DNA of 64,000 nucleotides from Halocalculus aciditolerans (GCF_014647475.1 NZ_BMPG01000002.1:124001-188000), one strand, 5' to 3'. Positions 1 through 64,000 are shown, counted from the stretch's first letter. Notes: a model not told the origin generated them from the letters alone. A program made the numbers and translations.

Positions 1-1
1 G

Positions 2-1255
2 GTCGCGGAGCGCGACGTCGTCCTCATCATGTCCTCGGACATTGACGCGAACGAGGCGGCGGTGCGGAACATCCGCTCGCAGAACGAAGAGCAGTTCGTC
101 GTCGTGCGCGCGAGCGACCCCGTGACGAGCGACGAACTCACCGAACTCGGCGCGGACGTCGTCATCAACCCCTCCAGCGTCATCGCCGACGCCTCCCTCC
201 GCGCCCTGGAGTCCGGCGAACTGGAGTATAAGGCCCGTCAGCTCTCCGACGTCATCGACGCGACGTCGGACCGGATGGCCATCGTCACACACGACAACCC
301 CGACCCGGACTCCATCTCCTCTGCGGTCGCGTTGCGCGCCATCGCGGAACACCTCGGCGTCGACGCGGACATCCTCTACTTCGGCGACATCGGCCACCAG
401 GAGAACCGCGCGTTCGTCAACCTCCTCGACATCGAGTTGACGCCGTACGAGGACGTCGACATCGACGACTACGACACGGTCGCGCTCATCGACCCGGCGA
501 AAGCCGGCGAACTCCAAGTGGACGCACAGGTCGACATCTTCATCGACCACTACGAGTCCGGCGGCGAGGTGGACGCGGAGTTCGTCGACGTCCGCCCGAA
601 CGTCTCCTCCACGTCGACGATTCTGACGAAGTACATCCAGGAGTTCGACCTCTCTGTGTCCGAGGAGGTGGCGACCGCCTTACTCTACGGGATTCGCGCG
701 GAGACGCTCGACTTCCGCCGAGATACGACGCCGGCCGACCTGACGGCGGCCGCCTATCTCTACCCGTTCGCGAACCACGACGTCCTCGAACAGGTCGAGT
801 CGCCGAACATGAGCCCGGAGACCCTCGACGTGCTCGCGGAAGCCATCACGAACCGCGAGGTACAGGGCTCACACCTCGTGTCGAACGCGGGATTCATCCG
901 GGACCGAGAGGCGCTCGGGCAGGCCGCCCAGCAGCTCCTCAACCTCGAAGGCATTACGACGACCGTCTGTTTCGGCATCGTCGAAGACACCATCTTCCTC
1001 TCCGCGCGCTCGAAGGACATCCGGATGAACATCGGGAAAGTCCTCCAGGACGCCTTCTCCGAGATCGGCGAGGCCGCCGGGCACTCGACGCAGGCGTCCG
1101 CGGAGATTCCGCTCGGCATCTTCACCGGTATCGAGATTTCCGACGAGAACCGAGACACGCTCCTCTCGCTCACCGAGGAAGCCGTGCGGCGGAAACTGTT
1201 CGACGCGATGGGCGTCGACGTCGAAGCGGAGCCGGCCGCGTCGAACGGGAACTAG
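2..1255 (+). CDS. DHH-family phosphoesterase with N-terminal RCK/TrkA-N-like part (5' end outside window)
   Basis: The frame is open from base 2, so the true start lies upstream. Visible residues begin with the end of a nucleotide-binding RCK/TrkA-N-like region (VVLIMSSDIDANEAAVRNI, then VVINPSSVIADASL). A DHH phosphoesterase domain follows, with the metal motif HDNPDPDSISSA, then DTVALIDPA and the DHH-equivalent IDHYESGG. A DHHA1-like C-terminal part carries STQASAEIPLG near residue 360. DHH proteins of this type cleave phosphodiester bonds of small nucleotides or short oligonucleotides. The RCK-DHH combination is common in haloarchaea, but its substrate is not settled. Family assignment is secure; the exact role is not. 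Confidence 0.85.
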   Translation, partial: VAERDVVLIMSSDIDANEAAVRNIRSQNEEQFVVVRASDPVTSDELTELGADVVINPSSVIADASLRALESGELEYKARQLSDVIDATSDRMAIVTHDNPDPDSISSAVALRAIAEHLGVDADILYFGDIGHQENRAFVNLLDIELTPYEDVDIDDYDTVALIDPAKAGELQVDAQVDIFIDHYESGGEVDAEFVDVRPNVSSTSTILTKYIQEFDLSVSEEVATALLYGIRAETLDFRRDTTPADLTAAAYLYPFANHDVLEQVESPNMSPETLDVLAEAITNREVQGSHLVSNAGFIRDREALGQAAQQLLNLEGITTTVCFGIVEDTIFLSARSKDIRMNIGKVLQDAFSEIGEAAGHSTQASAEIPLGIFTGIEISDENRDTLLSLTEEAVRRKLFDAMGVDVEAEPAASNGN

Positions 1256-1259
1256 CAGA

Positions 1260-1553
1260 TCACGCTACGAGGCCGCTTTCGGAGGACTCTGCGCCTTTGA
1301 GTCGCTCGACGACGTCGTTGATGAGGATGATGTCGCCGACGGCCCGCACCCAGCGATAGGGGATGATGATGCCTTTACGGCCGGTGGAGACCTCCTCGAA
1401 GAGCTCGCCGTTGAGCTGGCCGAGGGCGAGGCCGTTGACGACTTCCTGGTCGAGGTTGAGGCGGATGTCTTCGACTTCGCCGACGAAGACGCCGTTGTTC
1501 GAGTAGACCTCGCGGCCGACCAGGCTCGTGATTTCCTGCGGGGTGTCGTCCAT
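1260..1553 (-). CDS. PRC-barrel domain protein
   Basis: A 97-aa protein starting at an ATG whose codon is 1551-1553. The opening segment EITSLVGREVYSNNGVFVGE and the later GIIIPYRWVRAVGDIILI match the PRC-barrel fold, a small beta-barrel found alone in many haloarchaea and, in other lineages, attached to photosynthetic reaction centre H subunit or RimM. It is convergent with the DHH gene, leaving 4 bp between stops. An upstream in-frame extension to 1643 is possible but lacks the family's usual N-terminus. Role unknown, probably RNA- or protein-binding. Confidence 0.8.
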   Translation of the reverse strand: MDDTPQEITSLVGREVYSNNGVFVGEVEDIRLNLDQEVVNGLALGQLNGELFEEVSTGRKGIIIPYRWVRAVGDIILINDVVERLKGAESSESGLVA

Positions 1554-1694
1554 GTGCTCGAAGAATGGGCCTGGCCCCTTAACTGTTAGAGCTATCGCAG
1601 CGCCCGCTCCGGGCGACTCATTCCCGCGACAGCGCGCCTGCATTACGGGTGAGACGCCCGCGACACGCCGTCGCTCTCTCCGGGTGACGGCCGG

Positions 1695-2783
1695 TTACGA
1701 TTCGTCGAGCGAGTCGAGGACGTCGCCGAGTTCGCGGAGCGCGGACGCCATCTGGTTCGGCGCGAGACCGAGGCTGACGCGGATGCGGTCGCTCTCACCG
1801 AAGAAGCGGCCGGGGACGACGAGGAGGCCGCGCTCCCAGGCCTTCGCGGTGACTTCGTCGCCGTCCGCGTGCACGGGGTTGAGGAAGGCGAACGTGCTGT
1901 CGGGCGCGACGAACCCCTCGACGTCGTCGCGGGTGGCGACGAACTCGGCGAGGAGGTCGCTGTTCGCGTCGAGGAGGTCGCGGGAGCGCCCGGTGAGGTG
2001 GTCGAGGTTGTGAAGCGCGCGCATCGCGAGCGCGCGACTGGGGCCGGCGACGCCGGGGACGTGGTGGGAGACCTTGCGGGCGCGGTCGACGAAGTCGGCG
2101 TCGGCGACGACCCAGCCGATGCGGAGGTCGCCGAGCCCCCAGAACTTCGTGAGACTTCCCGTGACGACCGTTCCGTCGAGGTCGGCGGCGGTGACGCCGC
2201 CGAACGCGCCGTCGCCGGCGTCGCGAGTGAAGGGCGCGTAGACTTCGTCGACGAGGAGGCGGGCGTCGCCCTCGCGAGCGATAGCGGCGGCTTCGGCGAG
2301 CGTCTCCCGGTCGGTGAGGCGGCCGGAGGGGTTGTGGCGGTTCGTGATGGTGACGAGGGCGGTGTCGGGCGTCATCGCCTTCTCGATGCGGCCGGTGTCG
2401 AGGGAGGCGTCGTCGGCGCGGCGGAATCGGTCGACGCCGAACCCGACGCCGGCGGGCGTCTTCACGAGCGGCTCGTACCCCGGTTTCTCGACGAGCGCGT
2501 GGGCGTTCTCCGGGTCGGCCTCGTGGGCGGCGGCGAACGCGATGAAGTTCGCGGTGGACGCGCCGGGCGTCACGAGGACCTGGTCGGGCTCTACGCCGTA
2601 CGCGCCCGCGAGTTGCATTTCGAGCGTCGCGCCGGCGGGCGGGTCGGCGAGCCCGTCGAGGGCGGGCGGGACGACGCGCGTCTCCTGGTCGTGTTCGCCG
2701 CGCAGGTCGCTCGTCCCGAGGTCGTACATCGCGACCTCCGGGCGACCCTGTATCCAGTCGAGGTAGTCGAGGTCCGGGAACAT
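1695..2783 (-). CDS. class I/II PLP-dependent aminotransferase
   Basis: A 362-aa fold-type I aminotransferase. Seen in the sequence: a nucleotide-loop region VTPGASTANFIAFAAA, the ITNRHNPSGRLTD motif (family N-P-x-G), VDEVYAPF (Asp contacting the pyridine nitrogen), and the Schiff-base lysine in GSLTKFWGLGDLRIGW. A C-terminal Arg in DRIRVSLG probably binds the substrate carboxylate. The ATG at 2781-2783 gives the usual family length (MFPDLDYLDW). The substrate amino acid cannot be deduced. It is divergent from the helicase at 2888. Confidence 0.85.
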   Translation of the reverse strand: MFPDLDYLDWIQGRPEVAMYDLGTSDLRGEHDQETRVVPPALDGLADPPAGATLEMQLAGAYGVEPDQVLVTPGASTANFIAFAAAHEADPENAHALVEKPGYEPLVKTPAGVGFGVDRFRRADDASLDTGRIEKAMTPDTALVTITNRHNPSGRLTDRETLAEAAAIAREGDARLLVDEVYAPFTRDAGDGAFGGVTAADLDGTVVTGSLTKFWGLGDLRIGWVVADADFVDRARKVSHHVPGVAGPSRALAMRALHNLDHLTGRSRDLLDANSDLLAEFVATRDDVEGFVAPDSTFAFLNPVHADGDEVTAKAWERGLLVVPGRFFGESDRIRVSLGLAPNQMASALRELGDVLDSLDES

Positions 2784-2887
2784 GGCTGAGTCTGGGCGTG
2801 CCGGGGGGATAGGCCTTGCCGCTCGGCGGCGGCTCTCGGACTGCGGCGACCGGAACGCGTTTCCCCGAATCACCCCCTATCTCGGGT

Positions 2888-5188
2888 GTGAACGACCCGC
2901 AGGAGTGGCTGGGCGAGGCGTTCGGCGAAGGGCGGGTGGCGGACGCGCGCACGCTGCCGGGACGGGCGGCGGAGACGCGAGCCGTCGACCTCGAACCCCG
3001 GCTCGCGTCGGCGCTTGAGGACCGCGGCATCACGGAGCTCTACGCGCATCAGGCGGACGCCGTCGACGCGATACGCGCGGGGAAGGACGTGGTGGTGGCG
3101 ACGCCGACGGCGTCCGGGAAGTCGCTCGCGTACACGATTCCGGCGTTCGAGAACGCGATGGACCACGGCGGGCGCACGCTCTATCTCGGCCCGCAGAACG
3201 CGCTCGTCGCCGACCAGGCCGAATCGCTCTCGGACCTCGCGCACGGCCTCGGATTCGGGAGTAAGGTGCGAGTGGAGACGTACACGGGCCGGCTGTCGAA
3301 GGCGGAGAAACGCGACGTCCGGGCGAGCGAGCCGACGGTCGTGCTCTCGAACCCGGACATGCTGCACTACGCGCTCCTCCCGCACGCCCACCGGCTCTGG
3401 GAGTGGTTCTTCTCCACGCTCGACCTCGTCGTCGTCGACGAAGTCCACGAGTACCGCGGCGTGTTCGGGAGCCACGTCGCCCTCGTCCTGCGTCGGCTCG
3501 CGCGCGTCTGCGAGCGATTCGACGCGTCGCCGCAGTTCGTCTGCGCGTCGGCGACCATCGGGAACCCGGTCGAGCACGCGGCGACCGTCACCGGGCGAGC
3601 GGCGGCGGATTTCGCGCTCGTCGACGACGACCGGAGCGAGTCGGGGGACACGCACTGGCTCCTCTGGAACCCGCCGCGACAGACGGGCGGAGACGGGCGG
3701 CGGCGGTCGAATCACGTCGAGTCGATGGAGGTCTTCACCGAGTTCGTCGAACGCGGTCATCAGACGCTCGTCTTCACGCGCTCGCGGCAGGGCGCAGAGC
3801 AGAACGCGAACCGGAGCCGCGACCGCCTCAGAGAGCGCGGCGAGCACGACCTCGCGGAGCGAATCGCGGCGTACCAGGCGGCGCTGACGCACGACCGTCG
3901 CCGCGAGCTCGAAGCCGGCTTGCAGTCGGGCGACCTGCGCGGGGTGTGGTCGACGAGCGCGCTCGAACTCGGCGTCGACGTCGGCGGCCTCGACGCGGTG
4001 GTGCTCGACGGCTATCCGGGGACGCGGATGAACACCTTCCAGCGCGCCGGGCGGGCGGGCCGCGGGAGCGCGGACAGCGCAGTCGTGCTCGTCGCGGGCG
4101 AGGACCAACTCGACCAGTACGTGATGAACAACCCGGAGGCCCTCTTCGACGGGCCGCCGGAGCGCGCGGTCGCGGACCCGGAGAACGACCAGATTCTCGA
4201 CCCACACCTCCGGTCGGCGGCGCGGGAGAACTGGCTGAAACCCGGGGACAGCGAGCACTTCCCGGAGTTCGAGGCGCACGTGGACGCCCTCGCGGACGCC
4301 GGCGAGCTGGAGCGCCGCGACACGGACTACGGGACGCGGTGGACGTACGCGGGCGAGGGAAGCCCGCAACACGAGATGAGCCTGCGAAGCATCGACGACG
4401 GGAACGTGCAGCTCCTCGACTCCTCGAACACGAAACTCGCCGAGCTCTCGCACGCTGATGCCGTCCGGGACGCCCATCCGGGCGCAATCTACCACCACCA
4501 GGGCAAGACGTACGAGGTGTCGGACCTCGACCTCGACGCGGGAGTGGCGCGCCTCCAGCGGACGTACGCCGACCACTACACGCGCGTGCTCACGGACAAG
4601 ACCATCAGCGTCGAAGCGGACCTCGATACATCGACGCCGTTCGCCCGCGACGACGTGACGGCGCGTTTCGCGGACATCACGCTCACGACGCAGGTGACGG
4701 GGTACGAGCGCCGCGACGCGAAGCGCGGCGAGACCGTAGGGACGATTCCGCTCGACCTCCCGCCGCGCACCCTGGAGACGAAGGCGCTCTACTACGCCGT
4801 CCCGGAGGACGTCGCGGAGGCGCTCGTCGCCGGCGGCGACCTCCCGGGCGCGATTCACGCCGCCGAACACGCGATGATTTCGATGTTCCCGACCGAACTC
4901 CTCTGCGACCGCGGCGACATCGGCGGGGTCTCCACGCCGCGCCACCCGCACACCGGCGAGCCGACGATATTCATCTACGACGGCTACCCGGGTGGTGTCG
5001 GCCTCGTCCGCGAGGGCTACGGCTCGCTCGGCTCGCTCGCGGCGAGCACGCTCGACATGCTCCGCGGCTGTGACTGCGAGGCCGGCTGTCCGGCGTGCGT
5101 GCAGTCCCCGCAGTGCGGGAACGCGAACGACCCGCTCGACAAGAACCTCGCCATCACGCTCCTCGACGCGCTCGTGGCGGGCGACTAA
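2888..5188 (+). CDS. MrfA/YprA-like superfamily 2 helicase with C-terminal cysteine cluster
   Basis: About 766 aa from a GTG at 2888. SF2 motifs appear in order: Walker A ATPTASGKSLAY near residue 75, DEVHEYRG (DEVH box), CASATIGNP (motif III), WSTSALELGVDVGG (motif V) and QRAGRAGRG (motif VI). The C-terminal DUF1998-type region ends in a four-cysteine cluster, CDCEAGCPACVQSPQCGN. Bacterial MrfA is a DNA-repair helicase acting on crosslinks, and haloarchaea carry close relatives. I infer the same role. An upstream ATG at 2816 would add a segment that looks non-coding, so the GTG is preferred. Confidence 0.85.
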   Translation: MNDPQEWLGEAFGEGRVADARTLPGRAAETRAVDLEPRLASALEDRGITELYAHQADAVDAIRAGKDVVVATPTASGKSLAYTIPAFENAMDHGGRTLYLGPQNALVADQAESLSDLAHGLGFGSKVRVETYTGRLSKAEKRDVRASEPTVVLSNPDMLHYALLPHAHRLWEWFFSTLDLVVVDEVHEYRGVFGSHVALVLRRLARVCERFDASPQFVCASATIGNPVEHAATVTGRAAADFALVDDDRSESGDTHWLLWNPPRQTGGDGRRRSNHVESMEVFTEFVERGHQTLVFTRSRQGAEQNANRSRDRLRERGEHDLAERIAAYQAALTHDRRRELEAGLQSGDLRGVWSTSALELGVDVGGLDAVVLDGYPGTRMNTFQRAGRAGRGSADSAVVLVAGEDQLDQYVMNNPEALFDGPPERAVADPENDQILDPHLRSAARENWLKPGDSEHFPEFEAHVDALADAGELERRDTDYGTRWTYAGEGSPQHEMSLRSIDDGNVQLLDSSNTKLAELSHADAVRDAHPGAIYHHQGKTYEVSDLDLDAGVARLQRTYADHYTRVLTDKTISVEADLDTSTPFARDDVTARFADITLTTQVTGYERRDAKRGETVGTIPLDLPPRTLETKALYYAVPEDVAEALVAGGDLPGAIHAAEHAMISMFPTELLCDRGDIGGVSTPRHPHTGEPTIFIYDGYPGGVGLVREGYGSLGSLAASTLDMLRGCDCEAGCPACVQSPQCGNANDPLDKNLAITLLDALVAGD

Positions 5189-5203
5189 GGGGGGCGGCGG
5201 GCG

Positions 5204-6268
5204 CTATCTGCCGTCGAGGATGGCGTCGAGGTCGGCGTGGTCGCGGAGGAGGTCGCGCATCCGGCGGACGGTGCGGTCGTCGCGCGTGCGGCCGCCGCTC
5301 ACGACGTCTTCGGCGCGGTCGATGGTGGAGAGCGTGTCGGCGTCGACGACGATGATGGGGATGCCTTCCTGTTCGGCGCGGCCGGCGACCGCGCCCGATG
5401 GCTCGTAGCCGCCGGTGAGGACGAGCGCTTTCACGCCGGGGGCTTCGAGCGCGGCGGTCTGGACGTCCGCGCGGTCCCCGCCGGTGATGACGGCGGCGTC
5501 CTTCGTCCGACGGAAGTGCGTGAGCGCGGCCTCCCCGGACATCGCGCCGACGAGGAAGCGCTCGACGAACGCCTCGCCGCCGCCGCCGGCGACGACGCGC
5601 CCGCCGAGTTCGTCCGCGAGGTCGGCGACCGTGACGCCCGCGAGGTCCTGCACGCGCGGGAGGACGCCGCGGACGGGCGCGCCGCGAGCGTCGAGGAACG
5701 GCGCGACCTCCTCCGTGACGGTGTCGTAGTCGGCGTCGGCGACGGCGTTGAAGACGACGCCGTGCAGGCGGTCGCCGAACGCGTCCGCCGCGGCGAGCAC
5801 GTCGTCGACGTCACGGGATTCGCGGTAGCGCGCGAGCAGGAGGACGTCGGCGTCGAGGAGGTCGGCGACGCGGGGTTCGTCGAGGTCGACGACGCGCCCG
5901 GTCTGGATGGCGTCCCCACCCTCCACGAAGAACGCCTCCGTGCCGTCTGCGAGCGTCTCGTAGGCCTCGCGCACGCGGTCGTGGAGCGCGTCGACGTCCT
6001 CGCTCCCTCTAATTGCGTCCGCGACGAACGTCGGCGAGTAGACGACCGGCTCCATGTCGCCGACCTGCGCGTCGAGGCCGAGGAGCTCGTGCGCGAGCAT
6101 CGGGTCCTGGTCGAGGGTTTTCCCGACCGTCGAGCGCAGCCGCGTGCCCTTCGGCTTCATGTAGCCGACGGCGCGGTCGTCGTCGCGCGCAATCGCGGCG
6201 AGTGCGAGCGTGACGGCGGTCTTTCCGGTGCTGGCTTCGGTCGAGGCGACGAGGAGTGGTCGGGTCAT
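5204..6268 (-). CDS. phosphotransacetylase-family protein (BioD-like P-loop plus DRTGG-like domain)
   Basis: A 354-aa protein starting at ATG 6266-6268. The N-terminus RPLLVASTEASTGKTAVTLA is a BioD/CobQ-like P-loop. The middle includes FFVEGGDAIQTGR, and the second half (residues ~200-310) resembles the DRTGG domain that precedes phosphotransacetylase domains in bacterial Pta, including VKALVLTGGYEPSGAVAG. The terminal Pta catalytic domain is absent. Its start overlaps the stop of acetate-CoA ligase by 4 bp (ATGA), so the two are translationally coupled. A regulatory or sensor role in acetyl-CoA metabolism is inferred only from this coupling. Confidence 0.75.
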   Translation of the reverse strand: MTRPLLVASTEASTGKTAVTLALAAIARDDDRAVGYMKPKGTRLRSTVGKTLDQDPMLAHELLGLDAQVGDMEPVVYSPTFVADAIRGSEDVDALHDRVREAYETLADGTEAFFVEGGDAIQTGRVVDLDEPRVADLLDADVLLLARYRESRDVDDVLAAADAFGDRLHGVVFNAVADADYDTVTEEVAPFLDARGAPVRGVLPRVQDLAGVTVADLADELGGRVVAGGGGEAFVERFLVGAMSGEAALTHFRRTKDAAVITGGDRADVQTAALEAPGVKALVLTGGYEPSGAVAGRAEQEGIPIIVVDADTLSTIDRAEDVVSGGRTRDDRTVRRMRDLLRDHADLDAILDGR

Positions 6269-8385
6269 AGCTGGTCGGGGTCGACGGTGAGTCGGAGGTC
6301 GAGCGCGAGTGCTTCGTCGCCCCGCGCGAGCAGCGGGTTGACGTCCAGTTCGAGGATGGCCGGGAAGTCGGTGACGAGCTGGCCGAGGCGTTCGACGCAC
6401 TCCGAGAGGGCGTCCCGGTCGACGGGGGTTCGCCCTCTCGCGCCGCGGAGGAGCGGCGCGGACTGCACGTCGGCGAGCATCTCGTCGGCCTCCCGCTCGG
6501 TGACGGGGGCGACGCGGAAGGTCGTGTCCTCCATGATTTCGACGAAGATGCCGCCGAGGCCGAACATGAGGAGCGGGCCGAACTGCGGGTCGCGGTTCAC
6601 CCCGAGGATGGTCTCCACGCCGTGCTCGGTGTCGACGAGTTCCTGCACCTGGACGCCGAGGATGCGGGCGTCCGACTGGTAGGTCCGTGCGCGCGTCACG
6701 AGGTTCTCGTAGGCGTCGCCGACCTCGGCCTGGGGGACGCCGACTTTCACGCCGCCGATGTCGGATTTGTGGAGGATGTCGGGGCTGACGATCTTCATCA
6801 CGACGTCGCCGTCGACGTCGGCGGCGAGTTCCTCGGCCTCGCCGGGCGACTCCGCGACGCCGCCCTGCGGCGTCGGGATGCCGTAGGCGTCGAGGAGGTC
6901 CATGGCTTCGACGCCGAGCTGGTTCGACTCGCGCTCCGTCACGCCGCGGAGGATCTCCCGCGCGCGCTCGCGGTCGACGTCGAACTCGCGGGGCGTACCG
7001 TACTCGCGGTCGGTGAGGCGGGCGTGTTCGGCGAGCGCGTCGAGGCTGTCCACCGCCCTCGCGGGGTCGAAGTAGTTCGGGATGCCGGCCTCGTTGAGCA
7101 CGCGCTCGGGCGCGCGAACGCGCTCGCCGCCCATGAAGCACGTCACGACGGGCTTCCCGTGCTCTGCTTGGGCGGCGACGACGGCGTCGGCGAGCGCCTC
7201 GTAGTCGAGCATCGCCGTGGGCGCGGCGACGACGACCGCCATCCCGACGCCGCCGTCGGCGAGCGTGACGTCGAGCGCCGTCTCGAAGCGGTCGACGTCC
7301 GCGTCCCCGATGACGTCCACGGGGTTGTGGACGTTCGCGTTCCCGGGGAGCGCGTCGAGCAGGCGGTCGCGGGTGTCGTCGCCGAACGACGCCATCGAGA
7401 GCGAGGAGTCGCCGACGGCGTCCGTCGTCATCACGCCGGGGCCGCCGGCGTTCGTCACGACGCCGACGCCCTCGGTTTCGGGTTTCGGGAGGCCGTCGAG
7501 CGCCTTCGCGAAATCGAAGAACTCCTGGACGTTCTCCGCGCGGAGCACGCCCGCCTGCTCGAACCCCGCCTCGTAGGCCTTCTCGCTCCCCGCAATCGCG
7601 CCCGTGTGGCTGGAGGCGGCCTGCGCGCCCGCCTCCGTCCGCCCGGACTTCACGGCGACGACCGGCGTCTCACTGGTCACCTCGCGCGCCGTGTCGATGA
7701 ACGCCCGGCCGTCAACCACGGACTCCAGGTAGGCGAGCACGACGTTCGTCTCCTCGTCTTCGCCCCACGCCCGCATGAAATCCGTCTCGTCCATCGCCGC
7801 CTTGTTCCCCAGACTGACGACGTCGGAGAACCCGAAGTCGGCGTCGTTCGCCCAGTCGAGCACGGCCGTGATGAACGCGCCCGACTGGCTCATGAACGCC
7901 ACGGAGCCCGGGAGCGCCATCGACGGGCCGAACGTCGCGTTCATCCCGGAGCGCGTGCTCATCACGCCGAGGCAGTTCGGGCCGACGAGGTTCACCCCGT
8001 ACTCCGCGGCGAGGTCGACGAGTTCCTGTTCTTGCTGCGCGCCCTCGCCGCCGGCCTCGCCGAATCCCGCCGTCACGACGACGACGTTCGGCACGCCCGC
8101 CTCACCCGCGTCTCGGACGACGTCGGCGACCGCGTCGGGCGGCACGACCACGACCGCGACGTCCACGTCGGGCGCGCTCGCGAGGTCGGGGTAGCACGCG
8201 TAGCCGAGCACGGACTCGCGCTTCGGGTTCACCGCGACGACCTCGCCGTCGAAGCCGTCGAGGTTCGTGAGTATCGCCCGCCCCACCGCGCCCTCGCGGT
8301 CCGTCGCCCCCACGACCGCGACGCGCGCCGGGTCGAACAGCCGACGCAGCTCGTCGGACTGACTCCGCTGGCTCGTTTCCTGCAC
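6265..8385 (-). CDS. acd: ADP-forming acetate-CoA ligase (acetyl-CoA synthetase)
   Basis: A 706-aa fused alpha-beta enzyme converting acetyl-CoA, ADP and phosphate to acetate, CoA and ATP, the usual archaeal acetate-forming route. The N-terminal CoA-binding Rossmann domain starts at FDPARVAVVGATDREG. Succinyl-CoA-ligase-like domains follow with VGPNCLGVM, FMSQSGAF and ASSHTGAIAGS. The last ~230 residues form an ATP-grasp domain (DVVMKIVSPDILHKSDIGGV, LMFGLGGIFVEIM, LDVNPLL). It is first in a leftward operon with the DRTGG-like protein. Acyl-CoA preference is not readable from sequence. Confidence 0.9.
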   Translation of the reverse strand: MQETSQRSQSDELRRLFDPARVAVVGATDREGAVGRAILTNLDGFDGEVVAVNPKRESVLGYACYPDLASAPDVDVAVVVVPPDAVADVVRDAGEAGVPNVVVVTAGFGEAGGEGAQQEQELVDLAAEYGVNLVGPNCLGVMSTRSGMNATFGPSMALPGSVAFMSQSGAFITAVLDWANDADFGFSDVVSLGNKAAMDETDFMRAWGEDEETNVVLAYLESVVDGRAFIDTAREVTSETPVVAVKSGRTEAGAQAASSHTGAIAGSEKAYEAGFEQAGVLRAENVQEFFDFAKALDGLPKPETEGVGVVTNAGGPGVMTTDAVGDSSLSMASFGDDTRDRLLDALPGNANVHNPVDVIGDADVDRFETALDVTLADGGVGMAVVVAAPTAMLDYEALADAVVAAQAEHGKPVVTCFMGGERVRAPERVLNEAGIPNYFDPARAVDSLDALAEHARLTDREYGTPREFDVDRERAREILRGVTERESNQLGVEAMDLLDAYGIPTPQGGVAESPGEAEELAADVDGDVVMKIVSPDILHKSDIGGVKVGVPQAEVGDAYENLVTRARTYQSDARILGVQVQELVDTEHGVETILGVNRDPQFGPLLMFGLGGIFVEIMEDTTFRVAPVTEREADEMLADVQSAPLLRGARGRTPVDRDALSECVERLGQLVTDFPAILELDVNPLLARGDEALALDLRLTVDPDQL

Positions 8386-8459
8386 GCGCGGTCTATCGCC
8401 CGCGGCCCCGATAAGTCTGGGTGGCCACCGCCCGATTATGGAAGAAAAAGTTAGGCTTC

Positions 8460-8478
8460 CCGAAAACTATCTTTTCGG
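8460..8478. promoter_or_regulatory. palindromic operator upstream of the ZIP transporter
   Basis: A perfect 7-bp inverted repeat, CCGAAAA-ctatc-TTTTCGG, ends 22 bp before the ATG of the ZIP gene. The position overlaps the expected archaeal TATA/transcription-start zone, so a bound protein would block initiation. A metal-responsive DtxR/SirR-type repressor is a natural candidate given the transporter, but that is inference. Confidence 0.55.
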
Positions 8479-8500
8479 ATGGTAAACTGTAAGTGGCCGG

Positions 8501-9424
8501 ATGACGGAGTACCACCTAGACATGGACGCCGTCACTGCCTACGCGTTCGTCTTCCTCGCGGGACTCGTCACGTGCCTCGCGACCGGACTCGGGGCACTTC
8601 CCTTCTTCGTGGTCGACGAGACCTCCGACCGCTGGACGGTCGCGCTCTGGGGCGTCGCCTCCGGCATCATGCTCGCCGCGTCCGTCTTCGGCCTCCTCCG
8701 CGAGGGCCTCGCGCTCACGACCGGCCTTCCGATCGTTCTCGCCGTCGGCGTCGCCGCCGGAGTCGTCCTCGTCGTCGTCGCTAACTCCGTTCTCGACCGC
8801 GTCGACGTCGGCGGCCACGGCCACAGCCACGACGAGCCCGCCGACCGCGCCGGAGCCGACACCAGCAACGACGACGCCGGACCGAACGACGCCCACGACG
8901 TGCACGTCGACCCCGAAGCCGTCGCCGAGGGCGACCTGAAGAAGCTCGCGCTCATCCTCGGCGTCCTCACCGTCCACTCCTTCCCCGAGGGCGTCGCCGT
9001 CGGCGTCTCCTTCGCCGAACTCGGCCTCCAGGGCGGCGTTCCGATTCTCGGCCTCACGGTTCCCGTGCTCGCCATCGTCATGACCGTCGCTATCAGCGTC
9101 CACAACATCCCCGAGGGCCTCGCCGTCTCCATCCCCCTGAAGGCGATGGACGTCTCGAAGTGGCGCATGGTCGGCGCGGCCGTCTTCTCCAGTCTCCCCC
9201 AGCCCATCGGCGCGGTCATCGCGTTCGCCTTCGTCACGTGGGCGTACCGCTTCCTCCCCTTCGGCTACGGGTTCGCCGCCGGCGCGATGCTCTACCTCGT
9301 CCTCGCCGAGTTCGTCCCGGACGCCCTCGAAGCGGGCGCGGACCTCCCCGGCGGCGGCTACCGCGAACTCGCCCTCGGCGTCCTCGGCGGCGTCGCGATT
9401 ATGGTCCCGCTCATCTTCGTCTAA
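8501..9424 (+). CDS. ZIP-family divalent metal transporter
   Basis: A 307-aa membrane protein with about eight hydrophobic segments. The two family motifs are intact: HSFPEGVAVGVSF in TM4 and HNIPEGLAVSIPLK in TM5, which supply the binuclear metal site. A cytoplasmic loop near residues 105-145 is rich in His and Asp (GGHGHSHDEP, DAHDVHVD), as expected for a metal-sensing or buffering loop. ZIP proteins import zinc, iron or manganese down the gradient. Preceded by a palindrome at 8460-8478 that probably controls it. Confidence 0.9.
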   Translation: MTEYHLDMDAVTAYAFVFLAGLVTCLATGLGALPFFVVDETSDRWTVALWGVASGIMLAASVFGLLREGLALTTGLPIVLAVGVAAGVVLVVVANSVLDRVDVGGHGHSHDEPADRAGADTSNDDAGPNDAHDVHVDPEAVAEGDLKKLALILGVLTVHSFPEGVAVGVSFAELGLQGGVPILGLTVPVLAIVMTVAISVHNIPEGLAVSIPLKAMDVSKWRMVGAAVFSSLPQPIGAVIAFAFVTWAYRFLPFGYGFAAGAMLYLVLAEFVPDALEAGADLPGGGYRELALGVLGGVAIMVPLIFV

Positions 9425-9753
9425 CTCTCGCGCTCGGCCGGCCGGAATCCGCCCGGCGTCTCCACGAGGTCGCCGCTCGCGACGAGCCGAGCGAGCGCCG
9501 CGTCGAGCGCCTCACCGTCGATACCGCTCCCCGCGAGCGTCCGCTCGATAGCCTCCCGGTCGATACGCTCGACGGCCACGTCGACGGTGTTCAACTCGAC
9601 GACGCGGCACACCATCGCCGCCACGCCGTCCGCCGACACCGAACTCCCGTCAGCGCTCACAGCCAACGCCCCCGTCCTCGACCGCTCCGAGCGCGGCTCC
9701 ACCGTCGCTGGCCGACTTCCCGAGCAGGCCCGCCAGCGTCCGGCGTCCCGCAA
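9421..9753 (-). CDS. small hypothetical protein with helix-turn-helix-like C-terminus
   Basis: An open frame of up to 110 aa overlapping the last 4 bases of the ZIP gene in convergent orientation. An internal ATG at 9613-9615 (MVCRVVELNTVDVAVERI) gives a more protein-like 64-aa product whose last 50 residues (AIERTLAGSGIDGEALDAAL, then LVASGDLVETPGGFRP) read like a minimal winged helix. The longer N-terminus is Arg/Ser-rich and doubtful. No family recognised. Confidence 0.5.
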   Translation of the reverse strand: MRDAGRWRACSGSRPATVEPRSERSRTGALAVSADGSSVSADGVAAMVCRVVELNTVDVAVERIDREAIERTLAGSGIDGEALDAALARLVASGDLVETPGGFRPAERES

Positions 9754-9937
9754 CTGGGGGCTTGCCGGTCGGCGGCGGCGAGCGCCCGGTCGACGCCGGC
9801 CGCCTCACCGATGAACTGCGTGCGTCTCAGAATCCTGCACCTCGCTACCGAACAGAACGCTCCCAGCGAGCATAAAGACCGACGCTCCCCGCGCGCGGCT
9901 CCGGACTACGGCGTCGAGAACCGCGAGCGTCGCAGAA

Positions 9938-11479
9938 TCAGTCGCTCTTGACGAAGCGGTCGTACGCGGACTGGAACGCGCCATCCTCCTCGGCGAGTTC
10001 GGACCACTGGGTGAGGCCGCGCTCCTCGTCCGTGCCCGCGATGGTGTTGTCGAGGACGAAGGCGATGAGGCCGCCGACGGCCATGCCGACGCCGCCGACG
10101 ACGTAGACGGTCTGCGCGATGACGTCGACGCCGAGCACGGGACCGAGGACGGCGACCTGGCTGAGTCCCTCCTGGAAGGCGGCGGCGCTCCCGACGTTCG
10201 ACATGTAGTTCGGAATCGCGAGCCCGGCGAAGAGGGAGATGCCGATGATGAAGATATTTCGAGATGAGTCGAGGTCGACGTACTTCAGGTTGGAGAGGCC
10301 GACGGCGGCGATCTGGCCGAACATCGCGATGAAGAGGCCGCCGACGACGGCGTCCGGGATGGTGGTGACGAGCGCGCCGAAGTAGCCGACGAATCCGACG
10401 ACGAGCATCAGGGCCGCGCCGATCTGGACGACGTAGCGCGACGCGACGCCCGTGAGGCCGATTGCGCCGATGTTCTCCGAGTAGGACGTACAGCCGTTCC
10501 CGGTCCCCATGAACCCGGAGAAGATCGACATCAGGCCCTCCATGCCGATGCCGTGATCGATGCGTTTTCGAGAGGGTGCGCCGACGCCGGCGATGCGCGC
10601 GACCGCGTGGTAGTCGCCGAAGCTCTCTAGTACTGATGCCATGAAGCCCGCGAAGATACCGACGATGTACGCGGGCGTGAAGAGCGGTTGGCCGACGAGG
10701 ACGCCGGGGACGACGAAGAGCGAGGCATCCGCGACGGGTCGGGCGGAGACGTAGGCGGCGTCGCCGGAGCCGAAGACGCCGGCCGCGGAGAGGACGGCGG
10801 CGGCGACCCACGCGACCACCACGCCGATGAGGACGGGGTAGAGTTTGAACGCGCGGTGGTAGACGTCGAGGTACTGGCTGAACGCGACGATGAGCAGGAC
10901 GGTCAGCCCGACGATCCACCAGTTCTGCTGGCCGGAGGTGATCTGCGAGACGTTGAAGAGCGCCAGTCCGATGAGCGCGATGGTCGGTGCGACGACGACC
11001 GGCGAGAGATACCGCTTCAGCCGGCCGACGAGGCCGAGGTAGCCGATGAGCATCTCCGCCGCCGCCGCGACGAGCACCGCGCCCTGGAGCTCTCTGACCA
11101 TCGTCTCCCAGCCCGCGCCGCTCGTCGCCATCACGCCGATGACCGCGAGCGCCGGAGCCATAATGGAGAAGGACGCGCCCTGCACGATGGGGTAGCGGTT
11201 CCCGAACGTCGTCTGCGCGAGCGTCGCGATCCCCGACACGACGAAGAACGTCCCGACCAGTTGCGCCGTCGCCCACGCCGGCATCCCCATCGCGCTCGCG
11301 AGGATGAGCGGCACCGCGATGTTCGCGCCGATCATCGTCAGGTAGTGCTGCGACCCCAGAAGGAGTGAGCGCACGAGCGGCGGTTTGTCGTCGATCCCGT
11401 ACTCCACGAAGTCGCTCGCCACCGACTCCGTCCCCGGCTCCCCGGAGAGCCCGTCCGGCGGCGTCTCATCTCCTGCCAT
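9938..11479 (-). CDS. NCS2-family uracil/xanthine permease
   Basis: A 513-aa, 12-14 TM nucleobase:cation symporter-2. Diagnostic parts: QHYLTMIGANIAVPLILA in TM1, QGASFSIMAPALAVIG in TM3, the SFGDYHAVARIAGVG loop and the NGCTSYSENIGAIGLTGVAS signature around TM10. It imports purine or pyrimidine bases across the cytoplasmic membrane; whether uracil or xanthine is preferred cannot be told. The ATG at 11477-11479 gives MAGDETPPDG, an acidic haloarchaeal N-terminus. Stands alone, leftward. Confidence 0.88.
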   Translation of the reverse strand: MAGDETPPDGLSGEPGTESVASDFVEYGIDDKPPLVRSLLLGSQHYLTMIGANIAVPLILASAMGMPAWATAQLVGTFFVVSGIATLAQTTFGNRYPIVQGASFSIMAPALAVIGVMATSGAGWETMVRELQGAVLVAAAAEMLIGYLGLVGRLKRYLSPVVVAPTIALIGLALFNVSQITSGQQNWWIVGLTVLLIVAFSQYLDVYHRAFKLYPVLIGVVVAWVAAAVLSAAGVFGSGDAAYVSARPVADASLFVVPGVLVGQPLFTPAYIVGIFAGFMASVLESFGDYHAVARIAGVGAPSRKRIDHGIGMEGLMSIFSGFMGTGNGCTSYSENIGAIGLTGVASRYVVQIGAALMLVVGFVGYFGALVTTIPDAVVGGLFIAMFGQIAAVGLSNLKYVDLDSSRNIFIIGISLFAGLAIPNYMSNVGSAAAFQEGLSQVAVLGPVLGVDVIAQTVYVVGGVGMAVGGLIAFVLDNTIAGTDEERGLTQWSELAEEDGAFQSAYDRFVKSD

Positions 11480-11640
11480 ACTGAGTCTGCCGACACGAAT
11501 AGGTGAAACAGCATAAAGATGCTGTAACGACTCGGGACCGCTCGCTGAATAATCACAAACGCGCAGCAAGAACCGGCGCTGTCGACGCCGGCTCGCCTCC
11601 TCGGCTCCAGCCGGAGCGACGGACTGTGCGGTCGGGTCGC

Positions 11641-12747
11641 TTACCGGAACGCGCGGTGGTACTGCACGGGCGCGAGTTCCTGGACATCCTCGCCGAGTTC
11701 GGCGGCCGCGGTCAGCCCGAAGTAGGGGTCGCGGAGGAACTCGCGGCCGACGATGGCGAGGTCCGCGCGGTCGTTTCTGATTATTGCGTCGGCCTGCTCC
11801 GGCGACGTGATGCCGCCGACGGTCCCGACCGCGATGTCCGTCTCCGTGTTCTCACGGACGTGCTCGGCGAGCGCGAGCTGGTAGTTCGGCCCCGTCCACT
11901 CCGGCGCGGACCGCGGGCTAATCCCGCCAGACGAGACGTCGACGAGGTCCGCGCCCGCGTCCGCGAGCAGGTCGGAGAGCCGCGCCGTCTGCTCGACGTC
12001 CCAGGATTCCCGGTCGTCGAGCCAGTCCGTCGCGGACAGCCGCACGAACACCGGCTTGTCGTCCGGCCAGACCTCACGCACCGCCTCCGTCACTTCGAGA
12101 ATCAGGCGCGCGCGGTTCTCGAAACTCCCGCCGTACTTGTCGTCGCGGTGGTTCGTCACCGGCGAGAGGAACTGGTGGAGGAGGTAGCCGTGCGCGCCGT
12201 GAATCTCCGCCACCTCGAAGCCGGCGTCGAGCGCGTGCTCCGCGCCCTCGCGCCACTGCTCGACGATGTCTTCGACCTCGTCCGTCGACGGCACCGTCAT
12301 CGGCGGCGCGTCCTGCTCCTCGTACGGCCACGCGTCCTCGCTCGGCGCGACGACCTCCCAGCCGTCCTCGTCCGGCTGCAGCGGCTCGTGGCCCTCCCAC
12401 GGCCGCGACGTCGACGCCTTCCGCCCCGCGTGCCCCAGCTGGATGCCCGGCGACGCCCCCTGGCTCTTGATGAACGCCGTCGTCTCCCGCAGCGCCTCCG
12501 CGTGCTCCTCGCTCCAGATACCGAGGTCCTGGGGCGTGATGCGACCGCGCGGCTCCACCGCCGTCTTCTCCGCCATCACGATCCCCGCGCCGCCCGACGC
12601 GCGCGACCCGAGATGCACCTGATGCCACGGCGTCGCCACCCCGTCCATCGCCTCCACCGAATACTGACACATCGGAGACACCATCAAGCGGTTCCGGAAC
12701 TCCGTCTCCCGCAACTCGAACGAACTGAAGAGATCGTCGACCATCAC
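11641..12747 (-). CDS. old-yellow-enzyme family NADH:flavin oxidoreductase (YqjM-like)
   Basis: A 368-aa FMN-dependent TIM-barrel enoate reductase. Seen: NRLMVSPMCQYS (FMN loop with the YqjM-type Cys), QLGHAGRKAS, the catalytic pair in AEIHGAHGYLLHQFLSPVTN, and YGGSFENRARLILE. The C-terminus ADLAIVGREFLRDPYF contacts the FMN phosphate. These enzymes reduce activated C=C bonds using NAD(P)H; the physiological substrate is usually unknown. Two consecutive ATGs (12747 or 12744) are equally likely starts. Confidence 0.88.
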   Translation of the reverse strand: MMVDDLFSSFELRETEFRNRLMVSPMCQYSVEAMDGVATPWHQVHLGSRASGGAGIVMAEKTAVEPRGRITPQDLGIWSEEHAEALRETTAFIKSQGASPGIQLGHAGRKASTSRPWEGHEPLQPDEDGWEVVAPSEDAWPYEEQDAPPMTVPSTDEVEDIVEQWREGAEHALDAGFEVAEIHGAHGYLLHQFLSPVTNHRDDKYGGSFENRARLILEVTEAVREVWPDDKPVFVRLSATDWLDDRESWDVEQTARLSDLLADAGADLVDVSSGGISPRSAPEWTGPNYQLALAEHVRENTETDIAVGTVGGITSPEQADAIIRNDRADLAIVGREFLRDPYFGLTAAAELGEDVQELAPVQYHRAFR

Positions 12748-12895
12748 CTCACCCTACCCGCGTCCCGCAAAAAGCCGTACCGGACGAAGGGCTGATTGCC
12801 GCAACTACACCGACCCCCACGTCGACGCGTTCGCGCCTTCGACGGTGGCACCCCTCTCGCGCTAGCTCGCGGGTCGCGTTGTTCCGCTCGCTCTA

Positions 12896-12941
12896 AACGT
12901 GGTTCTCACTCGCGCCTTCGGCGCTCGTTCCGAACCACGTT
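12896..12941. repeat. nested inverted repeat (hairpin) between convergent/divergent genes
   Basis: The arms AACGTGGTTC (12896-12905) and GAACCACGTT (12932-12941) are perfect complements. An inner 5-bp arm pair GCGCC/GGCGC closes a short loop. It lies in the intergenic space before the Nif3-like gene, about 45 bp from its start. It could be a terminator-like structure or a small dispersed palindromic repeat; no second copy was noticed in the window. Confidence 0.5.
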
Positions 12942-12986
12942 GCCGCTTCCCCCTAGTCCATTTACCCCCGCGACGACGGTCGAAGC

Positions 12987-13817
12987 ATGGGTCTCTCCAC
13001 GGACGACATCATGCAGTTGAGCCTCGACCTCGTCGACTGGGACGACGTTCCCGGCGACAGCACGACGTACGTGCCCGGCGAGGATATCGAGTCGGCGCTC
13101 GTCGGCATCGACCTCGAATCGCCGGAGCTCCAGCTCGCGAACGACCAGGACTTCGACCTCGCGCTCGCGCACCACCCCGCGGGCGATGAGGCGCGCCTCG
13201 AGTTCACGGAGGTGCTCGACAAGCAGGTGGAGTTCATGACGAACCACGGCGTCCCCGAGGACGTCGCCGAGGAGGCCGCGCAGGGCATCCGCGACAACGC
13301 CGAGTACGGCGCGCACGCCGCGAACTACCGGCACAACCCGAGCGTCGCCGAACTCCTCGACCAGCCGTACATGAACATCCACCTCGCACCCGACGAGCTC
13401 GGCCGCCGGCTCTTCGTCGAGGTCGTCGAGGAACTCACCGCGGACGCGACCGTCGCCGACCTGAAGGCGGCGTTCAACGACGCGTTCCCCGAGATTCGGA
13501 ACGCCGCGACGGACATCGAGACGCGGGTCGGCGACGACGCGAACGAGGTCGGCGAGGTCGCCGTTCACCACGCGGCCGGGACGAACGGCGGCGCGGACGT
13601 CGCGCGCGCCTACTTCGAACACGGCGTCGACACGGTCATCTACATCCACGTCTCCGCGATCGACGCCGCGGAGCTCCGCGAGGAGTTCGCCGGCGAGGAG
13701 AAGAACCTCGTCGTCACCGGTCACATCGCGAGCGACGCCGTCGGCCTGAACGTCCTCGTCGACGCCCTAGAGGGAGAAGGCGTCGAGTGTACGACGTTCT
13801 CCGGCTGCGACCTCTAA
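12987..13817 (+). CDS. Nif3-like dinuclear metal centre protein (DUF34)
   Basis: A 276-aa protein with the Nif3 layout. An N-terminal half carries the DLALAHHPAGDEARL motif (family THHP metal ligands) and a C-terminal half carries VTGHIASDAVGLNVLVDALE (family GHxxxE/D region). The long insert with DELGRRLFVEVVEELTADA fits archaeal members. The family binds two metal ions and has been tied to metal insertion and to GTP cyclohydrolase-like chemistry, without a settled activity. ATG 12987 follows a possible promoter element (CCATTTACC) about 30 bp upstream. Confidence 0.75.
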   Translation: MGLSTDDIMQLSLDLVDWDDVPGDSTTYVPGEDIESALVGIDLESPELQLANDQDFDLALAHHPAGDEARLEFTEVLDKQVEFMTNHGVPEDVAEEAAQGIRDNAEYGAHAANYRHNPSVAELLDQPYMNIHLAPDELGRRLFVEVVEELTADATVADLKAAFNDAFPEIRNAATDIETRVGDDANEVGEVAVHHAAGTNGGADVARAYFEHGVDTVIYIHVSAIDAAELREEFAGEEKNLVVTGHIASDAVGLNVLVDALEGEGVECTTFSGCDL

Positions 13818-13842
13818 ACCGAAAAACGACTCGCTCGCGCGC

Positions 13843-14154
13843 TTACTTTCCGTCGGCCGCGTCCTCGATTTCGGGCTCTTCGTACTCCTCGACGTCCTCG
13901 CCGGTGGTGTCCGCGCCGCCGATGTCGGCGGCCTCCGGTTCGACGTACTCGTCTTCGTCCGACTCCGCGAGGACGTCGTCGGGCGTCGCGCTCTCGCGCT
14001 CGCCCGTCCGTTCGATTTCGATTTCTACTTCGACTTCGGTGCCGGCGACCTCGAACTCGGCTTCGCCGCGCTCGCTCCCGCCGAGTTCGACTTCGAGTTC
14101 GTCCCGGTCGATCTCCACTTCGACTTCCACTTCGACGTCGACATCGTCCGTCAT
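13843..14154 (-). CDS. highly acidic hypothetical protein
   Basis: 103 aa, almost half Glu and Asp, opening MTDDVDVEVEVEVEIDRDEL with an alternating acidic/valine pattern that suggests beta-strands or an extended chain. No cysteines, membrane segment or known motif. Such low-complexity acidic proteins are frequent in haloarchaea. The convergent gap to the Nif3-like gene is 25 bp. Real coding is likely because the opposite strand gives only Ser/Arg-rich text. Confidence 0.6.
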   Translation of the reverse strand: MTDDVDVEVEVEVEIDRDELEVELGGSERGEAEFEVAGTEVEVEIEIERTGERESATPDDVLAESDEDEYVEPEAADIGGADTTGEDVEEYEEPEIEDAADGK

Positions 14155-14291
14155 ACTTGGTGCTTCGAGCGGGGCGGGAAAAAGGTGTGTGGCCGTCGGG
14201 GCGGTCGAAACAGTCAGAGGGGTCGGAGGAACCGGAGGGGTCGGCGCGGGACCCGAACTCGCCCCCCGAGAAATCGTTTTCCGATTCTGAG

Positions 14292-14302
14292 TAAATATTT
14301 TA
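14292..14302 (+). promoter_or_regulatory. TATA box of the GapN-like gene
   Basis: The A/T run TAAATATTTTA lies 24-34 bp before the ATG at 14326. This is the standard archaeal TATA distance for a leaderless or nearly leaderless haloarchaeal mRNA. The surrounding DNA is strongly G+C-rich, so the element stands out. Confidence 0.6.
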
Positions 14303-14325
14303 TCGCGGGGGCTCGAAGGGCGAGT

Positions 14326-15771
14326 ATGAACCAGCTAACAGTCCCCGCCCACCAGCGCCCGTACGTCGACGGCCAGTGGCGGGACGGCGCGGACGCCATC
14401 GCGGTCACCGACCTCGCGGACGGCGGCGTGTTCACGCACGTCGGCGCGGCGGGCGTCGAGGCGGCCGAGGACGCGCTCGCCGCCGCGCACCGCGTCAAAC
14501 CCGCGCTCAGAGACGCGAGCATCCCGCAGCGCTACGAGTGGCTGAACGGCGTCGCGGACGGTATCGCCGACCGGAGGGAGGAGCTCGCGGAGACCATCGT
14601 GCGCGAGGCCGGGAAGCCGATTTCGAGCGCGCGCGGCGAGGTCGACTCCGCGGTCGAGCGGTTCCGGCGCGCCGCCGAGGAGGCCCGCCAGCAGAAAGGC
14701 GAGTACCGCGAGGGGACGACGGCCGGCCACGAGAACTGGCAGGCCGTGGTGAAACCGGAGCCGCGCGGGCTCGCGCTCTGCATCACGCCCTACAACTACC
14801 CGCTGGCGACGACGGCGCTCCAGGTCGCGCCCGCGCTCGCCGCCGGCAACAGCGTGGTTTTGAAACCCGCGAGCAAGACGCCGGTGACCGCCGCCGTCCT
14901 CGCGGACGTCGTCGCCGACGCCGGTCTCCCGGACGGCGCGTTCAACTTCCTCCCCGGCGACGCGAGCGAAATCGGCGACTACCTCGCGGGCGACGACCGC
15001 GTGAACGCCATCGCCATGACGGGGTCGTCGAGCGCCGGGAAGCACGTCGCGAAGCAGGCCGGACTCGTCGAACTCCACATGGAGCTCGGCGGGAACGCCC
15101 CCGAGATCGTCTTCGCGGACGCCGACCTCGCCGACGCCGCCGCGGACGCCGCCGCCGGCTCCGTCAAGTACGCCGGGCAGCGCTGCTCCGCCGTCTCCCG
15201 CGTCCTCGCACAGGACGCCGTCCACGACGACCTCGTGGCGCGCATCGACGACGAACTCGACTCCTGGACCGTCGGCGATCTCTTCGACGACGACACCGAC
15301 CTCGGCCCCGTCATCGACGAATCGCAGGCCGAGTGGGTGCAGGAACTCGTCGACGACGCCGTCGAGAACGGCGCAGACCTCGTGCGCGGCGGGGAGTACG
15401 AAAAGCAGGCGGAGGGCGTCTACGTCTACGAGCCGACGCTCCTCGCCGATGTTCCCCACGACGCCCGCATCATCCGCGAAGAGCAGTTCGGACCCGTCGC
15501 CGCCGTCACCCGCTTCGACACCGAAGCGAAAGCGGTGGCGCTCGCGAACGACACCGACCTCGCGCTCGACGCCGCCGTCTTCACGAGCGACTACGACCGC
15601 GCGCTCCGTGTCGCCGACCGCGTCCAGGCCGGCGCGGTCCGCATCAACGGCCGCCCGAGCCACGGCCTCGGCGACATCCCCTTCGGCGGCCGGAAATCCT
15701 CCGGCATCGGCCGCGAAGGCCTCGACAGCAGCATCGACGCCTTCACCACCACCAAATCCATCATCCTCTGA
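14326..15771 (+). CDS. NAD(P)-dependent aldehyde dehydrogenase, GapN-like
   Basis: A 481-aa aldehyde dehydrogenase. Motifs: ITPYNYPLATTALQVAP and LKPASKTPVT (cofactor site), FNFLPGD, MTGSSSAGKHVA, catalytic Glu in ELGGNAPEIVFADAD and catalytic Cys in YAGQRCSAVSRVL. The C-terminus has EEQFGPVAAVTRF and RINGRPSHGLGDIPFGGRK. The GQRCSAV context and FGGRKSSGIGREG tail are typical of non-phosphorylating glyceraldehyde-3-phosphate dehydrogenases (GapN), though other short aldehydes are possible. Transcribed from its own TATA box. Confidence 0.85.
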   Translation: MNQLTVPAHQRPYVDGQWRDGADAIAVTDLADGGVFTHVGAAGVEAAEDALAAAHRVKPALRDASIPQRYEWLNGVADGIADRREELAETIVREAGKPISSARGEVDSAVERFRRAAEEARQQKGEYREGTTAGHENWQAVVKPEPRGLALCITPYNYPLATTALQVAPALAAGNSVVLKPASKTPVTAAVLADVVADAGLPDGAFNFLPGDASEIGDYLAGDDRVNAIAMTGSSSAGKHVAKQAGLVELHMELGGNAPEIVFADADLADAAADAAAGSVKYAGQRCSAVSRVLAQDAVHDDLVARIDDELDSWTVGDLFDDDTDLGPVIDESQAEWVQELVDDAVENGADLVRGGEYEKQAEGVYVYEPTLLADVPHDARIIREEQFGPVAAVTRFDTEAKAVALANDTDLALDAAVFTSDYDRALRVADRVQAGAVRINGRPSHGLGDIPFGGRKSSGIGREGLDSSIDAFTTTKSIIL

Positions 15772-15864
15772 TTCGGTCCGTATCGTCGCCGCGACGACCC
15801 GGCGTCGGCGTGTGCGTCACACCCTCACGGTACGTTTAATCCAGGCGCGCGTTCCGTCACCAGT

Positions 15865-17076
15865 ATGGACTACCGCCCGCTCCCCGACGGGGCCGAAGAC
15901 GAGTTCCGCGAGATGGTGTCGTACGCGTTCAGCCCCGAAGACGGGCCGTTCGACGCCGAGGAGGCAGACGAGGTCCCGCCGCCCGCGCGGCTCGGTGACA
16001 AACGCGGCGTCTTCGACGCGGCGGGCGACCTGCTCGCGGTCTGCCGGCACTACTGGTTCGACGCGCCGCTCCGCGGGCAGACCGTCGACCTCGGCGGCGT
16101 CTCCGCGGTCGCGTCGCCGCCCGAGAACCGCCGGCGGGGCGTCGTCCGCTTCATGCTCGCCGAATCCCTCCGCGAGTACCGCGAGAGCGACGTCGCGTTC
16201 AGCGCGCTCTGGCCGTTCAAACACCCCTTCTACGAGCGGATGGGCTGGGGCGTCGCCACCCGCTACGCCACGCACGAACTCGCGCCCGAGCAGCTCGCGC
16301 CCACGCGCGAACACACCAGCGGAACCATCTGGCGGGCGACGCCCGACGACTGGGAAGCCCTCCAGCGGGTTCGCGCGGAACACGGCGCGCCCTACCACCT
16401 CGACTTCGAACAGGGCGGAGAGTGGTGGGAACACCGCGTCTTCCACTCGTGGGACACCGACCCCTACGTCTACGCCTGGGACGGCGACGGCGGCGAGACC
16501 CGCGGCTACGTCGTCTACACCATCACGGACGGCGACGGCGGCCGCGTCCTCTCGACGACCGACCTCGCCTACGCGGACCCCGACGCCCGCCGCAACCTCC
16601 TCCGCTTCCTCGCCGACCACGACAGTCAGGTGTCGACGCTGAAGCTCACCACGACCGACGACGTCGACCTCGTCGGCCTCGTCAGTGACGACGGCGAGGT
16701 CGAGACGACGATGAAGGCGGGCACGATGTTCCGCGTCGTCGACGTCGCCGGCCTCGAACGCCTCGACTACCCCGGTGACGTGGAGGCCGCCGTCACTCTC
16801 CGCGTCGAGGACGACCTCGCCGACTGGAACGACGACACCTTCCGCATCACCGTCGCCGACGGCACCGCGACCGTCGAACGCGTCGACGACGACCCGGAGA
16901 TAGAAGCGAACATCGCCGCGTTGAGCCAGCTCGTCGCCGGCTTCCGGACTACCGCGGAGCTCCGCGTTCGCGACGGCCTCACAGTCGAACGGAAAGAAGA
17001 GACGAAGACGGACGCGCTCGATGCGCTCGACGCCGCCTTCCCGACGCACCCGACGATGGTGCGCGAGGGCTTCTAG
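15865..17076 (+). CDS. Eis-like GNAT N-acetyltransferase with SCP2-like C-terminal domain
   Basis: A 403-aa protein with the Eis plan: N-terminal GNAT domain with acetyl-CoA loop VASPPENRRRGVVRFMLAES (Q/RxxGxG/A-like), a second GNAT-like domain (residues ~150-280, YVYAWDGDGGETRGYVVYTI), and a C-terminal sterol-carrier-like domain (~290-390, VTLRVEDDLADWNDDTFRI). The terminal carboxylate region TMVREGF resembles the Eis C-terminus that acts as the general base. Eis proteins acetylate amines; the haloarchaeal substrate is unknown. It abuts guaB convergently with no gap. Confidence 0.85.
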   Translation: MDYRPLPDGAEDEFREMVSYAFSPEDGPFDAEEADEVPPPARLGDKRGVFDAAGDLLAVCRHYWFDAPLRGQTVDLGGVSAVASPPENRRRGVVRFMLAESLREYRESDVAFSALWPFKHPFYERMGWGVATRYATHELAPEQLAPTREHTSGTIWRATPDDWEALQRVRAEHGAPYHLDFEQGGEWWEHRVFHSWDTDPYVYAWDGDGGETRGYVVYTITDGDGGRVLSTTDLAYADPDARRNLLRFLADHDSQVSTLKLTTTDDVDLVGLVSDDGEVETTMKAGTMFRVVDVAGLERLDYPGDVEAAVTLRVEDDLADWNDDTFRITVADGTATVERVDDDPEIEANIAALSQLVAGFRTTAELRVRDGLTVERKEETKTDALDALDAAFPTHPTMVREGF

Positions 17077-18573
17077 TTACTCGCTCGGGCTGTAGTTCGG
17101 CGCTTCGTCCGTAATCATCACGTCGTGCGGGTGGCCTTCGGTCTGGCCTGCCGCCGAGACGCGGACGAGGCGGCTCCGCGACTTCATCTCGGGGATGGTC
17201 GACGCGCCGACGTACCCCATCCCGGACTGAATCCCGCCCGTCATCTGGTGGAGCTCGCTCGCGAGACTCCCCTTGTACGGCGTTGCGGCTTCGACGCCCT
17301 CGGGGACGTACTCCTCGTCCTCGGGCTCTTCTTTGAGGTAGCGGTCGCCGCCGCCGGACTGCATCGCGCCGACGCTCCCCATCCCTCGGTACTGCTTGTA
17401 CTTCTTGCCGTTCATCGTGATGACGCGGCCGGGCGCTTCGTCGGTGCCGGCGAAGTAGGAGCCGAGCATCACGGCGTCCGCGCCGGCGGCGAACGCCTTC
17501 GCGGCGTCGCCGGAGTACCGGATGCCGCCGTCGGCGATGACGGGCACGTCGTGCTGGACGGCGACGTCCGCGACTTCGGCGACAGCCGTGATCTGTGGCA
17601 TGCCCGCGCCGGAGACGACGCGCGTGGTGCAGATGGAGCCGGGGCCGATGCCGACTTTCACGCCGTCGGCGAAGTCGACGACGTCCTCGGCGGCCTCGCG
17701 CGTCCCGATGTTGCCGACGACGACGTCGGCGTCGACGGACTCCTTGATCTCGCGGGCGGAGTCGATGACGTTCAGGTTGTGCGCGTGCGCGCAGTCGATG
17801 AAGAGAACGTCGACACCGGCGTCGTCGAGGGCTTCGGCGCGCTCGATCTCGAAGGGGCCGACGGCCGCGCCGACGCGGAGGTGGCCGTCGGCGTCGCGCG
17901 CGGCGTCCTCGTGCTCGCGGCGCGCGAGCACGCCCTGCATCGTGACGAGGCCGACGAGGCGGTCCTCGGCGTCCACGATGGGGACGCGTTCGATCTTGTG
18001 CTCGTACATGAGTTCGAGGGCGTCGCGCGCCTCGAGGTCCTCGCTCGCCGTGATGACTTCGTCCGTCATCGCTTCCTCGACCGTGTCTTCGTCGCCGACT
18101 TCGAGGTACGGCCGGATGTCCGTCCCGGAGATGATGCCGAGGACTTCGTCGTCGTCGTTCACGACGGGCGCGCCGGAGACGCCGGCGCGCTCCATCATCG
18201 CGTCGACTTCGTCGATGGTCTGCTCGGGGTTCGCGGTGACGACGTCCTCGCGGCGGATGACGAGCTCGTCGGCGCGTTTGACGCGCTGGACTTCCGCGAC
18301 GGCTTCGTCGGTGTCCGTGTTCCGGTGGAGGACGCCGAGGCCGCCCTCGCGCGCCATCGCGATAGCGAGGTCGCTCTCGGTGACGGTGTCCATCGCGGCG
18401 GAGAGAACGGGAACGTTGAGTTCGACGTTCTTCGAGACGTTCGTCGTGAGGTCTGCCTCGTCCGGTTCGACTCGGCTCTCGCGCGGTCGGAGGAGGACGT
18501 CGTCGAACGTCAACGCCTCCGGAACGCGGAGTTTCTCCGAAAACTGACCGTCGTCGGGGTACTCCTTCGCCAT
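17077..18573 (-). CDS. guaB: inosine-5'-monophosphate dehydrogenase
   Basis: 498 aa, oxidising IMP to XMP in guanine nucleotide synthesis. The N-terminus ALTFDDVLLRPRESRVEPDE and LNVPVLSAAMDTVTES are classical. Two CBS domains occupy about residues 95-210. The barrel continues with VGIGPGSICTTRVVSGAGMP (catalytic Cys), DGGIRYSGDAAKAFAAGADA, LGSYFAGTDEAPG and the flap YRGMGSVGAM, with the Arg-Tyr type dyad region after it. The ATG at 18571-18573 (MAKEYPDDGQ) is preferred over longer frames because it places the family N-terminus correctly and has an A/T element about 28 bp upstream. Confidence 0.95.
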   Translation of the reverse strand: MAKEYPDDGQFSEKLRVPEALTFDDVLLRPRESRVEPDEADLTTNVSKNVELNVPVLSAAMDTVTESDLAIAMAREGGLGVLHRNTDTDEAVAEVQRVKRADELVIRREDVVTANPEQTIDEVDAMMERAGVSGAPVVNDDDEVLGIISGTDIRPYLEVGDEDTVEEAMTDEVITASEDLEARDALELMYEHKIERVPIVDAEDRLVGLVTMQGVLARREHEDAARDADGHLRVGAAVGPFEIERAEALDDAGVDVLFIDCAHAHNLNVIDSAREIKESVDADVVVGNIGTREAAEDVVDFADGVKVGIGPGSICTTRVVSGAGMPQITAVAEVADVAVQHDVPVIADGGIRYSGDAAKAFAAGADAVMLGSYFAGTDEAPGRVITMNGKKYKQYRGMGSVGAMQSGGGDRYLKEEPEDEEYVPEGVEAATPYKGSLASELHQMTGGIQSGMGYVGASTIPEMKSRSRLVRVSAAGQTEGHPHDVMITDEAPNYSPSE

Positions 18574-18673
18574 GTAAATCCCACACGGGCGTGGGGTAAA
18601 AGCGTTCCGAGAGGGGCGCGGATGTGCATTCGTGTGCCACAGCGCCGGCGAATTGCTGATAGACATCTATCAC

Positions 18674-19039
18674 AATTACTCCGAGTTCGGTGGACGAACG
18701 GCGTTTCGCTCCGTGGGTTTCGTCGAATCGGCGGCCATTCGTCCAATTCGCCTACGGACAGTAACCGCGTTTAAATACCGTCTCTGAAACACACCGTGTC
18801 TTGCGGGCAGTTGTCACGCAATATTTATCACGATAAGTCGGGAATAGACGTGTATGGACTCCCACAGTCCCCTCGGTCTCCGCACCGCCGGCAACCGCAC
18901 TGCCAACTCCGGCGCGATCGCGAAACCCACAGGGACATTTAAATTTATGGGAGTAACCGAGACCTGGCGGCGACCGGCCGTCCGCGACACCGCAGTGTCC
19001 GACCACGGGTCCCCCCAACGTGACGGGTATCATCGCTAG
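18674..19039. other. 366-bp intergenic region with promoter-like A/T tracts
   Basis: No convincing gene on either strand. It holds several A/T tracts (TTAAATAC at 18770, AATATTTATCACG near 18820, CATTTAAATTTATGG near 18936) that could serve the downstream membrane-protein gene and perhaps a leftward transcript. Short frames here are His/Arg/Ser-rich and not protein-like. Confidence 0.4.
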
Positions 19040-19960
19040 ATGAGTAGCTCACGTCACCCCATCGCGCTTCGCTTAGAGCAACAGGTAGGGGGCGCGACCC
19101 GCCTCCTCGCCACCGTCATGCTCCTCCCGCTCGTCGACGGCATCTTCGCCGCGCTCGTCCTCGCCGGCGCGCTCGACTCGCCGGCCGGCATCATCCAGAC
19201 CGGCCTGCTCGTCTTCGGCGGGAGCGCCACCGTCGCCGTCATCCTCGCCGAGATGGAGCCCGACACGCGCACGCAGCTGAAAGCCGTCGCGCTCGTCGGC
19301 GTCCCGCTCGTCGTCATCGCCGCGCTCGAAGCCGCGCTCGCCCCGACCATCGAGAGCATGCTCTCGCTCGAAGTCTTCGAGCGGTTCGCCGCGCTCGTCA
19401 TCCTCGCCATCGCCGCGAAGACCGCGAGCGCCCGCATCGGCGAATACCTCCCGAGTCCCGCCGTCATCGTCGGCCTCGGCTTCGTCGCCAGCGCCACCTT
19501 CGGCGGCGTCGAACTCGCCGTCCAGTACGACCCGATGCTCATGGCGCGCGCCGCCGCCGCCGCCCTCGTCGGCGTCGGCTTCGCCGCGAGCGTCGTCGTC
19601 TTCCAGCCCTACCTCTACCACCTGCTGGACATCGACCGCTTCCGCTTCGGGAGCGCCGTCGCCCTCGGCACGCTCGCGCTCTCCCTCTTCAACGTCGGCG
19701 TCCCCGAGTACGTCCCGCTCCCCGTCTTCCTCGTCGCCAGCGTCCTCGCCATCGACCCCGGGGCCGCCGAAGCCGAACTCGCCGCCGCCACCGAGGACGA
19801 CCACACCGCCGCCGACACTGCGACCGCCGCCACCGACGGCGGTGCCGACCCCGATACCGACCCCGAATCCGAACCGGAGCCAGAGCCGGAACCCGACGCC
19901 GACAGCGGCTTCGACTACCCCGGCATCCGCGACGACGACGGCCGCGAACCCTGGCTCTAA
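19040..19960 (+). CDS. DUF5794-like haloarchaeal membrane protein
   Basis: A 306-aa protein with about seven hydrophobic helices (residues ~15-250; e.g. LLPLVDGIFAALVLAGAL and FAALVILAIAAKTASARIG). A long cytoplasmic tail rich in Asp, Glu, Pro and Thr follows, containing an E-P repeat (PESEPEPEPEPD). The architecture and its fixed partner, the small zinc-ribbon gene 44 bp downstream, fit the DUF5794/DUF5795 pair conserved in haloarchaea. No function is known for either. Confidence 0.75.
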   Translation: MSSSRHPIALRLEQQVGGATRLLATVMLLPLVDGIFAALVLAGALDSPAGIIQTGLLVFGGSATVAVILAEMEPDTRTQLKAVALVGVPLVVIAALEAALAPTIESMLSLEVFERFAALVILAIAAKTASARIGEYLPSPAVIVGLGFVASATFGGVELAVQYDPMLMARAAAAALVGVGFAASVVVFQPYLYHLLDIDRFRFGSAVALGTLALSLFNVGVPEYVPLPVFLVASVLAIDPGAAEAELAAATEDDHTAADTATAATDGGADPDTDPESEPEPEPEPDADSGFDYPGIRDDDGREPWL

Positions 19961-20004
19961 CCCGAGACCGAAGACCCTTCTTCCCCACACGCCACACGTA
20001 GGGT

Positions 20005-20232
20005 ATGCCCCAGAACCGCGTCGTCGAAGGCCGCATGGTCACCCCGAAGAAACTCGCCGAACTCGTCGAAGACGGCGACGTCCTCGAAGCCGAACCCATC
20101 GAAGACACCGACCGACAGTGCCCCGACTGCGGCGGCGACGTCCTCTCCGTCGGCTACATGCCCAGCGTCACCGAGTTCGTCACCGGCTACAAATGCCAGG
20201 ACTGCGGCTGGTCCGAACGCGACGCCTCGTAA
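20005..20232 (+). CDS. DUF5795-like zinc-ribbon protein
   Basis: A 75-aa protein with two CxxC knuckles, CPDCGGDVLSVGYMPSVTEF and CQDCGW, forming one four-cysteine zinc ribbon. The first half (VVEGRMVTPKKLAELVEDGD) is the conserved opening of this haloarchaeal family. Lies 44 bp after the membrane protein gene, probably co-transcribed. Possible nucleic-acid or protein adaptor; unknown. Confidence 0.75.
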   Translation: MPQNRVVEGRMVTPKKLAELVEDGDVLEAEPIEDTDRQCPDCGGDVLSVGYMPSVTEFVTGYKCQDCGWSERDAS

Positions 20233-20272
20233 CGACGTAAAACTCACGAGCCACCCACCCAACCAGCCGCCC

Positions 20273-20485
20273 TCACTCCTCCCACTCTACACGCTCGACC
20301 GCCGCCCCGAAATCGTCAGCCACCACGTACCCCACGACGTCGCCGTCCGCCGCCCCCTCGACGTCCACCCGCTCGTACCCCTCCACCACGACATCACGCA
20401 CGTTCGCGTCCAACGCTCCCTCGTCCTCTACACCCAGCCGATTTCGCCCACCCGCCTCACGCACCACGATCGGAAACTCCTGCAT
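20273..20485 (-). CDS. small hypothetical protein
   Basis: 70 aa from ATG 20483-20485 (MQEFPIVVREAGGRNRLGVE). Acidic, no cysteines or membrane segments, and predicted mostly beta (VEGYERVDVEGAADGDVVGY). No family recognised. A longer upstream frame is low-complexity and unlikely. Confidence 0.5.
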   Translation of the reverse strand: MQEFPIVVREAGGRNRLGVEDEGALDANVRDVVVEGYERVDVEGAADGDVVGYVVADDFGAAVERVEWEE

Positions 20486-20614
20486 ACCCTCTCCAACTCG
20501 CCCCGCCCCGAAATGTCCACCGCACCCCACCACATCCGCCGCCGCTCTACGCCACACTACGGCTACCCGAACCACAGTTACCCGCACCCCTCACCGCTCC
20601 CGAATCGAAACCCC

Positions 20615-20620
20615 TTTTAG
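20615..20620 (+). promoter_or_regulatory. TATA-like box of tRNA-Trp
   Basis: TTTTAG lies 27-32 bp before the mature 5' end of the tRNA at 20647, the right spacing for an archaeal tRNA promoter. Confidence 0.5.
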
Positions 20621-20646
20621 CCGAATCACCATACGAACGAATGCAC

Positions 20647-20822
20647 GGGGCTGTGGCCAAGCCAGGCATGGCGACTGACTCCAGAGGCCACGCGCCCGGG
20701 ACGATACTCCACTGGTATACCGAGCGACGGACTGATCATCCGCTCGCGACGACGACCCTCTGGAGTTCCGAGGCGCAACCGGAGATATCAGTCGATCGGG
20801 GGTTCAAATCCCTCCGGCCCCA
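20647..20822 (+). tRNA. tRNA-Trp (anticodon CCA) with a 102-nt intron
   Basis: Acceptor arms GGGGCUG (20647-20653) and CGGCCCC (20815-20821) pair fully (one G-U), with discriminator A at 20822. The anticodon stem is ACUGA/UCAGU and the loop is CUCCAGA with anticodon CCA at 20681-20683. Exon 1 is 20647-20684 and exon 2 is 20787-20822, 74 nt after splicing. The intron sits between positions 37 and 38, as in known haloarchaeal tRNA-Trp genes. Its 3' end is the attachment site of the element that follows; the tRNA is left intact. Confidence 0.95.
20685..20786 (+). ncRNA. tRNA-Trp intron acting as box C/D guide RNA
   Basis: Haloarchaeal tRNA-Trp introns are known to guide 2'-O-methylation of C34 and U39 of their own pre-tRNA. 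Two antisense stretches are visible here. CTGGAGT (20760-20766) is complementary to the anticodon segment ACTCCAG around C34. GACTGAT (20730-20736) is complementary to ATCAGTC around U39. The length (102 nt) matches other haloarchaeal examples. The exact C and D boxes are degenerate and I do not assign them firmly. Confidence 0.8.
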
Positions 20823-20825
20823 TAC
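20810..20825. repeat. attL core in the 3' end of tRNA-Trp
   Basis: The 16 bases CCCTCCGGCCCCATAC cover the T-arm 3' strand and acceptor of the tRNA plus three bases beyond it. They recur exactly at 52154-52169. Placement at a tRNA 3' end is the standard target of archaeal tyrosine integrases. Confidence 0.85.
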
Positions 20826-20837
20826 TACATATAATTA

Positions 20838-20865
20838 AACCGGAAGCACTTGCTGGGTTCCGGTT
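20838..20865. repeat. inverted repeat just inside attL
   Basis: AACCGGAA (20838-20845) and TTCCGGTT (20858-20865) form an 8-bp perfect stem 13 bp past the att core. A similar but imperfect stem lies at the same distance after the second att copy (52179-52204). Could be an integrase arm site, or the transcription terminator of the tRNA. Confidence 0.5.
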
Positions 20866-20913
20866 ACCTGAGGTAAAGGCAAACAGCGATAGCGTTATTC
20901 CGGGGTGGTCGGC

Positions 20914-21345
20914 GTGAGTTCGGACTCTCACGCCGTCGACGCCGCACGTGAGGCGATCGACAAGCGCGTCGGAGCGCCGCCGCGTCTGGTCCTTCCAGAG
21001 AAGTTCGAGTTCTCCAGCTCGTGGCGTCGCGCTCAGGTCGCGCCGCACGAGGTCGGGCCGTCGAGGGACGCGGCGCACTTCGACGTCGTGCTCGGCTACG
21101 AGGATGGCGACGACCTCGGCGACCACCATCGCGTTCTCTTCGCGATCGAGAACGGAGCGCTCCGAGCGGAGTGCTCGTGCAAGGCGTGGACGTACCGGGA
21201 CTGGTGCGCGCACGTCGCGCTCCTCTACTGGAAGTGGAGAGCGCTGAACGAAATCGGCGTGACGAACCTCGACACTGACGAGACGCATCACTCGCGACCG
21301 TACTGGCTGTTCGTCCCCGCCGAGGGCGAGGAGGAGCCGCTATGA
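20914..21345 (+). CDS. SWIM zinc-finger protein
   Basis: A 143-aa protein with the SWIM motif CSCKAWTYRDWCAH (CxCxnCxH) at residues ~89-102, flanked by beta-strands (HHRVLFAIENGALRAE). SWIM domains bind DNA or proteins; alone in viruses and plasmids their role is unknown. The GTG at 20914 is chosen because GGGGTGGTC, complementary to the 16S rRNA tail, ends 3 bp upstream. It is the first gene after the att site, and the second element places a homologous gene in the same position. Confidence 0.75.
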   Translation: MSSDSHAVDAAREAIDKRVGAPPRLVLPEKFEFSSSWRRAQVAPHEVGPSRDAAHFDVVLGYEDGDDLGDHHRVLFAIENGALRAECSCKAWTYRDWCAHVALLYWKWRALNEIGVTNLDTDETHHSRPYWLFVPAEGEEEPL

Positions 21346-21601
21346 TGGACGCCGCCGGACCCCGTTTCGTCTGTTTCGGGTGGAGTAACACAGAAAACGA
21401 CGCTGTAACACAGTCAAAAATGCTGAATACGACCGCTTCAAGCCTCAAGCCGGCGCATCGAACCCGTGTATCACCACCCGTGTCCCACCGCTGCGAGAGT
21501 ATATTGTGTGTGGGGGCGCGCCGCCGGACGCGCGGTTATTGTGGCGGCGCGTGCGCTGCTGCGCGCAGAGACGCTGAAGCGGTCGTCGGGGGTGTCGGGG
21601 A

Positions 21602-22066
21602 ATGGTGAACGTCCGCATCAACGACGAGGAGCTGCAGTCGTTCCTCGACGACGTCGACAACCAGTCTGAGGCGGTGCGTGACGGCCTTCGTCTGCTGATG
21701 AACCAGCAGGCGGGCCGAAAGTTCCCGGAACTGAACGACAAGCAGACGCGGGCGTACCAGTGGATTCTGGAGGCGGCGGGAACGTCGGGCGTCGTGTCGG
21801 CCGAGGAGGTCGTGACGGTGCTGGCCCAAGAGTTCTCGCGGGGGAAGCAGCTGGTGAAAATGACGATCCTCGACCCGCTGAAGCACGAGGGGTACATCGA
21901 GGTGGAGTGGGGGCGGATTCGGCCACAGCCGCCGGGCGAGATGGAGTCGTCGGGCGGCTCGTCGACGTCGTCGAGTGACGGCCTTGAGGACGACGCGCCG
22001 ACGGTGGAGGACGAGTGGGCGCGCCAGGAGGCGGCGACGGTCGTCGGGGGCGAGTCGGATGACTGA
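21602..22066 (+). CDS. ribbon-helix-helix plus winged-helix regulator
   Basis: A 154-aa protein. The N-terminus VNVRINDEELQSFLDDVDNQ followed by SEAVRDGLRLLM is a ribbon-helix-helix DNA-binding unit. Residues ~48-105 (TRAYQWILEAAGTSGVVSAE, then LVKMTILDPLKHEGYIEVEW) read as a winged helix. The tail is Ser/Asp-rich. It follows a 256-bp space with an A/T tract (AGTATATTG near 21496) and probably starts the early operon that continues to 25.3 kb. Element 2 has the same two-domain design at 52974. Confidence 0.65.
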   Translation: MVNVRINDEELQSFLDDVDNQSEAVRDGLRLLMNQQAGRKFPELNDKQTRAYQWILEAAGTSGVVSAEEVVTVLAQEFSRGKQLVKMTILDPLKHEGYIEVEWGRIRPQPPGEMESSGGSSTSSSDGLEDDAPTVEDEWARQEAATVVGGESDD

Positions 22067-22415
22067 GTATCCGGTGTCGGAGAGGCCGCCGCACATTGAC
22101 GTCGCGATGGCGGACTACGACCTCGACGTCTACGTCGACGGCGAGCGGCTCGACTTCGCGGACGGGTTCACGTCGGCGGCAGAGCTCGACTACCACGGCT
22201 TCCGCGGCGAGGGAGAGAGTCTCGTCGTCTGGGTCTCGTGGGACGGCGGACTGTCGGTGGGTGCGGAGCACTTCGACCGCCGGGGAGACGGCACTCGGTA
22301 CGTCTCAGTGTTCGAGTGTGAGCGGACGTCGACGACGTCCTCGGCGGTGACGTTCGAACCGAAAGCCCAACTCTACGACTTCGTCGTGGAGCTCCGGAAG
22401 GTGGTCAGCGAATGA
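22059..22415 (+). CDS. hypothetical protein, early operon
   Basis: 118 aa from ATG 22059, overlapping the preceding gene by 8 bp. Soluble, beta-rich with aromatic residues (LDVYVDGERLDFADGFTSAA, then ESLVVWVSWDGGLSVGAEHF). No motif recognised. Its stop overlaps the next start (ATGA). Confidence 0.65.
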   Translation: MTEYPVSERPPHIDVAMADYDLDVYVDGERLDFADGFTSAAELDYHGFRGEGESLVVWVSWDGGLSVGAEHFDRRGDGTRYVSVFECERTSTTSSAVTFEPKAQLYDFVVELRKVVSE

Positions 22416-22999
22416 GCGGTATCGAACGCAAGTCCGTCCCCGAGGAAATCCTCGACGCGACGTGTGGCGGCCGGAGCATCTGGCTGCCCGGTCAGAAGGA
22501 GCGTGACGATACGCTGTACGTCGACGATCGAGAAGAGAATGCGGGATTCGTTGATGAAGCACTCCCCGAAGAACAACGACCGAATAACCCGAACTACACG
22601 GTCGCGCCGGATTCTGTAGAGGATTTCCGAGACCTTCCATATGCCGACGCGTCCTTTGACCTCGTGGTATTTGACCCGCCGCACATCATTCGCTCGGACG
22701 GTATGGAGACGCTTACGGGCGTGATGACGAAGAAATACGGCTGCTTGCATGCCGAGACCTGGCAGGATGATCTTCGCCGTGGCTTTCGGGAGCTGTTCCG
22801 CGTACTCGCTCCGGGTGGTACGCTTGTCTTCAAGTTCGCCGACATGGATACGGATTTCTCGACTGTGCTCAATCTGTCGTCGCGTTCCCCGCTGTTTGGC
22901 ACGACGACGAGTAGGCGGGAGAATCACTGTACGAAGTGGTTTGTCTTCTACAAGCAGCGTGAAGTGCGTCCGGACACCGAACGGGGGCGGTCGCAGTGA
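22412..22999 (+). CDS. class I SAM-dependent methyltransferase (DNA-methylase-like)
   Basis: 195 aa. Motif I is ILDATCGGRSIW. The catalytic motif IV is DLVVFDPPHI, of the (N/D)PPx type found in N4-cytosine and N6-adenine methylases. A strand GGTLVFKFADMD follows the helix RELFRVLAPG. It is short, with little room for a target-recognition domain, like many phage orphan methylases. A related but diverged protein is at 54503 in element 2. Possible use: modifying the element's own DNA against restriction. Target base is inferred, not shown. Confidence 0.7.
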   Translation: MSGIERKSVPEEILDATCGGRSIWLPGQKERDDTLYVDDREENAGFVDEALPEEQRPNNPNYTVAPDSVEDFRDLPYADASFDLVVFDPPHIIRSDGMETLTGVMTKKYGCLHAETWQDDLRRGFRELFRVLAPGGTLVFKFADMDTDFSTVLNLSSRSPLFGTTTSRRENHCTKWFVFYKQREVRPDTERGRSQ

Positions 23000-23589
23000 C
23001 TCGTCTCGACTGGCCGGACGGCTTCGAACGGACGGCGAGTGAAGCGCGATCTCCGAACCGGAGCTACGACGTCTCGCTCGCGAAAGCGTTCGACGACTTG
23101 GAGCGTGAGCTTGTTCGTCTCGACGTCGACGACTACCGCTACTCGTTCGACGCCGAACAACGGCAGCGTGATGGACGGCCGTACAGCCGAGCGAGCCCGG
23201 ACGACCCCGGTTTCGTTCTCAGGTGGACGATGGAGGGAGACCAATACGCTGTCGCCTGCGACGCGTACAGCCGCCTCCGCGACAACGTCCGCACTGTCTA
23301 TCACTACGTCTCCGAGAAGCGAATGATGGGGTCGCGTCCCGTGAAGACTGGCGGGAGCGAGTTCGCGAACGCCCGTCTCCCACCAGGAGACGAGGACGCC
23401 GTAGACGGGACTGTCGTCGCGCACTCACGGCCGCCGCACGAGGTACTCGGCGTCGACGCCGACGCCCCCGAGAACGTCGTGAAGGCCGCCTACCGTGCTC
23501 TCACGAAAGAGCATCATCCGGACCACGGCGGCAGCAACGAGAAGCAGGCAGAGCTGAACGCGGCCCGGGAGGCGATGCTCGATGAGTAA
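22996..23589 (+). CDS. J-domain (DnaJ-like) protein
   Basis: 197 aa from a GTG overlapping the previous stop. The C-terminal ~60 residues form a J domain: PHEVLGVDADAPENVVKAAY then RALTKEHHPDHGG, with the essential HPD tripeptide intact. The N-terminal 130 residues are specific to this family (DVDDYRYSFDAEQRQRDGRP) and may select a client. J proteins stimulate DnaK; no DnaK is in the element, so it would recruit the host's chaperone, as some phage J-proteins do for replication. Inference from domain only. Confidence 0.75.
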   Translation: MTRLDWPDGFERTASEARSPNRSYDVSLAKAFDDLERELVRLDVDDYRYSFDAEQRQRDGRPYSRASPDDPGFVLRWTMEGDQYAVACDAYSRLRDNVRTVYHYVSEKRMMGSRPVKTGGSEFANARLPPGDEDAVDGTVVAHSRPPHEVLGVDADAPENVVKAAYRALTKEHHPDHGGSNEKQAELNAAREAMLDE

Positions 23590-24076
23590 GTCGCGTCAGC
23601 CGACGCTGTCGGAGCTGGCGACCGACGAGCCGGAAATCGGTGTCTCCATTGACGTCGAGGCAAGCTACGCCCACGTTCGGTATGCAGCGCTCGACGAGCC
23701 GGGCGTGATCTGGTTCGACCCACGCGACGGTCGCGAGTATCTCGCCGTCAACATCGACCCAGAGCGAAGCGAGCTCTCCGTCGACGAGCGGGTCGTGACG
23801 AGTGTGCGGCTCCGCGCGAAGCACGGGAGAGGCCCGGAAGTCGACCCGGATGGCGAGTGGGTGGCGCGAGTCGGCTACGCGACGCTCGAAGAGTACGAAC
23901 GCACCGGTTTGGAGACTGGAACCGGGATTCGGAAGAAGAACGTCGAAGCGTCGGAAGTCTTCGAGGGCGTTCATTCGGCGCGTGAGTGGTGTCGTGAGAC
24001 CGTGCCGGCGTACGCGACGGCAGAGTACCGTGATGCTGTCGCGGCGCGCGTCGAGGGGGTGTCGGCCGGTGAGTGA
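23582..24076 (+). CDS. hypothetical protein, early operon
   Basis: 164 aa from ATG 23582, overlapping the J-protein stop. Opens MSKSRQPTLSELATDEPEIG and has beta-rich text (YLAVNIDPERSELSVDERV). No cysteine pairs or membrane segments, and no family recognised. Confidence 0.6.
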   Translation: MSKSRQPTLSELATDEPEIGVSIDVEASYAHVRYAALDEPGVIWFDPRDGREYLAVNIDPERSELSVDERVVTSVRLRAKHGRGPEVDPDGEWVARVGYATLEEYERTGLETGTGIRKKNVEASEVFEGVHSAREWCRETVPAYATAEYRDAVAARVEGVSAGE

Positions 24077-24248
24077 GTCCGGGCGCGAGGAACTCGGCTG
24101 GGTCGGGTTCTATCGAGTTATGCGAAACCGCGGCTGCAGCCGCATCGGGGCCGGAATAGCTCCGTTCGTCGCTATCGTGGATGTGGCGAATGGGACGAAC
24201 CACTTCGACCGGCTATACGGTGTCGAGGAGGTGTCGGTCGATGAGTGA
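24069..24248 (+). CDS. small hypothetical protein
   Basis: 59 aa from GTG 24069, overlapping the stop of the upstream gene by 8 bp and the next start by 8 bp. Contains WVGFYRVMRNRGCSRIGAGI, basic and aromatic. No family recognised; coding is supported mainly by its tight fit in the overlapping series. Confidence 0.5.
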   Translation: MSESGREELGWVGFYRVMRNRGCSRIGAGIAPFVAIVDVANGTNHFDRLYGVEEVSVDE

Positions 24249-24519
24249 GGGTCGCCAGTCGCTCGACGACCTCCGCGACGCGGGAGTGCCGCGTGGCGAG
24301 GGTGAGTCGTGGGCCGAGATCGTGGAACGTCGAGAGCGTGAGAACTCCCGAATCTCGAACGGCGAGCGGATGTTCTTGGCCGGGGTGTTCTTCTGGAGCG
24401 TGGTCTGCCTCGCCTCCGGCTACGGACTCGGCGGTCTCGTGGGCGTCGGAGTAGTCGTGACCTCGCTCGGCTTCGGGTTCGTGTTGGGTGCGTTCGCGGC
24501 TGAGGGGTGGTCGGCGTGA
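24241..24519 (+). CDS. small membrane protein (two TM segments)
   Basis: 92 aa from ATG 24241, preceded by GAGGAGGTG, a strong Shine-Dalgarno. A charged N-terminus is followed by two hydrophobic helices (MFLAGVFFWSVVCLASGYGL and LVGVGVVVTSLGFGFVLGAF). Topology suggests both ends in the cytoplasm. Function unknown. Confidence 0.65.
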   Translation: MSEGRQSLDDLRDAGVPRGEGESWAEIVERRERENSRISNGERMFLAGVFFWSVVCLASGYGLGGLVGVGVVVTSLGFGFVLGAFAAEGWSA

Positions 24520-24728
24520 TTTCGTGGCTACGTCGACGGCGTCGCGCGGAGTGCCTCGGGACGACGTTCTCGGATGTCGTCACGGGCGGGAACGTCTACT
24601 ACTGGCACGACCCGGAGACGGGCCGTATGTGGATGGCGAAGTCTCGATACGCGAGATTCGCCGTGGAAGCACGGGAGGACGTCGAGGACGTTCGTCGCCG
24701 AATCGAACGCTTCGGGGTGAGCCGATGA
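24516..24728 (+). CDS. small basic hypothetical protein
   Basis: 70 aa from GTG 24516 with GGGGTGGTC just upstream. Opens with an Arg run (MISWLRRRRRAECLG), then TGGNVYYWHDPETGRMWMAK and an acidic-basic helix at the end. No family recognised. Confidence 0.55.
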   Translation: MISWLRRRRRAECLGTTFSDVVTGGNVYYWHDPETGRMWMAKSRYARFAVEAREDVEDVRRRIERFGVSR

Positions 24729-24973
24729 CGGCTCGCCGCTACGAGACGCCGTCGGGACATCACCGTGTCGTGCTGACGGCGTGTCCCGCTCGTGACTGCG
24801 GCGTTGACCTCTCGGGCGCGACGAAGGCGTCGGCGCATATCGCGACGCACGACCCGGAGGACTTCGGACTCTCGCCGCTCCGCGACGACCTCGTCGACGA
24901 CGTCGAACCATCCCCGGATGCGGTCGACGTCGAGGACGGAACGCAGCTCTCCCTCAACGAGGTGGGCGTCTGA
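24725..24973 (+). CDS. C2H2-type zinc-finger-like small protein
   Basis: 82 aa. The stretch CPARDCGVDLSGATKASAHI followed by ATH gives C-x4-C-x12-H-x3-H spacing, a classical single zinc finger. Acidic tail. Starts with the ATGA overlap. Such one-finger proteins are common in haloarchaeal viruses and plasmids and are usually taken as DNA-binding. Confidence 0.6.
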   Translation: MTARRYETPSGHHRVVLTACPARDCGVDLSGATKASAHIATHDPEDFGLSPLRDDLVDDVEPSPDAVDVEDGTQLSLNEVGV

Positions 24974-25260
24974 TGGGGACCGACCGCTACGTCTTCGGGT
25001 ACATCCCGTTCGGAGAGGACCACGAGAGGCCGCTCGGCCGGATTCTCGCCGCCTACTACCGCGTCATTCGGGGGTTCGTCTTCGCAGGAGTGCTCTTCGC
25101 GATAGCCTACTGGGGGCACTTCGGCGATATTGACTCAGTCCTTCACTTCCTCGTGTTCGTCTCGCTGGCGGCGCACAGGATGGAGGGGTCGACGCTTCAG
25201 CAGAAGCGGCGCATCGCCGACTACGTCGAGAGCCGGCTCGGAGAGAATACAGATGAGTAG
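24973..25260 (+). CDS. small membrane protein (two TM segments)
   Basis: 95 aa. Hydrophobic helices near residues 32-48 (GFVFAGVLFAIAYWGHF) and 52-66 (VLHFLVFVSLAAHRM), then a charged tail. Overlaps its neighbour by one base (TGATG). Unknown role. Confidence 0.6.
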   Translation: MGTDRYVFGYIPFGEDHERPLGRILAAYYRVIRGFVFAGVLFAIAYWGHFGDIDSVLHFLVFVSLAAHRMEGSTLQQKRRIADYVESRLGENTDE

Positions 25261-25315
25261 GGAGCGTCCGACTCTACGGGAAGAGTCGGACAGATTCCGC
25301 TCCGACGACGGTTGA
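25253..25315 (+). CDS. possible 20-aa peptide gene
   Basis: ATG 25253 overlaps the previous stop by 8 bp in the same pattern as its neighbours and runs to TGA 25315. The peptide is charged (MSRERPTLREESDRFRSDDG). Too short to judge. Confidence 0.3.
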   Translation: MSRERPTLREESDRFRSDDG

Positions 25316-25383
25316 TTCGGGGCGGGTCCAGGCGCAAAGTGCGAGAAACTGACCGGGATACGCGGAAGGCGGACACACGAACG

Positions 25384-25971
25384 ATGAACCTCGAACAACA
25401 CGACACGCGAGACGACATGAAGGTATGGCTGAGTATCGGCGAGGTCGAGGAACTCCTCGACGCAGCGGACTCCCAACAGAAACGCATCGCGCTCTCACTC
25501 GGAGCGCACTGCGGACTCCGCTCTCACGAGGTGCTCGACGTCGCTCCCGAACACGTCGTCGACACCGACGCCGGGCCGATGTTGAGAGTGTGGCACGGGA
25601 AGGGCGACAAGTACCGCGAGACGCCCATCCCGCGCGACCTCTTCACGACGGTCCGGACGCTCGACGAGTTCCGCGACGCACCGAGCAGCGACTCCCTTCT
25701 GAACATCACGTCGACGCGGTCGCTTCGGCGCTGGGTGGAGTCGACCGCGGAGCAGCTCGCCGACGACACTGGCGAGCGCGGATGGCGGTATCTCTCTTTC
25801 CACGATCTCCGTCGAACCTGGGCGACGAACCTCCGGTCGGCTGACGTCGACGCGATGCTCGTCTGTGACTGGGGAGGATGGAACGACCTGGAGACGTTCC
25901 TCGACCACTACAAGGGGAAACACTCCCCGGACGCGCAGAAGCGAGAACGTGGGAAAGCGGACTGGCTGTAG
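25384..25971 (+). CDS. catalytic-core-only tyrosine recombinase (SNJ2-type-like)
   Basis: About 195 aa from ATG 25384. It contains the full catalytic set: Arg in GAHCGLRSHEVLDV, Lys in GKGDKYRETPIP, the HDLRRTWATNL box (HxxR), Trp/His in CDWGGWND and the nucleophile Tyr in FLDHYKGKH. The usual N-terminal core-binding domain is missing. This compact layout recalls the integrases of temperate pleolipoviruses such as SNJ2, a comparison from memory rather than a search. It lies inside element 1, far from either att site, so it is either a resolvase or a relic of another integrated unit. Confidence 0.75.
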   Translation: MNLEQHDTRDDMKVWLSIGEVEELLDAADSQQKRIALSLGAHCGLRSHEVLDVAPEHVVDTDAGPMLRVWHGKGDKYRETPIPRDLFTTVRTLDEFRDAPSSDSLLNITSTRSLRRWVESTAEQLADDTGERGWRYLSFHDLRRTWATNLRSADVDAMLVCDWGGWNDLETFLDHYKGKHSPDAQKRERGKADWL

Positions 25972-26070
25972 CGCTCTGCGCGTCATACCGACTCTGAGCA
26001 ATCCAGAGAAGATATTCGTCTACTTGAGGAGTAGAATTATAGGCACATGGACGGAGAGAACCAATAGTTA

Positions 26071-26679
26071 ATGTCGGATGAACTGGAGGGTGACGATCCA
26101 GATGTAGGCCTCTATAAGCACGGCGTAGGAGAATTGCAGGATACACTCCAGAATATTCTTGCTTCGCATACTCAACTGAATCAGCGAGCCATTGATTTAG
26201 TGAAAATTGACCTACTGTCTGCAAGTGTGGTTCTAACCGGCGTTTCACTGAGCAAGATACATGCTTCACTTCTGCTGCTTGCGGGGTTTTTCTCGTTTGG
26301 CTATTCTATCTGGTCCTGTGCTAAGGTATACCACCCGAGGGAGTTCAAACGAGGTCTTTCGGAAAATGCAGCGAGAAAGATCGACCAAGATATCCGGGAT
26401 GGAATGTCACCAAAGACATACTACCGGAGAGTTTATTTCTCATATCTGGATCCAATTGAAGAAGGACGTGAAGCGGTTGAACGAGAGAAAAATGACTTCC
26501 AAAACGGTCTTTGGGCATCAATTACTGCAATTATGTTCTTCGCTGGAGTTGGGTTTGAACAGGTCGGATTCAGACTACCAATCCTGGTAGAAGTCGCGTT
26601 ATTAGTAGTAATACCAACGGTTGCTTTCTGGGGAAAAGATAATGTTAGTGGGGGTGAAAATTTGGATGATGTCAAGTGA
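26071..26679 (+). CDS. four-helix membrane protein, A+T-rich
   Basis: 202 aa with hydrophobic helices in two hairpins: residues ~50-65 and 68-87 (IHASLLLLAGFFSFGYSIWS), then ~147-165 (LWASITAIMFFAGVGFEQVG) and ~170-188. The cytoplasmic middle carries charged helices (RKIDQDIRDGMSPKTYYRRV). Codon use is visibly A/T-rich compared with its neighbours, suggesting separate acquisition. The layout resembles small two-hairpin effectors and exclusion proteins, but no family is assigned. An A/T promoter-like tract (GTAGAATTATAGG) precedes it. Confidence 0.6.
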   Translation: MSDELEGDDPDVGLYKHGVGELQDTLQNILASHTQLNQRAIDLVKIDLLSASVVLTGVSLSKIHASLLLLAGFFSFGYSIWSCAKVYHPREFKRGLSENAARKIDQDIRDGMSPKTYYRRVYFSYLDPIEEGREAVEREKNDFQNGLWASITAIMFFAGVGFEQVGFRLPILVEVALLVVIPTVAFWGKDNVSGGENLDDVK

Positions 26680-26782
26680 GAGTGGGGACGACGAGTCTGA
26701 GGAGAAAGACACCGAACCCAAAACGTATGAAATGGTCGCTCTCTCGGATTCCAAGGACGAAGAAGAAGAAGATACCGACTGA
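26666..26782 (+). CDS. small acidic protein
   Basis: 38 aa from ATG 26666, overlapping the membrane-protein stop. Contains KTYEMVALSDSKDEEEEDTD. Its fit immediately behind the membrane gene and similar base composition suggest one transcript. Could be an antidote-like or accessory partner; unknown. Confidence 0.45.
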   Translation: MMSSESGDDESEEKDTEPKTYEMVALSDSKDEEEEDTD

Positions 26783-26815
26783 CAACTCAAGAAATTCGGT
26801 GACCGACTAGAGCAA

Positions 26816-27079
26816 TCAGTCGGCGGTAGCGCGGCCGCGGTAGTCTTCTTCGAAGACGAGCTGTGCGGCGGCCTGTTGGACGGCGTCGCTATCGCGGAGG
26901 TCGGGGACTTCGCCGTCGTCGACGAGGCGGACGAGGTACTCGCCACGTGCGAGCCGGTCGACGACGACTGACTGGCTGAAGTCGTCGGGGAAGTCGTCGT
27001 CGATGACGCCGTCGCGTCGAAGGTGGTCCTTCGGGATCGTGACCATCCCGGACGAGCCGCGCACGGTGAGTTGCTGCAT
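26816..27079 (-). CDS. AbrB/SpoVT-like DNA-binding protein
   Basis: 87 aa from ATG 27077-27079. The opening VRGSSGMVTIPKDHLRRDGV is the swapped-hairpin AbrB motif, normally seen in antitoxins and transition regulators. The C-terminal acidic part (DLRDSDAVQQAAAQLVFEED) is family-specific. It is transcribed against the flow of the module, with an operator-like region at 27129-27157 upstream, so it probably controls the rightward genes beginning at 27242 and its own expression. Confidence 0.65.
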   Translation of the reverse strand: MQQLTVRGSSGMVTIPKDHLRRDGVIDDDFPDDFSQSVVVDRLARGEYLVRLVDDGEVPDLRDSDAVQQAAAQLVFEEDYRGRATAD

Positions 27080-27128
27080 GAATGCGTGTTGTCCGCTCTG
27101 GTAGTTAAGAGTACAGCGAGGGGCCATT

Positions 27129-27157
27129 TGGTTGCTACTCGATGTACATCTGGTTGC
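27129..27157. promoter_or_regulatory. operator-like region between divergent genes
   Basis: Two direct copies of TGGTTGC (27129-27135 and 27151-27157), 22 bp apart, flank the palindrome ATGTACAT (27142-27149). It is placed 50 bp upstream of the leftward AbrB-like gene and 85 bp before the rightward small-gene series. The same octamer recurs at three sites around the restriction genes at 40-43.4 kb. Confidence 0.45.
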
Positions 27158-27241
27158 AGTAGAAGTGTAGTTTTGCGGAGGTACTAGTTCGTAGGGGGTC
27201 GTGGTGGGGTATCCGCCGCCGAATCGGCGGAAATGTACCCC

Positions 27242-27406
27242 ATGGCTTACGCAGCAGGGGAGTCGGTGGAAACCGCCGACTCGCACGGCAGTTCAGAAGC
27301 ATTGAGCGAGAGCGTCGTTGACCGCAGCATCGCGGCCGTCGTTGAGCTTCGAGATATCGCCCGTCTGGATGATGGCGTGCGCCGGCTCGTCGGGGGCTCG
27401 GCGTGA
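27242..27406 (+). CDS. small hypothetical protein
   Basis: 54 aa from ATG 27242, running to TGA 27406. Text such as SESVVDRSIAAVVELRDIAR suggests helices. First of three very short overlapping genes that lead into the membrane module. No family recognised. Confidence 0.45.
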   Translation: MAYAAGESVETADSHGSSEALSESVVDRSIAAVVELRDIARLDDGVRRLVGGSA

Positions 27407-27504
27407 CCGACCATATCGACGTCCAACAGCGCGTGAGCGAGCGTGCTGTGAAGCGGGCGAGTGAGAAGGTCGCGGCGGAGCTCGCGGCGGAGGAGGACGC
27501 GTGA
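27403..27504 (+). CDS. small helical hypothetical protein
   Basis: 33 aa from a GTG sharing GTGA with the previous stop. The sequence (DHIDVQQRVSERAVKRASEK) is amphipathic and probably one helix. Coding is inferred from the overlap pattern. Confidence 0.4.
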   Translation: MTDHIDVQQRVSERAVKRASEKVAAELAAEEDA

Positions 27505-27621
27505 ATGGCCGCAAAGTCTCGTCCGCATCAGCGTGCAGGCTTCATCCGCCAGTACGGCCGGGTGAAGGGCCGTCTGAAGGCACACGTATCCCGTCTGAAG
27601 GAGCGTGTCGGCCGTGACTGA
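27505..27621 (+). CDS. small, very basic protein
   Basis: 38 aa beginning directly after the preceding stop. Rich in Lys, Arg and His (KSRPHQRAGFIRQYGRVKGR), unlike the acidic host proteome, so it probably binds DNA or membrane lipid. Unknown function. Confidence 0.45.
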   Translation: MAAKSRPHQRAGFIRQYGRVKGRLKAHVSRLKERVGRD

Positions 27622-28027
27622 CGGCGAGGTCTCGATTCGCGAGAACGGTCAGGTAACGGTCCTCGAGACGGACGCAGTCGACGCGCCGATTCGCGTCGAA
27701 CTCGACACGGACGTGCCGGAGGTGTTCGTGCCGGCGGACACGAGAGTGTCCTACACGGGAGACGCCGAGGTCGCGACGGATGGTGGCGAGTTCGCGTCCG
27801 GACGAGCACGCGTCATCCAGTCGCGTGGGTGGACGCTCGACGAGGACGTCGCGAACATCCTCGGTCTCGCCTCGATCGTCGCGGTTGCATCGGGCGGCTA
27901 CCTGTGGGGCGGGACGTCTCAGCTCCTTGCCGGTGTTCTCCTCGTCGTACTCGGCGCGGGTGCGGCATACGTCGCGGCGAGATCGAAGTGGAGCGGGACG
28001 CGGGAGGTGGAGCCGGATGGTGAGTGA
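27614..28027 (+). CDS. membrane protein with N-terminal beta domain
   Basis: 137 aa from GTG 27614. Residues 1-75 are beta-rich and soluble (VSIRENGQVTVLETDAVDAP). Two hydrophobic helices follow (NILGLASIVAVASGGYLWG and LLAGVLLVVLGAGAAYVAA), then a basic end. It could be a matrix-side or small integral membrane protein of the particle/vesicle module. No homologue recognised. Confidence 0.6.
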   Translation: MTDGEVSIRENGQVTVLETDAVDAPIRVELDTDVPEVFVPADTRVSYTGDAEVATDGGEFASGRARVIQSRGWTLDEDVANILGLASIVAVASGGYLWGGTSQLLAGVLLVVLGAGAAYVAARSKWSGTREVEPDGE

Positions 28028-28241
28028 CGACGCTCGCCTCATCTCGGTCTCGGTCCTCCTCGGGTTCCTCTCTGTGTCGCTGACGCTTGCGTATCTCTTC
28101 GGTTCGGGACTCTTCGTGCTCGTTCCGGCGCTGGTTCTGCCAGCGTTCTTCGCGTACGCCGCGAATCTCGGCGTGCTCGTCGGTGACGTCGAAACAACTC
28201 CCGCCAGCAGCGGCGGCGAACCAATCACGGAAACCAACTAA
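28017..28241 (+). CDS. small membrane protein (two TM segments)
   Basis: 74 aa from ATG 28017 (or GTG 28020), overlapping its neighbour by 11 bp. Two hydrophobic helices (ISVSVLLGFLSVSLTLAYLF and LFVLVPALVLPAFFAYAANL) and a polar tail. Its stop shares a base with the start of the spike-like gene. Confidence 0.6.
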   Translation: MVSDDARLISVSVLLGFLSVSLTLAYLFGSGLFVLVPALVLPAFFAYAANLGVLVGDVETTPASSGGEPITETN

Positions 28242-29695
28242 TGACGAAACAGAACAACTCTCGACTTCGGCGGCTCCTCCCGGTTCTCGGCATTCTCACA
28301 ATTCTGATGGTGAGTGGTGTCGGGTCGGCGGCCGCGATGAACGCACCGCAGCAGAACAGCGCAATCAACTATTCGGAGGGGCCGAATCCGTACGTCCACG
28401 AGGACCAGCTCACCATCAACAAGCACTCGATGGGAAGCATGGACGTGCTCCAGTATTACGGCGACAACGGGAACGTGAAGTCGCTCCCGGCGACACTGAA
28501 CCAGAGTCGTCACGAATCCTTTGCGGTCCGGTACGACCGCATCAACGCGAGCGCGTACGGCGTGTTCCCGCGGAACTCGAACGCGTCGGCGATTGACGCG
28601 AGCGAGTGGGCGTCGAACTCGCCGATGACGGTCTCGCAGACGAACGGGGCGACGGCGTCGGGTGTCGACTCGATTCAGTTCGAGTCGTCGGGGACGTCCT
28701 CAACGACGACGGCGACGGCGACCTACGATAACTTCAGTGCGCTTGGTGACGCGCAGAAGCGCGTCATCTACGTCACGTACAACGTAGATTCGGCGTCGGC
28801 GGGCTCGGACATCGTGCTTCGCGTGAACGCGAAGTCGGGCGCGCACAAGGATGTCTCCCTCGCGAACACGACGGGTGACGGCTACGTGAAGCAGGTGAAG
28901 CTGAACTCGGTGACGACGCAGGGGACTGGGTCGTTCGACTACATCGAGAATCTCTCTGTCCGCGTGAGCGGTGCTGACGCGACGGGGACGATCACGGGTC
29001 TCGATGCGGAGAAGAAGACGAAGACGGTGCTCGGGAAGCACTGGAACGCGACGTCGGAGCAGTCGGAGGAGTTCTACAACGTCTCGGATGGCGGCTACCA
29101 GGACCTTACGTCGCTCTCGACGATGGGTGACGCGTTCAGTAGCGCGGAGCTCCACAAGCTCCACGTCTTCGACGTCCGTTACGAAGCGTCGCAGCTCGAC
29201 GCGTCGGACGTGAACGTGACGTGGTCCGATGCGAGTTCGTATCCGAACTACGCGAAGCTCCTCGACGACTACAACCGAATCCGCGTGCCGTCGGCGATCG
29301 CGCTCGACCACCAGGGCCTCTCCTTGATGGCGAACCAGCGCTACGTCTCCGACCGCTACCTCACGGTTCAGTACGCCTCTAACACGGGCTCGTCGGACTG
29401 GGAGAACATCTCGTCGTGGAACTCCCTCTCCGGGAAGTACACGGGGATGGGCGACAAGCACGTGCTCATCTCGGCCGTGCAGGCTGGGTCGAACATCGTC
29501 TGGCACGGGAAGATCAAGCTCACCCAGGACCAGGTGTCGGCCGCGCAGGATATCCCGCAGAACACCGGCGGCGGTGGGTCGAGTGGCCCCGTCTCCTCGG
29601 GTAGCGGGAACATCCTAATGGAGATTGTCGGCGGTCTCGGCGCGTTCGTGTCCGGGCTCTGGCTCTGGTTGAAGCGCACGGCGACGGGGGCGTGA
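28241..29695 (+). CDS. secreted, C-terminally anchored spike-like protein
   Basis: 484 aa. A signal peptide is clear: basic start MTKQNNSRLRRLL, hydrophobic core LPVLGILTILMVSGVGS and cleavage-like AAA. The ectodomain (residues ~35-430) is Ser/Thr/Asn-rich with many N-x-S/T sequons and beta-strand text. A Gly/Ser linker (GGGGSSGPVSSGSG) precedes one C-terminal TM helix (ILMEIVGGLGAFVSGLWLWL) and a short basic tail. This is the layout of pleolipovirus spike proteins, and the neighbours (small TM proteins before, P-loop ATPase after) are also alike. No sequence-level match is claimed. Confidence 0.65.
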   Translation: MTKQNNSRLRRLLPVLGILTILMVSGVGSAAAMNAPQQNSAINYSEGPNPYVHEDQLTINKHSMGSMDVLQYYGDNGNVKSLPATLNQSRHESFAVRYDRINASAYGVFPRNSNASAIDASEWASNSPMTVSQTNGATASGVDSIQFESSGTSSTTTATATYDNFSALGDAQKRVIYVTYNVDSASAGSDIVLRVNAKSGAHKDVSLANTTGDGYVKQVKLNSVTTQGTGSFDYIENLSVRVSGADATGTITGLDAEKKTKTVLGKHWNATSEQSEEFYNVSDGGYQDLTSLSTMGDAFSSAELHKLHVFDVRYEASQLDASDVNVTWSDASSYPNYAKLLDDYNRIRVPSAIALDHQGLSLMANQRYVSDRYLTVQYASNTGSSDWENISSWNSLSGKYTGMGDKHVLISAVQAGSNIVWHGKIKLTQDQVSAAQDIPQNTGGGGSSGPVSSGSGNILMEIVGGLGAFVSGLWLWLKRTATGA

Positions 29696-29701
29696 TCCTT
29701 C

Positions 29702-30145
29702 GTGACCAGAAGCATCAGTGACCAGATCGAGACGCTGAACGATATGGCGTCGATCGAGAGCGGGTCGCTGACGAACCTCGTCGCGAAGGACTTCCTCCTG
29801 CCAGTGACGACGCTCTTCGCGTCGATTTCGCTCCTCATCAGCTCCATCTTCGATATCCCCGTGCAGGTGTTCGGGGCGTTCGCAGATGGTGTGAGTCACT
29901 TCGTGGGGACCATCTTCAGCGGAGCGGCGGAGATGCTCGGTGTCGGTGCGTCGGTGTCTGCGAACAGCGTACAGTCGGGTCCGTGGGCGCAGTTCGGGCC
30001 ATTGACGTTCGCGGTGATGATCGTGGCAATCATCGCGGGCCTGTATGTCATCGCGTGGTATCGGAACCTCGAAACCACGGGGAATCTCGTCGCGTTCATC
30101 CCGTTCGACGTTCCCCTCGTTGGAAGCGAGGGTGAGGAGGAGTGA
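29702..30145 (+). CDS. tandem membrane protein A
   Basis: 147 aa from GTG 29702. Two or three hydrophobic segments: FLLPVTTLFASISLLISSIF near residues 32-51, a second amphipathic region and FGPLTFAVMIVAIIAGLYVI near 98-117. The FGPL(T/A)F start of the last helix is shared with the next two genes, and spacing of segments agrees, so the three look like a local duplication series. Possibly pore or scaffold subunits of the membrane module. Confidence 0.6.
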   Translation: MTRSISDQIETLNDMASIESGSLTNLVAKDFLLPVTTLFASISLLISSIFDIPVQVFGAFADGVSHFVGTIFSGAAEMLGVGASVSANSVQSGPWAQFGPLTFAVMIVAIIAGLYVIAWYRNLETTGNLVAFIPFDVPLVGSEGEEE

Positions 30146-30226
30146 GGGGCTCAGACGGTCCCTATCTCGGAGGTCGGTGACGTGAGCGCTCGTTACCAGT
30201 GCTGGTGCCTGGGGGTAACGCGGCAT

Positions 30227-30258
30227 GGGTAGCGACTCGCTCATGGATTCGGTCACGG
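30227..30258. repeat. 32-bp direct repeat, copy 1
   Basis: A 32-bp segment beginning GGGTAGCGACTCGCTCATGG recurs 65 bp downstream (30292-30323) with two differences. Copy 1 sits in a short frame (ATG 30225, MGSDSLMDSVTGRHP then stop). Copy 2 encodes GSDSLMDSVTDTN near the start of the next gene, so the region looks like a local duplication that replaced the N-terminus. Confidence 0.75.
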
Positions 30259-30268
30259 GGAGGCATCC

Positions 30269-30655
30269 ATGAAACTACCCGCTGAATCTCCGGGTAGCGA
30301 CTCGCTCATGGACTCCGTCACGGACACGAACGCGAAGGGATACATCACGGGCATCCGCTACGATCGGTTAGTTGCGATTCTCGTCGGCCTCGTGTCGTCG
30401 ATGTTCGCTGGCGGGCTCGCGGTGTTCATCTCGCGCGTCATGCACGCGCTCTTCATTGACTCTCTCCAGGGCGTTGCGAACTGGAGCGGTGAGATGGTGA
30501 GTCGGCTGACTAACGCTCCGTCGTGGATTGTGTCGGCGATGTGGGCCGGCATTGAGGGATTCATCAGTCAGTTCGGCCCACTGGCGTTCGGTGTCGGCAT
30601 CGGGATTGCCGTCTTGATGCTCGTCATCGTCGGCTGGGAGGTGACGCAAGCGTGA
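30269..30655 (+). CDS. tandem membrane protein B
   Basis: 128 aa from ATG 30269. TM segments near 34-52 (LVAILVGLVSSMFAGGLAVF) and 103-122 (FGPLAFGVGIGIAVLMLVIV), with an amphipathic middle. Related in plan to the genes before and after. Its first 20 codons contain copy 2 of the 32-bp repeat, so an alternative ATG at 30308 (MDSVTDTNAK) is possible. Confidence 0.6.
   Translation: MKLPAESPGSDSLMDSVTDTNAKGYITGIRYDRLVAILVGLVSSMFAGGLAVFISRVMHALFIDSLQGVANWSGEMVSRLTNAPSWIVSAMWAGIEGFISQFGPLAFGVGIGIAVLMLVIVGWEVTQA
30292..30323. repeat. 32-bp direct repeat, copy 2
   Basis: Second copy of the segment at 30227-30258 (two mismatches, both in the last 12 bases). It lies inside the 5' part of membrane protein B. 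Confidence 0.75.
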
Positions 30656-31122
30656 GTCTCCCGTTTCTCGACAGTGGCGAATCGACAGACACGACGTCGA
30701 GCGACAGCTCCACAGGTTCGAACTCCGGATCGTCACTCGGGAGTTCTGTCACGCGGTTTGTACAGAACCCGAAGGCGTGGGTGTTCGCTCGCATCAGTGA
30801 GTACATTATCGCGCTCGCGTTCGGCGTCGTGGTCGGAGTGAATCACCTCGTGACGTCGACGTGGTCGACGCTCACGTGGGTGTTCACTGAGGCAGCTGAT
30901 GCAGTGTTCAGCCCGCTCGGGGCGTTTGGAGCCGGCCTACTGTCGCTGGCGTCGGCGGCGGCGCGAGGTGTGTGGACGACAGCGCTCGACGCAGGGCCGC
31001 TCGCGATCGTCGTGTTGGTCGTGCTCTGGGTCGGGTTGATGGTGGTACTGTATCGGACGATTAGCGCGATTAGCGCGGATATTCCGGTGCTGTCGGCTAT
31101 TCGCGCGTTCATCAGGGGTTAA
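30652..31122 (+). CDS. tandem membrane protein C
   Basis: 156 aa from GTG 30652 sharing GTGA with the previous stop. A Ser/Thr-rich head (SSDSSTGSNSGSSLGSSVTR), then TM segments near 49-66 (YIIALAFGVVVGVNHLVTS), 80-100 and a last helix AGPLAIVVLVVLWVGLMVVL that parallels the FGPL helices of A and B. Confidence 0.6.
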   Translation: MSLPFLDSGESTDTTSSDSSTGSNSGSSLGSSVTRFVQNPKAWVFARISEYIIALAFGVVVGVNHLVTSTWSTLTWVFTEAADAVFSPLGAFGAGLLSLASAAARGVWTTALDAGPLAIVVLVVLWVGLMVVLYRTISAISADIPVLSAIRAFIRG

Positions 31123-31127
31123 CAGAC

Positions 31128-31397
31128 ATGATGACACTACGTGAGGCGTTCCACCATCCGGTGACAGGGATTCTGTCGATTGGTGGGACACTGGTGACGT
31201 TCGCCGTGCTCGCGAGCGGCTCGCTCTATCGAGTGAGCGCTATGCTCGCGTTCACGTTCGGAGACAAGATTCCGGCGCTGCCGGTGCATACGCTCGAACT
31301 CGCTGCGTTCGGGTTCGGCGGCATCTACCTGTCGTACAAGCTCTGGCGCTTGTGGCAGCGTTTCGAGAGGACGGCGGGGCTCGACACCGATGACTGA
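31128..31397 (+). CDS. small membrane protein (two TM segments)
   Basis: 89 aa. Hydrophobic helices ILSIGGTLVTFAVLASGSLY and HTLELAAFGFGGIYLSYKLW, with a charged C-terminus (QRFERTAGLDTDD). The stop overlaps the start of the 566-aa protein by 8 bp, indicating coupled translation. Confidence 0.6.
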   Translation: MMTLREAFHHPVTGILSIGGTLVTFAVLASGSLYRVSAMLAFTFGDKIPALPVHTLELAAFGFGGIYLSYKLWRLWQRFERTAGLDTDD

Positions 31398-33090
31398 GCG
31401 AGTTGCACGCATCGCTGTCGTGGCTGTCCTCCTGGTGGGCCTTCTCGGCCCGGGCCTCGCGATGGCTTCGGGCGGAGGGGCGAGCCCAGACAGTCACGGC
31501 TACACGCTGCAGCAGCTCCGGACGCACGGGACGCAACCGAGTGGTCGTGCGCCGTCGACGCGCTGGGTGAGTGATTACGCGAGCGTCTGGATCGACCGGC
31601 AGCCGGTGAATCCGTTGAAGCATTCGTCGTCGAATCAGTATCAGGCGGCGGAACTCCTGCAGCGTGACGACCTCGTGAAGGGGAATACGCTCCGCGTTCA
31701 CTACAGCGGTCCGCGGAACGGTGGGAAGGCCGACCTGAAGTTCCACATCGTGACGTGGGAGCCGGGTGAGACGACAGTACAGACGGCGAACGGGACGGCG
31801 ACGAAGGCGGTGCCAGTGAACGTGTCGGAGTCGACAGAGACGGTGACGTTCACGGGGAGTGGGGGCGTGAAGGAACTCTCGCTGCCAGCGTCGTACGAGT
31901 CGACGAAGCAGATGACGATGTGGCTGGAGCGCTCGCCGGATTCGGCCCGCTGGGTCTACGCGCATCACTCGTCGGCGGGGAGTCAGCCGGTATCGATTGA
32001 GACGAGCGCGGACCTCTTCGGGTGGATCGCGAAGCACATCCTCCTGTGGTCTGTCGTCGCGATACTTGCGCTCGGGGCACTCGCTCGGTACCTCCTGAAG
32101 CACGGGCTCGCGAGCCCGCAGTGGGGGTACTTCCCGTACGCACTCTTCGGCGGGCTCGGTGGCTTCGTCATCGTGTGGACGTCGTGGTCGGGCCTCGCGT
32201 CGCTCTGGCAGAGTGCGCCGTGGGTGGTCGTCTGGCTCATCGGTTTCGTCGGCTTCGTGCAGCAAATCGAAGGCTACGACGACGCCCTCGAGACGTGGGA
32301 TTTCGTGCAGAGACGGCTCACGGACGCCGTGAGTCCGACTGGCGAGGAGATCCGGAACTCGCACGGCTTCAGCCGGAAGACGCACTCGGTGAAGCGCACG
32401 GATGACGGGCCGATTATCGTGCCGCCGGGCTGGTCGAAGTTCCTGGCGCGCGTCTTCGGCGGTGCGGCGTTCGTCGAGAACTTCGACGAGGTCCGGACGA
32501 CGCTCGACGGCGACCCGGACTCAGACGCGGACAAGGAGGTCATCATCGACGAGGACGCCGAGCACGTCCTCGACTACACGCCGGAGCACTGGGGCTGGAA
32601 GGGCTGTACAAGCCTGCGCCCGGTGACGGATGGCTCCGAGGGCGACAACCTCCCGGCCTCCCAAGATCGTGCGCTCGACCTATCGAAGGTCGGGGTAACG
32701 GTGTTCACAGCGGTCGCAGGTGGCGTGCTGCAGGCGTTCGCGATGGGGCTCAGCTGGCTGACGGTGCTTGCTGTCCTCGTCGGTGTCCTCGTCGTGCAGG
32801 CGGAAGCGAAGGACGGACATGCACGTATCGTGCCGGCTGACGTCCACAAACGCGCGGCGATGGAGACGGCACTGACGGCCGCAGACGGCTACGAGCGCGC
32901 GGAGACGTTCGACGAACAGCAGAAGGCCCGCATCCGCGACCGGAAGAACCCGACGCGGGAGGCGTTCGGTCTGATGGACTCGTTCAACGTGGAGCTCGGC
33001 GGGTTCATGAACGAGATGTGGGGCGAAGGCGGCGACTCGGAGCGCCGTCGTGACCGCCAGGATGACGAGGAGGTGCCGGCCGGTGACTGA
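31390..33090 (+). CDS. large multi-domain membrane protein with signal peptide
   Basis: 566 aa. A signal peptide (RVARIAVVAVLLVGLLGPGL, cleavage near AMASG) leads an extracellular beta-rich domain to about residue 210. Three or four TM helices follow (HILLWSVVAILALGALARYL, YALFGGLGGFVIVWTSW, WVVVWLIGFVGFVQQI). Then comes a cytoplasmic domain of ~120 residues and two more hydrophobic helices near 435-475 (VTVFTAVAGGVLQAFAMGLS, LAVLVGVLVVQAEA), and a charged tail. It could link an external spike complex to the ATPase encoded two genes later. No family recognised. Confidence 0.65.
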   Translation: MTERVARIAVVAVLLVGLLGPGLAMASGGGASPDSHGYTLQQLRTHGTQPSGRAPSTRWVSDYASVWIDRQPVNPLKHSSSNQYQAAELLQRDDLVKGNTLRVHYSGPRNGGKADLKFHIVTWEPGETTVQTANGTATKAVPVNVSESTETVTFTGSGGVKELSLPASYESTKQMTMWLERSPDSARWVYAHHSSAGSQPVSIETSADLFGWIAKHILLWSVVAILALGALARYLLKHGLASPQWGYFPYALFGGLGGFVIVWTSWSGLASLWQSAPWVVVWLIGFVGFVQQIEGYDDALETWDFVQRRLTDAVSPTGEEIRNSHGFSRKTHSVKRTDDGPIIVPPGWSKFLARVFGGAAFVENFDEVRTTLDGDPDSDADKEVIIDEDAEHVLDYTPEHWGWKGCTSLRPVTDGSEGDNLPASQDRALDLSKVGVTVFTAVAGGVLQAFAMGLSWLTVLAVLVGVLVVQAEAKDGHARIVPADVHKRAAMETALTAADGYERAETFDEQQKARIRDRKNPTREAFGLMDSFNVELGGFMNEMWGEGGDSERRRDRQDDEEVPAGD

Positions 33091-33916
33091 TCGTCCCCGC
33101 TACCAGGGGCGGTACGACGACGAGTCTCCGGCCGGCTACCGACACATGGAGCATCGGCCGGCGCTCGACGAGCTGAAGCGCGACCATCTCGACCTCCTCT
33201 CGGAGACCCGCCGGGGGTTCTACGACCGGCGTGAGGTCGTGATGTGGTTGGAGCGCGTGAGCGTGCGGACGTTCGGCCTGCTCCCGTCGGGGTTCTTCGA
33301 GTGGATCGGCGGCTCGCCCTCGCTGACGGCGATCTTCATCAACGACGCGGAGCGTCGGAACGCGATGGTGCAAACGGACGAACCGTTCCCCGAGGAGAAC
33401 GCGCGAGCGCTCCGCGACTGGTTCGTCGAGTCGTGGATCGACCCGGCGTGCGCGGACGCGTTCCGGTATCTCGCGGAAGACGCGACCGAGTACAACGCCG
33501 AGGACGCAGAGGCTCCGGACCCGGACGAGCAGGGTGCGGTGGCGATGCGGCCGGTGCTTGCGGACTTCGAGGACCAACAGACGGCGGCGCTCCGTGACCT
33601 CCTCGATGGCGAGATGTCGTCACAGGACGTCGTGTCGTGGGTTGCGGAGACTCGGGAGGCGACGGACCGTCTGCTGCCACGCGAGTACCTGACGGTCTGC
33701 CGGCGTCATCCGACGCTGTCGACGGCGCTGGGTGGTGGGCGCGAGTGGTTCCACCTGCGCGCGCAGCTTGCTGTCTCGGGCGTCTCGGTCGGCGAGGCAA
33801 AGTTCCCGAGTCTGCTGCGGCTGATGAACGAGGCGACACGGGAGGTCGCACAGCTCTCGAACGAAGGGGTAGAACTGGCGGAGACCCCCGACCAAACTCC
33901 GCTCTCTTGGAACTGA
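33083..33916 (+). CDS. soluble hypothetical protein of the membrane module
   Basis: 277 aa from GTG 33083, overlapping the previous stop by 8 bp; GGTGCCGGCCG precedes it. Acidic and mainly helical (HLDLLSETRRGFYDRREVVM, then PSLLRLMNEATREVAQLSNE). No TM, cysteine pairs or P-loop. Position between the large membrane protein and the ATPase, with overlaps on both sides, suggests a cytoplasmic adaptor. Confidence 0.6.
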   Translation: MTDRPRYQGRYDDESPAGYRHMEHRPALDELKRDHLDLLSETRRGFYDRREVVMWLERVSVRTFGLLPSGFFEWIGGSPSLTAIFINDAERRNAMVQTDEPFPEENARALRDWFVESWIDPACADAFRYLAEDATEYNAEDAEAPDPDEQGAVAMRPVLADFEDQQTAALRDLLDGEMSSQDVVSWVAETREATDRLLPREYLTVCRRHPTLSTALGGGREWFHLRAQLAVSGVSVGEAKFPSLLRLMNEATREVAQLSNEGVELAETPDQTPLSWN

Positions 33917-35292
33917 TGAGTACGTACTCCATGAACGCGAAGGCGGCGTCGGTGAGCGAGCTGCGAGAGCAGATCGCGGAGACGTTCGCCTCGCATACGA
34001 CTTCGGCACAGGCTACCGGCGACTTCGGGAACGGCCGGCACAACGATGGCGAGAACATCTACAAGGACTTCTCGCTGCCGCCGCTCCACCGCTATCTCCA
34101 CAAGGCGGAGAAGCATGGGAAGGCGGTTGCGACGCATCCGGGGTCGTTCGTGAACGCGGTGACGCACGTGACGGGCCGCGATCTCGACTACCTCGGCTAC
34201 GTGGCCGACGACGTTGAGTATCGGCCGGAGGACCCGGACCCGCATCCGGCGTTCGAGGACGAGCCGCGACTCCGCGGGAAGCTCTTGGAGTGGCTCGCGG
34301 CGGACGATCGCCGCTGGGGGTCGCTCTCGGATTCCGGGACGGACCTACAGATGCACGGCGAGCCCGGCTCGGGGAAGTCGACGTTCGGACAGTTCCTCGC
34401 GACGATTCTGACGCAGGCGAACAACGAAACGGTGCTGTGGGCAGACACGATGGACGAGTCCGGTGTGAGTGAGCGGACGGAGTGGCTGTCGCTCGCGCCG
34501 TGGATCACTGTCGCGCTCCCGGACGGGCTGCCTGTGGAGGTTCGGGTGACGCCGACGGACCCGAGTCTCTCGCCGTTCACGATCGACCTCACGGACCTCG
34601 TTCGCGACGTCGTGCGCTACAAGAGCCCACGCGACCTGAACAAGAAGCTCACACCGGGCCAGATCTACGTCGTCTACCCGGACCCGCTATTCCGCGGCTG
34701 CAACGAGGTCTCCCGCTTCGACTACCACGCGCCGGGCGACGTGACGCCGGACGGCGAGGACGGGCCGAACTCCTCGACACCGGTAAATCAGTGGTGGTTC
34801 GCGTACATGGCGGCACGAATCACGCACAACGACTTCGTCCACTTCACGAGTCTCCTCCTCGACGAGGCGGGGAATCTGTTGGACCCGGACGCGGAGAAGG
34901 ACGATCATCAGTCCTACCAGAAGGTGAAGTGGTTCGCGGAGAAGTTCGCGGACGCGCGGAAGAACGGCGTGACGGTCGTGACGATGACGCACGCGCTCAG
35001 TGAGCTGCATCCGAAGTACCGGAAGAAGCAGCGGTGGTGGGCGACGCTCGCGGGGAACTCGCCGCCGGTCGGGAAGAAGCTCCCGGGCGAGAAGCGCTGT
35101 CCCTTGGAGACAGACTTGACGTCGCGGATGCCGACGGGGCAGGGCGTCGTCTGGTCGACGAACAAGTTCGCGCCAATTGCGTGGCCGAACATGAAGTCTC
35201 GGCGGCGGGTGGATGCGAAGTTCGAGCTTGTCTTCCCGACGGTGAGCCGGAATAGCGTCCACCTGAGTTCGGAGTCGGAGGTGAGTGCGTAA
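33916..35292 (+). CDS. P-loop ATPase of the membrane module
   Basis: 458 aa from ATG 33916. Walker A MHGEPGSGKSTFG at residues ~148-160 and Walker B TSLLLDEAGNLLD near 310, then a sensor-like VTVVTMTHALSELHP. The preceding DTMDESGVSERTEWL and following GQGVVWSTNKFAPIAWPN fit an AAA+/HerA-FtsK-like fold. Pleolipoviruses and related haloarchaeal plasmids encode a comparable ATPase downstream of the spike gene. Likely drives assembly, DNA loading or secretion at the membrane; which one is unknown. Confidence 0.7.
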   Translation: MSTYSMNAKAASVSELREQIAETFASHTTSAQATGDFGNGRHNDGENIYKDFSLPPLHRYLHKAEKHGKAVATHPGSFVNAVTHVTGRDLDYLGYVADDVEYRPEDPDPHPAFEDEPRLRGKLLEWLAADDRRWGSLSDSGTDLQMHGEPGSGKSTFGQFLATILTQANNETVLWADTMDESGVSERTEWLSLAPWITVALPDGLPVEVRVTPTDPSLSPFTIDLTDLVRDVVRYKSPRDLNKKLTPGQIYVVYPDPLFRGCNEVSRFDYHAPGDVTPDGEDGPNSSTPVNQWWFAYMAARITHNDFVHFTSLLLDEAGNLLDPDAEKDDHQSYQKVKWFAEKFADARKNGVTVVTMTHALSELHPKYRKKQRWWATLAGNSPPVGKKLPGEKRCPLETDLTSRMPTGQGVVWSTNKFAPIAWPNMKSRRRVDAKFELVFPTVSRNSVHLSSESEVSA

Positions 35293-35451
35293 ATGCGCTC
35301 GAAAAAGAAAAGAAGACGCGTCGAGGTGTACGAATTCACCGTTTTCTACTTGCGGCGGCAGCGGCGGCGGTCGCGCTCGCCGATCTTCACGGCTCCACGC
35401 ACGCGCGATATAGAATCGACTGGGACGACCCCCCGGGGGGTGTCTGAATGA
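35293..35451 (+). CDS. 52-aa basic leader-like protein
   Basis: Starts directly after the ATPase stop (ATG 35293) and its TGA overlaps the ATG of the 1123-aa protein. Extremely basic: MRSKKKRRRVEVYEFTVFYL then RRQRRRSRS. It may bind nucleic acid, or act mainly as a translated leader opening the downstream ribosome site, since a strong palindrome (35428-35441) covers that site. Confidence 0.5.
   Translation: MRSKKKRRRVEVYEFTVFYLRRQRRRSRSPIFTAPRTRDIESTGTTPRGVSE
35428..35441. promoter_or_regulatory. perfect palindrome covering the ribosome-binding site
   Basis: ACCCCCCGGGGGGT ends 6 bp before the ATG at 35448. Its right half, GGGGGGTGTC, is the only Shine-Dalgarno-like sequence for the large gene. 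A local hairpin would hide it, so translation may depend on ribosomes finishing the 52-aa leader. Confidence 0.5.
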
Positions 35452-38400
35452 AGTCGCGCGCACGGGTGTTGTTCGTGCTCGCGCTCGTCGCGATGAGCGC
35501 GATCGGGACGCCCGCGATGGCGTCAAGTTCGCCGACGAATACGGTGTCGTGGAACGGCACGGTCCATCTCCAGGGCTCGCCAGCGAGTGACGGCACGCAG
35601 TACACGTACTCACTGCGGTCGGCGGATAACGTCTCGGACTTCCACGTGAACGTAACCGGGAACCGTCAGACACAACGCGACCACGAGACGGCGATGCTCG
35701 GCAACGACGACTCGATGCCGCTCTCGGTGTCGGGGAACGCGCCGATACAGACTCCGCAGGTGGCGCTGACGGGTGTCGAGACAACGTCGAGCGGGTCGTG
35801 GAGTGGGACGGCATCCCCGAGTGCGTCGACGACGAAGACGGTCGGCGGCAACGCCAACGCGACAGACGAATCCGTGACGTGGACGGGCCAGCGGTCGACG
35901 TCGTCGGCGTCGAAGTCGGCTTCGGTTGTCTCAACGGGCTCAACGTCCTGGACGCTCGGCGGCAACCAGCAACCTGAGAACGGAGAAGTGAGGTTCACAG
36001 GTTCGTCAACCACGGGCGCGTCACGGTCGACGAGCGGAACCGGCGATGGGAGCGTGACCATCCAAGGCGACGCGGAGACTGCCTCGTCGAGCGTCACACT
36101 CGCTCCACGGACCGCAGTCGGAGCGACCGATTCGAGGAGTGGAACCCTTAACTCTGACACATCATTTGCAGTGTCAGTTGAGGGTAACCTTGCTCCGGTT
36201 GGTCCGGACGGGTCCAATAACCCCACAGTCGAGGTTACAGGACAGCTTGCCACAAACTACTTCGGTTCATCTACTGATCAAAGAGCGACAGACACGAATC
36301 CATTATCCACAGTGAGTAAAGTTGAGGCGTGTTGGCACAATAATTACAACTACCAAACAAATAATATTGAAGTCTATGCAGACGGTGTGGAGATTGCGAA
36401 CTCGTCGACCTCTATGTCGGGGAGCGGAGAGACTGAATGTAAAATCATAGACACTGACGACACAACAGGAGTTAGCAACCTCACTGTGCGCACTCCGGGT
36501 TCATACATCTACGCTGATGGGATGACGCAATACTCTATGTCTCCTACAGATGTGAGTGTCTCGTCGGGCGGTCAAACTCTCTCGTTTAGTTCTCTATCCG
36601 ACGGAGAAGCACAGACGCAGTCGCTCGACCTCGTAGATGGACAACAGGATGTGAGTTTCTCGTGGAATCGTGGCGAGCTTGCCTACGAGATGCGATGGTC
36701 GCCGCGGACACAGACGGAGGGCGCGTCCCTCTCAGTGGACGGGGAGACGGTGTCGCAGTCGGGACAGCTCTCCTCGTCGACGACGCGGTCACTCTCCTCG
36801 CTCTCTGAGGGCTCGCACTCCGTGACGACGTCGTCGTCGACCGGACCGAAGCCGAGTTGGACCATCGACTACGACGAGACCCTTCACACGCACAACCCGA
36901 GCGTGACGGTTGGTGGGTCGACCGCCAGCTACTCGGGTGTGCTGGGACCGGGAGAAACGGCGACGCGAACGCTTTCCGGGCTCTCGGCGGGGAGCAACAC
37001 ACTTGACTGGGGGCTCGGAAGTGGCGCGCCGTACGACGCAGACGTATCGGCGACGGAGATCACGCAGACTGAGAACCCGTCACTGTCAGTGGACGGCACG
37101 ACGGTTGCCAGCTACAACGGTATCCTCGCCCCCGGCGAGAACGTGACGCGGTCATTCTCCGGCCTCTCGACGGGGTCGCACTCGGTCTCGACCTCGGCGA
37201 GCGGTGGCGTCGATTACGTAGCATCGTGGACGGAGCACACGGTGACAGACTCCCCATCGGTCGACGTCGACGGTGACGGTGTCGGCGACGTCTCCTACTC
37301 CGGCACGCTGTCGGACGGTGAGACCATCACTAAGTCGGTCCCCGAGCTGTCTCGCTCCTCGACGACCGCGGACGTGTCGGCGTCGTCGGGCTCGACGGTC
37401 GCGCTCAACGTCTCCTACACGGAGGTGACTGACACGCCGAGTGGGACGGTCGAGGTGAACGGCCATAATGCGTCGTTCACGACTCTATCGGATGGGCAGA
37501 CGCAGTCGCTATCGGTTGACCCGGCGTGGCTGTCGACGGGGACGAACCGAGTGAACGTCTCGCTCGACACGAGTACGCTGTCGGCGGATGCGCCGAGTCC
37601 GGCAGTTGGCTTCGACTACTCGCATTCGGCTATTGACGACCAAGTGGTGCAGTACACGGGCCAGCAGTGGTCAGAGTCGTACAACGTGACGAAGACGTTC
37701 GGGACGGCGCAGCAGAGCGCGAACCTCACGATTCCGTTCGCCGGCGACGTTGTAGGCATGCGGCGGCTCCAATCGCGCTCTGACGGGAACTCCTACTCGT
37801 CGATGTCGTCGTCGTCGAGTTACGAGCTGCACAACACGACGCTGCAGGTGGATCTCGGCGACGTGCAGGAGAACGAGACGGTGAACGTCGTCGCGAACGG
37901 CTCGAAGGTGCGCGTGAACAACGGGAGCATCCAGGTGCTTCATCCGTCGCCGGTCGGCCAGCAGTTACACACAGAGTTCCGCGTTGAGTCGCGCTCGCCG
38001 GGGTTCTACATCGACGTGTCGGGGACGCCGCGCGGCGGCTACCTCCATCAGTTCTCGGCGGAGTCGTGGAAGAATCCGGCGGAGTACTCGCGCTTCGCGA
38101 GCGCGGGGTCATCGCAGAAACTCTACCTGCCGAATGCGCCGGCGGGCGCGACGGCGAACGTTTCGACGACGAACGTGATGGTTGACCCGGAGCGCGAGGT
38201 CGACGTACAGGTTGTCGAGGGCGGCTCGACGCCGATCTTGAACGTGACGCAGGGGCCGAGTGGCCCGGGGAAGGTGACGTACACGCTGACGAACGCGGAG
38301 TCCGGGACGGACTACTGGCTCTACAGTCGCGCGAAGCAGCTCATCCGCGACCAGGCGACGGCGGCGTCGACGGTCGCGCTCCACGCGAGTAATGGGCCGG

Positions 38401-38819
38401 ACCTTCTCGAAATCAAGCCGGCTCCGGAGAACTCGTCGGGGCCGTCGAGCACCGGCGGGTCGACTCTGGGGAGCGGGGTGACAGGGCCGATCTCCGATGG
38501 TGGTGGGCCGCTGTCGAGTCCGGTGTTCGTCATCGGTGTGGGCTTCCTCGCGCTCGCGCTGGTATACGTGGCGCTGCGGCAGACGCACGCGAAGCGTCGG
38601 ACGGTCTGGCTAGGGACGGGCGGCGCGGCGGTCGTCTACGTCGCGGTCGTCGCCATCATGGTCGCGCCGGGCGCGCTCCTGCAGCCGATAGGGCAGAACA
38701 TCGGGAAGATCGCGCCGATTGTCGCGCTCGCGCTCGTCGCGGGCGGGCTCTACTTCGTCTACCAGAAGTGGGTGAAGGGCTCCGGACCGCGGCCAATCGT
38801 CGTTCGGGGTGGGAAGTGA
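35448..38819 (+). CDS. giant secreted repeat protein with C-terminal membrane anchors
   Basis: 1123 aa. A signal peptide (RARVLFVLALVAMSAIGTPA, cleavage near AMAS) leads to a Ser/Thr-rich stalk. Residues ~400-720 hold repeated ~55-aa beta modules with recurring LGPGETATRTLSGLSAGSN / LAPGENVTRSFSGLSTGSH / LSDGETITKSVPELS phrases. Residues ~235-385 form a distinct segment with cysteines (VEACWHNNYNYQTNNIEVYA) in visibly A/T-rich DNA. The C-terminus has three hydrophobic helices (VFVIGVGFLALALVYVAL, VVYVAVVAIMVAPGALL, IVALALVAGGLYFVYQ). Likely an adhesin or receptor-binding fibre on the particle or cell surface. Confidence 0.65.
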   Translation: MKSRARVLFVLALVAMSAIGTPAMASSSPTNTVSWNGTVHLQGSPASDGTQYTYSLRSADNVSDFHVNVTGNRQTQRDHETAMLGNDDSMPLSVSGNAPIQTPQVALTGVETTSSGSWSGTASPSASTTKTVGGNANATDESVTWTGQRSTSSASKSASVVSTGSTSWTLGGNQQPENGEVRFTGSSTTGASRSTSGTGDGSVTIQGDAETASSSVTLAPRTAVGATDSRSGTLNSDTSFAVSVEGNLAPVGPDGSNNPTVEVTGQLATNYFGSSTDQRATDTNPLSTVSKVEACWHNNYNYQTNNIEVYADGVEIANSSTSMSGSGETECKIIDTDDTTGVSNLTVRTPGSYIYADGMTQYSMSPTDVSVSSGGQTLSFSSLSDGEAQTQSLDLVDGQQDVSFSWNRGELAYEMRWSPRTQTEGASLSVDGETVSQSGQLSSSTTRSLSSLSEGSHSVTTSSSTGPKPSWTIDYDETLHTHNPSVTVGGSTASYSGVLGPGETATRTLSGLSAGSNTLDWGLGSGAPYDADVSATEITQTENPSLSVDGTTVASYNGILAPGENVTRSFSGLSTGSHSVSTSASGGVDYVASWTEHTVTDSPSVDVDGDGVGDVSYSGTLSDGETITKSVPELSRSSTTADVSASSGSTVALNVSYTEVTDTPSGTVEVNGHNASFTTLSDGQTQSLSVDPAWLSTGTNRVNVSLDTSTLSADAPSPAVGFDYSHSAIDDQVVQYTGQQWSESYNVTKTFGTAQQSANLTIPFAGDVVGMRRLQSRSDGNSYSSMSSSSSYELHNTTLQVDLGDVQENETVNVVANGSKVRVNNGSIQVLHPSPVGQQLHTEFRVESRSPGFYIDVSGTPRGGYLHQFSAESWKNPAEYSRFASAGSSQKLYLPNAPAGATANVSTTNVMVDPEREVDVQVVEGGSTPILNVTQGPSGPGKVTYTLTNAESGTDYWLYSRAKQLIRDQATAASTVALHASNGPDLLEIKPAPENSSGPSSTGGSTLGSGVTGPISDGGGPLSSPVFVIGVGFLALALVYVALRQTHAKRRTVWLGTGGAAVVYVAVVAIMVAPGALLQPIGQNIGKIAPIVALALVAGGLYFVYQKWVKGSGPRPIVVRGGK

Positions 38820-39097
38820 TGCTGCGGCGCATCGTTTCGCTCCTCGCGAAGGGCGGCTTCCTCGTCGCGTTGAAGGGGCGCTGGGTGCCGCTGAAGCTCC
38901 TCGCGAAGTTCGCGGGCGTGATTCAGACACTCGCGGTCGTTGTCGCGGTGCTCTTTCGGCCGTACCTCCTCTTCCTGGGTGGGGCGGTCGGCGTCGTCTG
39001 GGGGCTCCACTATCTCGGGGTGCTGCCGGTGGTGGACTTCTCGCCGCTCACGGCGCTCGCTGAGAGCCTCCTGCGGTCGGCGAGGGTGATGGCGTAA
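38819..39097 (+). CDS. small membrane protein
   Basis: 92 aa, one-base overlaps with both neighbours. A basic amphipathic start (LRRIVSLLAKGGFLVALKGR) is followed by two hydrophobic segments (VIQTLAVVVAVLFRPYLLFL, GGAVGVVWGLHYLGVL). Unknown role. Confidence 0.6.
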   Translation: MLRRIVSLLAKGGFLVALKGRWVPLKLLAKFAGVIQTLAVVVAVLFRPYLLFLGGAVGVVWGLHYLGVLPVVDFSPLTALAESLLRSARVMA

Positions 39098-39300
39098 TGT
39101 TCGGCGTCTTCGGTCGTGCGCGGGACGTGGCGGGCTGGCGCGGCGTCGTGGCAGCGTTCGGCGTGCTGACGGGTGTGAAGGTCGCACTGGTAGGGATGGC
39201 GTCGCGTGCGGCGCTCGACGCGATTCCGCTCGTCCTCGTTGGTGCCGCGGGCATCTTCCTCTGGCTCGCGGTTCGCGGTGCTGGGGATGAGTCGGCGTGA
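39097..39300 (+). CDS. small membrane protein
   Basis: 67 aa; MFGVFGRARDVAGWRGVVAA then two hydrophobic stretches (FGVLTGVKVALVGMA, IPLVLVGAAGIFLWLAV). Shares its MFG start and general plan with the next gene. Confidence 0.55.
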   Translation: MFGVFGRARDVAGWRGVVAAFGVLTGVKVALVGMASRAALDAIPLVLVGAAGIFLWLAVRGAGDESA

Positions 39301-39308
39301 AGGCGTGA

Positions 39309-39500
39309 ATGTTCGGCGCGACGGCCCTCAGGACAGCTGTCGGTACGGCGGTATCAGTCGAGGCGCGGATGACGCTCGCCAGGGTACTCCGAATCAAGTC
39401 GGTTCGAACTAGCGTGAAGGTCGCGGCGCTCGTACTCGTAGCGGTTGTGATCTGGCTGTGGATGGAACTATCGTTCTCGCTCTTGGGAAGTAGAATCTGA
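39309..39500 (+). CDS. small membrane protein, end of the module
   Basis: 63 aa from ATG 39309, with one C-terminal hydrophobic helix (VKVAALVLVAVVIWLWMELS) after a basic region. Last gene of the rightward membrane module; DNA composition turns A/T-rich immediately after it. Confidence 0.5.
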   Translation: MFGATALRTAVGTAVSVEARMTLARVLRIKSVRTSVKVAALVLVAVVIWLWMELSFSLLGSRI

Positions 39501-39557
39501 GGCAATCCGGCTAGCCTTCTAAACGGTGTGCGGCTAACAACTCAACTAACAGATGCG

Positions 39558-40007
39558 CTACTTCGATGGATATCGAGGGTCAAGTTCTGCTTCCAGTACG
39601 TTCTCGATTTTCCGCCTTCGGCTTCGATCCTGTATCTCGATGTATTTCACCTTCACACGGTCCCAAATATTCCCATCTCTACCTTTTTCTGTTCCTTGGT
39701 AGATATTAATCTCATCGTCGCGTTCTACGAGTCCAAGAAGTTGACTTCCGTCTGTTCGACGGAAGTGATCACTGACTCGGCGAATTAATTTGTTCGTCTG
39801 GCCAACGTAGAGGAGTTCTCCTGTCTTCCGGTCATATAGACCGTAGACAACCGGCAGATTCGCTTTCTCCCCTTCCTGCAAGCGAAACTCTCGAATGAGG
39901 CGAAGGTCTTCATCATTTAAGTCATCACCATACTCTTCAGCTGTTTCGTCTGAGAGAAAATCGTCGAGAGACACGATGAATTCGTGTTGGAAGTCTCTCC
40001 TATTCAA
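39558..40007 (-). CDS. GIY-YIG nuclease-domain protein
   Basis: 149 aa, start TTG at 40005-40007 in the longest frame. Residues ~55-148 carry the GIY-YIG fold: VVYGLYDRKTGELLYVGQTN (GIY and YVG halves), the conserved Arg in LIRRVSDHF and a late Glu in ENVLEAELDP. GIY-YIG domains cut DNA in homing, repair and restriction proteins. It is alone on the minus strand at the edge of the A/T-rich cargo region, and its start is preceded by one of three related ATGTACAT operators. Possibly a defence or homing nuclease. Confidence 0.75.
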   Translation of the reverse strand: MNRRDFQHEFIVSLDDFLSDETAEEYGDDLNDEDLRLIREFRLQEGEKANLPVVYGLYDRKTGELLYVGQTNKLIRRVSDHFRRTDGSQLLGLVERDDEINIYQGTEKGRDGNIWDRVKVKYIEIQDRSRRRKIENVLEAELDPRYPSK

Positions 40008-40011
40008 CCGC

Positions 40012-40028
40012 GTACACTATGTACATAA
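40012..40028. promoter_or_regulatory. ATGTACAT operator 1 (GIY-YIG gene)
   Basis: GTACACTATGTACATAA, 5 bp upstream of the GIY-YIG start. The palindromic core ATGTACAT and the flanking CACT recur at 40681-40697 and 43409-43425, always upstream of a leftward gene. Confidence 0.55.
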
Positions 40029-40101
40029 GATGAACTTGACTCGTGAGTCATCAGACAGGGAGCCCAAACAGGTATGAAACTGAGATACGATAGATAGAGT
40101 G

Positions 40102-40434
40102 ATGGTTGAGGCATTCAACGACGAGGAACTAGCCGACATCCTGCCTGATTCATGGGTCATCTCGGTAAATACGAGTGGACATAGTATCGTCAGCAATCCG
40201 GATTTCCCCGCACAAATTGAGGCTGAGAAAAGTGAGTCTCGATGGACCGTTGGTCTGTATGTCTACGATGGAGATCTCGAACACATGAATCTGATTTCGA
40301 ACGACTATAGCCGTAGCTTCGAGCCCTCAAACTTTGACGATGTGAAAAGGTGTGTGTGAGAATTCATTGAAGATCTCGAGTCCGGATCCCTTGATGAGTA
40401 CCGTGTGGGGACTGCCGATGGTTTGAGTAAGTAA
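40102..40434 (+). pseudogene. hypothetical gene interrupted by an in-frame TGA
   Basis: From ATG 40102 the frame encodes 85 residues (LPDSWVISVNTSGHSIVSNP, WTVGLYVYDGDLEHMN) to a TGA at 40357-40359. The same frame then continues sensibly for 24 codons (EFIEDLESGSLDEYRVGTAD) to TAA at 40434. The continued protein-like text suggests a nonsense mutation or a sequencing error rather than a natural end. Family unknown. Confidence 0.5.
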
Positions 40435-40458
40435 CTCTCCACAACGCCAGCTCATAGT

Positions 40459-40668
40459 TTATCCATTTGCTTCATGAACTCGCTTATAGTGGATTGAGAG
40501 ATCGTCGTCTGTCTCCTCAATCTCGACGACGAATACGTCTCCTTCAGAGATTCCGTGTTCCCGCTTCAGCTCTGCGGGTATGGTCAAATCGAGTGATGAG
40601 GTTCCGTGTCGGCTCCTTGCCTTCACGCTATGTGGGGCGGGCACAGGCGAAGTCATTTGTTGATACAT
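40459..40668 (-). CDS. AbrB-like DNA-binding protein
   Basis: 69 aa from ATG 40666-40668. The segment HGTSSLDLTIPAELKREHGI then SEGDVFVVEIEE is the AbrB swapped-hairpin fold. It is divergent from the methyltransferase gene and its own promoter carries an ATGTACAT operator, so it is the likeliest local regulator of the restriction-modification genes. Confidence 0.7.
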   Translation of the reverse strand: MYQQMTSPVPAPHSVKARSRHGTSSLDLTIPAELKREHGISEGDVFVVEIEETDDDLSIHYKRVHEANG

Positions 40669-40680
40669 AATTCAGTTAGT

Positions 40681-40697
40681 GTACATTATGTACATGG
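40681..40697. promoter_or_regulatory. ATGTACAT operator 2 (AbrB / methyltransferase intergenic)
   Basis: GTACATTATGTACATGG lies 12 bp upstream of the AbrB-like start and about 100 bp before the methyltransferase start. Shares the core and spacing of operators 1 and 3. Confidence 0.55.
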
Positions 40698-40795
40698 ATT
40701 CTGCGTTAGCTATTCTATCCCTCACACTGGCTCACGTGAGGCTCTCCTGGGAAGGAACACTCTTGTAGCTGTTCGGCTAATTGTCGGTATCAACG

Positions 40796-42244
40796 ATGAG
40801 CCGGCCTACTGCAATTAGTCTCTTCTCCGGGCTAGGGGGAATCGATATTGGACTCCACCGGGCTGGAATCGAGACCCTCATAACGGTTGATGCAAACGAG
40901 GAGGCAGCAGAGTCTCTGCGAGCAAATAGTTCGCAGTACGACGACGGGATCTCGGGAACGAACGCCGCATATGACTGGTCGGTTGTCGAGGGTGACATAC
41001 ACGACATCGAAGCAGAGGAAATCCTCGATCTTGCCGGAACGGAAGATATCGACCTAATGGTTGGCGGTCCGCCTTGCCAGACATTCTCCCGATCGAATGA
41101 GGGAAACCGTGAGGGAACGGACGCAGCTCGCGGGATGCTGTTTCAGGAATACGTCCGACTTCTATCCGAGATTCAACCGAAGGGCTTCATCTTCGAGAAC
41201 GTCCGCGGGTTAGCGTCAGCGAATGATGGCGAGGACTTCGAGATTATCAAAGAAGCGTTCTCAGATGCAGGATACACCCTCAACCACTCGACACTCAACG
41301 CAGCTGATTTCGGCGTTCCTCAGACTAGAGAACGCCTCTTCGTTATCGGATTCCGTGGCGACGAAAAGCCGTATTTCCCCGATCCAACCCACGTTGAAGC
41401 GAAGAATTCGATCACGGGTAAGCCCTCGTGGGTGACTGCAGAGGAGGCCCTCGAAGAATTCGACATCGACTCGGAGCTTACCGCTGACGAAGGCTACGTG
41501 AATGCGGTAGGTGGGCAGTACGGCTATCTGCTAAAGGATATCCCGCCGGGTGGAAATTACCAGCACTTCACGGAACGGAAGTACGATCCGGAGAAGGGGG
41601 AGTACGTCGAGCGGAGTGAGGATGAACTCGACGAGAAGGTGTTCGACTGGCGCTCTCGCCACTACAACTACCTGCTGAAGCAGGACCCGGACCGGCCGAC
41701 GTGGACGCTGCAGGCTTCGCCCGGGACCTACGTTGGTCCGTTCCACTGGCGTTCTCGGAGATACTCCTTCCTAGAGGAGATGCGATTGATGGATATCCCC
41801 GCGACTTACGAGATTAGTGGTCCGCCGCGCGAGGTTCAGCGCCAAATCGGGAATGCTGTCCCGCCTGGACTCGCAGAATCAGTTGCTCGTGCGATGGTTG
41901 AGCAGCTTGGAATCGCGACTGATGAACACGACGTGGCTGACACGACAAGCGCCGTTCGTGCGGATGGCGGGGTAGTCGACGTCAAGGATAGTTCGATTAC
42001 GGTTTCGAGTTCTCACTCACCGTGGCGCTACGTTGAGGCTGTTCTCCCGCAGCTTCAGGAGGGAGAATCTGTGACTGTAACCGGCCGTGGGAAGCGAATC
42101 GCGCAGGCTATCGACGTGCTGGAACTGCTTCGCCGACAGTTGGACACTGAGCTGCAGATCTCGTTAACTGAAGACGTCGACGAGGACCCGGACGGAAGCA
42201 AAAGCGACCGACTGTCAGTTCTGACCGCAGAAGTCAGCCCGTAG
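40796..42244 (+). CDS. DNA cytosine-5 methyltransferase fused to a C-terminal Alba-like domain
   Basis: 482 aa from ATG 40796. C5-methylase motifs are complete: ISLFSGLGGIDIGLHRAG (I), VGGPPCQTFSRSNEGN with the catalytic Cys (IV), FIFENVRGLAS (VI, ENV), FGVPQTRERLFVIG (VIII) and RQIGNAVPPGLA (X). The target-recognition region lies near residues 190-310. After residue ~375 a ~95-aa extension ends in SVTVTGRGKRIAQAIDVLEL then LRRQLDTELQISLTEDV, which reads like the archaeal chromatin protein Alba. It is convergent with a restriction-nuclease-like gene, so it is probably the protective half of a type II system. Confidence 0.85.
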   Translation: MSRPTAISLFSGLGGIDIGLHRAGIETLITVDANEEAAESLRANSSQYDDGISGTNAAYDWSVVEGDIHDIEAEEILDLAGTEDIDLMVGGPPCQTFSRSNEGNREGTDAARGMLFQEYVRLLSEIQPKGFIFENVRGLASANDGEDFEIIKEAFSDAGYTLNHSTLNAADFGVPQTRERLFVIGFRGDEKPYFPDPTHVEAKNSITGKPSWVTAEEALEEFDIDSELTADEGYVNAVGGQYGYLLKDIPPGGNYQHFTERKYDPEKGEYVERSEDELDEKVFDWRSRHYNYLLKQDPDRPTWTLQASPGTYVGPFHWRSRRYSFLEEMRLMDIPATYEISGPPREVQRQIGNAVPPGLAESVARAMVEQLGIATDEHDVADTTSAVRADGGVVDVKDSSITVSSSHSPWRYVEAVLPQLQEGESVTVTGRGKRIAQAIDVLELLRRQLDTELQISLTEDVDEDPDGSKSDRLSVLTAEVSP

Positions 42245-42248
42245 GTCC

Positions 42249-43358
42249 CTACCCGTCCAGGGACTCAATCAGTTCTTTCCAGCTATTCTTGCTGTCCTCT
42301 TGAGCTCGCATATCGTTGAGAAACTCTCCAACGGATTCGCGGAACCGTCGACGCCCGGCTCGTCGCTGAAACTTTAGACTACTGTAGAGGTCTTCTGGAG
42401 TTAGGAGTACGAGTTCAATTTCCGCGTCTTCGATCGCGTCGAGTGCGCGCTCGTATTCATCGTCAGACCGGAATCCTTGCCCAGCAATGAATAGATACTC
42501 GTCGAGTTCGTGCTCGCGGCCGGCTGCGATCGAGTGCTGGATGTCGGTTTTCGTCGCTGGCTTGTCCTTTACTTCTGCAGCCAAGAGGTGATCCTCCTCT
42601 GCGTCTGTTTCGAAGACCTCGACGTCCCCGGCAGCGTTCGAGTTTTCGTCCGCGACGTTCACATGTTCGACTTTGATGTAGACTTCGTCACGATCGGCGA
42701 AGAAGTACTGCGCGTCGAGCACGCCGGCAGTCACAGCTGCGAGCCGCTCGCCCGTACTTGACTCTGTCAGGTACTCTCGAACGATTTCTTCCAATTCGAG
42801 GTAGGAGACATCGGGAGGATTCGTATAGCTGACTGTCGTCGGCTCCAGCCGAGAAACCTCGTAGAGCGTTTGGCGGAGCATATCCATCGGATCTAGGTCT
42901 CCGGATGCAGTCTGTTCTTCTAGCTCCGAGAGGACTCGAATCATCGTCTGGTAGAGGTCGTCGTTCCGGACTTCGTAGTCCGTATTGAGTTCGGCCTGAC
43001 GATAGTAGACGCTGTTCGTTCGAGGCTCGTTCGACCCACCGAGACGCTCTCCATTGTCCTTCTCCCAGTCGGTGACGACGTCGGTCGCTAGACCGCCGGA
43101 GTTGAATGAGCCCTTGAGTTCGCTACTATCCTTGAGAGCGAGTGCGTTGACTTCGGGGTTGACTGCTTTTGCGAGGACGTTCGTGAGGAGAATATACTTG
43201 AACGTCCTTGTGCCATACTTGTCCGCTGAGATGACCTGCCGAAGACCCTGCTTGAGGACGTACTGATCTACGTAGGAGGATTCGTCGCTGTCGGTTACTT
43301 CACGCCAGGTCTCCCGGAGTAACTGCTCGGCGTCGTCGTAGTTGATCTCCTTCGACAT
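42249..43358 (-). CDS. restriction endonuclease-like protein (possibly SacI family)
   Basis: 369 aa. A PD-(D/E)xK-type core is visible near residues 235-275: GDVEVFETDAEEDHLLAAEV then KDKPATKTDIQHSI (Asp/Glu, ExK). The helical N-terminus (EQLLRETWREVTDSDESSYV) and length resemble proteins annotated as SacI-family endonucleases in haloarchaea, a comparison from memory. It converges on the C5 methyltransferase with a 4-bp gap, the classical type II pairing. GAGCTC, the SacI site, occurs within the element (e.g. 22191, 27478), so self-protection would need methylation if specificity is the same. Confidence 0.7.
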   Translation of the reverse strand: MSKEINYDDAEQLLRETWREVTDSDESSYVDQYVLKQGLRQVISADKYGTRTFKYILLTNVLAKAVNPEVNALALKDSSELKGSFNSGGLATDVVTDWEKDNGERLGGSNEPRTNSVYYRQAELNTDYEVRNDDLYQTMIRVLSELEEQTASGDLDPMDMLRQTLYEVSRLEPTTVSYTNPPDVSYLELEEIVREYLTESSTGERLAAVTAGVLDAQYFFADRDEVYIKVEHVNVADENSNAAGDVEVFETDAEEDHLLAAEVKDKPATKTDIQHSIAAGREHELDEYLFIAGQGFRSDDEYERALDAIEDAEIELVLLTPEDLYSSLKFQRRAGRRRFRESVGEFLNDMRAQEDSKNSWKELIESLDG

Positions 43359-43408
43359 TTAGTAGATTCTGTGTCATAATCGAGGGGCGGTGACAGCTGT
43401 AATTTCGT

Positions 43409-43425
43409 GCGCACTATGTACATAG
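43409..43425. promoter_or_regulatory. ATGTACAT operator 3 (restriction gene)
   Basis: GCGCACTATGTACATAG lies about 50 bp upstream of the endonuclease start (43358), the place of an archaeal promoter/operator. Agrees with operator 1 at CACTATGTACATA. Confidence 0.55.
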
Positions 43426-43571
43426 AATATGTCTGCCTCATCCTCTCAGATGGAGTGTCGCCAAGTTATGTAAAATGGAAATCGGGATTTTGACGAGCAA
43501 AACGCTTGCCGGATCAATACGCCTCTCACCATTACTACTACCGAAGTATTCAGTGAACCCAAACGAGCGAG

Positions 43572-43967
43572 TTAGGACTTCGAACGAAGCGCGTACCACT
43601 CCTCTTTCAGCACCTGGTAGTCGTACTCGTCGAAACTCTCACCGACGACGTTGTATCGAGTGTCGAGCGTGTTCGCAAGTTCGACTTCGTTCTCCTCGAT
43701 GAAGCGACGGATGCCGCGTCGGAGATCGCCGTGCATGTGGTAGACGTAGGTGAACCTCCCTCCGATGTGTGATTGCCCACTTGACCCGGTGACTTTGAGT
43801 AATGAGACGTACGGTCGATGCCGGGGCTCGACTTGCCTCGAAAGCCCCATGTCTCCGAGTTCTTGCGGTGTTCTGGGTTCTTCGAGTAGTGCGGAAATGA
43901 CTGGTGAATCGAGGTCTTGTCGTACCTCCTCGCTGAGAAACGGCACGTCATCGTCGAGGGCAACCAT
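43572..43967 (-). CDS. hypothetical winged-helix-like protein
   Basis: 131 aa. Residues ~12-60 (RQDLDSPVISALLEEPRTPQ then ELGDMGLSRQVEPRHRPYVS) have the helix spacing of a winged helix. The strand-rich SHIGGRFTYVYHMHGDLRRG could be the wing, and the C-terminal half is helical. Stands alone on the minus strand between the restriction genes and the C39-like unit. A transcription regulator is the best guess. Confidence 0.5.
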   Translation of the reverse strand: MVALDDDVPFLSEEVRQDLDSPVISALLEEPRTPQELGDMGLSRQVEPRHRPYVSLLKVTGSSGQSHIGGRFTYVYHMHGDLRRGIRRFIEENEVELANTLDTRYNVVGESFDEYDYQVLKEEWYALRSKS

Positions 43968-44247
43968 GCTCCACGTCGGTTTACTCTGTGTGAAAAGGCT
44001 AGGTCAGTATCGGGCCGCGATACGTCTCACTCCAAGACGTGCTCTTCTCGTCTCGACGGTGGATTCAGCCATGCACTACGAGGTAAGAGGTTCAGTCAAA
44101 AGGTTCGAGAGATGTCAACCGCAGAGTAACCAAACTCGGAGACTCCCCCTTCCTGCATAAACGGGTTTCAGTGAATAACCTCCTGCAACCGTGCTCAATA
44201 GATAACGACCCAACACCTTCATAAACACTGTGTGAAACATACATCCA

Positions 44248-44859
44248 ATGACGATTACTCAGCAGGATCACAAAGCTGCTGAAACAACGATGAACCCATT
44301 CGGGGCACAAGACGATATCATAGCAGTTCTCCCGAATGTCGTTCAAAATATGCTTCGTGAATTCTCGGAACGAAAAGATGTCCCTGAAGATTTGACAATA
44401 AGTGAGCGGAGAGCGCGCAAAGTTTGCGACTGCCGTGACATCGGTAGCTATACCCTGGATATTGATTCCCGGCTCACATCTGAGATTAGTAATTACCCCT
44501 TTAAAGCGACGTATGAGGACAATCTCGGTATTAACGATCTGCGAGATATAACCAAGAACAAGAATGTCTCTCTTCCAATCGTGCAACTCACACCGGCCTA
44601 CTATGAGGATTGTGTTGGGTATACCGTTCAATCGGACAAGTACGATGGTGGTCGAGATAACTTCACCCTAGTCATGAAAGTCAACCACAATTATGTTCTC
44701 ATATATGATCCGCGAAGGTTCCGAAACACAAACGGTCAGAAAATGGAAGCAACAGAGATCCCACAAGATGATTTTATGTCTGCTTGGCTGGGAGAGTTAA
44801 ACGTAACAAGCTCTCTGTGGATTGAACCAACAGACCAAAAAAGGATTTCCCAGTACTGA
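44248..44859 (+). CDS. C39-peptidase-like domain protein
   Basis: 203 aa, A/T-rich DNA. The C-terminal half has the layout of a C39-like papain fold: KVNHNYVLIYDPRRF (His-x-x-x-L/V-x-x-x-D/P), then IPQDDFMSAWLGE and SSLWIEP. These match the end of bacteriocin-processing and related domains. The catalytic Cys would lie earlier; CVGYTVQ or CDCRDIG are candidates, and neither sits in a textbook QxxxxxC context, so activity is uncertain. It is followed after 2 bp by a gene of similar composition, forming a two-gene unit. Could be a defence or peptide-processing protein. Confidence 0.55.
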   Translation: MTITQQDHKAAETTMNPFGAQDDIIAVLPNVVQNMLREFSERKDVPEDLTISERRARKVCDCRDIGSYTLDIDSRLTSEISNYPFKATYEDNLGINDLRDITKNKNVSLPIVQLTPAYYEDCVGYTVQSDKYDGGRDNFTLVMKVNHNYVLIYDPRRFRNTNGQKMEATEIPQDDFMSAWLGELNVTSSLWIEPTDQKRISQY

Positions 44860-44861
44860 CA

Positions 44862-45827
44862 ATGGCAGAACGATTAATCCCAGAGACGATTCGAATTCCG
44901 GAGGCAGATAGTGAAGATCTTGAGAAATACATCGAACAGAGGTTAAAACGGATATACGGCACTGGGACCTACATATCTGACTTTTATCGATCTAGTCAAG
45001 GATCGATCTCGGTTAATATCGGAAATTCATTCCCCAAAGATGTGACCGATTGTAGGGATAACCAAGAGCAAACAATCAAATTCATCGCAGTAGATGATAT
45101 CGCCGAGTTGGAAGCAGAATCTGTAGATTCCGGATATGAAATGAAGCTCAAAACTCGCGATGAGGTGTCTCAAGGACTTGCTACTGAGAAGAAGCGACTC
45201 CGGGAGAACCTAAGTCAGGCAATGGCACAAGCGACTTACGAGAAGATCGCGAGAACTCCTGCAGTCGAGAATCAATTAAATCCAATAAAACAGATTCTCC
45301 GATGGACGCGTAAGTATCACCCAGTTAAATTCTCTGAGATCAAGAAGGCACAAGCGAAAGAGGACGGAAAGACATACAAATACGTCAAAACTCTACAGAA
45401 CTTAGGCTTCATACGCTTTGATGGTGAGTACCTTTACTCTGCAGAGCCCTTGGACAAGTACGATCTTGGAGAGATATCGACACAAGAGTTTAACGAGAAA
45501 ATACTTGGAGAAGTTGTTGAGAGGGGCTACAAGGAGCTTAGTGAAAAACTAGGCCTAAACATTCTCCGCCATCTTCCAAAATTTGCTAACAGCTATTATT
45601 TTGATGCTGTTGAGCGAAACGATCCTGACCTCCATCTGGATCTACACGCGATACGAAACAATTTGAAAGAACTCTACGGATACAGTGCAGTCGAACACGA
45701 ATTCGTTCTGGAGGACAAGATGGACCAGCTAGTTTCTCTAGAAATCCTTTCCAGCGACGAAGATGACGATCTATACTATGCTGACCAAGACACATTCTTC
45801 GATGTCTCACAGCTTGCTATGGCTTAG
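44862..45827 (+). CDS. hypothetical protein paired with the C39-like gene
   Basis: 321 aa, mostly helical and charged. Residues ~140-200 (NPIKQILRWTRKYHPVKFSE then YKYVKTLQNLGFIRFDGEYL) look like a winged helix, and the remainder is unassigned. It starts 2 bp after the preceding stop, so the two are co-translated. Its 3' end overlaps the convergent membrane gene by 11 bp. Low G+C suggests acquisition from outside haloarchaea or from a low-GC haloarchaeon. No function assigned. Confidence 0.55.
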   Translation: MAERLIPETIRIPEADSEDLEKYIEQRLKRIYGTGTYISDFYRSSQGSISVNIGNSFPKDVTDCRDNQEQTIKFIAVDDIAELEAESVDSGYEMKLKTRDEVSQGLATEKKRLRENLSQAMAQATYEKIARTPAVENQLNPIKQILRWTRKYHPVKFSEIKKAQAKEDGKTYKYVKTLQNLGFIRFDGEYLYSAEPLDKYDLGEISTQEFNEKILGEVVERGYKELSEKLGLNILRHLPKFANSYYFDAVERNDPDLHLDLHAIRNNLKELYGYSAVEHEFVLEDKMDQLVSLEILSSDEDDDLYYADQDTFFDVSQLAMA

Positions 45828-47394
45828 TAGCAGTTTTCAGCTTGACGACGAATTTTGAAACCTCTAACTCCGTCACGTCGGTGCAGGAGTCAAGAGTGAC
45901 AATATAGTGCCCACTTTGGGCATCATTTGCAATCGCATCAATCATGTCCTGAAATCCATCGTCATCTACGACATCATCGGGTAGCTCGGTGAGGAATTGA
46001 TTATGTGAATGCTTTTGGAAGATCGCAATCTCGATCGAAATACCAACCAGCTTTTGACACACAGTTTGATCAATAGGGTAAATAGTCTCGATTGATTTCA
46101 GTAGAGACTCTCGAACTTCTGAAAGAATATTACGCTTAACCCCTTGAGCCGACCCGTCTTCAGAATTGGAGTTCCCGATTTTCTCCTCTAATTTTTTAAG
46201 TACACCCTGTATTCCTTTAACATTATTTTGTGTCGTTCTTCTCAACAAAGCCGTGTCGGATTCACGGTGAGTCGCGATTAAACCTAGAGCGGCTATCGAA
46301 TTCGATAAGCAGCTAGCGATTAAGTCTCGACTCTCTCCTGAAATAGAGCTACCGTCAGTTCTGTCTCCATCTTCTGTAATGAGAGAACTCCCGACAGAGA
46401 GAAGAGAAGACAGTATTAGTTCAACCTTATCCCCCTCACCTTCAGTAAGAGATTTCTTTAGTAGATCGTTGTGGGCGTCCAAGAGTTGCGGTTCGTTGTA
46501 CCCAGTGTCAAATGCTGTTCGCTGAATCTCCTCAAGTTCTCGTAGCCGTTCACGAATTAATTCGTCTTCGTCGACTAGTATGAGGGCGGATAGAAGCCTG
46601 ACGTGGAGTTTCCCTGTAAGTGAGATCCGTTCCTTCTCTCCTTGTAGACCGACCTCAACGCATCTTTTCCAATATCCGAAGATAGTTGATGTGCTTCCGA
46701 TAGAACCTCCAGATTGATCAATCAAGCTCACCACAGCACTCTGCATATAGAATATTGACTGGCGAAGTGTAATCTCGTCTCCCCGATCTTTTGCCGCATA
46801 GAGAATCTGTTCGATAATGAGGAGAGGGCTCCGTTCTGGTTTCTGTGGTTCGTCAGAAAAATTTGGCAGGTTCTCTAGTCGCTGTCGCTCTACGGAGTTC
46901 CAACTCACTTCTTCCGCAGTCGTGGATAGAATGTATTCTGGATCCGCAGACTGGTTCATTACTCGACGTACTGGGAAGATGGAAAGAAGGCATATAGTCG
47001 CTAATAACACCGGTATACCCAAAGATAGATTGAGATTTACTGGGAGAATAATCAGCGGTTCATTGGCTGTGACTACGTATAGAAGGTCAGTTAATATTGA
47101 CACGGTGAATATCGGTGCGAGAATTTGCACTCCAACTGAGTCATTCAAATCCTCTAGAACGAATGGGCCAAATTCGTCCGCAGTGACTTGCGAAGACAGA
47201 AGATATACAGATATTACAATAGCTAAAAACGATCCCTGGACCGTAGCAAGCGACGTTGGGATAGTGGATTCAACCTGGTAACCACGCCCCAAATACGAGA
47301 ATATGACTCCAGCTGTAACACCACAGAGGATAACAGATAGGATCTCGTACTTGATGTCTCCAAAGGACATCATCTCATCTCTGTCCAAGTTCAT
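45817..47394 (-). CDS. membrane protein with large cytoplasmic domain (DUF2254-like)
   Basis: 525 aa. The start at 47392-47394 is fixed by the ATGA overlap with the upstream repressor. About four TM helices lie in the first 165 residues (ILSVILCGVTAGVIFSYLG, GSFLAIVISVYLLSSQVTAD, ILAPIFTVSILTDLLYVVTA, IPVLLATICLLSIFPV). The rest is a helical cytoplasmic domain with repeated charged segments. The helix followed by SSQVTADEFGPFVLEDL is reminiscent of DUF2254 membrane proteins; this is a weak likeness. Co-transcribed with two PhiH-like repressors, which suggests a lysogenic or exclusion function. Confidence 0.6.
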   Translation of the reverse strand: MNLDRDEMMSFGDIKYEILSVILCGVTAGVIFSYLGRGYQVESTIPTSLATVQGSFLAIVISVYLLSSQVTADEFGPFVLEDLNDSVGVQILAPIFTVSILTDLLYVVTANEPLIILPVNLNLSLGIPVLLATICLLSIFPVRRVMNQSADPEYILSTTAEEVSWNSVERQRLENLPNFSDEPQKPERSPLLIIEQILYAAKDRGDEITLRQSIFYMQSAVVSLIDQSGGSIGSTSTIFGYWKRCVEVGLQGEKERISLTGKLHVRLLSALILVDEDELIRERLRELEEIQRTAFDTGYNEPQLLDAHNDLLKKSLTEGEGDKVELILSSLLSVGSSLITEDGDRTDGSSISGESRDLIASCLSNSIAALGLIATHRESDTALLRRTTQNNVKGIQGVLKKLEEKIGNSNSEDGSAQGVKRNILSEVRESLLKSIETIYPIDQTVCQKLVGISIEIAIFQKHSHNQFLTELPDDVVDDDGFQDMIDAIANDAQSGHYIVTLDSCTDVTELEVSKFVVKLKTATKP

Positions 47395-47708
47395 CCCAAT
47401 ACGTACCCTGGCCGCGCGGGATTCGGTTCGGGAACGAGCAGATCGGCGCGGAAGCGGCCGTCGAGGTAGCCAAGTCCCTGCTGAGTGATTGAGAAGGTGA
47501 GATCGTTGTTGGGGTCGGGTTCGACGTAGCCGGCTTGCGCGAGAGACTTGAGAGAGTCGAGGATGTGGCCGGAGTGAACGGGTCGGGCTTGCTTGATAGA
47601 GAGCTGGTGGGCGAGCCAGTGGGGACGCACGTCGCCGCCGTCGTCGCGAAGGAACTCGAGGAGGACTTCGTCCCGGACGTGCATCCAGTCGCCGTTGTTC
47701 CGCATCAT
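47391..47708 (-). CDS. PhiH1-repressor-like winged-helix protein
   Basis: 105 aa. MHVRDEVLLEFLRDDGGDVR then HWLAHQLSIKQ and HILDSLKSLAQAGYVEPD form a winged helix, with wing residues LTFSITQQGLGYLDGR. It overlaps by 4 bp (ATGA) at both ends, in the leftward operon. Small repressors of this kind control haloarchaeal viruses such as phiH1. Confidence 0.7.
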   Translation of the reverse strand: MMRNNGDWMHVRDEVLLEFLRDDGGDVRPHWLAHQLSIKQARPVHSGHILDSLKSLAQAGYVEPDPNNDLTFSITQQGLGYLDGRFRADLLVPEPNPARPGYVLG

Positions 47709-48061
47709 ATTCCCTGCTCTCCGTTCGCACCCTCTTGCACGCCGCCGAGAGATTTGGAGGATTCGTCGAGGTAAACGTGGTTCGCGACGTCGTATTCTTC
47801 GTTGAGGTAGGCGCGGCCCTCGTCAGTGATTACGTATGCGGCCTTCTTTGGATGTACCCGAGTCAGCAAGCCTTCCTCAGCGAGCTTGTTGCAGCGACGT
47901 CGTATATGCGCGGTCGAATAATCTACATTGAGTCGCTCGTCCAAATCCGCCGCGTCGAGGGCCCTATCTTCGTCAGACATTATCTCCAGGATTCGGTCGT
48001 CAAGTAGGACCTGCCACTCTGCCCGATGTCTCATTAGAACATATTTATCGGTTCCCGACAT
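47705..48061 (-). CDS. PhiH1-repressor-like winged-helix protein (first gene of leftward operon)
   Basis: 118 aa. RHRAEWQVLLDDRILEIMSD and IRRRCNKLAEEGLLTRVHPK then AYVITDEGRAYLNEE match the haloarchaeal PhiH1-repressor-like family (the EWxxxxDDRILE start is typical). It opens the leftward operon opposite the rightward PadR-PCNA-integrase operon, the position of a lysogeny switch. Confidence 0.75.
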   Translation of the reverse strand: MSGTDKYVLMRHRAEWQVLLDDRILEIMSDEDRALDAADLDERLNVDYSTAHIRRRCNKLAEEGLLTRVHPKKAAYVITDEGRAYLNEEYDVANHVYLDESSKSLGGVQEGANGEQGI

Positions 48062-48193
48062 ACAAGCTGCCTATTCACCACGTTCACGTCTAATAGTAAC
48101 TTAGTGAATCGGTTGCGAACATTTATGTGCGTGGCAGATATTTGTGGTAATACGAACGCTCCCTACGCTCCCGAGTCTGTTGGACTTGGGCTA

Positions 48194-48223
48194 CACGGGC
48201 CAGCGCTGCAACGCTGGCCCGTG
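48194..48223. repeat. 12-bp perfect hairpin
   Basis: CACGGGCCAGCG (48194-48205), loop CTGCAA, CGCTGGCCCGTG (48212-48223). No T-run follows on the plus strand. Could be a terminator, an RNA element or a protein-binding palindrome within the regulatory region. Confidence 0.65.
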
Positions 48224-48267
48224 AGAAAGGGAGGGTTCGTTGGATCGCTATGTTCGAACCCAAACGC

Positions 48268-48285
48268 GCGGGGCTAGAACCCCGC
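48268..48285. repeat. short G/C hairpin
   Basis: GCGGGG (48268-48273) and CCCCGC (48280-48285) enclose CTAGAA, 60 bp upstream of the PadR-like start. Possibly part of the leader of the rightward operon. Confidence 0.4.
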
Positions 48286-48344
48286 ACTGACGAAGACGCA
48301 CTGCATGCTGTAAAGAGTACCGCGTTCTCCCGGGGTGTCGGAGC

Positions 48345-48695
48345 ATGAGCGCCGCCGAGGAGTTCTACGGTCTGACGGCGTTCAAGCGCGACTGCCTGGT
48401 GGCTGCGGCGACCGTCGAGAGGACGGGCGAGACGTGCTACGGGCTCGCGATCAAGCGCAACCTCGAAGCGCGGTACGGGACGGACGTGAACCACGGCCGG
48501 CTGTACCCGAACCTCGACGACCTCGTGGATTCGGGTCTGCTGGAGAAGTCGGCGCTCGACAAGCGGACGAACGAGTACGTGACGACGGGGAAGGCGCAGG
48601 TCGTGCTGCAGGCGGCGTACGACGAGCTGGATGCGGTCGTGATGAATCGGTCGTCGTCGAAGCGCGCGGCCGCGGACGGTGGTCGCGATGAGTGA
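48345..48695 (+). CDS. PadR-family winged-helix regulator
   Basis: 116 aa. FKRDCLVAAATVERTGETCY then YGTDVNHGRLYPNLDDLVDS then SGLLEKSALDKRTNEYVTTG is the PadR fold; the tail is basic-acidic. First gene of the rightward operon that ends with the integrase. Together with the divergent repressors it probably decides between maintenance and excision. Confidence 0.75.
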   Translation: MSAAEEFYGLTAFKRDCLVAAATVERTGETCYGLAIKRNLEARYGTDVNHGRLYPNLDDLVDSGLLEKSALDKRTNEYVTTGKAQVVLQAAYDELDAVVMNRSSSKRAAADGGRDE

Positions 48696-49083
48696 CGCAC
48701 CAGAGAAGCCGGACCTCCTGCCAGATACGCACCTCCATCAGCTCGCACTCGAAGGACCGACGGTCATCGCGAGTGACGAGGGCGACCTCTACCGCGTCGA
48801 CATCGAGCACGTAGAGGATGCCGCGGAGCGAATCATCGCGAGCGACGAGAAGGCGGTCAAGGAAGGGAAATACGGAGACAGCAAAATCGAGACCGATGCA
48901 CTCGGGAACGAGTACGAGCCGCTCAATGAATCAGGCGACGTGAAGGCGAAGGTGTGGGAGGGTGATGACGGGAGTCGTCGGCTGTATCTTCGTGTTCGAG
49001 ACCACGATGATGGCCGGCGATTCGATGAGTATAGCATCGATGTCGGAACAGACGCGGGTAGCTCGGGTGGTCGCGATGAGTGA
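48688..49083 (+). CDS. hypothetical acidic protein
   Basis: 131 aa from ATG 48688, preceded by GGTGGTCGCG and overlapping the PadR stop by 8 bp. Contains a beta-rich centre (TVIASDEGDLYRVDIEHVED) and SRRLYLRVRDHDDGRRFDEY. No family recognised. Confidence 0.6.
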   Translation: MSDAPEKPDLLPDTHLHQLALEGPTVIASDEGDLYRVDIEHVEDAAERIIASDEKAVKEGKYGDSKIETDALGNEYEPLNESGDVKAKVWEGDDGSRRLYLRVRDHDDGRRFDEYSIDVGTDAGSSGGRDE

Positions 49084-49660
49084 TGTCGACCCCGAAACGT
49101 CGGAGGTCGTCGACGAAGACGAGGAGGAGTCTCCGGCGGAGAAAGCGCGCCGCGAGCGCCGTGAGATTCGCGCGAAGCAGCGCGAGGAGGTCCGACACAT
49201 CATCCAGCGTCTCGACCGCGAGAACGACGGCGTCGTCGGAGCGCCGACGGCGGAGGTGTTCGAGGAGGCCGTTGAGGATATGGGGTCGCTGTCGGCGCTC
49301 GATGCGGTCCAGGGCCTCTGCGTGCGCGGTCAGGCGTACTGTCCGAGCCGGACGACGATTCGCCTCGTTGACCCCCTCGACGATGCCGCGGATGACGAGC
49401 CGAAACTGGTGACGGACGGCGGCGAGCCGGATGGCGGCGAGGACGTGGATGTGTGGGAGGACGGCATCCTCATCGCTGACGGCGGGACGTCTACACTGGA
49501 CGGTTTCACGCCCGACACTCCGGAGGATGGCCGCCCCAACGACTGCGTGTGTTGGGACGCGACACTCGACCTGCCGTGCTGGCCGTGCTACCGCGAAGGA
49601 TTCGACACGCAGAATCCTGCGGAGCCGGGCGCGGACGACGGAGGTGACGTCGATGAGTGA
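49076..49660 (+). CDS. hypothetical protein with cysteine cluster
   Basis: 194 aa from ATG 49076. An N-terminal charged coiled-coil-like helix (AEKARRERREIRAKQREEVR), a middle with a lone cysteine pair (GLCVRGQAYC), an acidic linker, and a C-terminal CVCWDATLDLPCWPCYREGF cluster that could bind one zinc. Directly upstream of, and overlapping, the PCNA gene; a replication accessory role is a guess. Confidence 0.55.
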   Translation: MSDVDPETSEVVDEDEEESPAEKARRERREIRAKQREEVRHIIQRLDRENDGVVGAPTAEVFEEAVEDMGSLSALDAVQGLCVRGQAYCPSRTTIRLVDPLDDAADDEPKLVTDGGEPDGGEDVDVWEDGILIADGGTSTLDGFTPDTPEDGRPNDCVCWDATLDLPCWPCYREGFDTQNPAEPGADDGGDVDE

Positions 49661-50468
49661 AGCCGCCCCGAAGGACGCCGAAGAGGAGCCGAGCGCGGCA
49701 ACTTCGACGGACCCGCTGGAGGTCATCGTGCGCGCTGGCGTTGTCAAGGACGTCATCGGGCAGATGCAGTCAATCGTCGATGAGGGCGTCTTCCAGATTG
49801 GCCGCGAAGGGCTCTACGTCGGCGTCGTTGACCCGGCGAACGTCGCGATGCTCGAAATCGACCTGGAGCCGAAGGCGTTCGAGTCAGTTGGTGACGGACA
49901 GTTCCCCATCGGGCTCGACATCAACCGGCTGGAGGACTACCTGAAGCGCGCGTCGAAGTCGGACCCGGTTGAGTTCGAGTACCTGCCGGAGACGCGGAAG
50001 ATGGAGATTCGACACGAGAAACGCGAGTTCAACATGGCCGCTATCGACCCAGACTCGATGCGGAACGGACCGGACGATATGGTCCCGGACGTGCCGGTGT
50101 CGTTCTCCGTGGCGGTATCGGAGTTTCGAGCGGCCATCGAGGACGCCGATCTCGTCGCAGACCACGTCATTGTGGAAGCCGACCCAGACGCGGAAGAGAT
50201 ACGCGTGCTCGGAAACGGCGATACGGACGACGTGCGCACGGTCTTCGGAAACGAGGGCCTTGAGGAGGCGCAGGTTCCGGAGGAGGTCCGGAGCATCTTC
50301 TCGACGGACTACCTCGTCGGCGACGACGGGATGCTGAATCCGATGCCGAAGGACGCGATTCTCTCGGTGAAACTCGGCGACGAGATGCCGCTGAAGGCCG
50401 TGCACGAACTCGACGACGGCCGCGGTAGTGTCGAGATTGGACTGGCTCCCCGCATCGTGAGCGACTGA
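49653..50468 (+). CDS. PCNA-like DNA sliding clamp
   Basis: 271 aa with a ~20-aa acidic extension before the clamp proper. Two PCNA domains are recognisable: VIVRAGVVKDVIGQMQSIVD, EGLYVGVVDPANVAMLEIDL and GLDINRLEDYLKRASKSDPV, then VSFSVAVSEFRAAIEDADLV and ILSVKLGDEMPLKAVHELDD. PCNA tethers polymerase, ligase and FEN1 to DNA. An element-borne copy suggests it recruits or replaces the host clamp during its own replication. Overlaps its neighbours by 8 bp and 1 bp within the integrase operon. Confidence 0.9.
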   Translation: MSEAAPKDAEEEPSAATSTDPLEVIVRAGVVKDVIGQMQSIVDEGVFQIGREGLYVGVVDPANVAMLEIDLEPKAFESVGDGQFPIGLDINRLEDYLKRASKSDPVEFEYLPETRKMEIRHEKREFNMAAIDPDSMRNGPDDMVPDVPVSFSVAVSEFRAAIEDADLVADHVIVEADPDAEEIRVLGNGDTDDVRTVFGNEGLEEAQVPEEVRSIFSTDYLVGDDGMLNPMPKDAILSVKLGDEMPLKAVHELDDGRGSVEIGLAPRIVSD

Positions 50469-51040
50469 TGATCGTGGCTACCCAACAAACCGGCGACCAC
50501 GTCATTGGGCCAACGCCGCGACAGACGCAGGGCTACGCGTCACTGCGCACGAAGCCGACAACGCAGCTGACGGACACGCGCGTCGATTCTGGCGGTGGTT
50601 ACGAGCGCTGGCGCTCCACGGAGTGGCGTCCACACACGGCGCGGCAGGGCAAGGAGGACATCTACCTCTACCACCATCGGCTGCTCGCCGTCGTTGCGTG
50701 CTACGACGTCGACGACCCTATTGAGGACGTGCTGGCGGACCTCGCGGGTCGCGACGTCCACCACGAGTCGGGCGTCGAGTGGGACAACCGGCCGTCGAAT
50801 CTGACGGTGATGGATCACGGCCGGCACTCGGAGACGACGCAGGCGCAGCGCCGCGCGTGGGCTGCCGACACGAAGCGCGACGTCGAGACCGCGAGCGAAC
50901 CCGAGACCGACGAATCGGTCTGCGTGGCGTGCGGCGAGCCCGCGGAGACGCCGTGCCGGAGCGAGGGCTTCGACGGAGTTCGTTGTCTCGGGTGTGCGAT
51001 GCGCGACGCCGGTGACCACTCCATCGAGGTGGGAGCGTGA
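50468..51040 (+). CDS. HNH endonuclease-like protein with zinc knuckles
   Basis: 190 aa. Core VHHESGVEWDNRPSNLTVMD then HGRHSETT is an HNH nuclease motif (HH, N, H). The C-terminus has a separate four-cysteine pattern CVACGEPAETPC and VRCLGC. HNH proteins next to replication or packaging genes nick or cut DNA. It lies between PCNA and the integrase, so DNA processing on excision or replication is plausible. Confidence 0.7.
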   Translation: MIVATQQTGDHVIGPTPRQTQGYASLRTKPTTQLTDTRVDSGGGYERWRSTEWRPHTARQGKEDIYLYHHRLLAVVACYDVDDPIEDVLADLAGRDVHHESGVEWDNRPSNLTVMDHGRHSETTQAQRRAWAADTKRDVETASEPETDESVCVACGEPAETPCRSEGFDGVRCLGCAMRDAGDHSIEVGA

Positions 51041-52104
51041 GTGAGTCGACGACAAGCCGGCCACCGCGCGACATCACGCCGGCGAAGGCGGTTGACCGAT
51101 TCATCGCGAAGCGACGGAACAAGAACACGGAGAAGACGGTTCGGAGCTACGAGCAGCGGCTTCGACAGTTCGTCCGTTGGTGCGACGAACGCGACGAGAT
51201 CGAGACGATGCGCGACCTTGACGGGTGGCTCATCGACGAGTACGAACGATTCCTCGACGAGCGGGGCGACGCCCCGAGTACGGTGAAGGGGAAGATGGTC
51301 TCGCTAAAGGAACTCGTCAAGTACTGCGTGCAGCTCGACGTCGTGTCTACGGATCTTCCCGACCGAGTCGAAATCCCGAGACTCTCGAATGATGAGGAGA
51401 CCGACGACCAGCAGTTAGAACCTGAAGACGCGCGCCGCCTCATCGAACACTATCGCGAGAGTAAGCGCGACTACGGAACGGTTCAGCACGTTCTACTTGA
51501 GCTTCTCTGGCACGTTGGGTGTCGAACCGGCTGCGTGCGGTCGCTCGACCTTCGCGACTGGCACCCAGAGGAACGGAAGATTACGTTCCGCCACCGGCCA
51601 CCGACGCGGCTGAAGGACGGCACGAAGCACGAGCGGAACGTGGCTGTTCCGAAGCCAATCGCGGACGCGTTGAAATTCTACATCGCCCGCGAGCGTCCCG
51701 ATAAACGAGACGAAAACGGCCGTGAGCCACTCTTCGCGACGCGGTACGGTCGGCCGGCGGAGTCGACGATTCAGACGTGGGGCTATCAGGCAACCCAGCC
51801 GTGTGTTGCTGTTGCGTGTCCGCACAACCGTCAGCGAGATCGCTGCGAGTACACGCAGAAGTCACACGCTTCGAAATGTCCGTCGAGTCGCCCGCCACAC
51901 GCTATTCGAACAGGCTCGATTACGTGGCAGTTGAATCGCGGCCTGAGTTACGTCCGTGTCGCGCAGCGCGTCGCGGCGTCGCCGGAGACGATCCGGCGCT
52001 ACTACGACAAGGCCGATCTTGACGACGAACTCGCGCGGCGGCGGCCGGAGACAGAGGACTTGGACATCATGACTGACAGCGAAGAGGAAGACGATGACGA
52101 GTAA
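51037..52104 (+). CDS. int: tyrosine integrase of element 1
   Basis: 355 aa from GTG 51037 (GTGA overlap). An N-terminal core-binding domain (NTEKTVRSYEQRLRQFVRWC) is followed by the catalytic domain: Arg in WHVGCRTGCVRSLDL, Lys near TRLKDGTKHERNVAVPK, HxxR in RPPHAIRTGSITWQLN and Tyr in SPETIRRYYDKADL. A cysteine/histidine insert (CVAVACPHNRQRDRCEY) sits before the HxxR box. The gene ends 49 bp before the right att copy, so this is the enzyme expected to recombine at tRNA-Trp. Confidence 0.85.
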   Translation: MSESTTSRPPRDITPAKAVDRFIAKRRNKNTEKTVRSYEQRLRQFVRWCDERDEIETMRDLDGWLIDEYERFLDERGDAPSTVKGKMVSLKELVKYCVQLDVVSTDLPDRVEIPRLSNDEETDDQQLEPEDARRLIEHYRESKRDYGTVQHVLLELLWHVGCRTGCVRSLDLRDWHPEERKITFRHRPPTRLKDGTKHERNVAVPKPIADALKFYIARERPDKRDENGREPLFATRYGRPAESTIQTWGYQATQPCVAVACPHNRQRDRCEYTQKSHASKCPSSRPPHAIRTGSITWQLNRGLSYVRVAQRVAASPETIRRYYDKADLDDELARRRPETEDLDIMTDSEEEDDDE

Positions 52105-52153
52105 CACCAAAACTACGACTGGGTTGGAGTATCGACCTGACTGCGACTGCGCG

Positions 52154-52169
52154 CCCTCCGGCCCCATAC
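52154..52169. repeat. attR of element 1 / attL of element 2
   Basis: Exact second copy of CCCTCCGGCCCCATAC. Only the last part of the tRNA is duplicated. What follows is not a host flank but the left end of another element, so this copy is probably a shared junction. Confidence 0.8.
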
Positions 52170-52178
52170 CATATATAA

Positions 52179-52204
52179 GGAAACCAGCAGCTTTTTCTGG
52201 TTCC
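52179..52204. repeat. inverted repeat just inside the second att copy
   Basis: GGAAACCAG and CTGGTTCC pair with one bulged A around CAGCTTTTT. It sits at nearly the same distance from the att core as the 20838-20865 stem and shares the surrounding ACATATA/CATATATA text, suggesting a conserved arm or terminator. Confidence 0.45.
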
Positions 52205-52256
52205 CTCCTGCCGTAAAATCACCGGATAGCGCGGGCTCAGAACGGAGGTGTTCGGC

Positions 52257-52367
52257 GTGAGTTCCGCGACCTCTCGGGAACCCGAGATATGTGTCTACTG
52301 CGGCTGCTACATCCGGAGTGACGACCAACAGTGCCCGGCCCTCGACGATGGGAGGTGCCAGGCGTGA
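52257..52367 (+). CDS. small zinc-ribbon-like protein
   Basis: 36 aa from GTG 52257 with GGAGGTG 7 bp upstream. CVYCGCYIRSDDQQC and a further cysteine in GRCQA could bind one zinc. Its stop overlaps the next GTG. First gene of element 2. Confidence 0.5.
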   Translation: MSSATSREPEICVYCGCYIRSDDQQCPALDDGRCQA

Positions 52368-52804
52368 CGTATCTCGACTTCAAGCGCGAAGCCGAGGCGT
52401 CGTCGACGAGCTGGGAACGCGCCGACCCACATCAAGCGCTCATCGAGCGACAGTCACCCATCGACTACGTCGTCACGCTCCGCGACGGCGCGACCGCTCA
52501 CCGCGTCACCTACGCCGCCGAGCGCGGCGCTCGCGTCGGCTACTGCGACTGCAAGGGCTTCCAGTACCGCGACGAAGACGACTCCCCCTGCGCGCACCTC
52601 TGCGTGCTCCGCAAAGCTGACTTCATCGGCGCGACCAGCGTCGACGGCCAGCTCATCGAGGCAGGCGACGCCGTCGCCCTCGAAGCCACCGACGCCACCG
52701 AGACCGAACCCGAACTCGTCACCGACGGCGGCCGTGAACCCGTCGAGTGGCAGGCCGGCGGCCAGGACGAACGGACGTTCGGCCAGGGGTGGACGGGACG
52801 ATGA
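52364..52804 (+). CDS. SWIM zinc-finger protein
   Basis: 146 aa from GTG 52364. SWIM motif CDCKGFQYRDEDDSPCAH (CxCxnCxH) at residues ~64-81, preceded by AHRVTYAAERGARVG. The phrase HRVxxAxExGA, the motif and the following IGATSVD align with the SWIM protein of element 1 (20914), so the two are homologous and occupy equivalent positions. Confidence 0.75.
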   Translation: MTYLDFKREAEASSTSWERADPHQALIERQSPIDYVVTLRDGATAHRVTYAAERGARVGYCDCKGFQYRDEDDSPCAHLCVLRKADFIGATSVDGQLIEAGDAVALEATDATETEPELVTDGGREPVEWQAGGQDERTFGQGWTGR

Positions 52805-52974
52805 ACCCGACCCCCAGACACACTCTCGAACACCACGGGGAGGGGGTTGCGGCCACTACTGTCTCCAGCGGAAATGACCCCTCAGTTCGGACCCCCCGGA
52901 TGCGGGTGTCTCGAACCTCCGTTTCATCTGTTGCCGCAGAGACCCCCCAGATTGCGGCAGGAGGCGATGCCTGA
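52801..52974 (+). CDS. small hypothetical protein
   Basis: 57 aa from ATG 52801 (ATGA overlap) to TGA 52974. Ser/Thr/Arg-rich (ATTVSSGNDPSVRTPRMRVS), no motif. Coding rests on the overlap with both neighbours. Confidence 0.4.
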   Translation: MNPTPRHTLEHHGEGVAATTVSSGNDPSVRTPRMRVSRTSVSSVAAETPQIAAGGDA

Positions 52975-53465
52975 TGACCCGGATGGAATCCGGTGGTGAC
53001 CACGCCGGCGTCGTCGTGCGTGCCGACACGCGTTTCAAGGGCGACCTCGGCGAGCGCGTCGAAGCCTACCTCGAAAACCACGGCCTCGACGCCACCGAAC
53101 TCGTCCGTGAAGCCGTCGAAGACTACCTCCCCGACGAAGAAGTCGATGGCCCGTACATCCGACCGCCGAACACGCCCGAGCTACAGGACGCCCTTGACAC
53201 GCTCCAAGAGTGCGCACGGAGCGATAACGGACGTGTCGACGCCGACGCCGCTCTCTCCGAACTCGCCCAGCACACCGGACAGAAGAAGGAGACCGTCCGG
53301 AAGACCCGCGTTCAGCCCCTCATCGAACAAGGCTACGTCAAGGAACTCCGCGGCGGCTGGGACGCCCGCGGCGACACCGTTTACCGCGTCATCCTCCCTA
53401 CCGACATCCCCAGCATCATCGGCGACGACACCGACACCGCCGTCGCAGGTGGTAGCGATGACTGA
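52974..53465 (+). CDS. ribbon-helix-helix plus winged-helix regulator
   Basis: 163 aa. GVVVRADTRFKGDLGERVEA then YLENHGLDATELVREAVEDY is ribbon-helix-helix-like. Residues ~80-145 (NGRVDADAALSELAQHTGQK, VQPLIEQGYVKELRGGW) form a winged helix. Same domain pair as the gene at 21602. Probable early regulator of element 2. Confidence 0.65.
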   Translation: MTRMESGGDHAGVVVRADTRFKGDLGERVEAYLENHGLDATELVREAVEDYLPDEEVDGPYIRPPNTPELQDALDTLQECARSDNGRVDADAALSELAQHTGQKKETVRKTRVQPLIEQGYVKELRGGWDARGDTVYRVILPTDIPSIIGDDTDTAVAGGSDD

Positions 53466-54192
53466 CGACACCGTTCAGTCTGCGAGCGACATCGAACGCG
53501 AGAGAGTCCTCGAACGCGCGGATGCGTTTGAAGCCGTCCGCGGCCTCAAGGCGGACAGCGCGCAGGCCGCAGTCGTCGACTACCCCTGGACGTTCGCGAA
53601 TGAGACGCGTCCCGGCGCGGCAGAGAAATCCCGGCCCGACGACTGGCAGATGGTCTCGAACGACCGCCTCCCGGCGTTCCTCGAGGCGCTTCGTCCGGCG
53701 CTAGAACCGGGCTCGTGGGTGTTCGTCTTCGCTGACGACGATGTCCTGCCTGCGTTCCGGCGCGCCGTCGAGGAGGCGTTCACGTTCCGGAAAACGCTCA
53801 TTTGGGACTGTGAGCGAATCGGACTCGGACACTACTACCGGAGTGAGCACGGGTACCTCGTCGGTGGGACGGTCGGCGAGACCGACCGGTATGCGCAATC
53901 AACTGGTACCGTGTTTGAAGCGGTTGAGCCCGCGCGTCAACCGGGACGTGCGGATACGTACCCGACCGAGAAACCGGCGAGCCTGCTCCGCGACGTCCTT
54001 GAGCCGGTTCTGTCTCCGGGTGAGCGCGTCCTTGAGCCGTTCTGCGGGAGCGCTCCCACTCTTGAGGCGGCCCGCGACCTCGGCCTCCACTACTGGGGTG
54101 TGGATGTTTCGGAAGCCGCGATTGAACGCGCCCGGCGGCGGGGCGGGCAGACTGTGCTCCCGGACGCCGAACGGGGTGAGTCCGATTCGTGA
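53458..54192 (+). CDS. DNA N4/N6 methyltransferase
   Basis: 244 aa from ATG 53458. It has the permuted beta-class order: catalytic VVDYPWTFAN (DPPW-type, here DYPW) early, then YYRSEHGYLVGGTVGE and PTEKPASLLRDVLEPVLSPG, then motif I VLEPFCGSAPTLEAARDLGL and YWGVDVSEAAIERARRR. DYPW replaces the usual (D/S/N)PPx first proline with Tyr, as in some phage and MT-A70-like enzymes. No matching nuclease nearby, so an orphan, perhaps protective, methylase. Confidence 0.8.
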   Translation: MTDDTVQSASDIERERVLERADAFEAVRGLKADSAQAAVVDYPWTFANETRPGAAEKSRPDDWQMVSNDRLPAFLEALRPALEPGSWVFVFADDDVLPAFRRAVEEAFTFRKTLIWDCERIGLGHYYRSEHGYLVGGTVGETDRYAQSTGTVFEAVEPARQPGRADTYPTEKPASLLRDVLEPVLSPGERVLEPFCGSAPTLEAARDLGLHYWGVDVSEAAIERARRRGGQTVLPDAERGESDS

Positions 54193-54506
54193 GCGACATT
54201 GAGTGCCGCTACGGCGGCCTACTGCTCCAGATGTGCCGTGAGGCCATTGAGAAGGACCCGAACCCGAGCGAGGACGAACTCCGCCATCTCGTCGGTTGGG
54301 TGGTCGTGGAGTCAGGCTTCAGAGCAAACCCGTCCGCGGCTCGCGACTGCCTCTCGGAACTTGCTGACTGCGAGGTCGCGGGAGGCGAGGACGACCACAG
54401 GTATCAGTGTCCAGTCTGCCACTCGGTCTACGACACGCGTGGCGATGCCGAAGATCATGTCGAGGGAGAGCCAGGCGTCTCCCCTGACTCAGTGGTGGTT
54501 CTATGA
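54189..54506 (+). CDS. hypothetical protein with C2H2-like zinc finger
   Basis: 105 aa from GTG 54189. Helical N-terminus (GLLLQMCREAIEKDPNPSED), then YQCPVCHSVYDTRGDAEDHV, where CPxC and a downstream His give a partial zinc-finger pattern. Overlaps both methyltransferase genes by 4 bp. Confidence 0.6.
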   Translation: MSDIECRYGGLLLQMCREAIEKDPNPSEDELRHLVGWVVVESGFRANPSAARDCLSELADCEVAGGEDDHRYQCPVCHSVYDTRGDAEDHVEGEPGVSPDSVVVL

Positions 54507-55132
54507 GCGGAGTCGAACGCGAACCGGCCGCGCTCCGACACGGGAAGACGGTCCCGACCGCGTACCACACCATCGGCGGCCGCCACCCGGACGGGACGCC
54601 TATCTCGCTCGGCGCGTGGACGTTCGAGACGCCGCAGGTGCGCGACGTCGTCGAGTGCTACCTCACCGGCGACGTCCTCAACGCGTGCGCCGGTAAGACC
54701 CACCTTTCACACCCGACCATCCACCGCAACGACCTCGACGATCGACGCGACGCCGACACCCACCACGACGTCCGCGACCTCGACGACTACCTCCCCGCGG
54801 AGTCGTTCGACGTCGTCGTCTTCGACCCGCCGTTTGACGGCGAGCAGGCCCGCGAGCACTACGACGGCCGCACGGTCGGGCGTGGCCCGTCGGGAGGTAT
54901 CTGGGCGGCGCGGAAGGCGCTCGGACGCCTCACCTGTCCCGGTGGCCGCGTTCTCTCGGTCGGCTGGAACAGCGTCGGACTCTCGCACCTCAACGACTTC
55001 GAGCGGGAGGCCGTCCACCTCTTCCAGCGACCGCAGAAGCCCGACGTCTTCCTCACTGTCGACCGGAAGACTCAGACGACACTCGCGAACGCCGCGAATC
55101 GTTCAGTAGGTGCGGAAGTAGAACAGCAGTAG
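54503..55132 (+). CDS. class I SAM-dependent methyltransferase
   Basis: 209 aa. Motif I-like VLNACAGKTHL, then FDVVVFDPPFDGEQAREHYD (motif IV DPPF) and CPGGRVLSVGWNSVGL. Similar in plan to the 22412 protein but clearly diverged. The DPPF motif suggests an N6-adenine or N4-cytosine methylase. Ends the rightward early operon. Confidence 0.7.
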   Translation: MSGVEREPAALRHGKTVPTAYHTIGGRHPDGTPISLGAWTFETPQVRDVVECYLTGDVLNACAGKTHLSHPTIHRNDLDDRRDADTHHDVRDLDDYLPAESFDVVVFDPPFDGEQAREHYDGRTVGRGPSGGIWAARKALGRLTCPGGRVLSVGWNSVGLSHLNDFEREAVHLFQRPQKPDVFLTVDRKTQTTLANAANRSVGAEVEQQ

Positions 55133-55150
55133 AACCAGCGTCCTTCTTCT

Positions 55151-55397
55151 TCAGACGGTCGCTTTCGCCGGTTGCGCGTATGCCGGTTTTTCGTGGTACG
55201 CGGGGTAGTCGTGCAGGTCGGTGCGAAGCACCTGCCACGCCCCGGTGTCGAAGCGTCGAATGCGCATCTGAACCTCCTCCGCTTCGAGACCGCCGTTCTC
55301 GTTCATCACAACCAAGTCTTCGTCTCGCAGGTCGTCCATCGGGAGCACGACGCCGAACGACGTGCCGCCCATGGACTGCAACTTATTCATCGCCATG
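55151..55397 (-). CDS. AbrB-like DNA-binding protein
   Basis: 81 aa from ATG 55395-55397 (or 55391, MNKLQ). NKLQSMGGTSFGVVLPMDDL has the AbrB swapped-hairpin pattern; the rest is VQMRIRRFDTGAWQVLRTDL. The only leftward gene of element 2, facing away from the structural operon, with a T-rich promoter 24-35 bp upstream. Candidate switch regulator. Confidence 0.65.
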
Positions 55398-55420
55398 ACG
55401 ACACCACTACTCGGATACGA

Positions 55421-55432
55421 ACTAGTAAAAAC
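55421..55432 (-). promoter_or_regulatory. TATA-like box of the AbrB-like gene
   Basis: On the minus strand the sequence TTTTTACTAGTT lies 24-35 bp before the ATG at 55397, correct for a leaderless transcript. The remaining ~120 bp to the rightward GTG (55556) hold another A/T patch (CATAGTCTAAC) that may serve the opposite direction. Confidence 0.5.
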
Positions 55433-55555
55433 CTTCATCAAACCATAGTCTAACTCTGGTTTTCCCCTCCCCTTTGCGGGTCTACCGCTTGGTATCGGCC
55501 GCATGGATTTCCTCAACCAACCCCTACCGGTGCGCTTTCCGGGGTGGTCGCACCC

Positions 55556-56632
55556 GTGAGCGAGCTGGTAGAAATGGGCAGCAAGGACGCTGCCGACAGA
55601 CTCCGAGACGAGCATAGCGACTGGTTATGCCCCATCGACGACGACCGCCGCACCAAGACCGTCGCGTTCGTGAGCGACGTCCCCGACGACGTCCTCGACG
55701 ACGCCGTCGGCCACGCCGCCGAAGAGCGGTCGGAGCGCTCCGAAGGGGGTGGTCAGGTCCCCCTCTCTGACTCCGAGAAGCAGCGCGTTGGCCCCTTCAC
55801 AGGCTCGAACAACGTGATGAAGGCCCGCGCCGCGAAAGGCGTCTTCCTCGACGCCGGTGTCGACGACTGGACCAGCTGGTACGACCCCGAGCTGAGCGTC
55901 GACGAACACCGGGAGGTGGCGGAACGGGCCGCCCGCGAAGATGGCGGTCGCCGCCTCGACGCCGGCGACGACGTCGACGACCAGCTGGCGCGAGCACAGA
56001 AGGCCGCCGACGCCGGCGAGTGCGACCACGCCCGAGACCACTGCGAACACGGCGACCCCGACGCCTGCGAGTTCCTAAAGGACTCGTGTGGCTACGCCGA
56101 CGACGAAGTCGCGTCCCTCCTGGAGGACGACCGCGACGTCGACGACGCCAGCGAGCAGGACACCCTCACCGGACAGGAACAGGGGGCGCTCTCGCGAGCG
56201 TGGAGCGGCTACAAGAGCGCAATCAGCGACCTTGACGACGCCGTCGACACCGTCCGCGAGCAGCGCGCGAACGCCGAACGCGCTTTCAGCGCCATCAACG
56301 CGATTCGACGCCGCCACGGACAGGAACCGCTCCATCCCGAACGCCTGCACGAGCTGGTCGACGACCTCGCCCACCTCCCCGAACTCACGACTCTCGACGA
56401 GTTCGACGACCACGACGCTGGCGAGTTCGTCGACGACCGGGACGACGGCCAAACCGACCTCGACGTCGAAACCGACGTGCGTCACGCACAGGGCCAGGAG
56501 GCACGCGCCGACGTCGAGGCCGCAACCGAGTTCGGCGTCGACGACCGGAGTGACGCGAGCCGGGGCGTCGAGAACGACGAAGAAGCCACCGAGCAGCGCC
56601 AGTTCAGAGACGCGGCGCAGGGGACACTCTAA
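55556..56632 (+). CDS. hypothetical acidic protein, start of late operon
   Basis: 358 aa from GTG 55556 with GGGGTGGTC a few bases upstream (a GTG at 55544 is the alternative). Acidic and helical. It includes FTGSNNVMKARAAKGVFLDA, a Cys/His cluster (CDHARDHCEHGDPDACEFLK) that could bind metal, and a helical SRAWSGYKSAISDLDDAVDT segment. Long acidic tail. No family recognised; position fits an early-to-late transition or internal virion protein. Confidence 0.6.
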   Translation: MSELVEMGSKDAADRLRDEHSDWLCPIDDDRRTKTVAFVSDVPDDVLDDAVGHAAEERSERSEGGGQVPLSDSEKQRVGPFTGSNNVMKARAAKGVFLDAGVDDWTSWYDPELSVDEHREVAERAAREDGGRRLDAGDDVDDQLARAQKAADAGECDHARDHCEHGDPDACEFLKDSCGYADDEVASLLEDDRDVDDASEQDTLTGQEQGALSRAWSGYKSAISDLDDAVDTVREQRANAERAFSAINAIRRRHGQEPLHPERLHELVDDLAHLPELTTLDEFDDHDAGEFVDDRDDGQTDLDVETDVRHAQGQEARADVEAATEFGVDDRSDASRGVENDEEATEQRQFRDAAQGTL

Positions 56633-56868
56633 TGCTACTTAGAACGCGCTCGACGCCGCAAGTGTTCGTTTCTGAGTGCTGCGGAGCGCTCTTTCTCCCC
56701 GGCCATGGTCCCGACAACATCGTCGAGGCCGACGTCGGCGACCACGCCGACGCCCGACGCGAAACGGCCTGCCGAAACCCGAAGACGGGACGGAAGGACA
56801 TCTTTCGGGGGAAGTGTCCCGCCTGCGGTGAACGCGACCCTCAGATGACCGAGGTGGACGGCCTGTGA
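56632..56868 (+). CDS. small zinc-binding protein
   Basis: 78 aa. Cysteines in VSECCGALF and ETACRNPKTG then GKCPACGERD could form a zinc ribbon. Overlaps the previous stop by one base. Unknown. Confidence 0.55.
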   Translation: MLLRTRSTPQVFVSECCGALFLPGHGPDNIVEADVGDHADARRETACRNPKTGRKDIFRGKCPACGERDPQMTEVDGL

Positions 56869-57446
56869 GTTGGATGGAGCAGACCGACACCCCCGGCGAC
56901 TCGTGCCCCGTCGACGGCTGCGACTACGGAGCGGGCCAGACGATGACGGGGAACCAGTACCGCGGCCACATCAACGCCAGCCCGGCGAAGAGCCACGACT
57001 GGGGCCGGTATCGCGACGACGTGAAGACGCGCGTCGGCGGCGACGTCGACGACACCAGCGACACCACCCCCTCGGAGGGGGCGGAGAGCAAGGACGTGAA
57101 CCAGCAAGAGACGGACGAAGGCGCTGACGAGTACGAAGAACAGTGGTCCGGCGACAAGGAGGACGACGAGGACGACGATACCACCCCCTCGAACAGGGCG
57201 GATGCGGGTGGTGTACCCGATACGACCGACGACGGCGACGACGACCAGAGCCCGATCACCTCAAAGCGGGTGGTTGCAGGGGCCTGCCTTCTCATCCTCG
57301 CCGTCGGCGTCGTGGTGGTCATCCGACGCAGAACGGACGGATCGCCCTCCGTGGAGAACACGGACAACGAGACCAGCGACGAGGGGGACGACGAAGGCGG
57401 TGAAACCACCGCCGGCCCCTCCCCTGACCCGGTGGTGAAACGATGA
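56865..57446 (+). CDS. zinc-finger protein with one TM segment
   Basis: 193 aa from GTG 56865. N-terminal C2H2-like finger CPVDGCDYGAGQTMTGNQYR with GHINASPAKSHDW, a long acidic linker, one TM helix near residues 140-160 (KRVVAGACLLILAVGVVVVI) and an acidic end. An unusual finger-plus-membrane-anchor design that could tether DNA or the assembling particle to the membrane. Confidence 0.6.
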   Translation: MSWMEQTDTPGDSCPVDGCDYGAGQTMTGNQYRGHINASPAKSHDWGRYRDDVKTRVGGDVDDTSDTTPSEGAESKDVNQQETDEGADEYEEQWSGDKEDDEDDDTTPSNRADAGGVPDTTDDGDDDQSPITSKRVVAGACLLILAVGVVVVIRRRTDGSPSVENTDNETSDEGDDEGGETTAGPSPDPVVKR

Positions 57447-58006
57447 GTGCCACTGCCCTAGAAGAGCGGGAGGAAGAAGACGTCGACGAGGATGTCGACG
57501 AAGAACTGCCCGAAATCGACGAGAGCGAGCGCGCAGAACTCGACAGTGACCTGCTCTCGGAGATTGAGGAGGAGTCTCGCCCCGACGACCAAGATGACGA
57601 GGCCGGAGAGGCCGACGACGCCAGCCAAGACGATGCCACCGACGAGACGGCCGACGATGTCGAGAGCGACGACGCGCTCGGGAACGCGCTTGGGGACGCG
57701 TCGACACTCGGAGACGCCTACGTCGGGCTGCTCGCGCTGGTGTGCGCGGCGGTCATCGTCTCCGAGAACGACGGCGCGGACCTCGAACAGAAGGCGAGCG
57801 ACGTCGAGGCGATGACGGACATCGGCCCCTTCGACCTCGCCCGTGACGTCGACAGGCTGCTCGACCAGCAGGGAGCGCCAACGGAGATGCCTCCGTGGGT
57901 CTCCGTGCTGCTCGGGTCGGTGGCGATTGTCGGCGCAGTCCTCGTGCTGGAAACAGACCTGGCGAGCAACGCGATTGAACGACTGATGGACAACTACGAC
58001 CTCTAA
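57443..58006 (+). CDS. acidic protein with two membrane segments
   Basis: 187 aa. A very acidic N-terminal 90 residues, then hydrophobic stretches YVGLLALVCAAVIVSE and VSVLLGSVAIVGAVLVLETD separated by ~45 soluble residues. Likely virion-membrane or morphogenesis protein of element 2; no family recognised. Confidence 0.55.
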   Translation: MSATALEEREEEDVDEDVDEELPEIDESERAELDSDLLSEIEEESRPDDQDDEAGEADDASQDDATDETADDVESDDALGNALGDASTLGDAYVGLLALVCAAVIVSENDGADLEQKASDVEAMTDIGPFDLARDVDRLLDQQGAPTEMPPWVSVLLGSVAIVGAVLVLETDLASNAIERLMDNYDL

Positions 58007-58008
58007 CG

Positions 58009-58569
58009 ATGTTCGACGACTTTCGAAAACTGAAGCGAGAAGCACAGATTCTACGGAGCGACCCGACAGAGAGCGATTTCCTCCGTCCCTGGGCGGGCGC
58101 TCTCGCAGAGCAGGAGGCAGCGCTGCGCAAGGAGACGCGCGCCCTCCAGAAGGCGAACGGTGTCGATGTCCTCGACGAACCAATCGACGTTGAGGAGCGC
58201 ACCGACGAGCTACTACGCTTCATCGGCGCGATGTTCCAGCGACGTCTTTCCGACCACTACGTCGAGGAGTTCTTGGGCGAGCCGGACGCGGCGACGTACC
58301 TGAACCTCGATGACGAGGAGTGGGAGGCGCAGAAAGAGACGTGGGCAGACCGGATGCGCTCGACGTTCCCGCAGTACGACGAGAGCGACCGAGACGAGGA
58401 CTTAGCGGCGGTCTTCGTCGACAGCCAGTTCGGGATGTCAATCGAGACGTTCGAGCGCGAGATCGTCAACTTCTCCGAGCCGGAAGCGATGCGCGCGGCG
58501 GTTGCGGGGCCGCTCGAAGAAACGGAGCACGGGCTGAAGAAGCTGAACGACAGCATGGAGAGCAACTGA
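58009..58569 (+). CDS. hypothetical helical protein
   Basis: 186 aa, charged and helical throughout (FRKLKREAQILRSDPTESDF, RPWAGALAEQEAALRKETRA). No membrane segment or cysteine motif. Two bp after its neighbour and one-base overlap with the next. Unknown. Confidence 0.6.
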   Translation: MFDDFRKLKREAQILRSDPTESDFLRPWAGALAEQEAALRKETRALQKANGVDVLDEPIDVEERTDELLRFIGAMFQRRLSDHYVEEFLGEPDAATYLNLDDEEWEAQKETWADRMRSTFPQYDESDRDEDLAAVFVDSQFGMSIETFEREIVNFSEPEAMRAAVAGPLEETEHGLKKLNDSMESN

Positions 58570-58790
58570 TGGGATACAACATCGACACCGTACACGAGAA
58601 GGACGAACAGGGCTGCCAAGAGACACGCCGCATCGTCGAGTCGACGGACGCGACGGGAGAAACGTCGCAGTATCCGTTCCTCGTCGTCGAGGAGAACGGC
58701 GCGGAGACGCACGAGTACGTCGGCGACGGGGAGGCCCCGGACGGCGTGCATGCGGCGCTCGCGACGGAGTTCGAGGAGGACCAGCGATGA
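58569..58790 (+). CDS. small hypothetical protein
   Basis: 73 aa from ATG 58569. Beta-rich and acidic (TSQYPFLVVEENGAETHEYV). Overlaps both neighbours (1 bp and 4 bp). No family recognised. Confidence 0.55.
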   Translation: MGYNIDTVHEKDEQGCQETRRIVESTDATGETSQYPFLVVEENGAETHEYVGDGEAPDGVHAALATEFEEDQR

Positions 58791-59056
58791 GCCGACTGTC
58801 TCGTCTCTCTCACAACGACCGCATCGTCGGTCTCTACGCGCTCTTCCTCGTGTTGCTGCTAGTGTGGCAGGTCTATCGCGACACGCGCAACCCGAGCGAC
58901 GACGGCGATCGCGAACGCGACCAGCTCATCCCGGAAGCGCTCCTGCAACATCTCGAATCGGGCGGGACGTACACAGTCGACCGATGGCACGGCGGCGAAA
59001 CGACGATTGCCGCTGACGAAGTCGTCGTCGACGCCGAGAGCCTGGACACGGAGTAA
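58787..59056 (+). CDS. small membrane protein
   Basis: 89 aa with one N-terminal TM helix (IVGLYALFLVLLLVWQVYRD) and a soluble C-terminal domain (LLQHLESGGTYTVDRWHGGE). Six bp before the packaging ATPase gene. Haloviruses of the SH1 type also keep small membrane proteins beside their ATPase. Confidence 0.6.
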   Translation: MSRLSRLSHNDRIVGLYALFLVLLLVWQVYRDTRNPSDDGDRERDQLIPEALLQHLESGGTYTVDRWHGGETTIAADEVVVDAESLDTE

Positions 59057-59062
59057 ACCACC

Positions 59063-59890
59063 GTGCACCTCGCCCTTGCGTCTGCGACCGGGACGGGAAA
59101 GAGCTACACCGGCCAGGCCGTCACGGAGTTCAACCTGCGCGACGACGAAGACGGATTCGGCGATTCCGACCGCGAGTATGACGGCGTGGTTGCGCTCGAT
59201 TACTGCGACGAGTTCCGCGGGCTCGTCAAAGCGGGGATGGCGAAGCACTGGCTCGTCGGAGAGCGCGAGCTGAGCTGGTCCGCGGAGCAGTGGGCGACAT
59301 TCTTGAAACGGAACCCGTCGGTCATTCTCGCGAAACACGAACTCTCCGACGAGCAATGGCGAGAAGTCTGCGACACGGTTATCGCGGGAATCAGGCTGCT
59401 CGACCTCGACCTGCTCCTCGTCGTCGACGAAGCGCACACCGTCGCGCCCCAAGCGACGAAGCTCCTCCCAAACATCCGTTGGCTGGCGCAGACGGGCCGG
59501 AAGCGTGGTATCTCGGCGATATGGATCACCCAAAAACTATCAGAGATTGATAAGGTAGTCATCAGTCAGGCGACGGCGTGGCTCATGGGCGGCTTCAAGG
59601 AAGAGAACGACTTGAACAAGCTGTCTGGCGTACTCGACTACGACGAGGACGTCCACAAGCTCGGTGGGCACTCTGTCCCGTCGATTGCCGGGCGTGACGA
59701 GCTGCTACCTGCCGACGGAGAGGCGCGCAGCGTCCGCGTGCATCGCGAGGGCGACCAGACGGTTGGGATGGAGTTCGTTTTCTCCGACGACGAGGGGACG
59801 ACCGCCCGGTTGAACACACAGGACTGGAACCCGAAAGCGCCGCACTACGCGCGAGAAGGGAACAAAATCAGCATTCCAGGTATCGAATGA
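59063..59890 (+). CDS. packaging ATPase (FtsK/HerA superfamily) of an SH1/SNJ1-like virus
   Basis: 275 aa from GTG 59063. Walker A ALASATGTGKSYTG at residues ~4-17 and Walker B DLLLVVDEAHTVAP near 125. They are followed by the TGRKRGISAIWITQKLSEID helix-strand with a conserved Gln, as in genome-packaging ATPases of membrane-containing icosahedral viruses. Size and position, shortly before two capsid-size genes, match the SH1-type ATPase gene. It would pump DNA into the empty capsid at one vertex. Confidence 0.75.
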   Translation: MHLALASATGTGKSYTGQAVTEFNLRDDEDGFGDSDREYDGVVALDYCDEFRGLVKAGMAKHWLVGERELSWSAEQWATFLKRNPSVILAKHELSDEQWREVCDTVIAGIRLLDLDLLLVVDEAHTVAPQATKLLPNIRWLAQTGRKRGISAIWITQKLSEIDKVVISQATAWLMGGFKEENDLNKLSGVLDYDEDVHKLGGHSVPSIAGRDELLPADGEARSVRVHREGDQTVGMEFVFSDDEGTTARLNTQDWNPKAPHYAREGNKISIPGIE

Positions 59891-60033
59891 GTCGAGAACA
59901 GGTGACGCTCTACGGAGAAGACGCCGCACAGTGGAGACGGATTCGGGAAGAGCTGGGCCGCCATCTGGACCGCGACCTCGGGAACGCCGAAGCCGCGCGG
60001 CGGTTGATGGAATTTCACGAGCGGACTGACTGA
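59887..60033 (+). CDS. small hypothetical protein after the ATPase
   Basis: 48 aa, ATG 59887 sharing ATGA with the ATPase stop. Charged helical text (AAQWRRIREELGRHLDRDLG). Coding supported by overlap; no family recognised. Confidence 0.5.
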   Translation: MSREQVTLYGEDAAQWRRIREELGRHLDRDLGNAEAARRLMEFHERTD

Positions 60034-60090
60034 GCAATCCCACGCCATCCTCCGCCCGTTTTCCCACGTTCACGAATTCGTCTATTCGTT

Positions 60091-60109
60091 GGTATCCTAA
60101 GGGTATACG
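60091..60109 (+). promoter_or_regulatory. candidate promoter of the capsid genes
   Basis: The ~97 bp between 60034 and the ATG at 60131 is the only real gap in this operon. It carries GGTATCCTAAGGGTATACG, an imperfect repeat with a TATA-like GGTATAC about 25 bp before the ATG. A separate strong promoter for capsid proteins would make sense. Confidence 0.45.
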
Positions 60110-60130
60110 GCCTCTCAGAGTGTTTTGCAG

Positions 60131-60412
60131 ATGGCTGAATTAGGCAACTACTTCGACGAAATCGCAGACGTCGATTCGTGGATTAGCATCGTGGTTATCG
60201 CGGCCGCGTTCTTCGCGGGGTCCGTGATGAAGAACACCATCGAGCGGAGCGTCGACGCGCCCGACGAGCTGTACGGCGTCGTCATCATGGTCGGTGGCGT
60301 GTTCGCTGGCGGCGACTACCAGCACGAAATCGTCACCGGCGGCGGCCTCTACACGCTCGACAAAGCAATGGAGCGCTTCGGCGTCAAGAGCAAGGTTCAG
60401 GAGGCAGTGTAA
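60131..60412 (+). CDS. small membrane protein upstream of capsid genes
   Basis: 93 aa from ATG 60131. Hydrophobic segments WISIVVIAAAFFAGSVM and LYGVVIMVGGVFAGGDY, then a charged helix. In SH1-like viruses small integral membrane proteins adjoin the capsid genes, so this is a likely internal-membrane protein. Directly abuts the next ATG. Confidence 0.6.
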   Translation: MAELGNYFDEIADVDSWISIVVIAAAFFAGSVMKNTIERSVDAPDELYGVVIMVGGVFAGGDYQHEIVTGGGLYTLDKAMERFGVKSKVQEAV

Positions 60413-60931
60413 ATGACGGAACTCTACGCCCAGAACGGCGTCACCAGCGAGTTCGTCGAGACGAGTCAGAACGCTGCGGGCATCAAGACGCCCATCCTCA
60501 CCGTCTCGCCCGACCGGAGTCTCTGGCTCCGCTTCCTCAACCACGTCGCGAAGGGGTCGACCGTCGGCCTCCCGTGCTACTTCAAGCTCCGCGACTCGAA
60601 CGGCGACCCGCTCCCTCCGAACACGAAGGTCGCGTTCTACGTGAAGCTCGCCGGCCACTCCGACGCGTACAAGGTCAGCGAGAAGATCAAGAACATCTCG
60701 TTCTGGAACCAGAACGACATCACCACCCAGCAGGACGTCGACAACATCGACGGCTCGAAAATCAAGCTCCAGCACCCGGAGATGGCCGAAGCCACCGGGA
60801 ACGCTGACCACGTCGACATCCGCGACGTCGACGACTTCCTCGTGGAAATCGAATCCGACGCGGTCATCGACTGGTCGCAGAGTCGCTTCGAGTTCGACAG
60901 CAACGGCGTGGAGGGGCCGCACGACCTCTAA
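60413..60931 (+). CDS. candidate small major capsid protein (VP7-like)
   Basis: 172 aa, beta-rich, no TM or signal peptide. Contains ILTVSPDRSLWLRFLNHVAK, LPPNTKVAFYVKLAGHS and a closing DFLVEIESDAVIDWSQSRFE, consistent with a single jelly-roll. SH1 VP7 is 185 aa and pairs with a 232-aa VP4. Here a 172/240-aa pair follows the packaging ATPase. Assignment rests on size, order and fold-like text, not on an alignment. Confidence 0.65.
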   Translation: MTELYAQNGVTSEFVETSQNAAGIKTPILTVSPDRSLWLRFLNHVAKGSTVGLPCYFKLRDSNGDPLPPNTKVAFYVKLAGHSDAYKVSEKIKNISFWNQNDITTQQDVDNIDGSKIKLQHPEMAEATGNADHVDIRDVDDFLVEIESDAVIDWSQSRFEFDSNGVEGPHDL

Positions 60932-60932
60932 G

Positions 60933-61655
60933 ATGCCGGACGCACTCACTCGGGTCCAGAACGCGCAGGGAACGCCCGGCGAGCTGGCCCAGGACGATTT
61001 CGAGACGCAGGCGAGTACGCCGGGACAGTCGTCTCGCGTCGCTCGCCTCCGCGCAGACTACTGGCATCGCATCCGCTCCGGCCGGTCCAATCCGTTCCGC
61101 GTCGCCATCCCCGCTTACGAGGGGTTCACGAGCGACGGCACGGCCGACAACACGGAAACGTTCAGCCTCTCGCACGAGCTGGTGGAGACGCCGAACACGC
61201 AGGACGTCGTCGTCTGGCTCGACGGCACGTACTACGGGACGCCCGACGCCATCGACTACGACGCGAACACCGTCGACGTCACCGACAGCGGGACCGACTC
61301 GAACGTTCACGTCTGGTACATCGTCGACGAGGCGGCCAGCCTCTCCGTTCGGAAGGCCGCCCCCTCCGGCACGACGAGCGCGTCGAAGGAGATCGAGAGC
61401 GTCAGCCTCTCCCGAATGCATCTCGGCAACCAGTTCGAGCAGCCGGAGTACTTCAGCTTCAGCACCGAGCTGGAAGGCTACCTCGCCACCGAAATCACCC
61501 TCGACGTCTACGTGAACGCGCCCTACGAGGTGCGCTTCGAGGACCCGGACGGTGACGGCGCGAGCGCGACGAACCTCCTGCTCTCCATCCCGGTCGAGCG
61601 GGGTTCGGAGACCATCCCCGGCCTCAAGTCCGCCGTGAAGGCGGACATGGGCTAA
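60933..61655 (+). CDS. candidate large major capsid protein (VP4-like)
   Basis: 240 aa, beta-rich, starting 1 bp after its partner's stop. The N-terminal ~45 residues are polar and basic (SSRVARLRADYWHRIRSGRS), suited to contact the membrane. A first beta region follows (TFSLSHELVETPNTQDVVVW) and a second (FSFSTELEGYLATEITLDVY), ending SIPVERGSETIPGLKSAVKA. Length matches SH1 VP4 (232 aa). Two different single jelly-roll proteins side by side are the mark of this virus group. Confidence 0.65.
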   Translation: MPDALTRVQNAQGTPGELAQDDFETQASTPGQSSRVARLRADYWHRIRSGRSNPFRVAIPAYEGFTSDGTADNTETFSLSHELVETPNTQDVVVWLDGTYYGTPDAIDYDANTVDVTDSGTDSNVHVWYIVDEAASLSVRKAAPSGTTSASKEIESVSLSRMHLGNQFEQPEYFSFSTELEGYLATEITLDVYVNAPYEVRFEDPDGDGASATNLLLSIPVERGSETIPGLKSAVKADMG

Positions 61656-61668
61656 CTCCCTCTCTCCC

Positions 61669-61950
61669 ATGTCTTCAGGACTCAACGCGAGCGCGCAGCG
61701 ACAGCAAGAGACCACTCCCACACCCTCGCCTGGCGCGGGCAACTTCGACACCACGGCCTCGACGACGTCGACGTCGGAGGAGTCGGAGAGCACGTCGACT
61801 GGCGCGTGGGAAATGACCAACACCGGCAGGAACCCCATTGACCGATTCGTCGAGAGTACGTCGTGGTCCCGCCAAGACCTCGACATCGCGCTCTCCGCGG
61901 TGAACGTCGTGCTGTTCCTCGCCATCCTCTACATCCAGAAGAATGACTGA
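61669..61950 (+). CDS. small virion-like protein with C-terminal TM
   Basis: 93 aa: Ser/Thr-rich head (TPTPSPGAGNFDTTASTTST) and one C-terminal hydrophobic helix (IALSAVNVVLFLAILYIQ). Typical of a tail-anchored minor membrane protein. Follows the large capsid gene by 13 bp. Confidence 0.55.
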   Translation: MSSGLNASAQRQQETTPTPSPGAGNFDTTASTTSTSEESESTSTGAWEMTNTGRNPIDRFVESTSWSRQDLDIALSAVNVVLFLAILYIQKND

Positions 61951-62083
61951 CGTCGAGAAAAACGTCGACAAGGACACGCTGAACGCATCCCAGCGACGGG
62001 ACGCCGAAGCGGTCCTCGACCTCGTCGACGACGACCAGGACGAACAGACCAACGACCGCACGGTCGAGCTGGGGAGGCGGTGA
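61943..62083 (+). CDS. small acidic hypothetical protein
   Basis: 46 aa from ATG 61943, overlapping its neighbour by 8 bp. Acidic helical sequence (ASQRRDAEAVLDLVDDDQDE). No family recognised. Confidence 0.5.
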   Translation: MTDVEKNVDKDTLNASQRRDAEAVLDLVDDDQDEQTNDRTVELGRR

Positions 62084-62085
62084 CG

Positions 62086-62439
62086 ATGCACGTCACTCCC
62101 GCCCCCTCGACCGACGACGTCCCGTTCAACGAACCCGTGACGGTGACGCTCGACGCCGGCCAGCAGGGGACGATTTCGTTCGAGCCGAAGCAGCGCTCGA
62201 CGCAGTTCGTCCTCCCCATCTGCGCCGTCACGAAGCAACCGAACACGACCTACGAGGTTCGCACGGACGGCGAGAACGTGTACGGGCCGGCGGGCGTGCC
62301 GCCGACCGACATCGACGACCTCGCCGTGACGTTCGTCCCGGCGCGGCGCTTCGAGCGCTCGCTGAAGGTCGTCATCTCGAACGTCTCGAACTCCACGCAC
62401 ACCTACCACGTGCAGCCGGTCGGCTACGAGGTGGCCTAA
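62086..62439 (+). CDS. beta-rich hypothetical virion protein
   Basis: 117 aa from ATG 62086 (GTG 62080 possible). Strand-rich text (VTVTLDAGQQGTISFEPKQR, LKVVISNVSNSTHTYHVQPV) resembles a small beta-sandwich. Ends in a one-base overlap with the next gene. Could be a spike or vertex component. Confidence 0.55.
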   Translation: MHVTPAPSTDDVPFNEPVTVTLDAGQQGTISFEPKQRSTQFVLPICAVTKQPNTTYEVRTDGENVYGPAGVPPTDIDDLAVTFVPARRFERSLKVVISNVSNSTHTYHVQPVGYEVA

Positions 62440-62843
62440 TGGGGCTTGAAACGAACACGCAGGTCCGCGAACTCGCCACCGTCGAGAACGCGTCAGGCGA
62501 CTCCGTGCAGCCTGCGAGCGACGACTTCGTGCACTGGACCGACACCGGACGGAACGTGAAGGACGACCCCGTTCACCTCGGGGTTCGCGCCCCCGACCGC
62601 GCTGACGTCGTCACCGTCCACGTCGCCGACTGGGACGGCTCCGGCACGGTCACGCTCCACTTCTGCGACGAGGAGTTCAACCCTGTCACCAGCCGCGGAG
62701 CGAGCGATAATCCCGACTACGAGAGCGACGGCACGACCGACGTCTTCATCGAGACCTCGGTAGCGAGCCCGTATCTCAAAGTCGACGTCGAGGACACCAG
62801 CGGGAACGAGAACAAGCCGAACGTGAGCGTGTACGCACGATGA
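62439..62843 (+). CDS. beta-rich hypothetical virion protein
   Basis: 134 aa; strands such as DRADVVTVHVADWDGSGTVT and PYLKVDVEDTSGNENKPNVS. Acidic, no TM. Same style as its upstream neighbour; perhaps a two-part vertex complex with the fibre that follows (4-bp overlap). Confidence 0.55.
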   Translation: MGLETNTQVRELATVENASGDSVQPASDDFVHWTDTGRNVKDDPVHLGVRAPDRADVVTVHVADWDGSGTVTLHFCDEEFNPVTSRGASDNPDYESDGTTDVFIETSVASPYLKVDVEDTSGNENKPNVSVYAR

Positions 62844-63901
62844 GCGACAGACCAAACACCGACCCACCGACGAAGGCCGACGTCGCGGCGACTATCGACG
62901 ACTACGACACCCCGCTGCTGCTCGCGGCGCTCGCGAGTCCCTACGCGCTCAACGCCATCACCGATATGGACGTGCACGCCGCGGACCTCGTCGACGAGGG
63001 CACGACCCTCTACGACGCCGCGAACCGCGAGTTCGTGCAGTCCCGTCTCGGCGGCCCGGCTTCCTCGCTTTCGGCGTATCCGCTCGCCACTGGCGACCTC
63101 GACGACGACGTCGTCACGGCCGCGAAGGTCGCTGTCGACGCGGTTGCGAACGAGCACCTACAGGCCGACGCCGTCGACTCCGCCGAACTCGCGACCGACG
63201 CCGTCACGGCTGCGAAAGTCGCCGTCGACGCCGTCGCGAACGAGCACTTGGCGAACGACGCGGTCAACTCCGCCGAGCTCGCGACCGACGCCGTCCAGGC
63301 CGCGCACATCGCCGCGTCCGCGGTCGGCTCCGGTCAGTTGGCGACGAACGCAGTGACGACCGGCGCGCTCGCCGCCGACGCCGTCACCGGCTCCGAAATA
63401 GCCGCGGACGCCGTGGGGTCCGCCCACATCGCTCCCGACTCCGTCGGCAACAACCAGCTCGCCTTCGACGTCGCCACGCAGTCTGAGTTCGATTCGCACG
63501 CCCTTGACGCCGACGCGCACCACAATCGGCCGACCAGTACGCAGTCGGCGTCGTCCTCAACTGGCTACGATGATGGAGCAGCATGGACCTACGACCAACA
63601 GGTAAACGGCGACAAGACGTTCGCCATCGATTTCCATACGGCAGGGGACGGAGTCAAAATCGAACATCTCGTAGGACAATATGGCTATATTGATGAGTCA
63701 CGGGTCTATCTCGATGGCTCTCTTGTGGATACCCACAGCGGGTATTCAAGCCCTACAGCGTCGTACGAAACAACGTTCCAGTCGGGAACGATTACGCGCG
63801 TCGAAATCGATTTCAGCGGCGGATATAGCGGGTCGTATAGACAGCGGTTCGTGGTCACTCCCCGGAAGTACGCGGTCGGACCACACAGTCACTCAGTCTA
63901 A
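62840..63901 (+). CDS. fibre protein with decapeptide repeats and distinct tip
   Basis: 353 aa. Residues ~90-215 are built from about twelve ten-residue repeats of the DAVxxxxLAx type (e.g. DAVDSAELAT, DAVTAAKVAV, DAVANEHLAN), a pattern typical of trimeric beta-structured fibre shafts. A HALDADAHHNRP hinge follows. The tip (~230-353; VNGDKTFAIDFHTAGDGVKI, ESRVYLDGSLVDTHSGYSSP) is encoded in visibly more A/T-rich DNA. Most likely the receptor-binding fibre or spike of the virion. Confidence 0.7.
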   Translation: MSDRPNTDPPTKADVAATIDDYDTPLLLAALASPYALNAITDMDVHAADLVDEGTTLYDAANREFVQSRLGGPASSLSAYPLATGDLDDDVVTAAKVAVDAVANEHLQADAVDSAELATDAVTAAKVAVDAVANEHLANDAVNSAELATDAVQAAHIAASAVGSGQLATNAVTTGALAADAVTGSEIAADAVGSAHIAPDSVGNNQLAFDVATQSEFDSHALDADAHHNRPTSTQSASSSTGYDDGAAWTYDQQVNGDKTFAIDFHTAGDGVKIEHLVGQYGYIDESRVYLDGSLVDTHSGYSSPTASYETTFQSGTITRVEIDFSGGYSGSYRQRFVVTPRKYAVGPHSHSV

Positions 63902-63945
63902 TCCATGACAAACACGACACACAGAGCCACAGGGCAGAGAATCAG

Positions 63946-64000
63946 ATGATGGACAGCAAGACGAAGAAGGCGCAGGCGGCATGGGCCGTGATGCTCCTGC
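63946..64000 (+). CDS. start of a further gene (3' end outside window)
   Basis: ATG 63946 opens MMDSKTKKAQAAWAVMLL and runs off the window. A basic head followed by the beginning of a hydrophobic helix suggests another small membrane protein. A 14-codon frame at 63905-63949 overlaps its start and may be a leader. Confidence 0.4.
   Translation, partial: MMDSKTKKAQAAWAVMLL

Follow-up and report, generated by a model that had tools for sequence, protein, structure and literature searches.

Gene 8 of the Thermococcus plasmid pTN2 corresponds to ORF375, an ATPase gene of the lemon-shaped virus PAV1 (Krupovic et al. 2013, PMC3543421), and the DUF7845 (Rep-Arvir) initiator is common to PAV1, LSV-48N and the betapleolipoviruses (PMC13107129). 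Plasmids for which no particle is known, such as pTN2, are also among the carriers of the PAV1-type ATPase and DUF7845 (PMC3543421, PMC13107129). Two anchored, glycan-binding (lectin-domain) surface proteins are part of the core in all families of Thermococcales spindle-shaped viruses (PMC12934983). LSV-48N, a lemon-shaped Haloferax virus reported in 2025, has a genome of 24 kb (PRJNA1072013) that occurs in circular and integrated form; it encodes a DUF7845 initiator and two integrases, but no capsid protein can be recognised in it (PMC12714723, PMC13107129). Among vesicle-forming plasmids, an eight-strand beta domain has been described in ORF23 of pR1SE (PMC10818511).

The window analysed here is a stretch of 64,000 nucleotides from Halocalculus aciditolerans (GCF_014647475.1, NZ_BMPG01000002.1:124001-188000). 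The original prediction had singled out positions 27242-39500 as a module of about 18 contiguous genes, with a 484-aa protein, a 566-aa protein, an ATPase and a 1123-aa anchored fibre in one run. Reading the window sequence confirmed these products on the same strand (Table 1), although our recount of the interval gave about 14 genes, of which the outer ones (27605, 28026, 38768, 39097 and 39309) have few or no relatives. As called by Kyte-Doolittle hydrophobicity alone, with no signal-peptide predictor, the 484-aa, 566-aa and 1123-aa proteins have hydrophobic N-termini, in agreement with the three signal-peptide proteins expected, together with C-terminal or internal membrane segments; sm1, sm2 and sm3 have two or three hydrophobic helices each, and the 277-aa protein and the ATPase have no membrane segment. 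The idea that nearly all products are membrane or exported thus holds for seven of the nine core genes, the other two products being soluble. Likewise, the proposed trio of related small membrane proteins was borne out for sm1 and sm2, which are clear paralogues (hhalign 99%, E ~1e-19), but the likeness of sm3 to them is confined to its last membrane helix (hhalign 90%, E 1.6e-6), and there is a fourth, unrelated one. Searches of Pfam, PHROGs and NCBIfam gave no profile match for any core protein except the ATPase, and no capsid protein was recognised among the block products in profile comparisons that included SSV1 VP3 and His1. Spindle-shaped viruses (PAV1-like, fuselloviruses, His1) have a small two-helix major capsid protein; sm1-sm4 gave no profile match to SSV1 VP3 or to the His1 membrane proteins, including His1 ORF21.

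Table 1. Features of the element and its conserved block, in window coordinates.
Feature	Position	Strand	Remarks
tRNA-Trp gene with intron	20642..20822	+	3' end is the integration site (left att); read from sequence
Left attachment repeat CCCTCCGGCCCCATAC	20810..20825	+	16 bp, tRNA-Trp 3' end
210-aa tyrosine recombinase (second integrase)	25339..25971	+	PF00589, E 1.2e-14
140-aa membrane protein	27605..28027	+	present in few relatives only
Conserved core, nine genes	28241-38819	+	
484-aa surface protein (spike)	28241..29695	+	hydrophobic N-terminus, all-beta ectodomain 40-440, C-terminal membrane helix
sm1, 147-aa two-helix membrane protein	29702..30145	+	40 orthologous loci; paralogue of sm2
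sm2, 128-aa two-helix membrane protein	30269..30655	+	profile comparison
sm3, 156-aa membrane protein	30652..31122	+	distant likeness to sm1/sm2
sm4, 89-aa membrane protein	31128..31397	+	conserved; unrelated to sm1-3
566-aa core membrane protein	31390..33090	+	hydrophobic N-terminus, 8-strand beta domain ~57-192, several membrane helices, helical C-terminus
277-aa soluble protein	33083..33916	+	one-base overlap with ATPase gene
458-aa P-loop ATPase	33916..35292	+	pTN2 gene 8 / PAV1 ORF375 family (phrog_22963)
1123-aa anchored fibre-like protein	35448..38819	+	hydrophobic N-terminus, C-terminal membrane helices
355-aa tyrosine integrase	51037..52104	+	orthologue beside att in 8/8 delimited elements
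Right attachment repeat CCCTCCGGCCCCATAC	52154..52169	+	16 bp, just behind 355-aa integrase gene

To place the block in a wider frame, we used 392 genomes of Halobacteriales, the order of the window's organism. Homologues of the ATPase were found in 61 of them, about one in six and nearly always with the block, and homologues of the 566-aa protein in 55, all within those 61; a profile search raised the latter count by two further ATPase carriers, G017 and G068. Both frames are open, with no stops, in all genomes listed, and no more than a few kilobases separate the two genes at the loci read. Across 20-kb stretches from 20 genomes and 25 named contigs, the gene order is spike, sm1, sm2, sm3, sm4, 566-aa protein, 277-aa protein and ATPase, usually followed by the fibre, and iterated profiles recovered the small membrane proteins at about 40 loci. 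The block is therefore kept together in other haloarchaeal genomes far beyond chance, which supports the original prediction of an undescribed membrane/export module with an ATPase. Named carriers of the block belong to Haloarcula (among them Haloarcula rara and Haloarcula mannanilytica), Halorubrum (Halorubrum tebenquichense), Haladaptatus, Halovivax, Natronomonas and other genera, with plasmid-borne forms in Halosegnis marinus (together with MCM and DNA polymerase B) and on Haloarcula marismortui pNG300. In a sample of the phylum, the 566-aa protein occurred in 14 genomes, every one of them of this same order, and IMG/VR gave no relative in two peptide-pattern scans with the ATPase, nor did phage records. 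The genome of the window's organism contains a second, diverged copy of the block on another contig (G000:C10:9584-13211; L086), with its own integrase homologue, of 228 aa, upstream.

The real unit is larger than the interval first proposed: an element of about 31 kb (20810-52169) in the tRNA-Trp gene, with the integrase inside its right end. ARAGORN in bacterial mode misses this intron-containing tRNA gene; a second copy of its full 20-23 bp 3' end was not found, the shorter 16-bp repeat being present. In seven relatives, the block lies beside genes for tRNA Val, Lys, Pro (twice), Met and Trp (twice), with a direct repeat 25-36 kb away; the repeats span 16-42 nt except in G377 and G166, where, at 13 and 14 bp, they carry little weight by themselves. 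An orthologous integrase of ~350 aa lies directly inside the repeat in all eight elements, and such an integrase beside the att, with direct repeats at a tRNA 3' end, is the anatomy of a tRNA-integrating element. The spike, the 566-aa and 277-aa proteins and the ATPase are likewise encoded in all eight, the fibre in at least six, and a DUF7845 protein and an Orc1/Cdc6-like protein in five each. Genes related to the 210-aa recombinase occur upstream of the block in several relatives. Since the element moves among many tRNA sites and genera and keeps its membrane, surface and motor proteins, the block most likely serves the element's own transfer.

By profile comparison, the ATPase belongs to the pTN2 / PAV1 ORF375 family: it aligns with pTN2 gene 8 over 295 columns (hhalign 100%, E 6e-39) and matches PHROG 22963, of which pTN2 gene 8 is a member at E 9.5e-181. 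The DUF7845 initiator of the haloarchaeal elements is a further link to PAV1 (ORF375 cassette, ORF528). Conversely, pTN2, with which the sequence comparison was made, has no protein with a profile match to the 566-aa, 277-aa, spike or sm proteins. Among the H. marismortui plasmids pNG100-pNG400, pNG300 compares best, with orthologues of sm1, the 566-aa protein, the 277-aa protein and the ATPase in order; it differs in an extra AAA ATPase gene between the last two and in that spike and fibre were not recognised, and the ATPases of the pNG plasmids are only 26-28% identical. The model of the spike is all-beta (pLDDT 81, pTM 0.77), with local matches, none global, to carbohydrate-binding modules (CBM11, TMt 0.58) and to the turret of Haloferax tailed virus 1 (HFTV1), so that part of the modelled protein is carbohydrate-binding-module-like, a fold like that of glycan binders. 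The 566-aa model, of moderate quality (pLDDT 72, pTM 0.54), places an eight-strand beta domain ahead of the first internal helix. Sequence profile searches of the PDB with these two proteins returned nothing. The block encodes two anchored surface proteins, of which the 484-aa one is in part carbohydrate-binding-module-like, and this pair, with an ATPase and often a replication initiator in common with PAV1, argues for a membrane particle. We consider it probable, at roughly 0.55, that the Halobacteriales elements are an integrative, provirus-like family and that the block, as their transfer (particle) module, makes such a particle.

Pleolipoviruses and the pR1SE vesicle plasmids had been suggested as kin, and their layouts are alike: Pleolipoviridae have a spike, small membrane proteins, a protein of ~270 aa and a P-loop ATPase in similar order, and pR1SE-like elements (apHPVs) have conserved membrane-protein clusters with an ATPase and a membrane protein with an N-terminal 8-strand beta domain. 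However, against pleolipovirus families built from 11-12 viruses, the spike scored 2.4% (hhalign) with VP4/VP5-type spikes, and the 566-aa and 277-aa proteins at most 4.5% with ORF6/ORF7; a 53% match of the spike to ORF6 was confined to the signal-peptide region, and a 94% match of the ATPase to VP8 covered only 60 columns around Walker B. No pleolipovirus spike appeared in the top 50 PDB or viral fold matches of the spike model, and the top viral match of the 566-aa model, a pleolipovirus protein of 185 aa, was not significant (E 2e-3, TM 0.13). Nor did the block match anything, beyond signal peptides, among the 23 proteins of pHTUR05, taken as pR1SE-like by its S8 protease and gene layout as in PMC10818511, or among 25 ORF23 homologues (apHPV cluster 1/2 core: ORF6-9, 17, 21, 23-25); the 566-aa protein has no detectable homology to pR1SE-type ORF23 despite the eight-strand beta domain, and the S8 protease of the apHPVs was not found in the block by Pfam search. 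The haloarchaeal element is also three times larger than pleolipoviruses, with another core set, and is mostly integrated, unlike the plasmid-borne apHPVs. Both kinships are rejected as homology, and it is highly improbable that the block is a pleolipovirus or pR1SE-like plasmid-vesicle element. It is less far-fetched, if still unlikely, that the block is the particle module of LSV-48N and its proviruses, here in other genera. By its description, LSV-48N shares with this element family the integrative and circular lifestyle, a similar size, DUF7845 and the want of a known capsid, and with the window element the two integrases, and two of three Haloferax-type genomes carry a DUF7845 gene near the block. 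Of five LSV-48N CRISPR spacers taken from PMC12714723, one matched a site beside DUF7845 and integrase genes (G378:C1:1200193) at 35/38 positions, whereas the surrounding 40 kb are without the block, which lies elsewhere in that genome and matches 0/5 spacers. Because two further spacers had no match across 15 genomes of the genus, presumably Haloferax, this locus is only tentatively LSV-48N-like; IMG/VR scans with the spacers gave nothing. These spacer results argue mildly against membership of the block in the LSV-48N family.

A machine for contact-dependent DNA transfer or secretion would use the same parts differently, with the 566-aa protein and sm1-4 as an ATPase-powered channel and the surface proteins as adhesins gripping a neighbouring cell. 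The combination of a polytopic membrane protein, a soluble partner and an ATPase fits this design, as does the integrative setting, and the ATPase has a weak Zot-like signal that falls short of the Pfam cut-off (PF05707, E 0.004). Analogous proposals have been made for pT26-2 elements (PMC6972569). On the other hand, the block proteins contain no VirB4, VirD4, relaxase, pilin or VirB6 domain by Pfam, PHROGs and NCBIfam, the ATPase is not of HerA/FtsK type by Pfam, and two large, variable, putatively glycan-binding surface proteins suit a free particle at least as well. As no capsid family is recognised, the same ATPase occurs on plasmids and no particle has been seen, we still allow a contact machine a small share of the probability. 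A remnant, decayed or domesticated for a host function such as adhesion, secretion or competition, would be consistent with the chromosomal location, the lack of any particle record and incomplete copies such as the Haloarcula sp. GH36 plasmid, whose ATPase has no annotated block neighbours. We judge it improbable indeed, given the stop-free frames; the varied tRNA sites, clean att repeats and plasmid-borne copies indicate recent mobility. Sequence alone does not decide between a particle, a DNA vesicle and a contact machine, but the element's mobility and its links with PAV1 speak for a particle.

For the particle-making element that we prefer, the genes suggest the following course. The integrase would excise the element from the tRNA gene, after which it would circularise and replicate, in many relatives by means of the DUF7845 rolling-circle initiator and/or the Orc1/Cdc6-like protein. 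Within the cell membrane, sm1-sm4 and the 566-aa protein may build a particle or budding site, to which the 277-aa protein would link the cytoplasmic ATPase, and the ATPase may power assembly or the loading of DNA. What leaves the cell, presumably without lysis, would be a membrane particle, lemon-shaped or pleomorphic, whose 484-aa and 1123-aa anchored surface proteins could bind S-layer glycans of the next host. More tentatively, and at somewhat less than even odds, the elements may constitute a family, spread over at least 23 genus-level groups of Halobacteriales, of vesicle formers or of enveloped or lemon-shaped viruses, with a PAV1/pTN2-type ATPase and with coat and surface proteins unrelated to known virus or secretion families. 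Such a family would join the membrane-particle elements of haloarchaea and Thermococcales. If it makes particles, the block would be among the commonest particle-making systems of hypersaline archaea, and PAV1-type membrane-virus machinery would then reach beyond hyperthermophiles to halophiles; a contact machine would be a new archaeal transfer system.

Two further features lie inside the element. One, at 39558-47730, is a low-GC island, likely restriction or defence cargo: it encodes a cytosine DNA methyltransferase at 40796-42244, what may be its partner nuclease at 42249-43358, and a GIY-YIG-like nuclease. The other is a PCNA-like sliding clamp (49680-50468; phrog_947 E 4e-12, PF00705), whose gene has an HNH-like gene and that of the integrase as neighbours. 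At C2:195160, 19 kb beyond the right att, the tRNA-Trp 3' region recurs in a longer copy; together with the 16-bp repeat at 52154-52169, it indicates that the block is in one element and that a second follows in tandem. This second element, at the same tRNA-Trp site, runs from window 52154-64000 to C2:195160 (~window 71160) and is probably another provirus. It has its own integrase (L134:6062-7087), tail-fibre-like repeats at 62840-63901 and, at 59063-59890, an ATPase with a match to the terminase-like phrog_2666 (E 1.8e-28). Right after the tandem elements, genes that by eye look like CRISPR-Cas type I-B (Cas6, Cas8, Cas7-like) were seen at L134:7480-11493 (C2 ~195480-199500). In G166 (L076, L173), ~200 bases around the spike gene start occur twice in the joined stretch (3693-3888 and 24053-24248), the duplicate lying close to the att repeat at a distance of ~20 kb, perhaps reflecting surface-gene switching or a second partial element.
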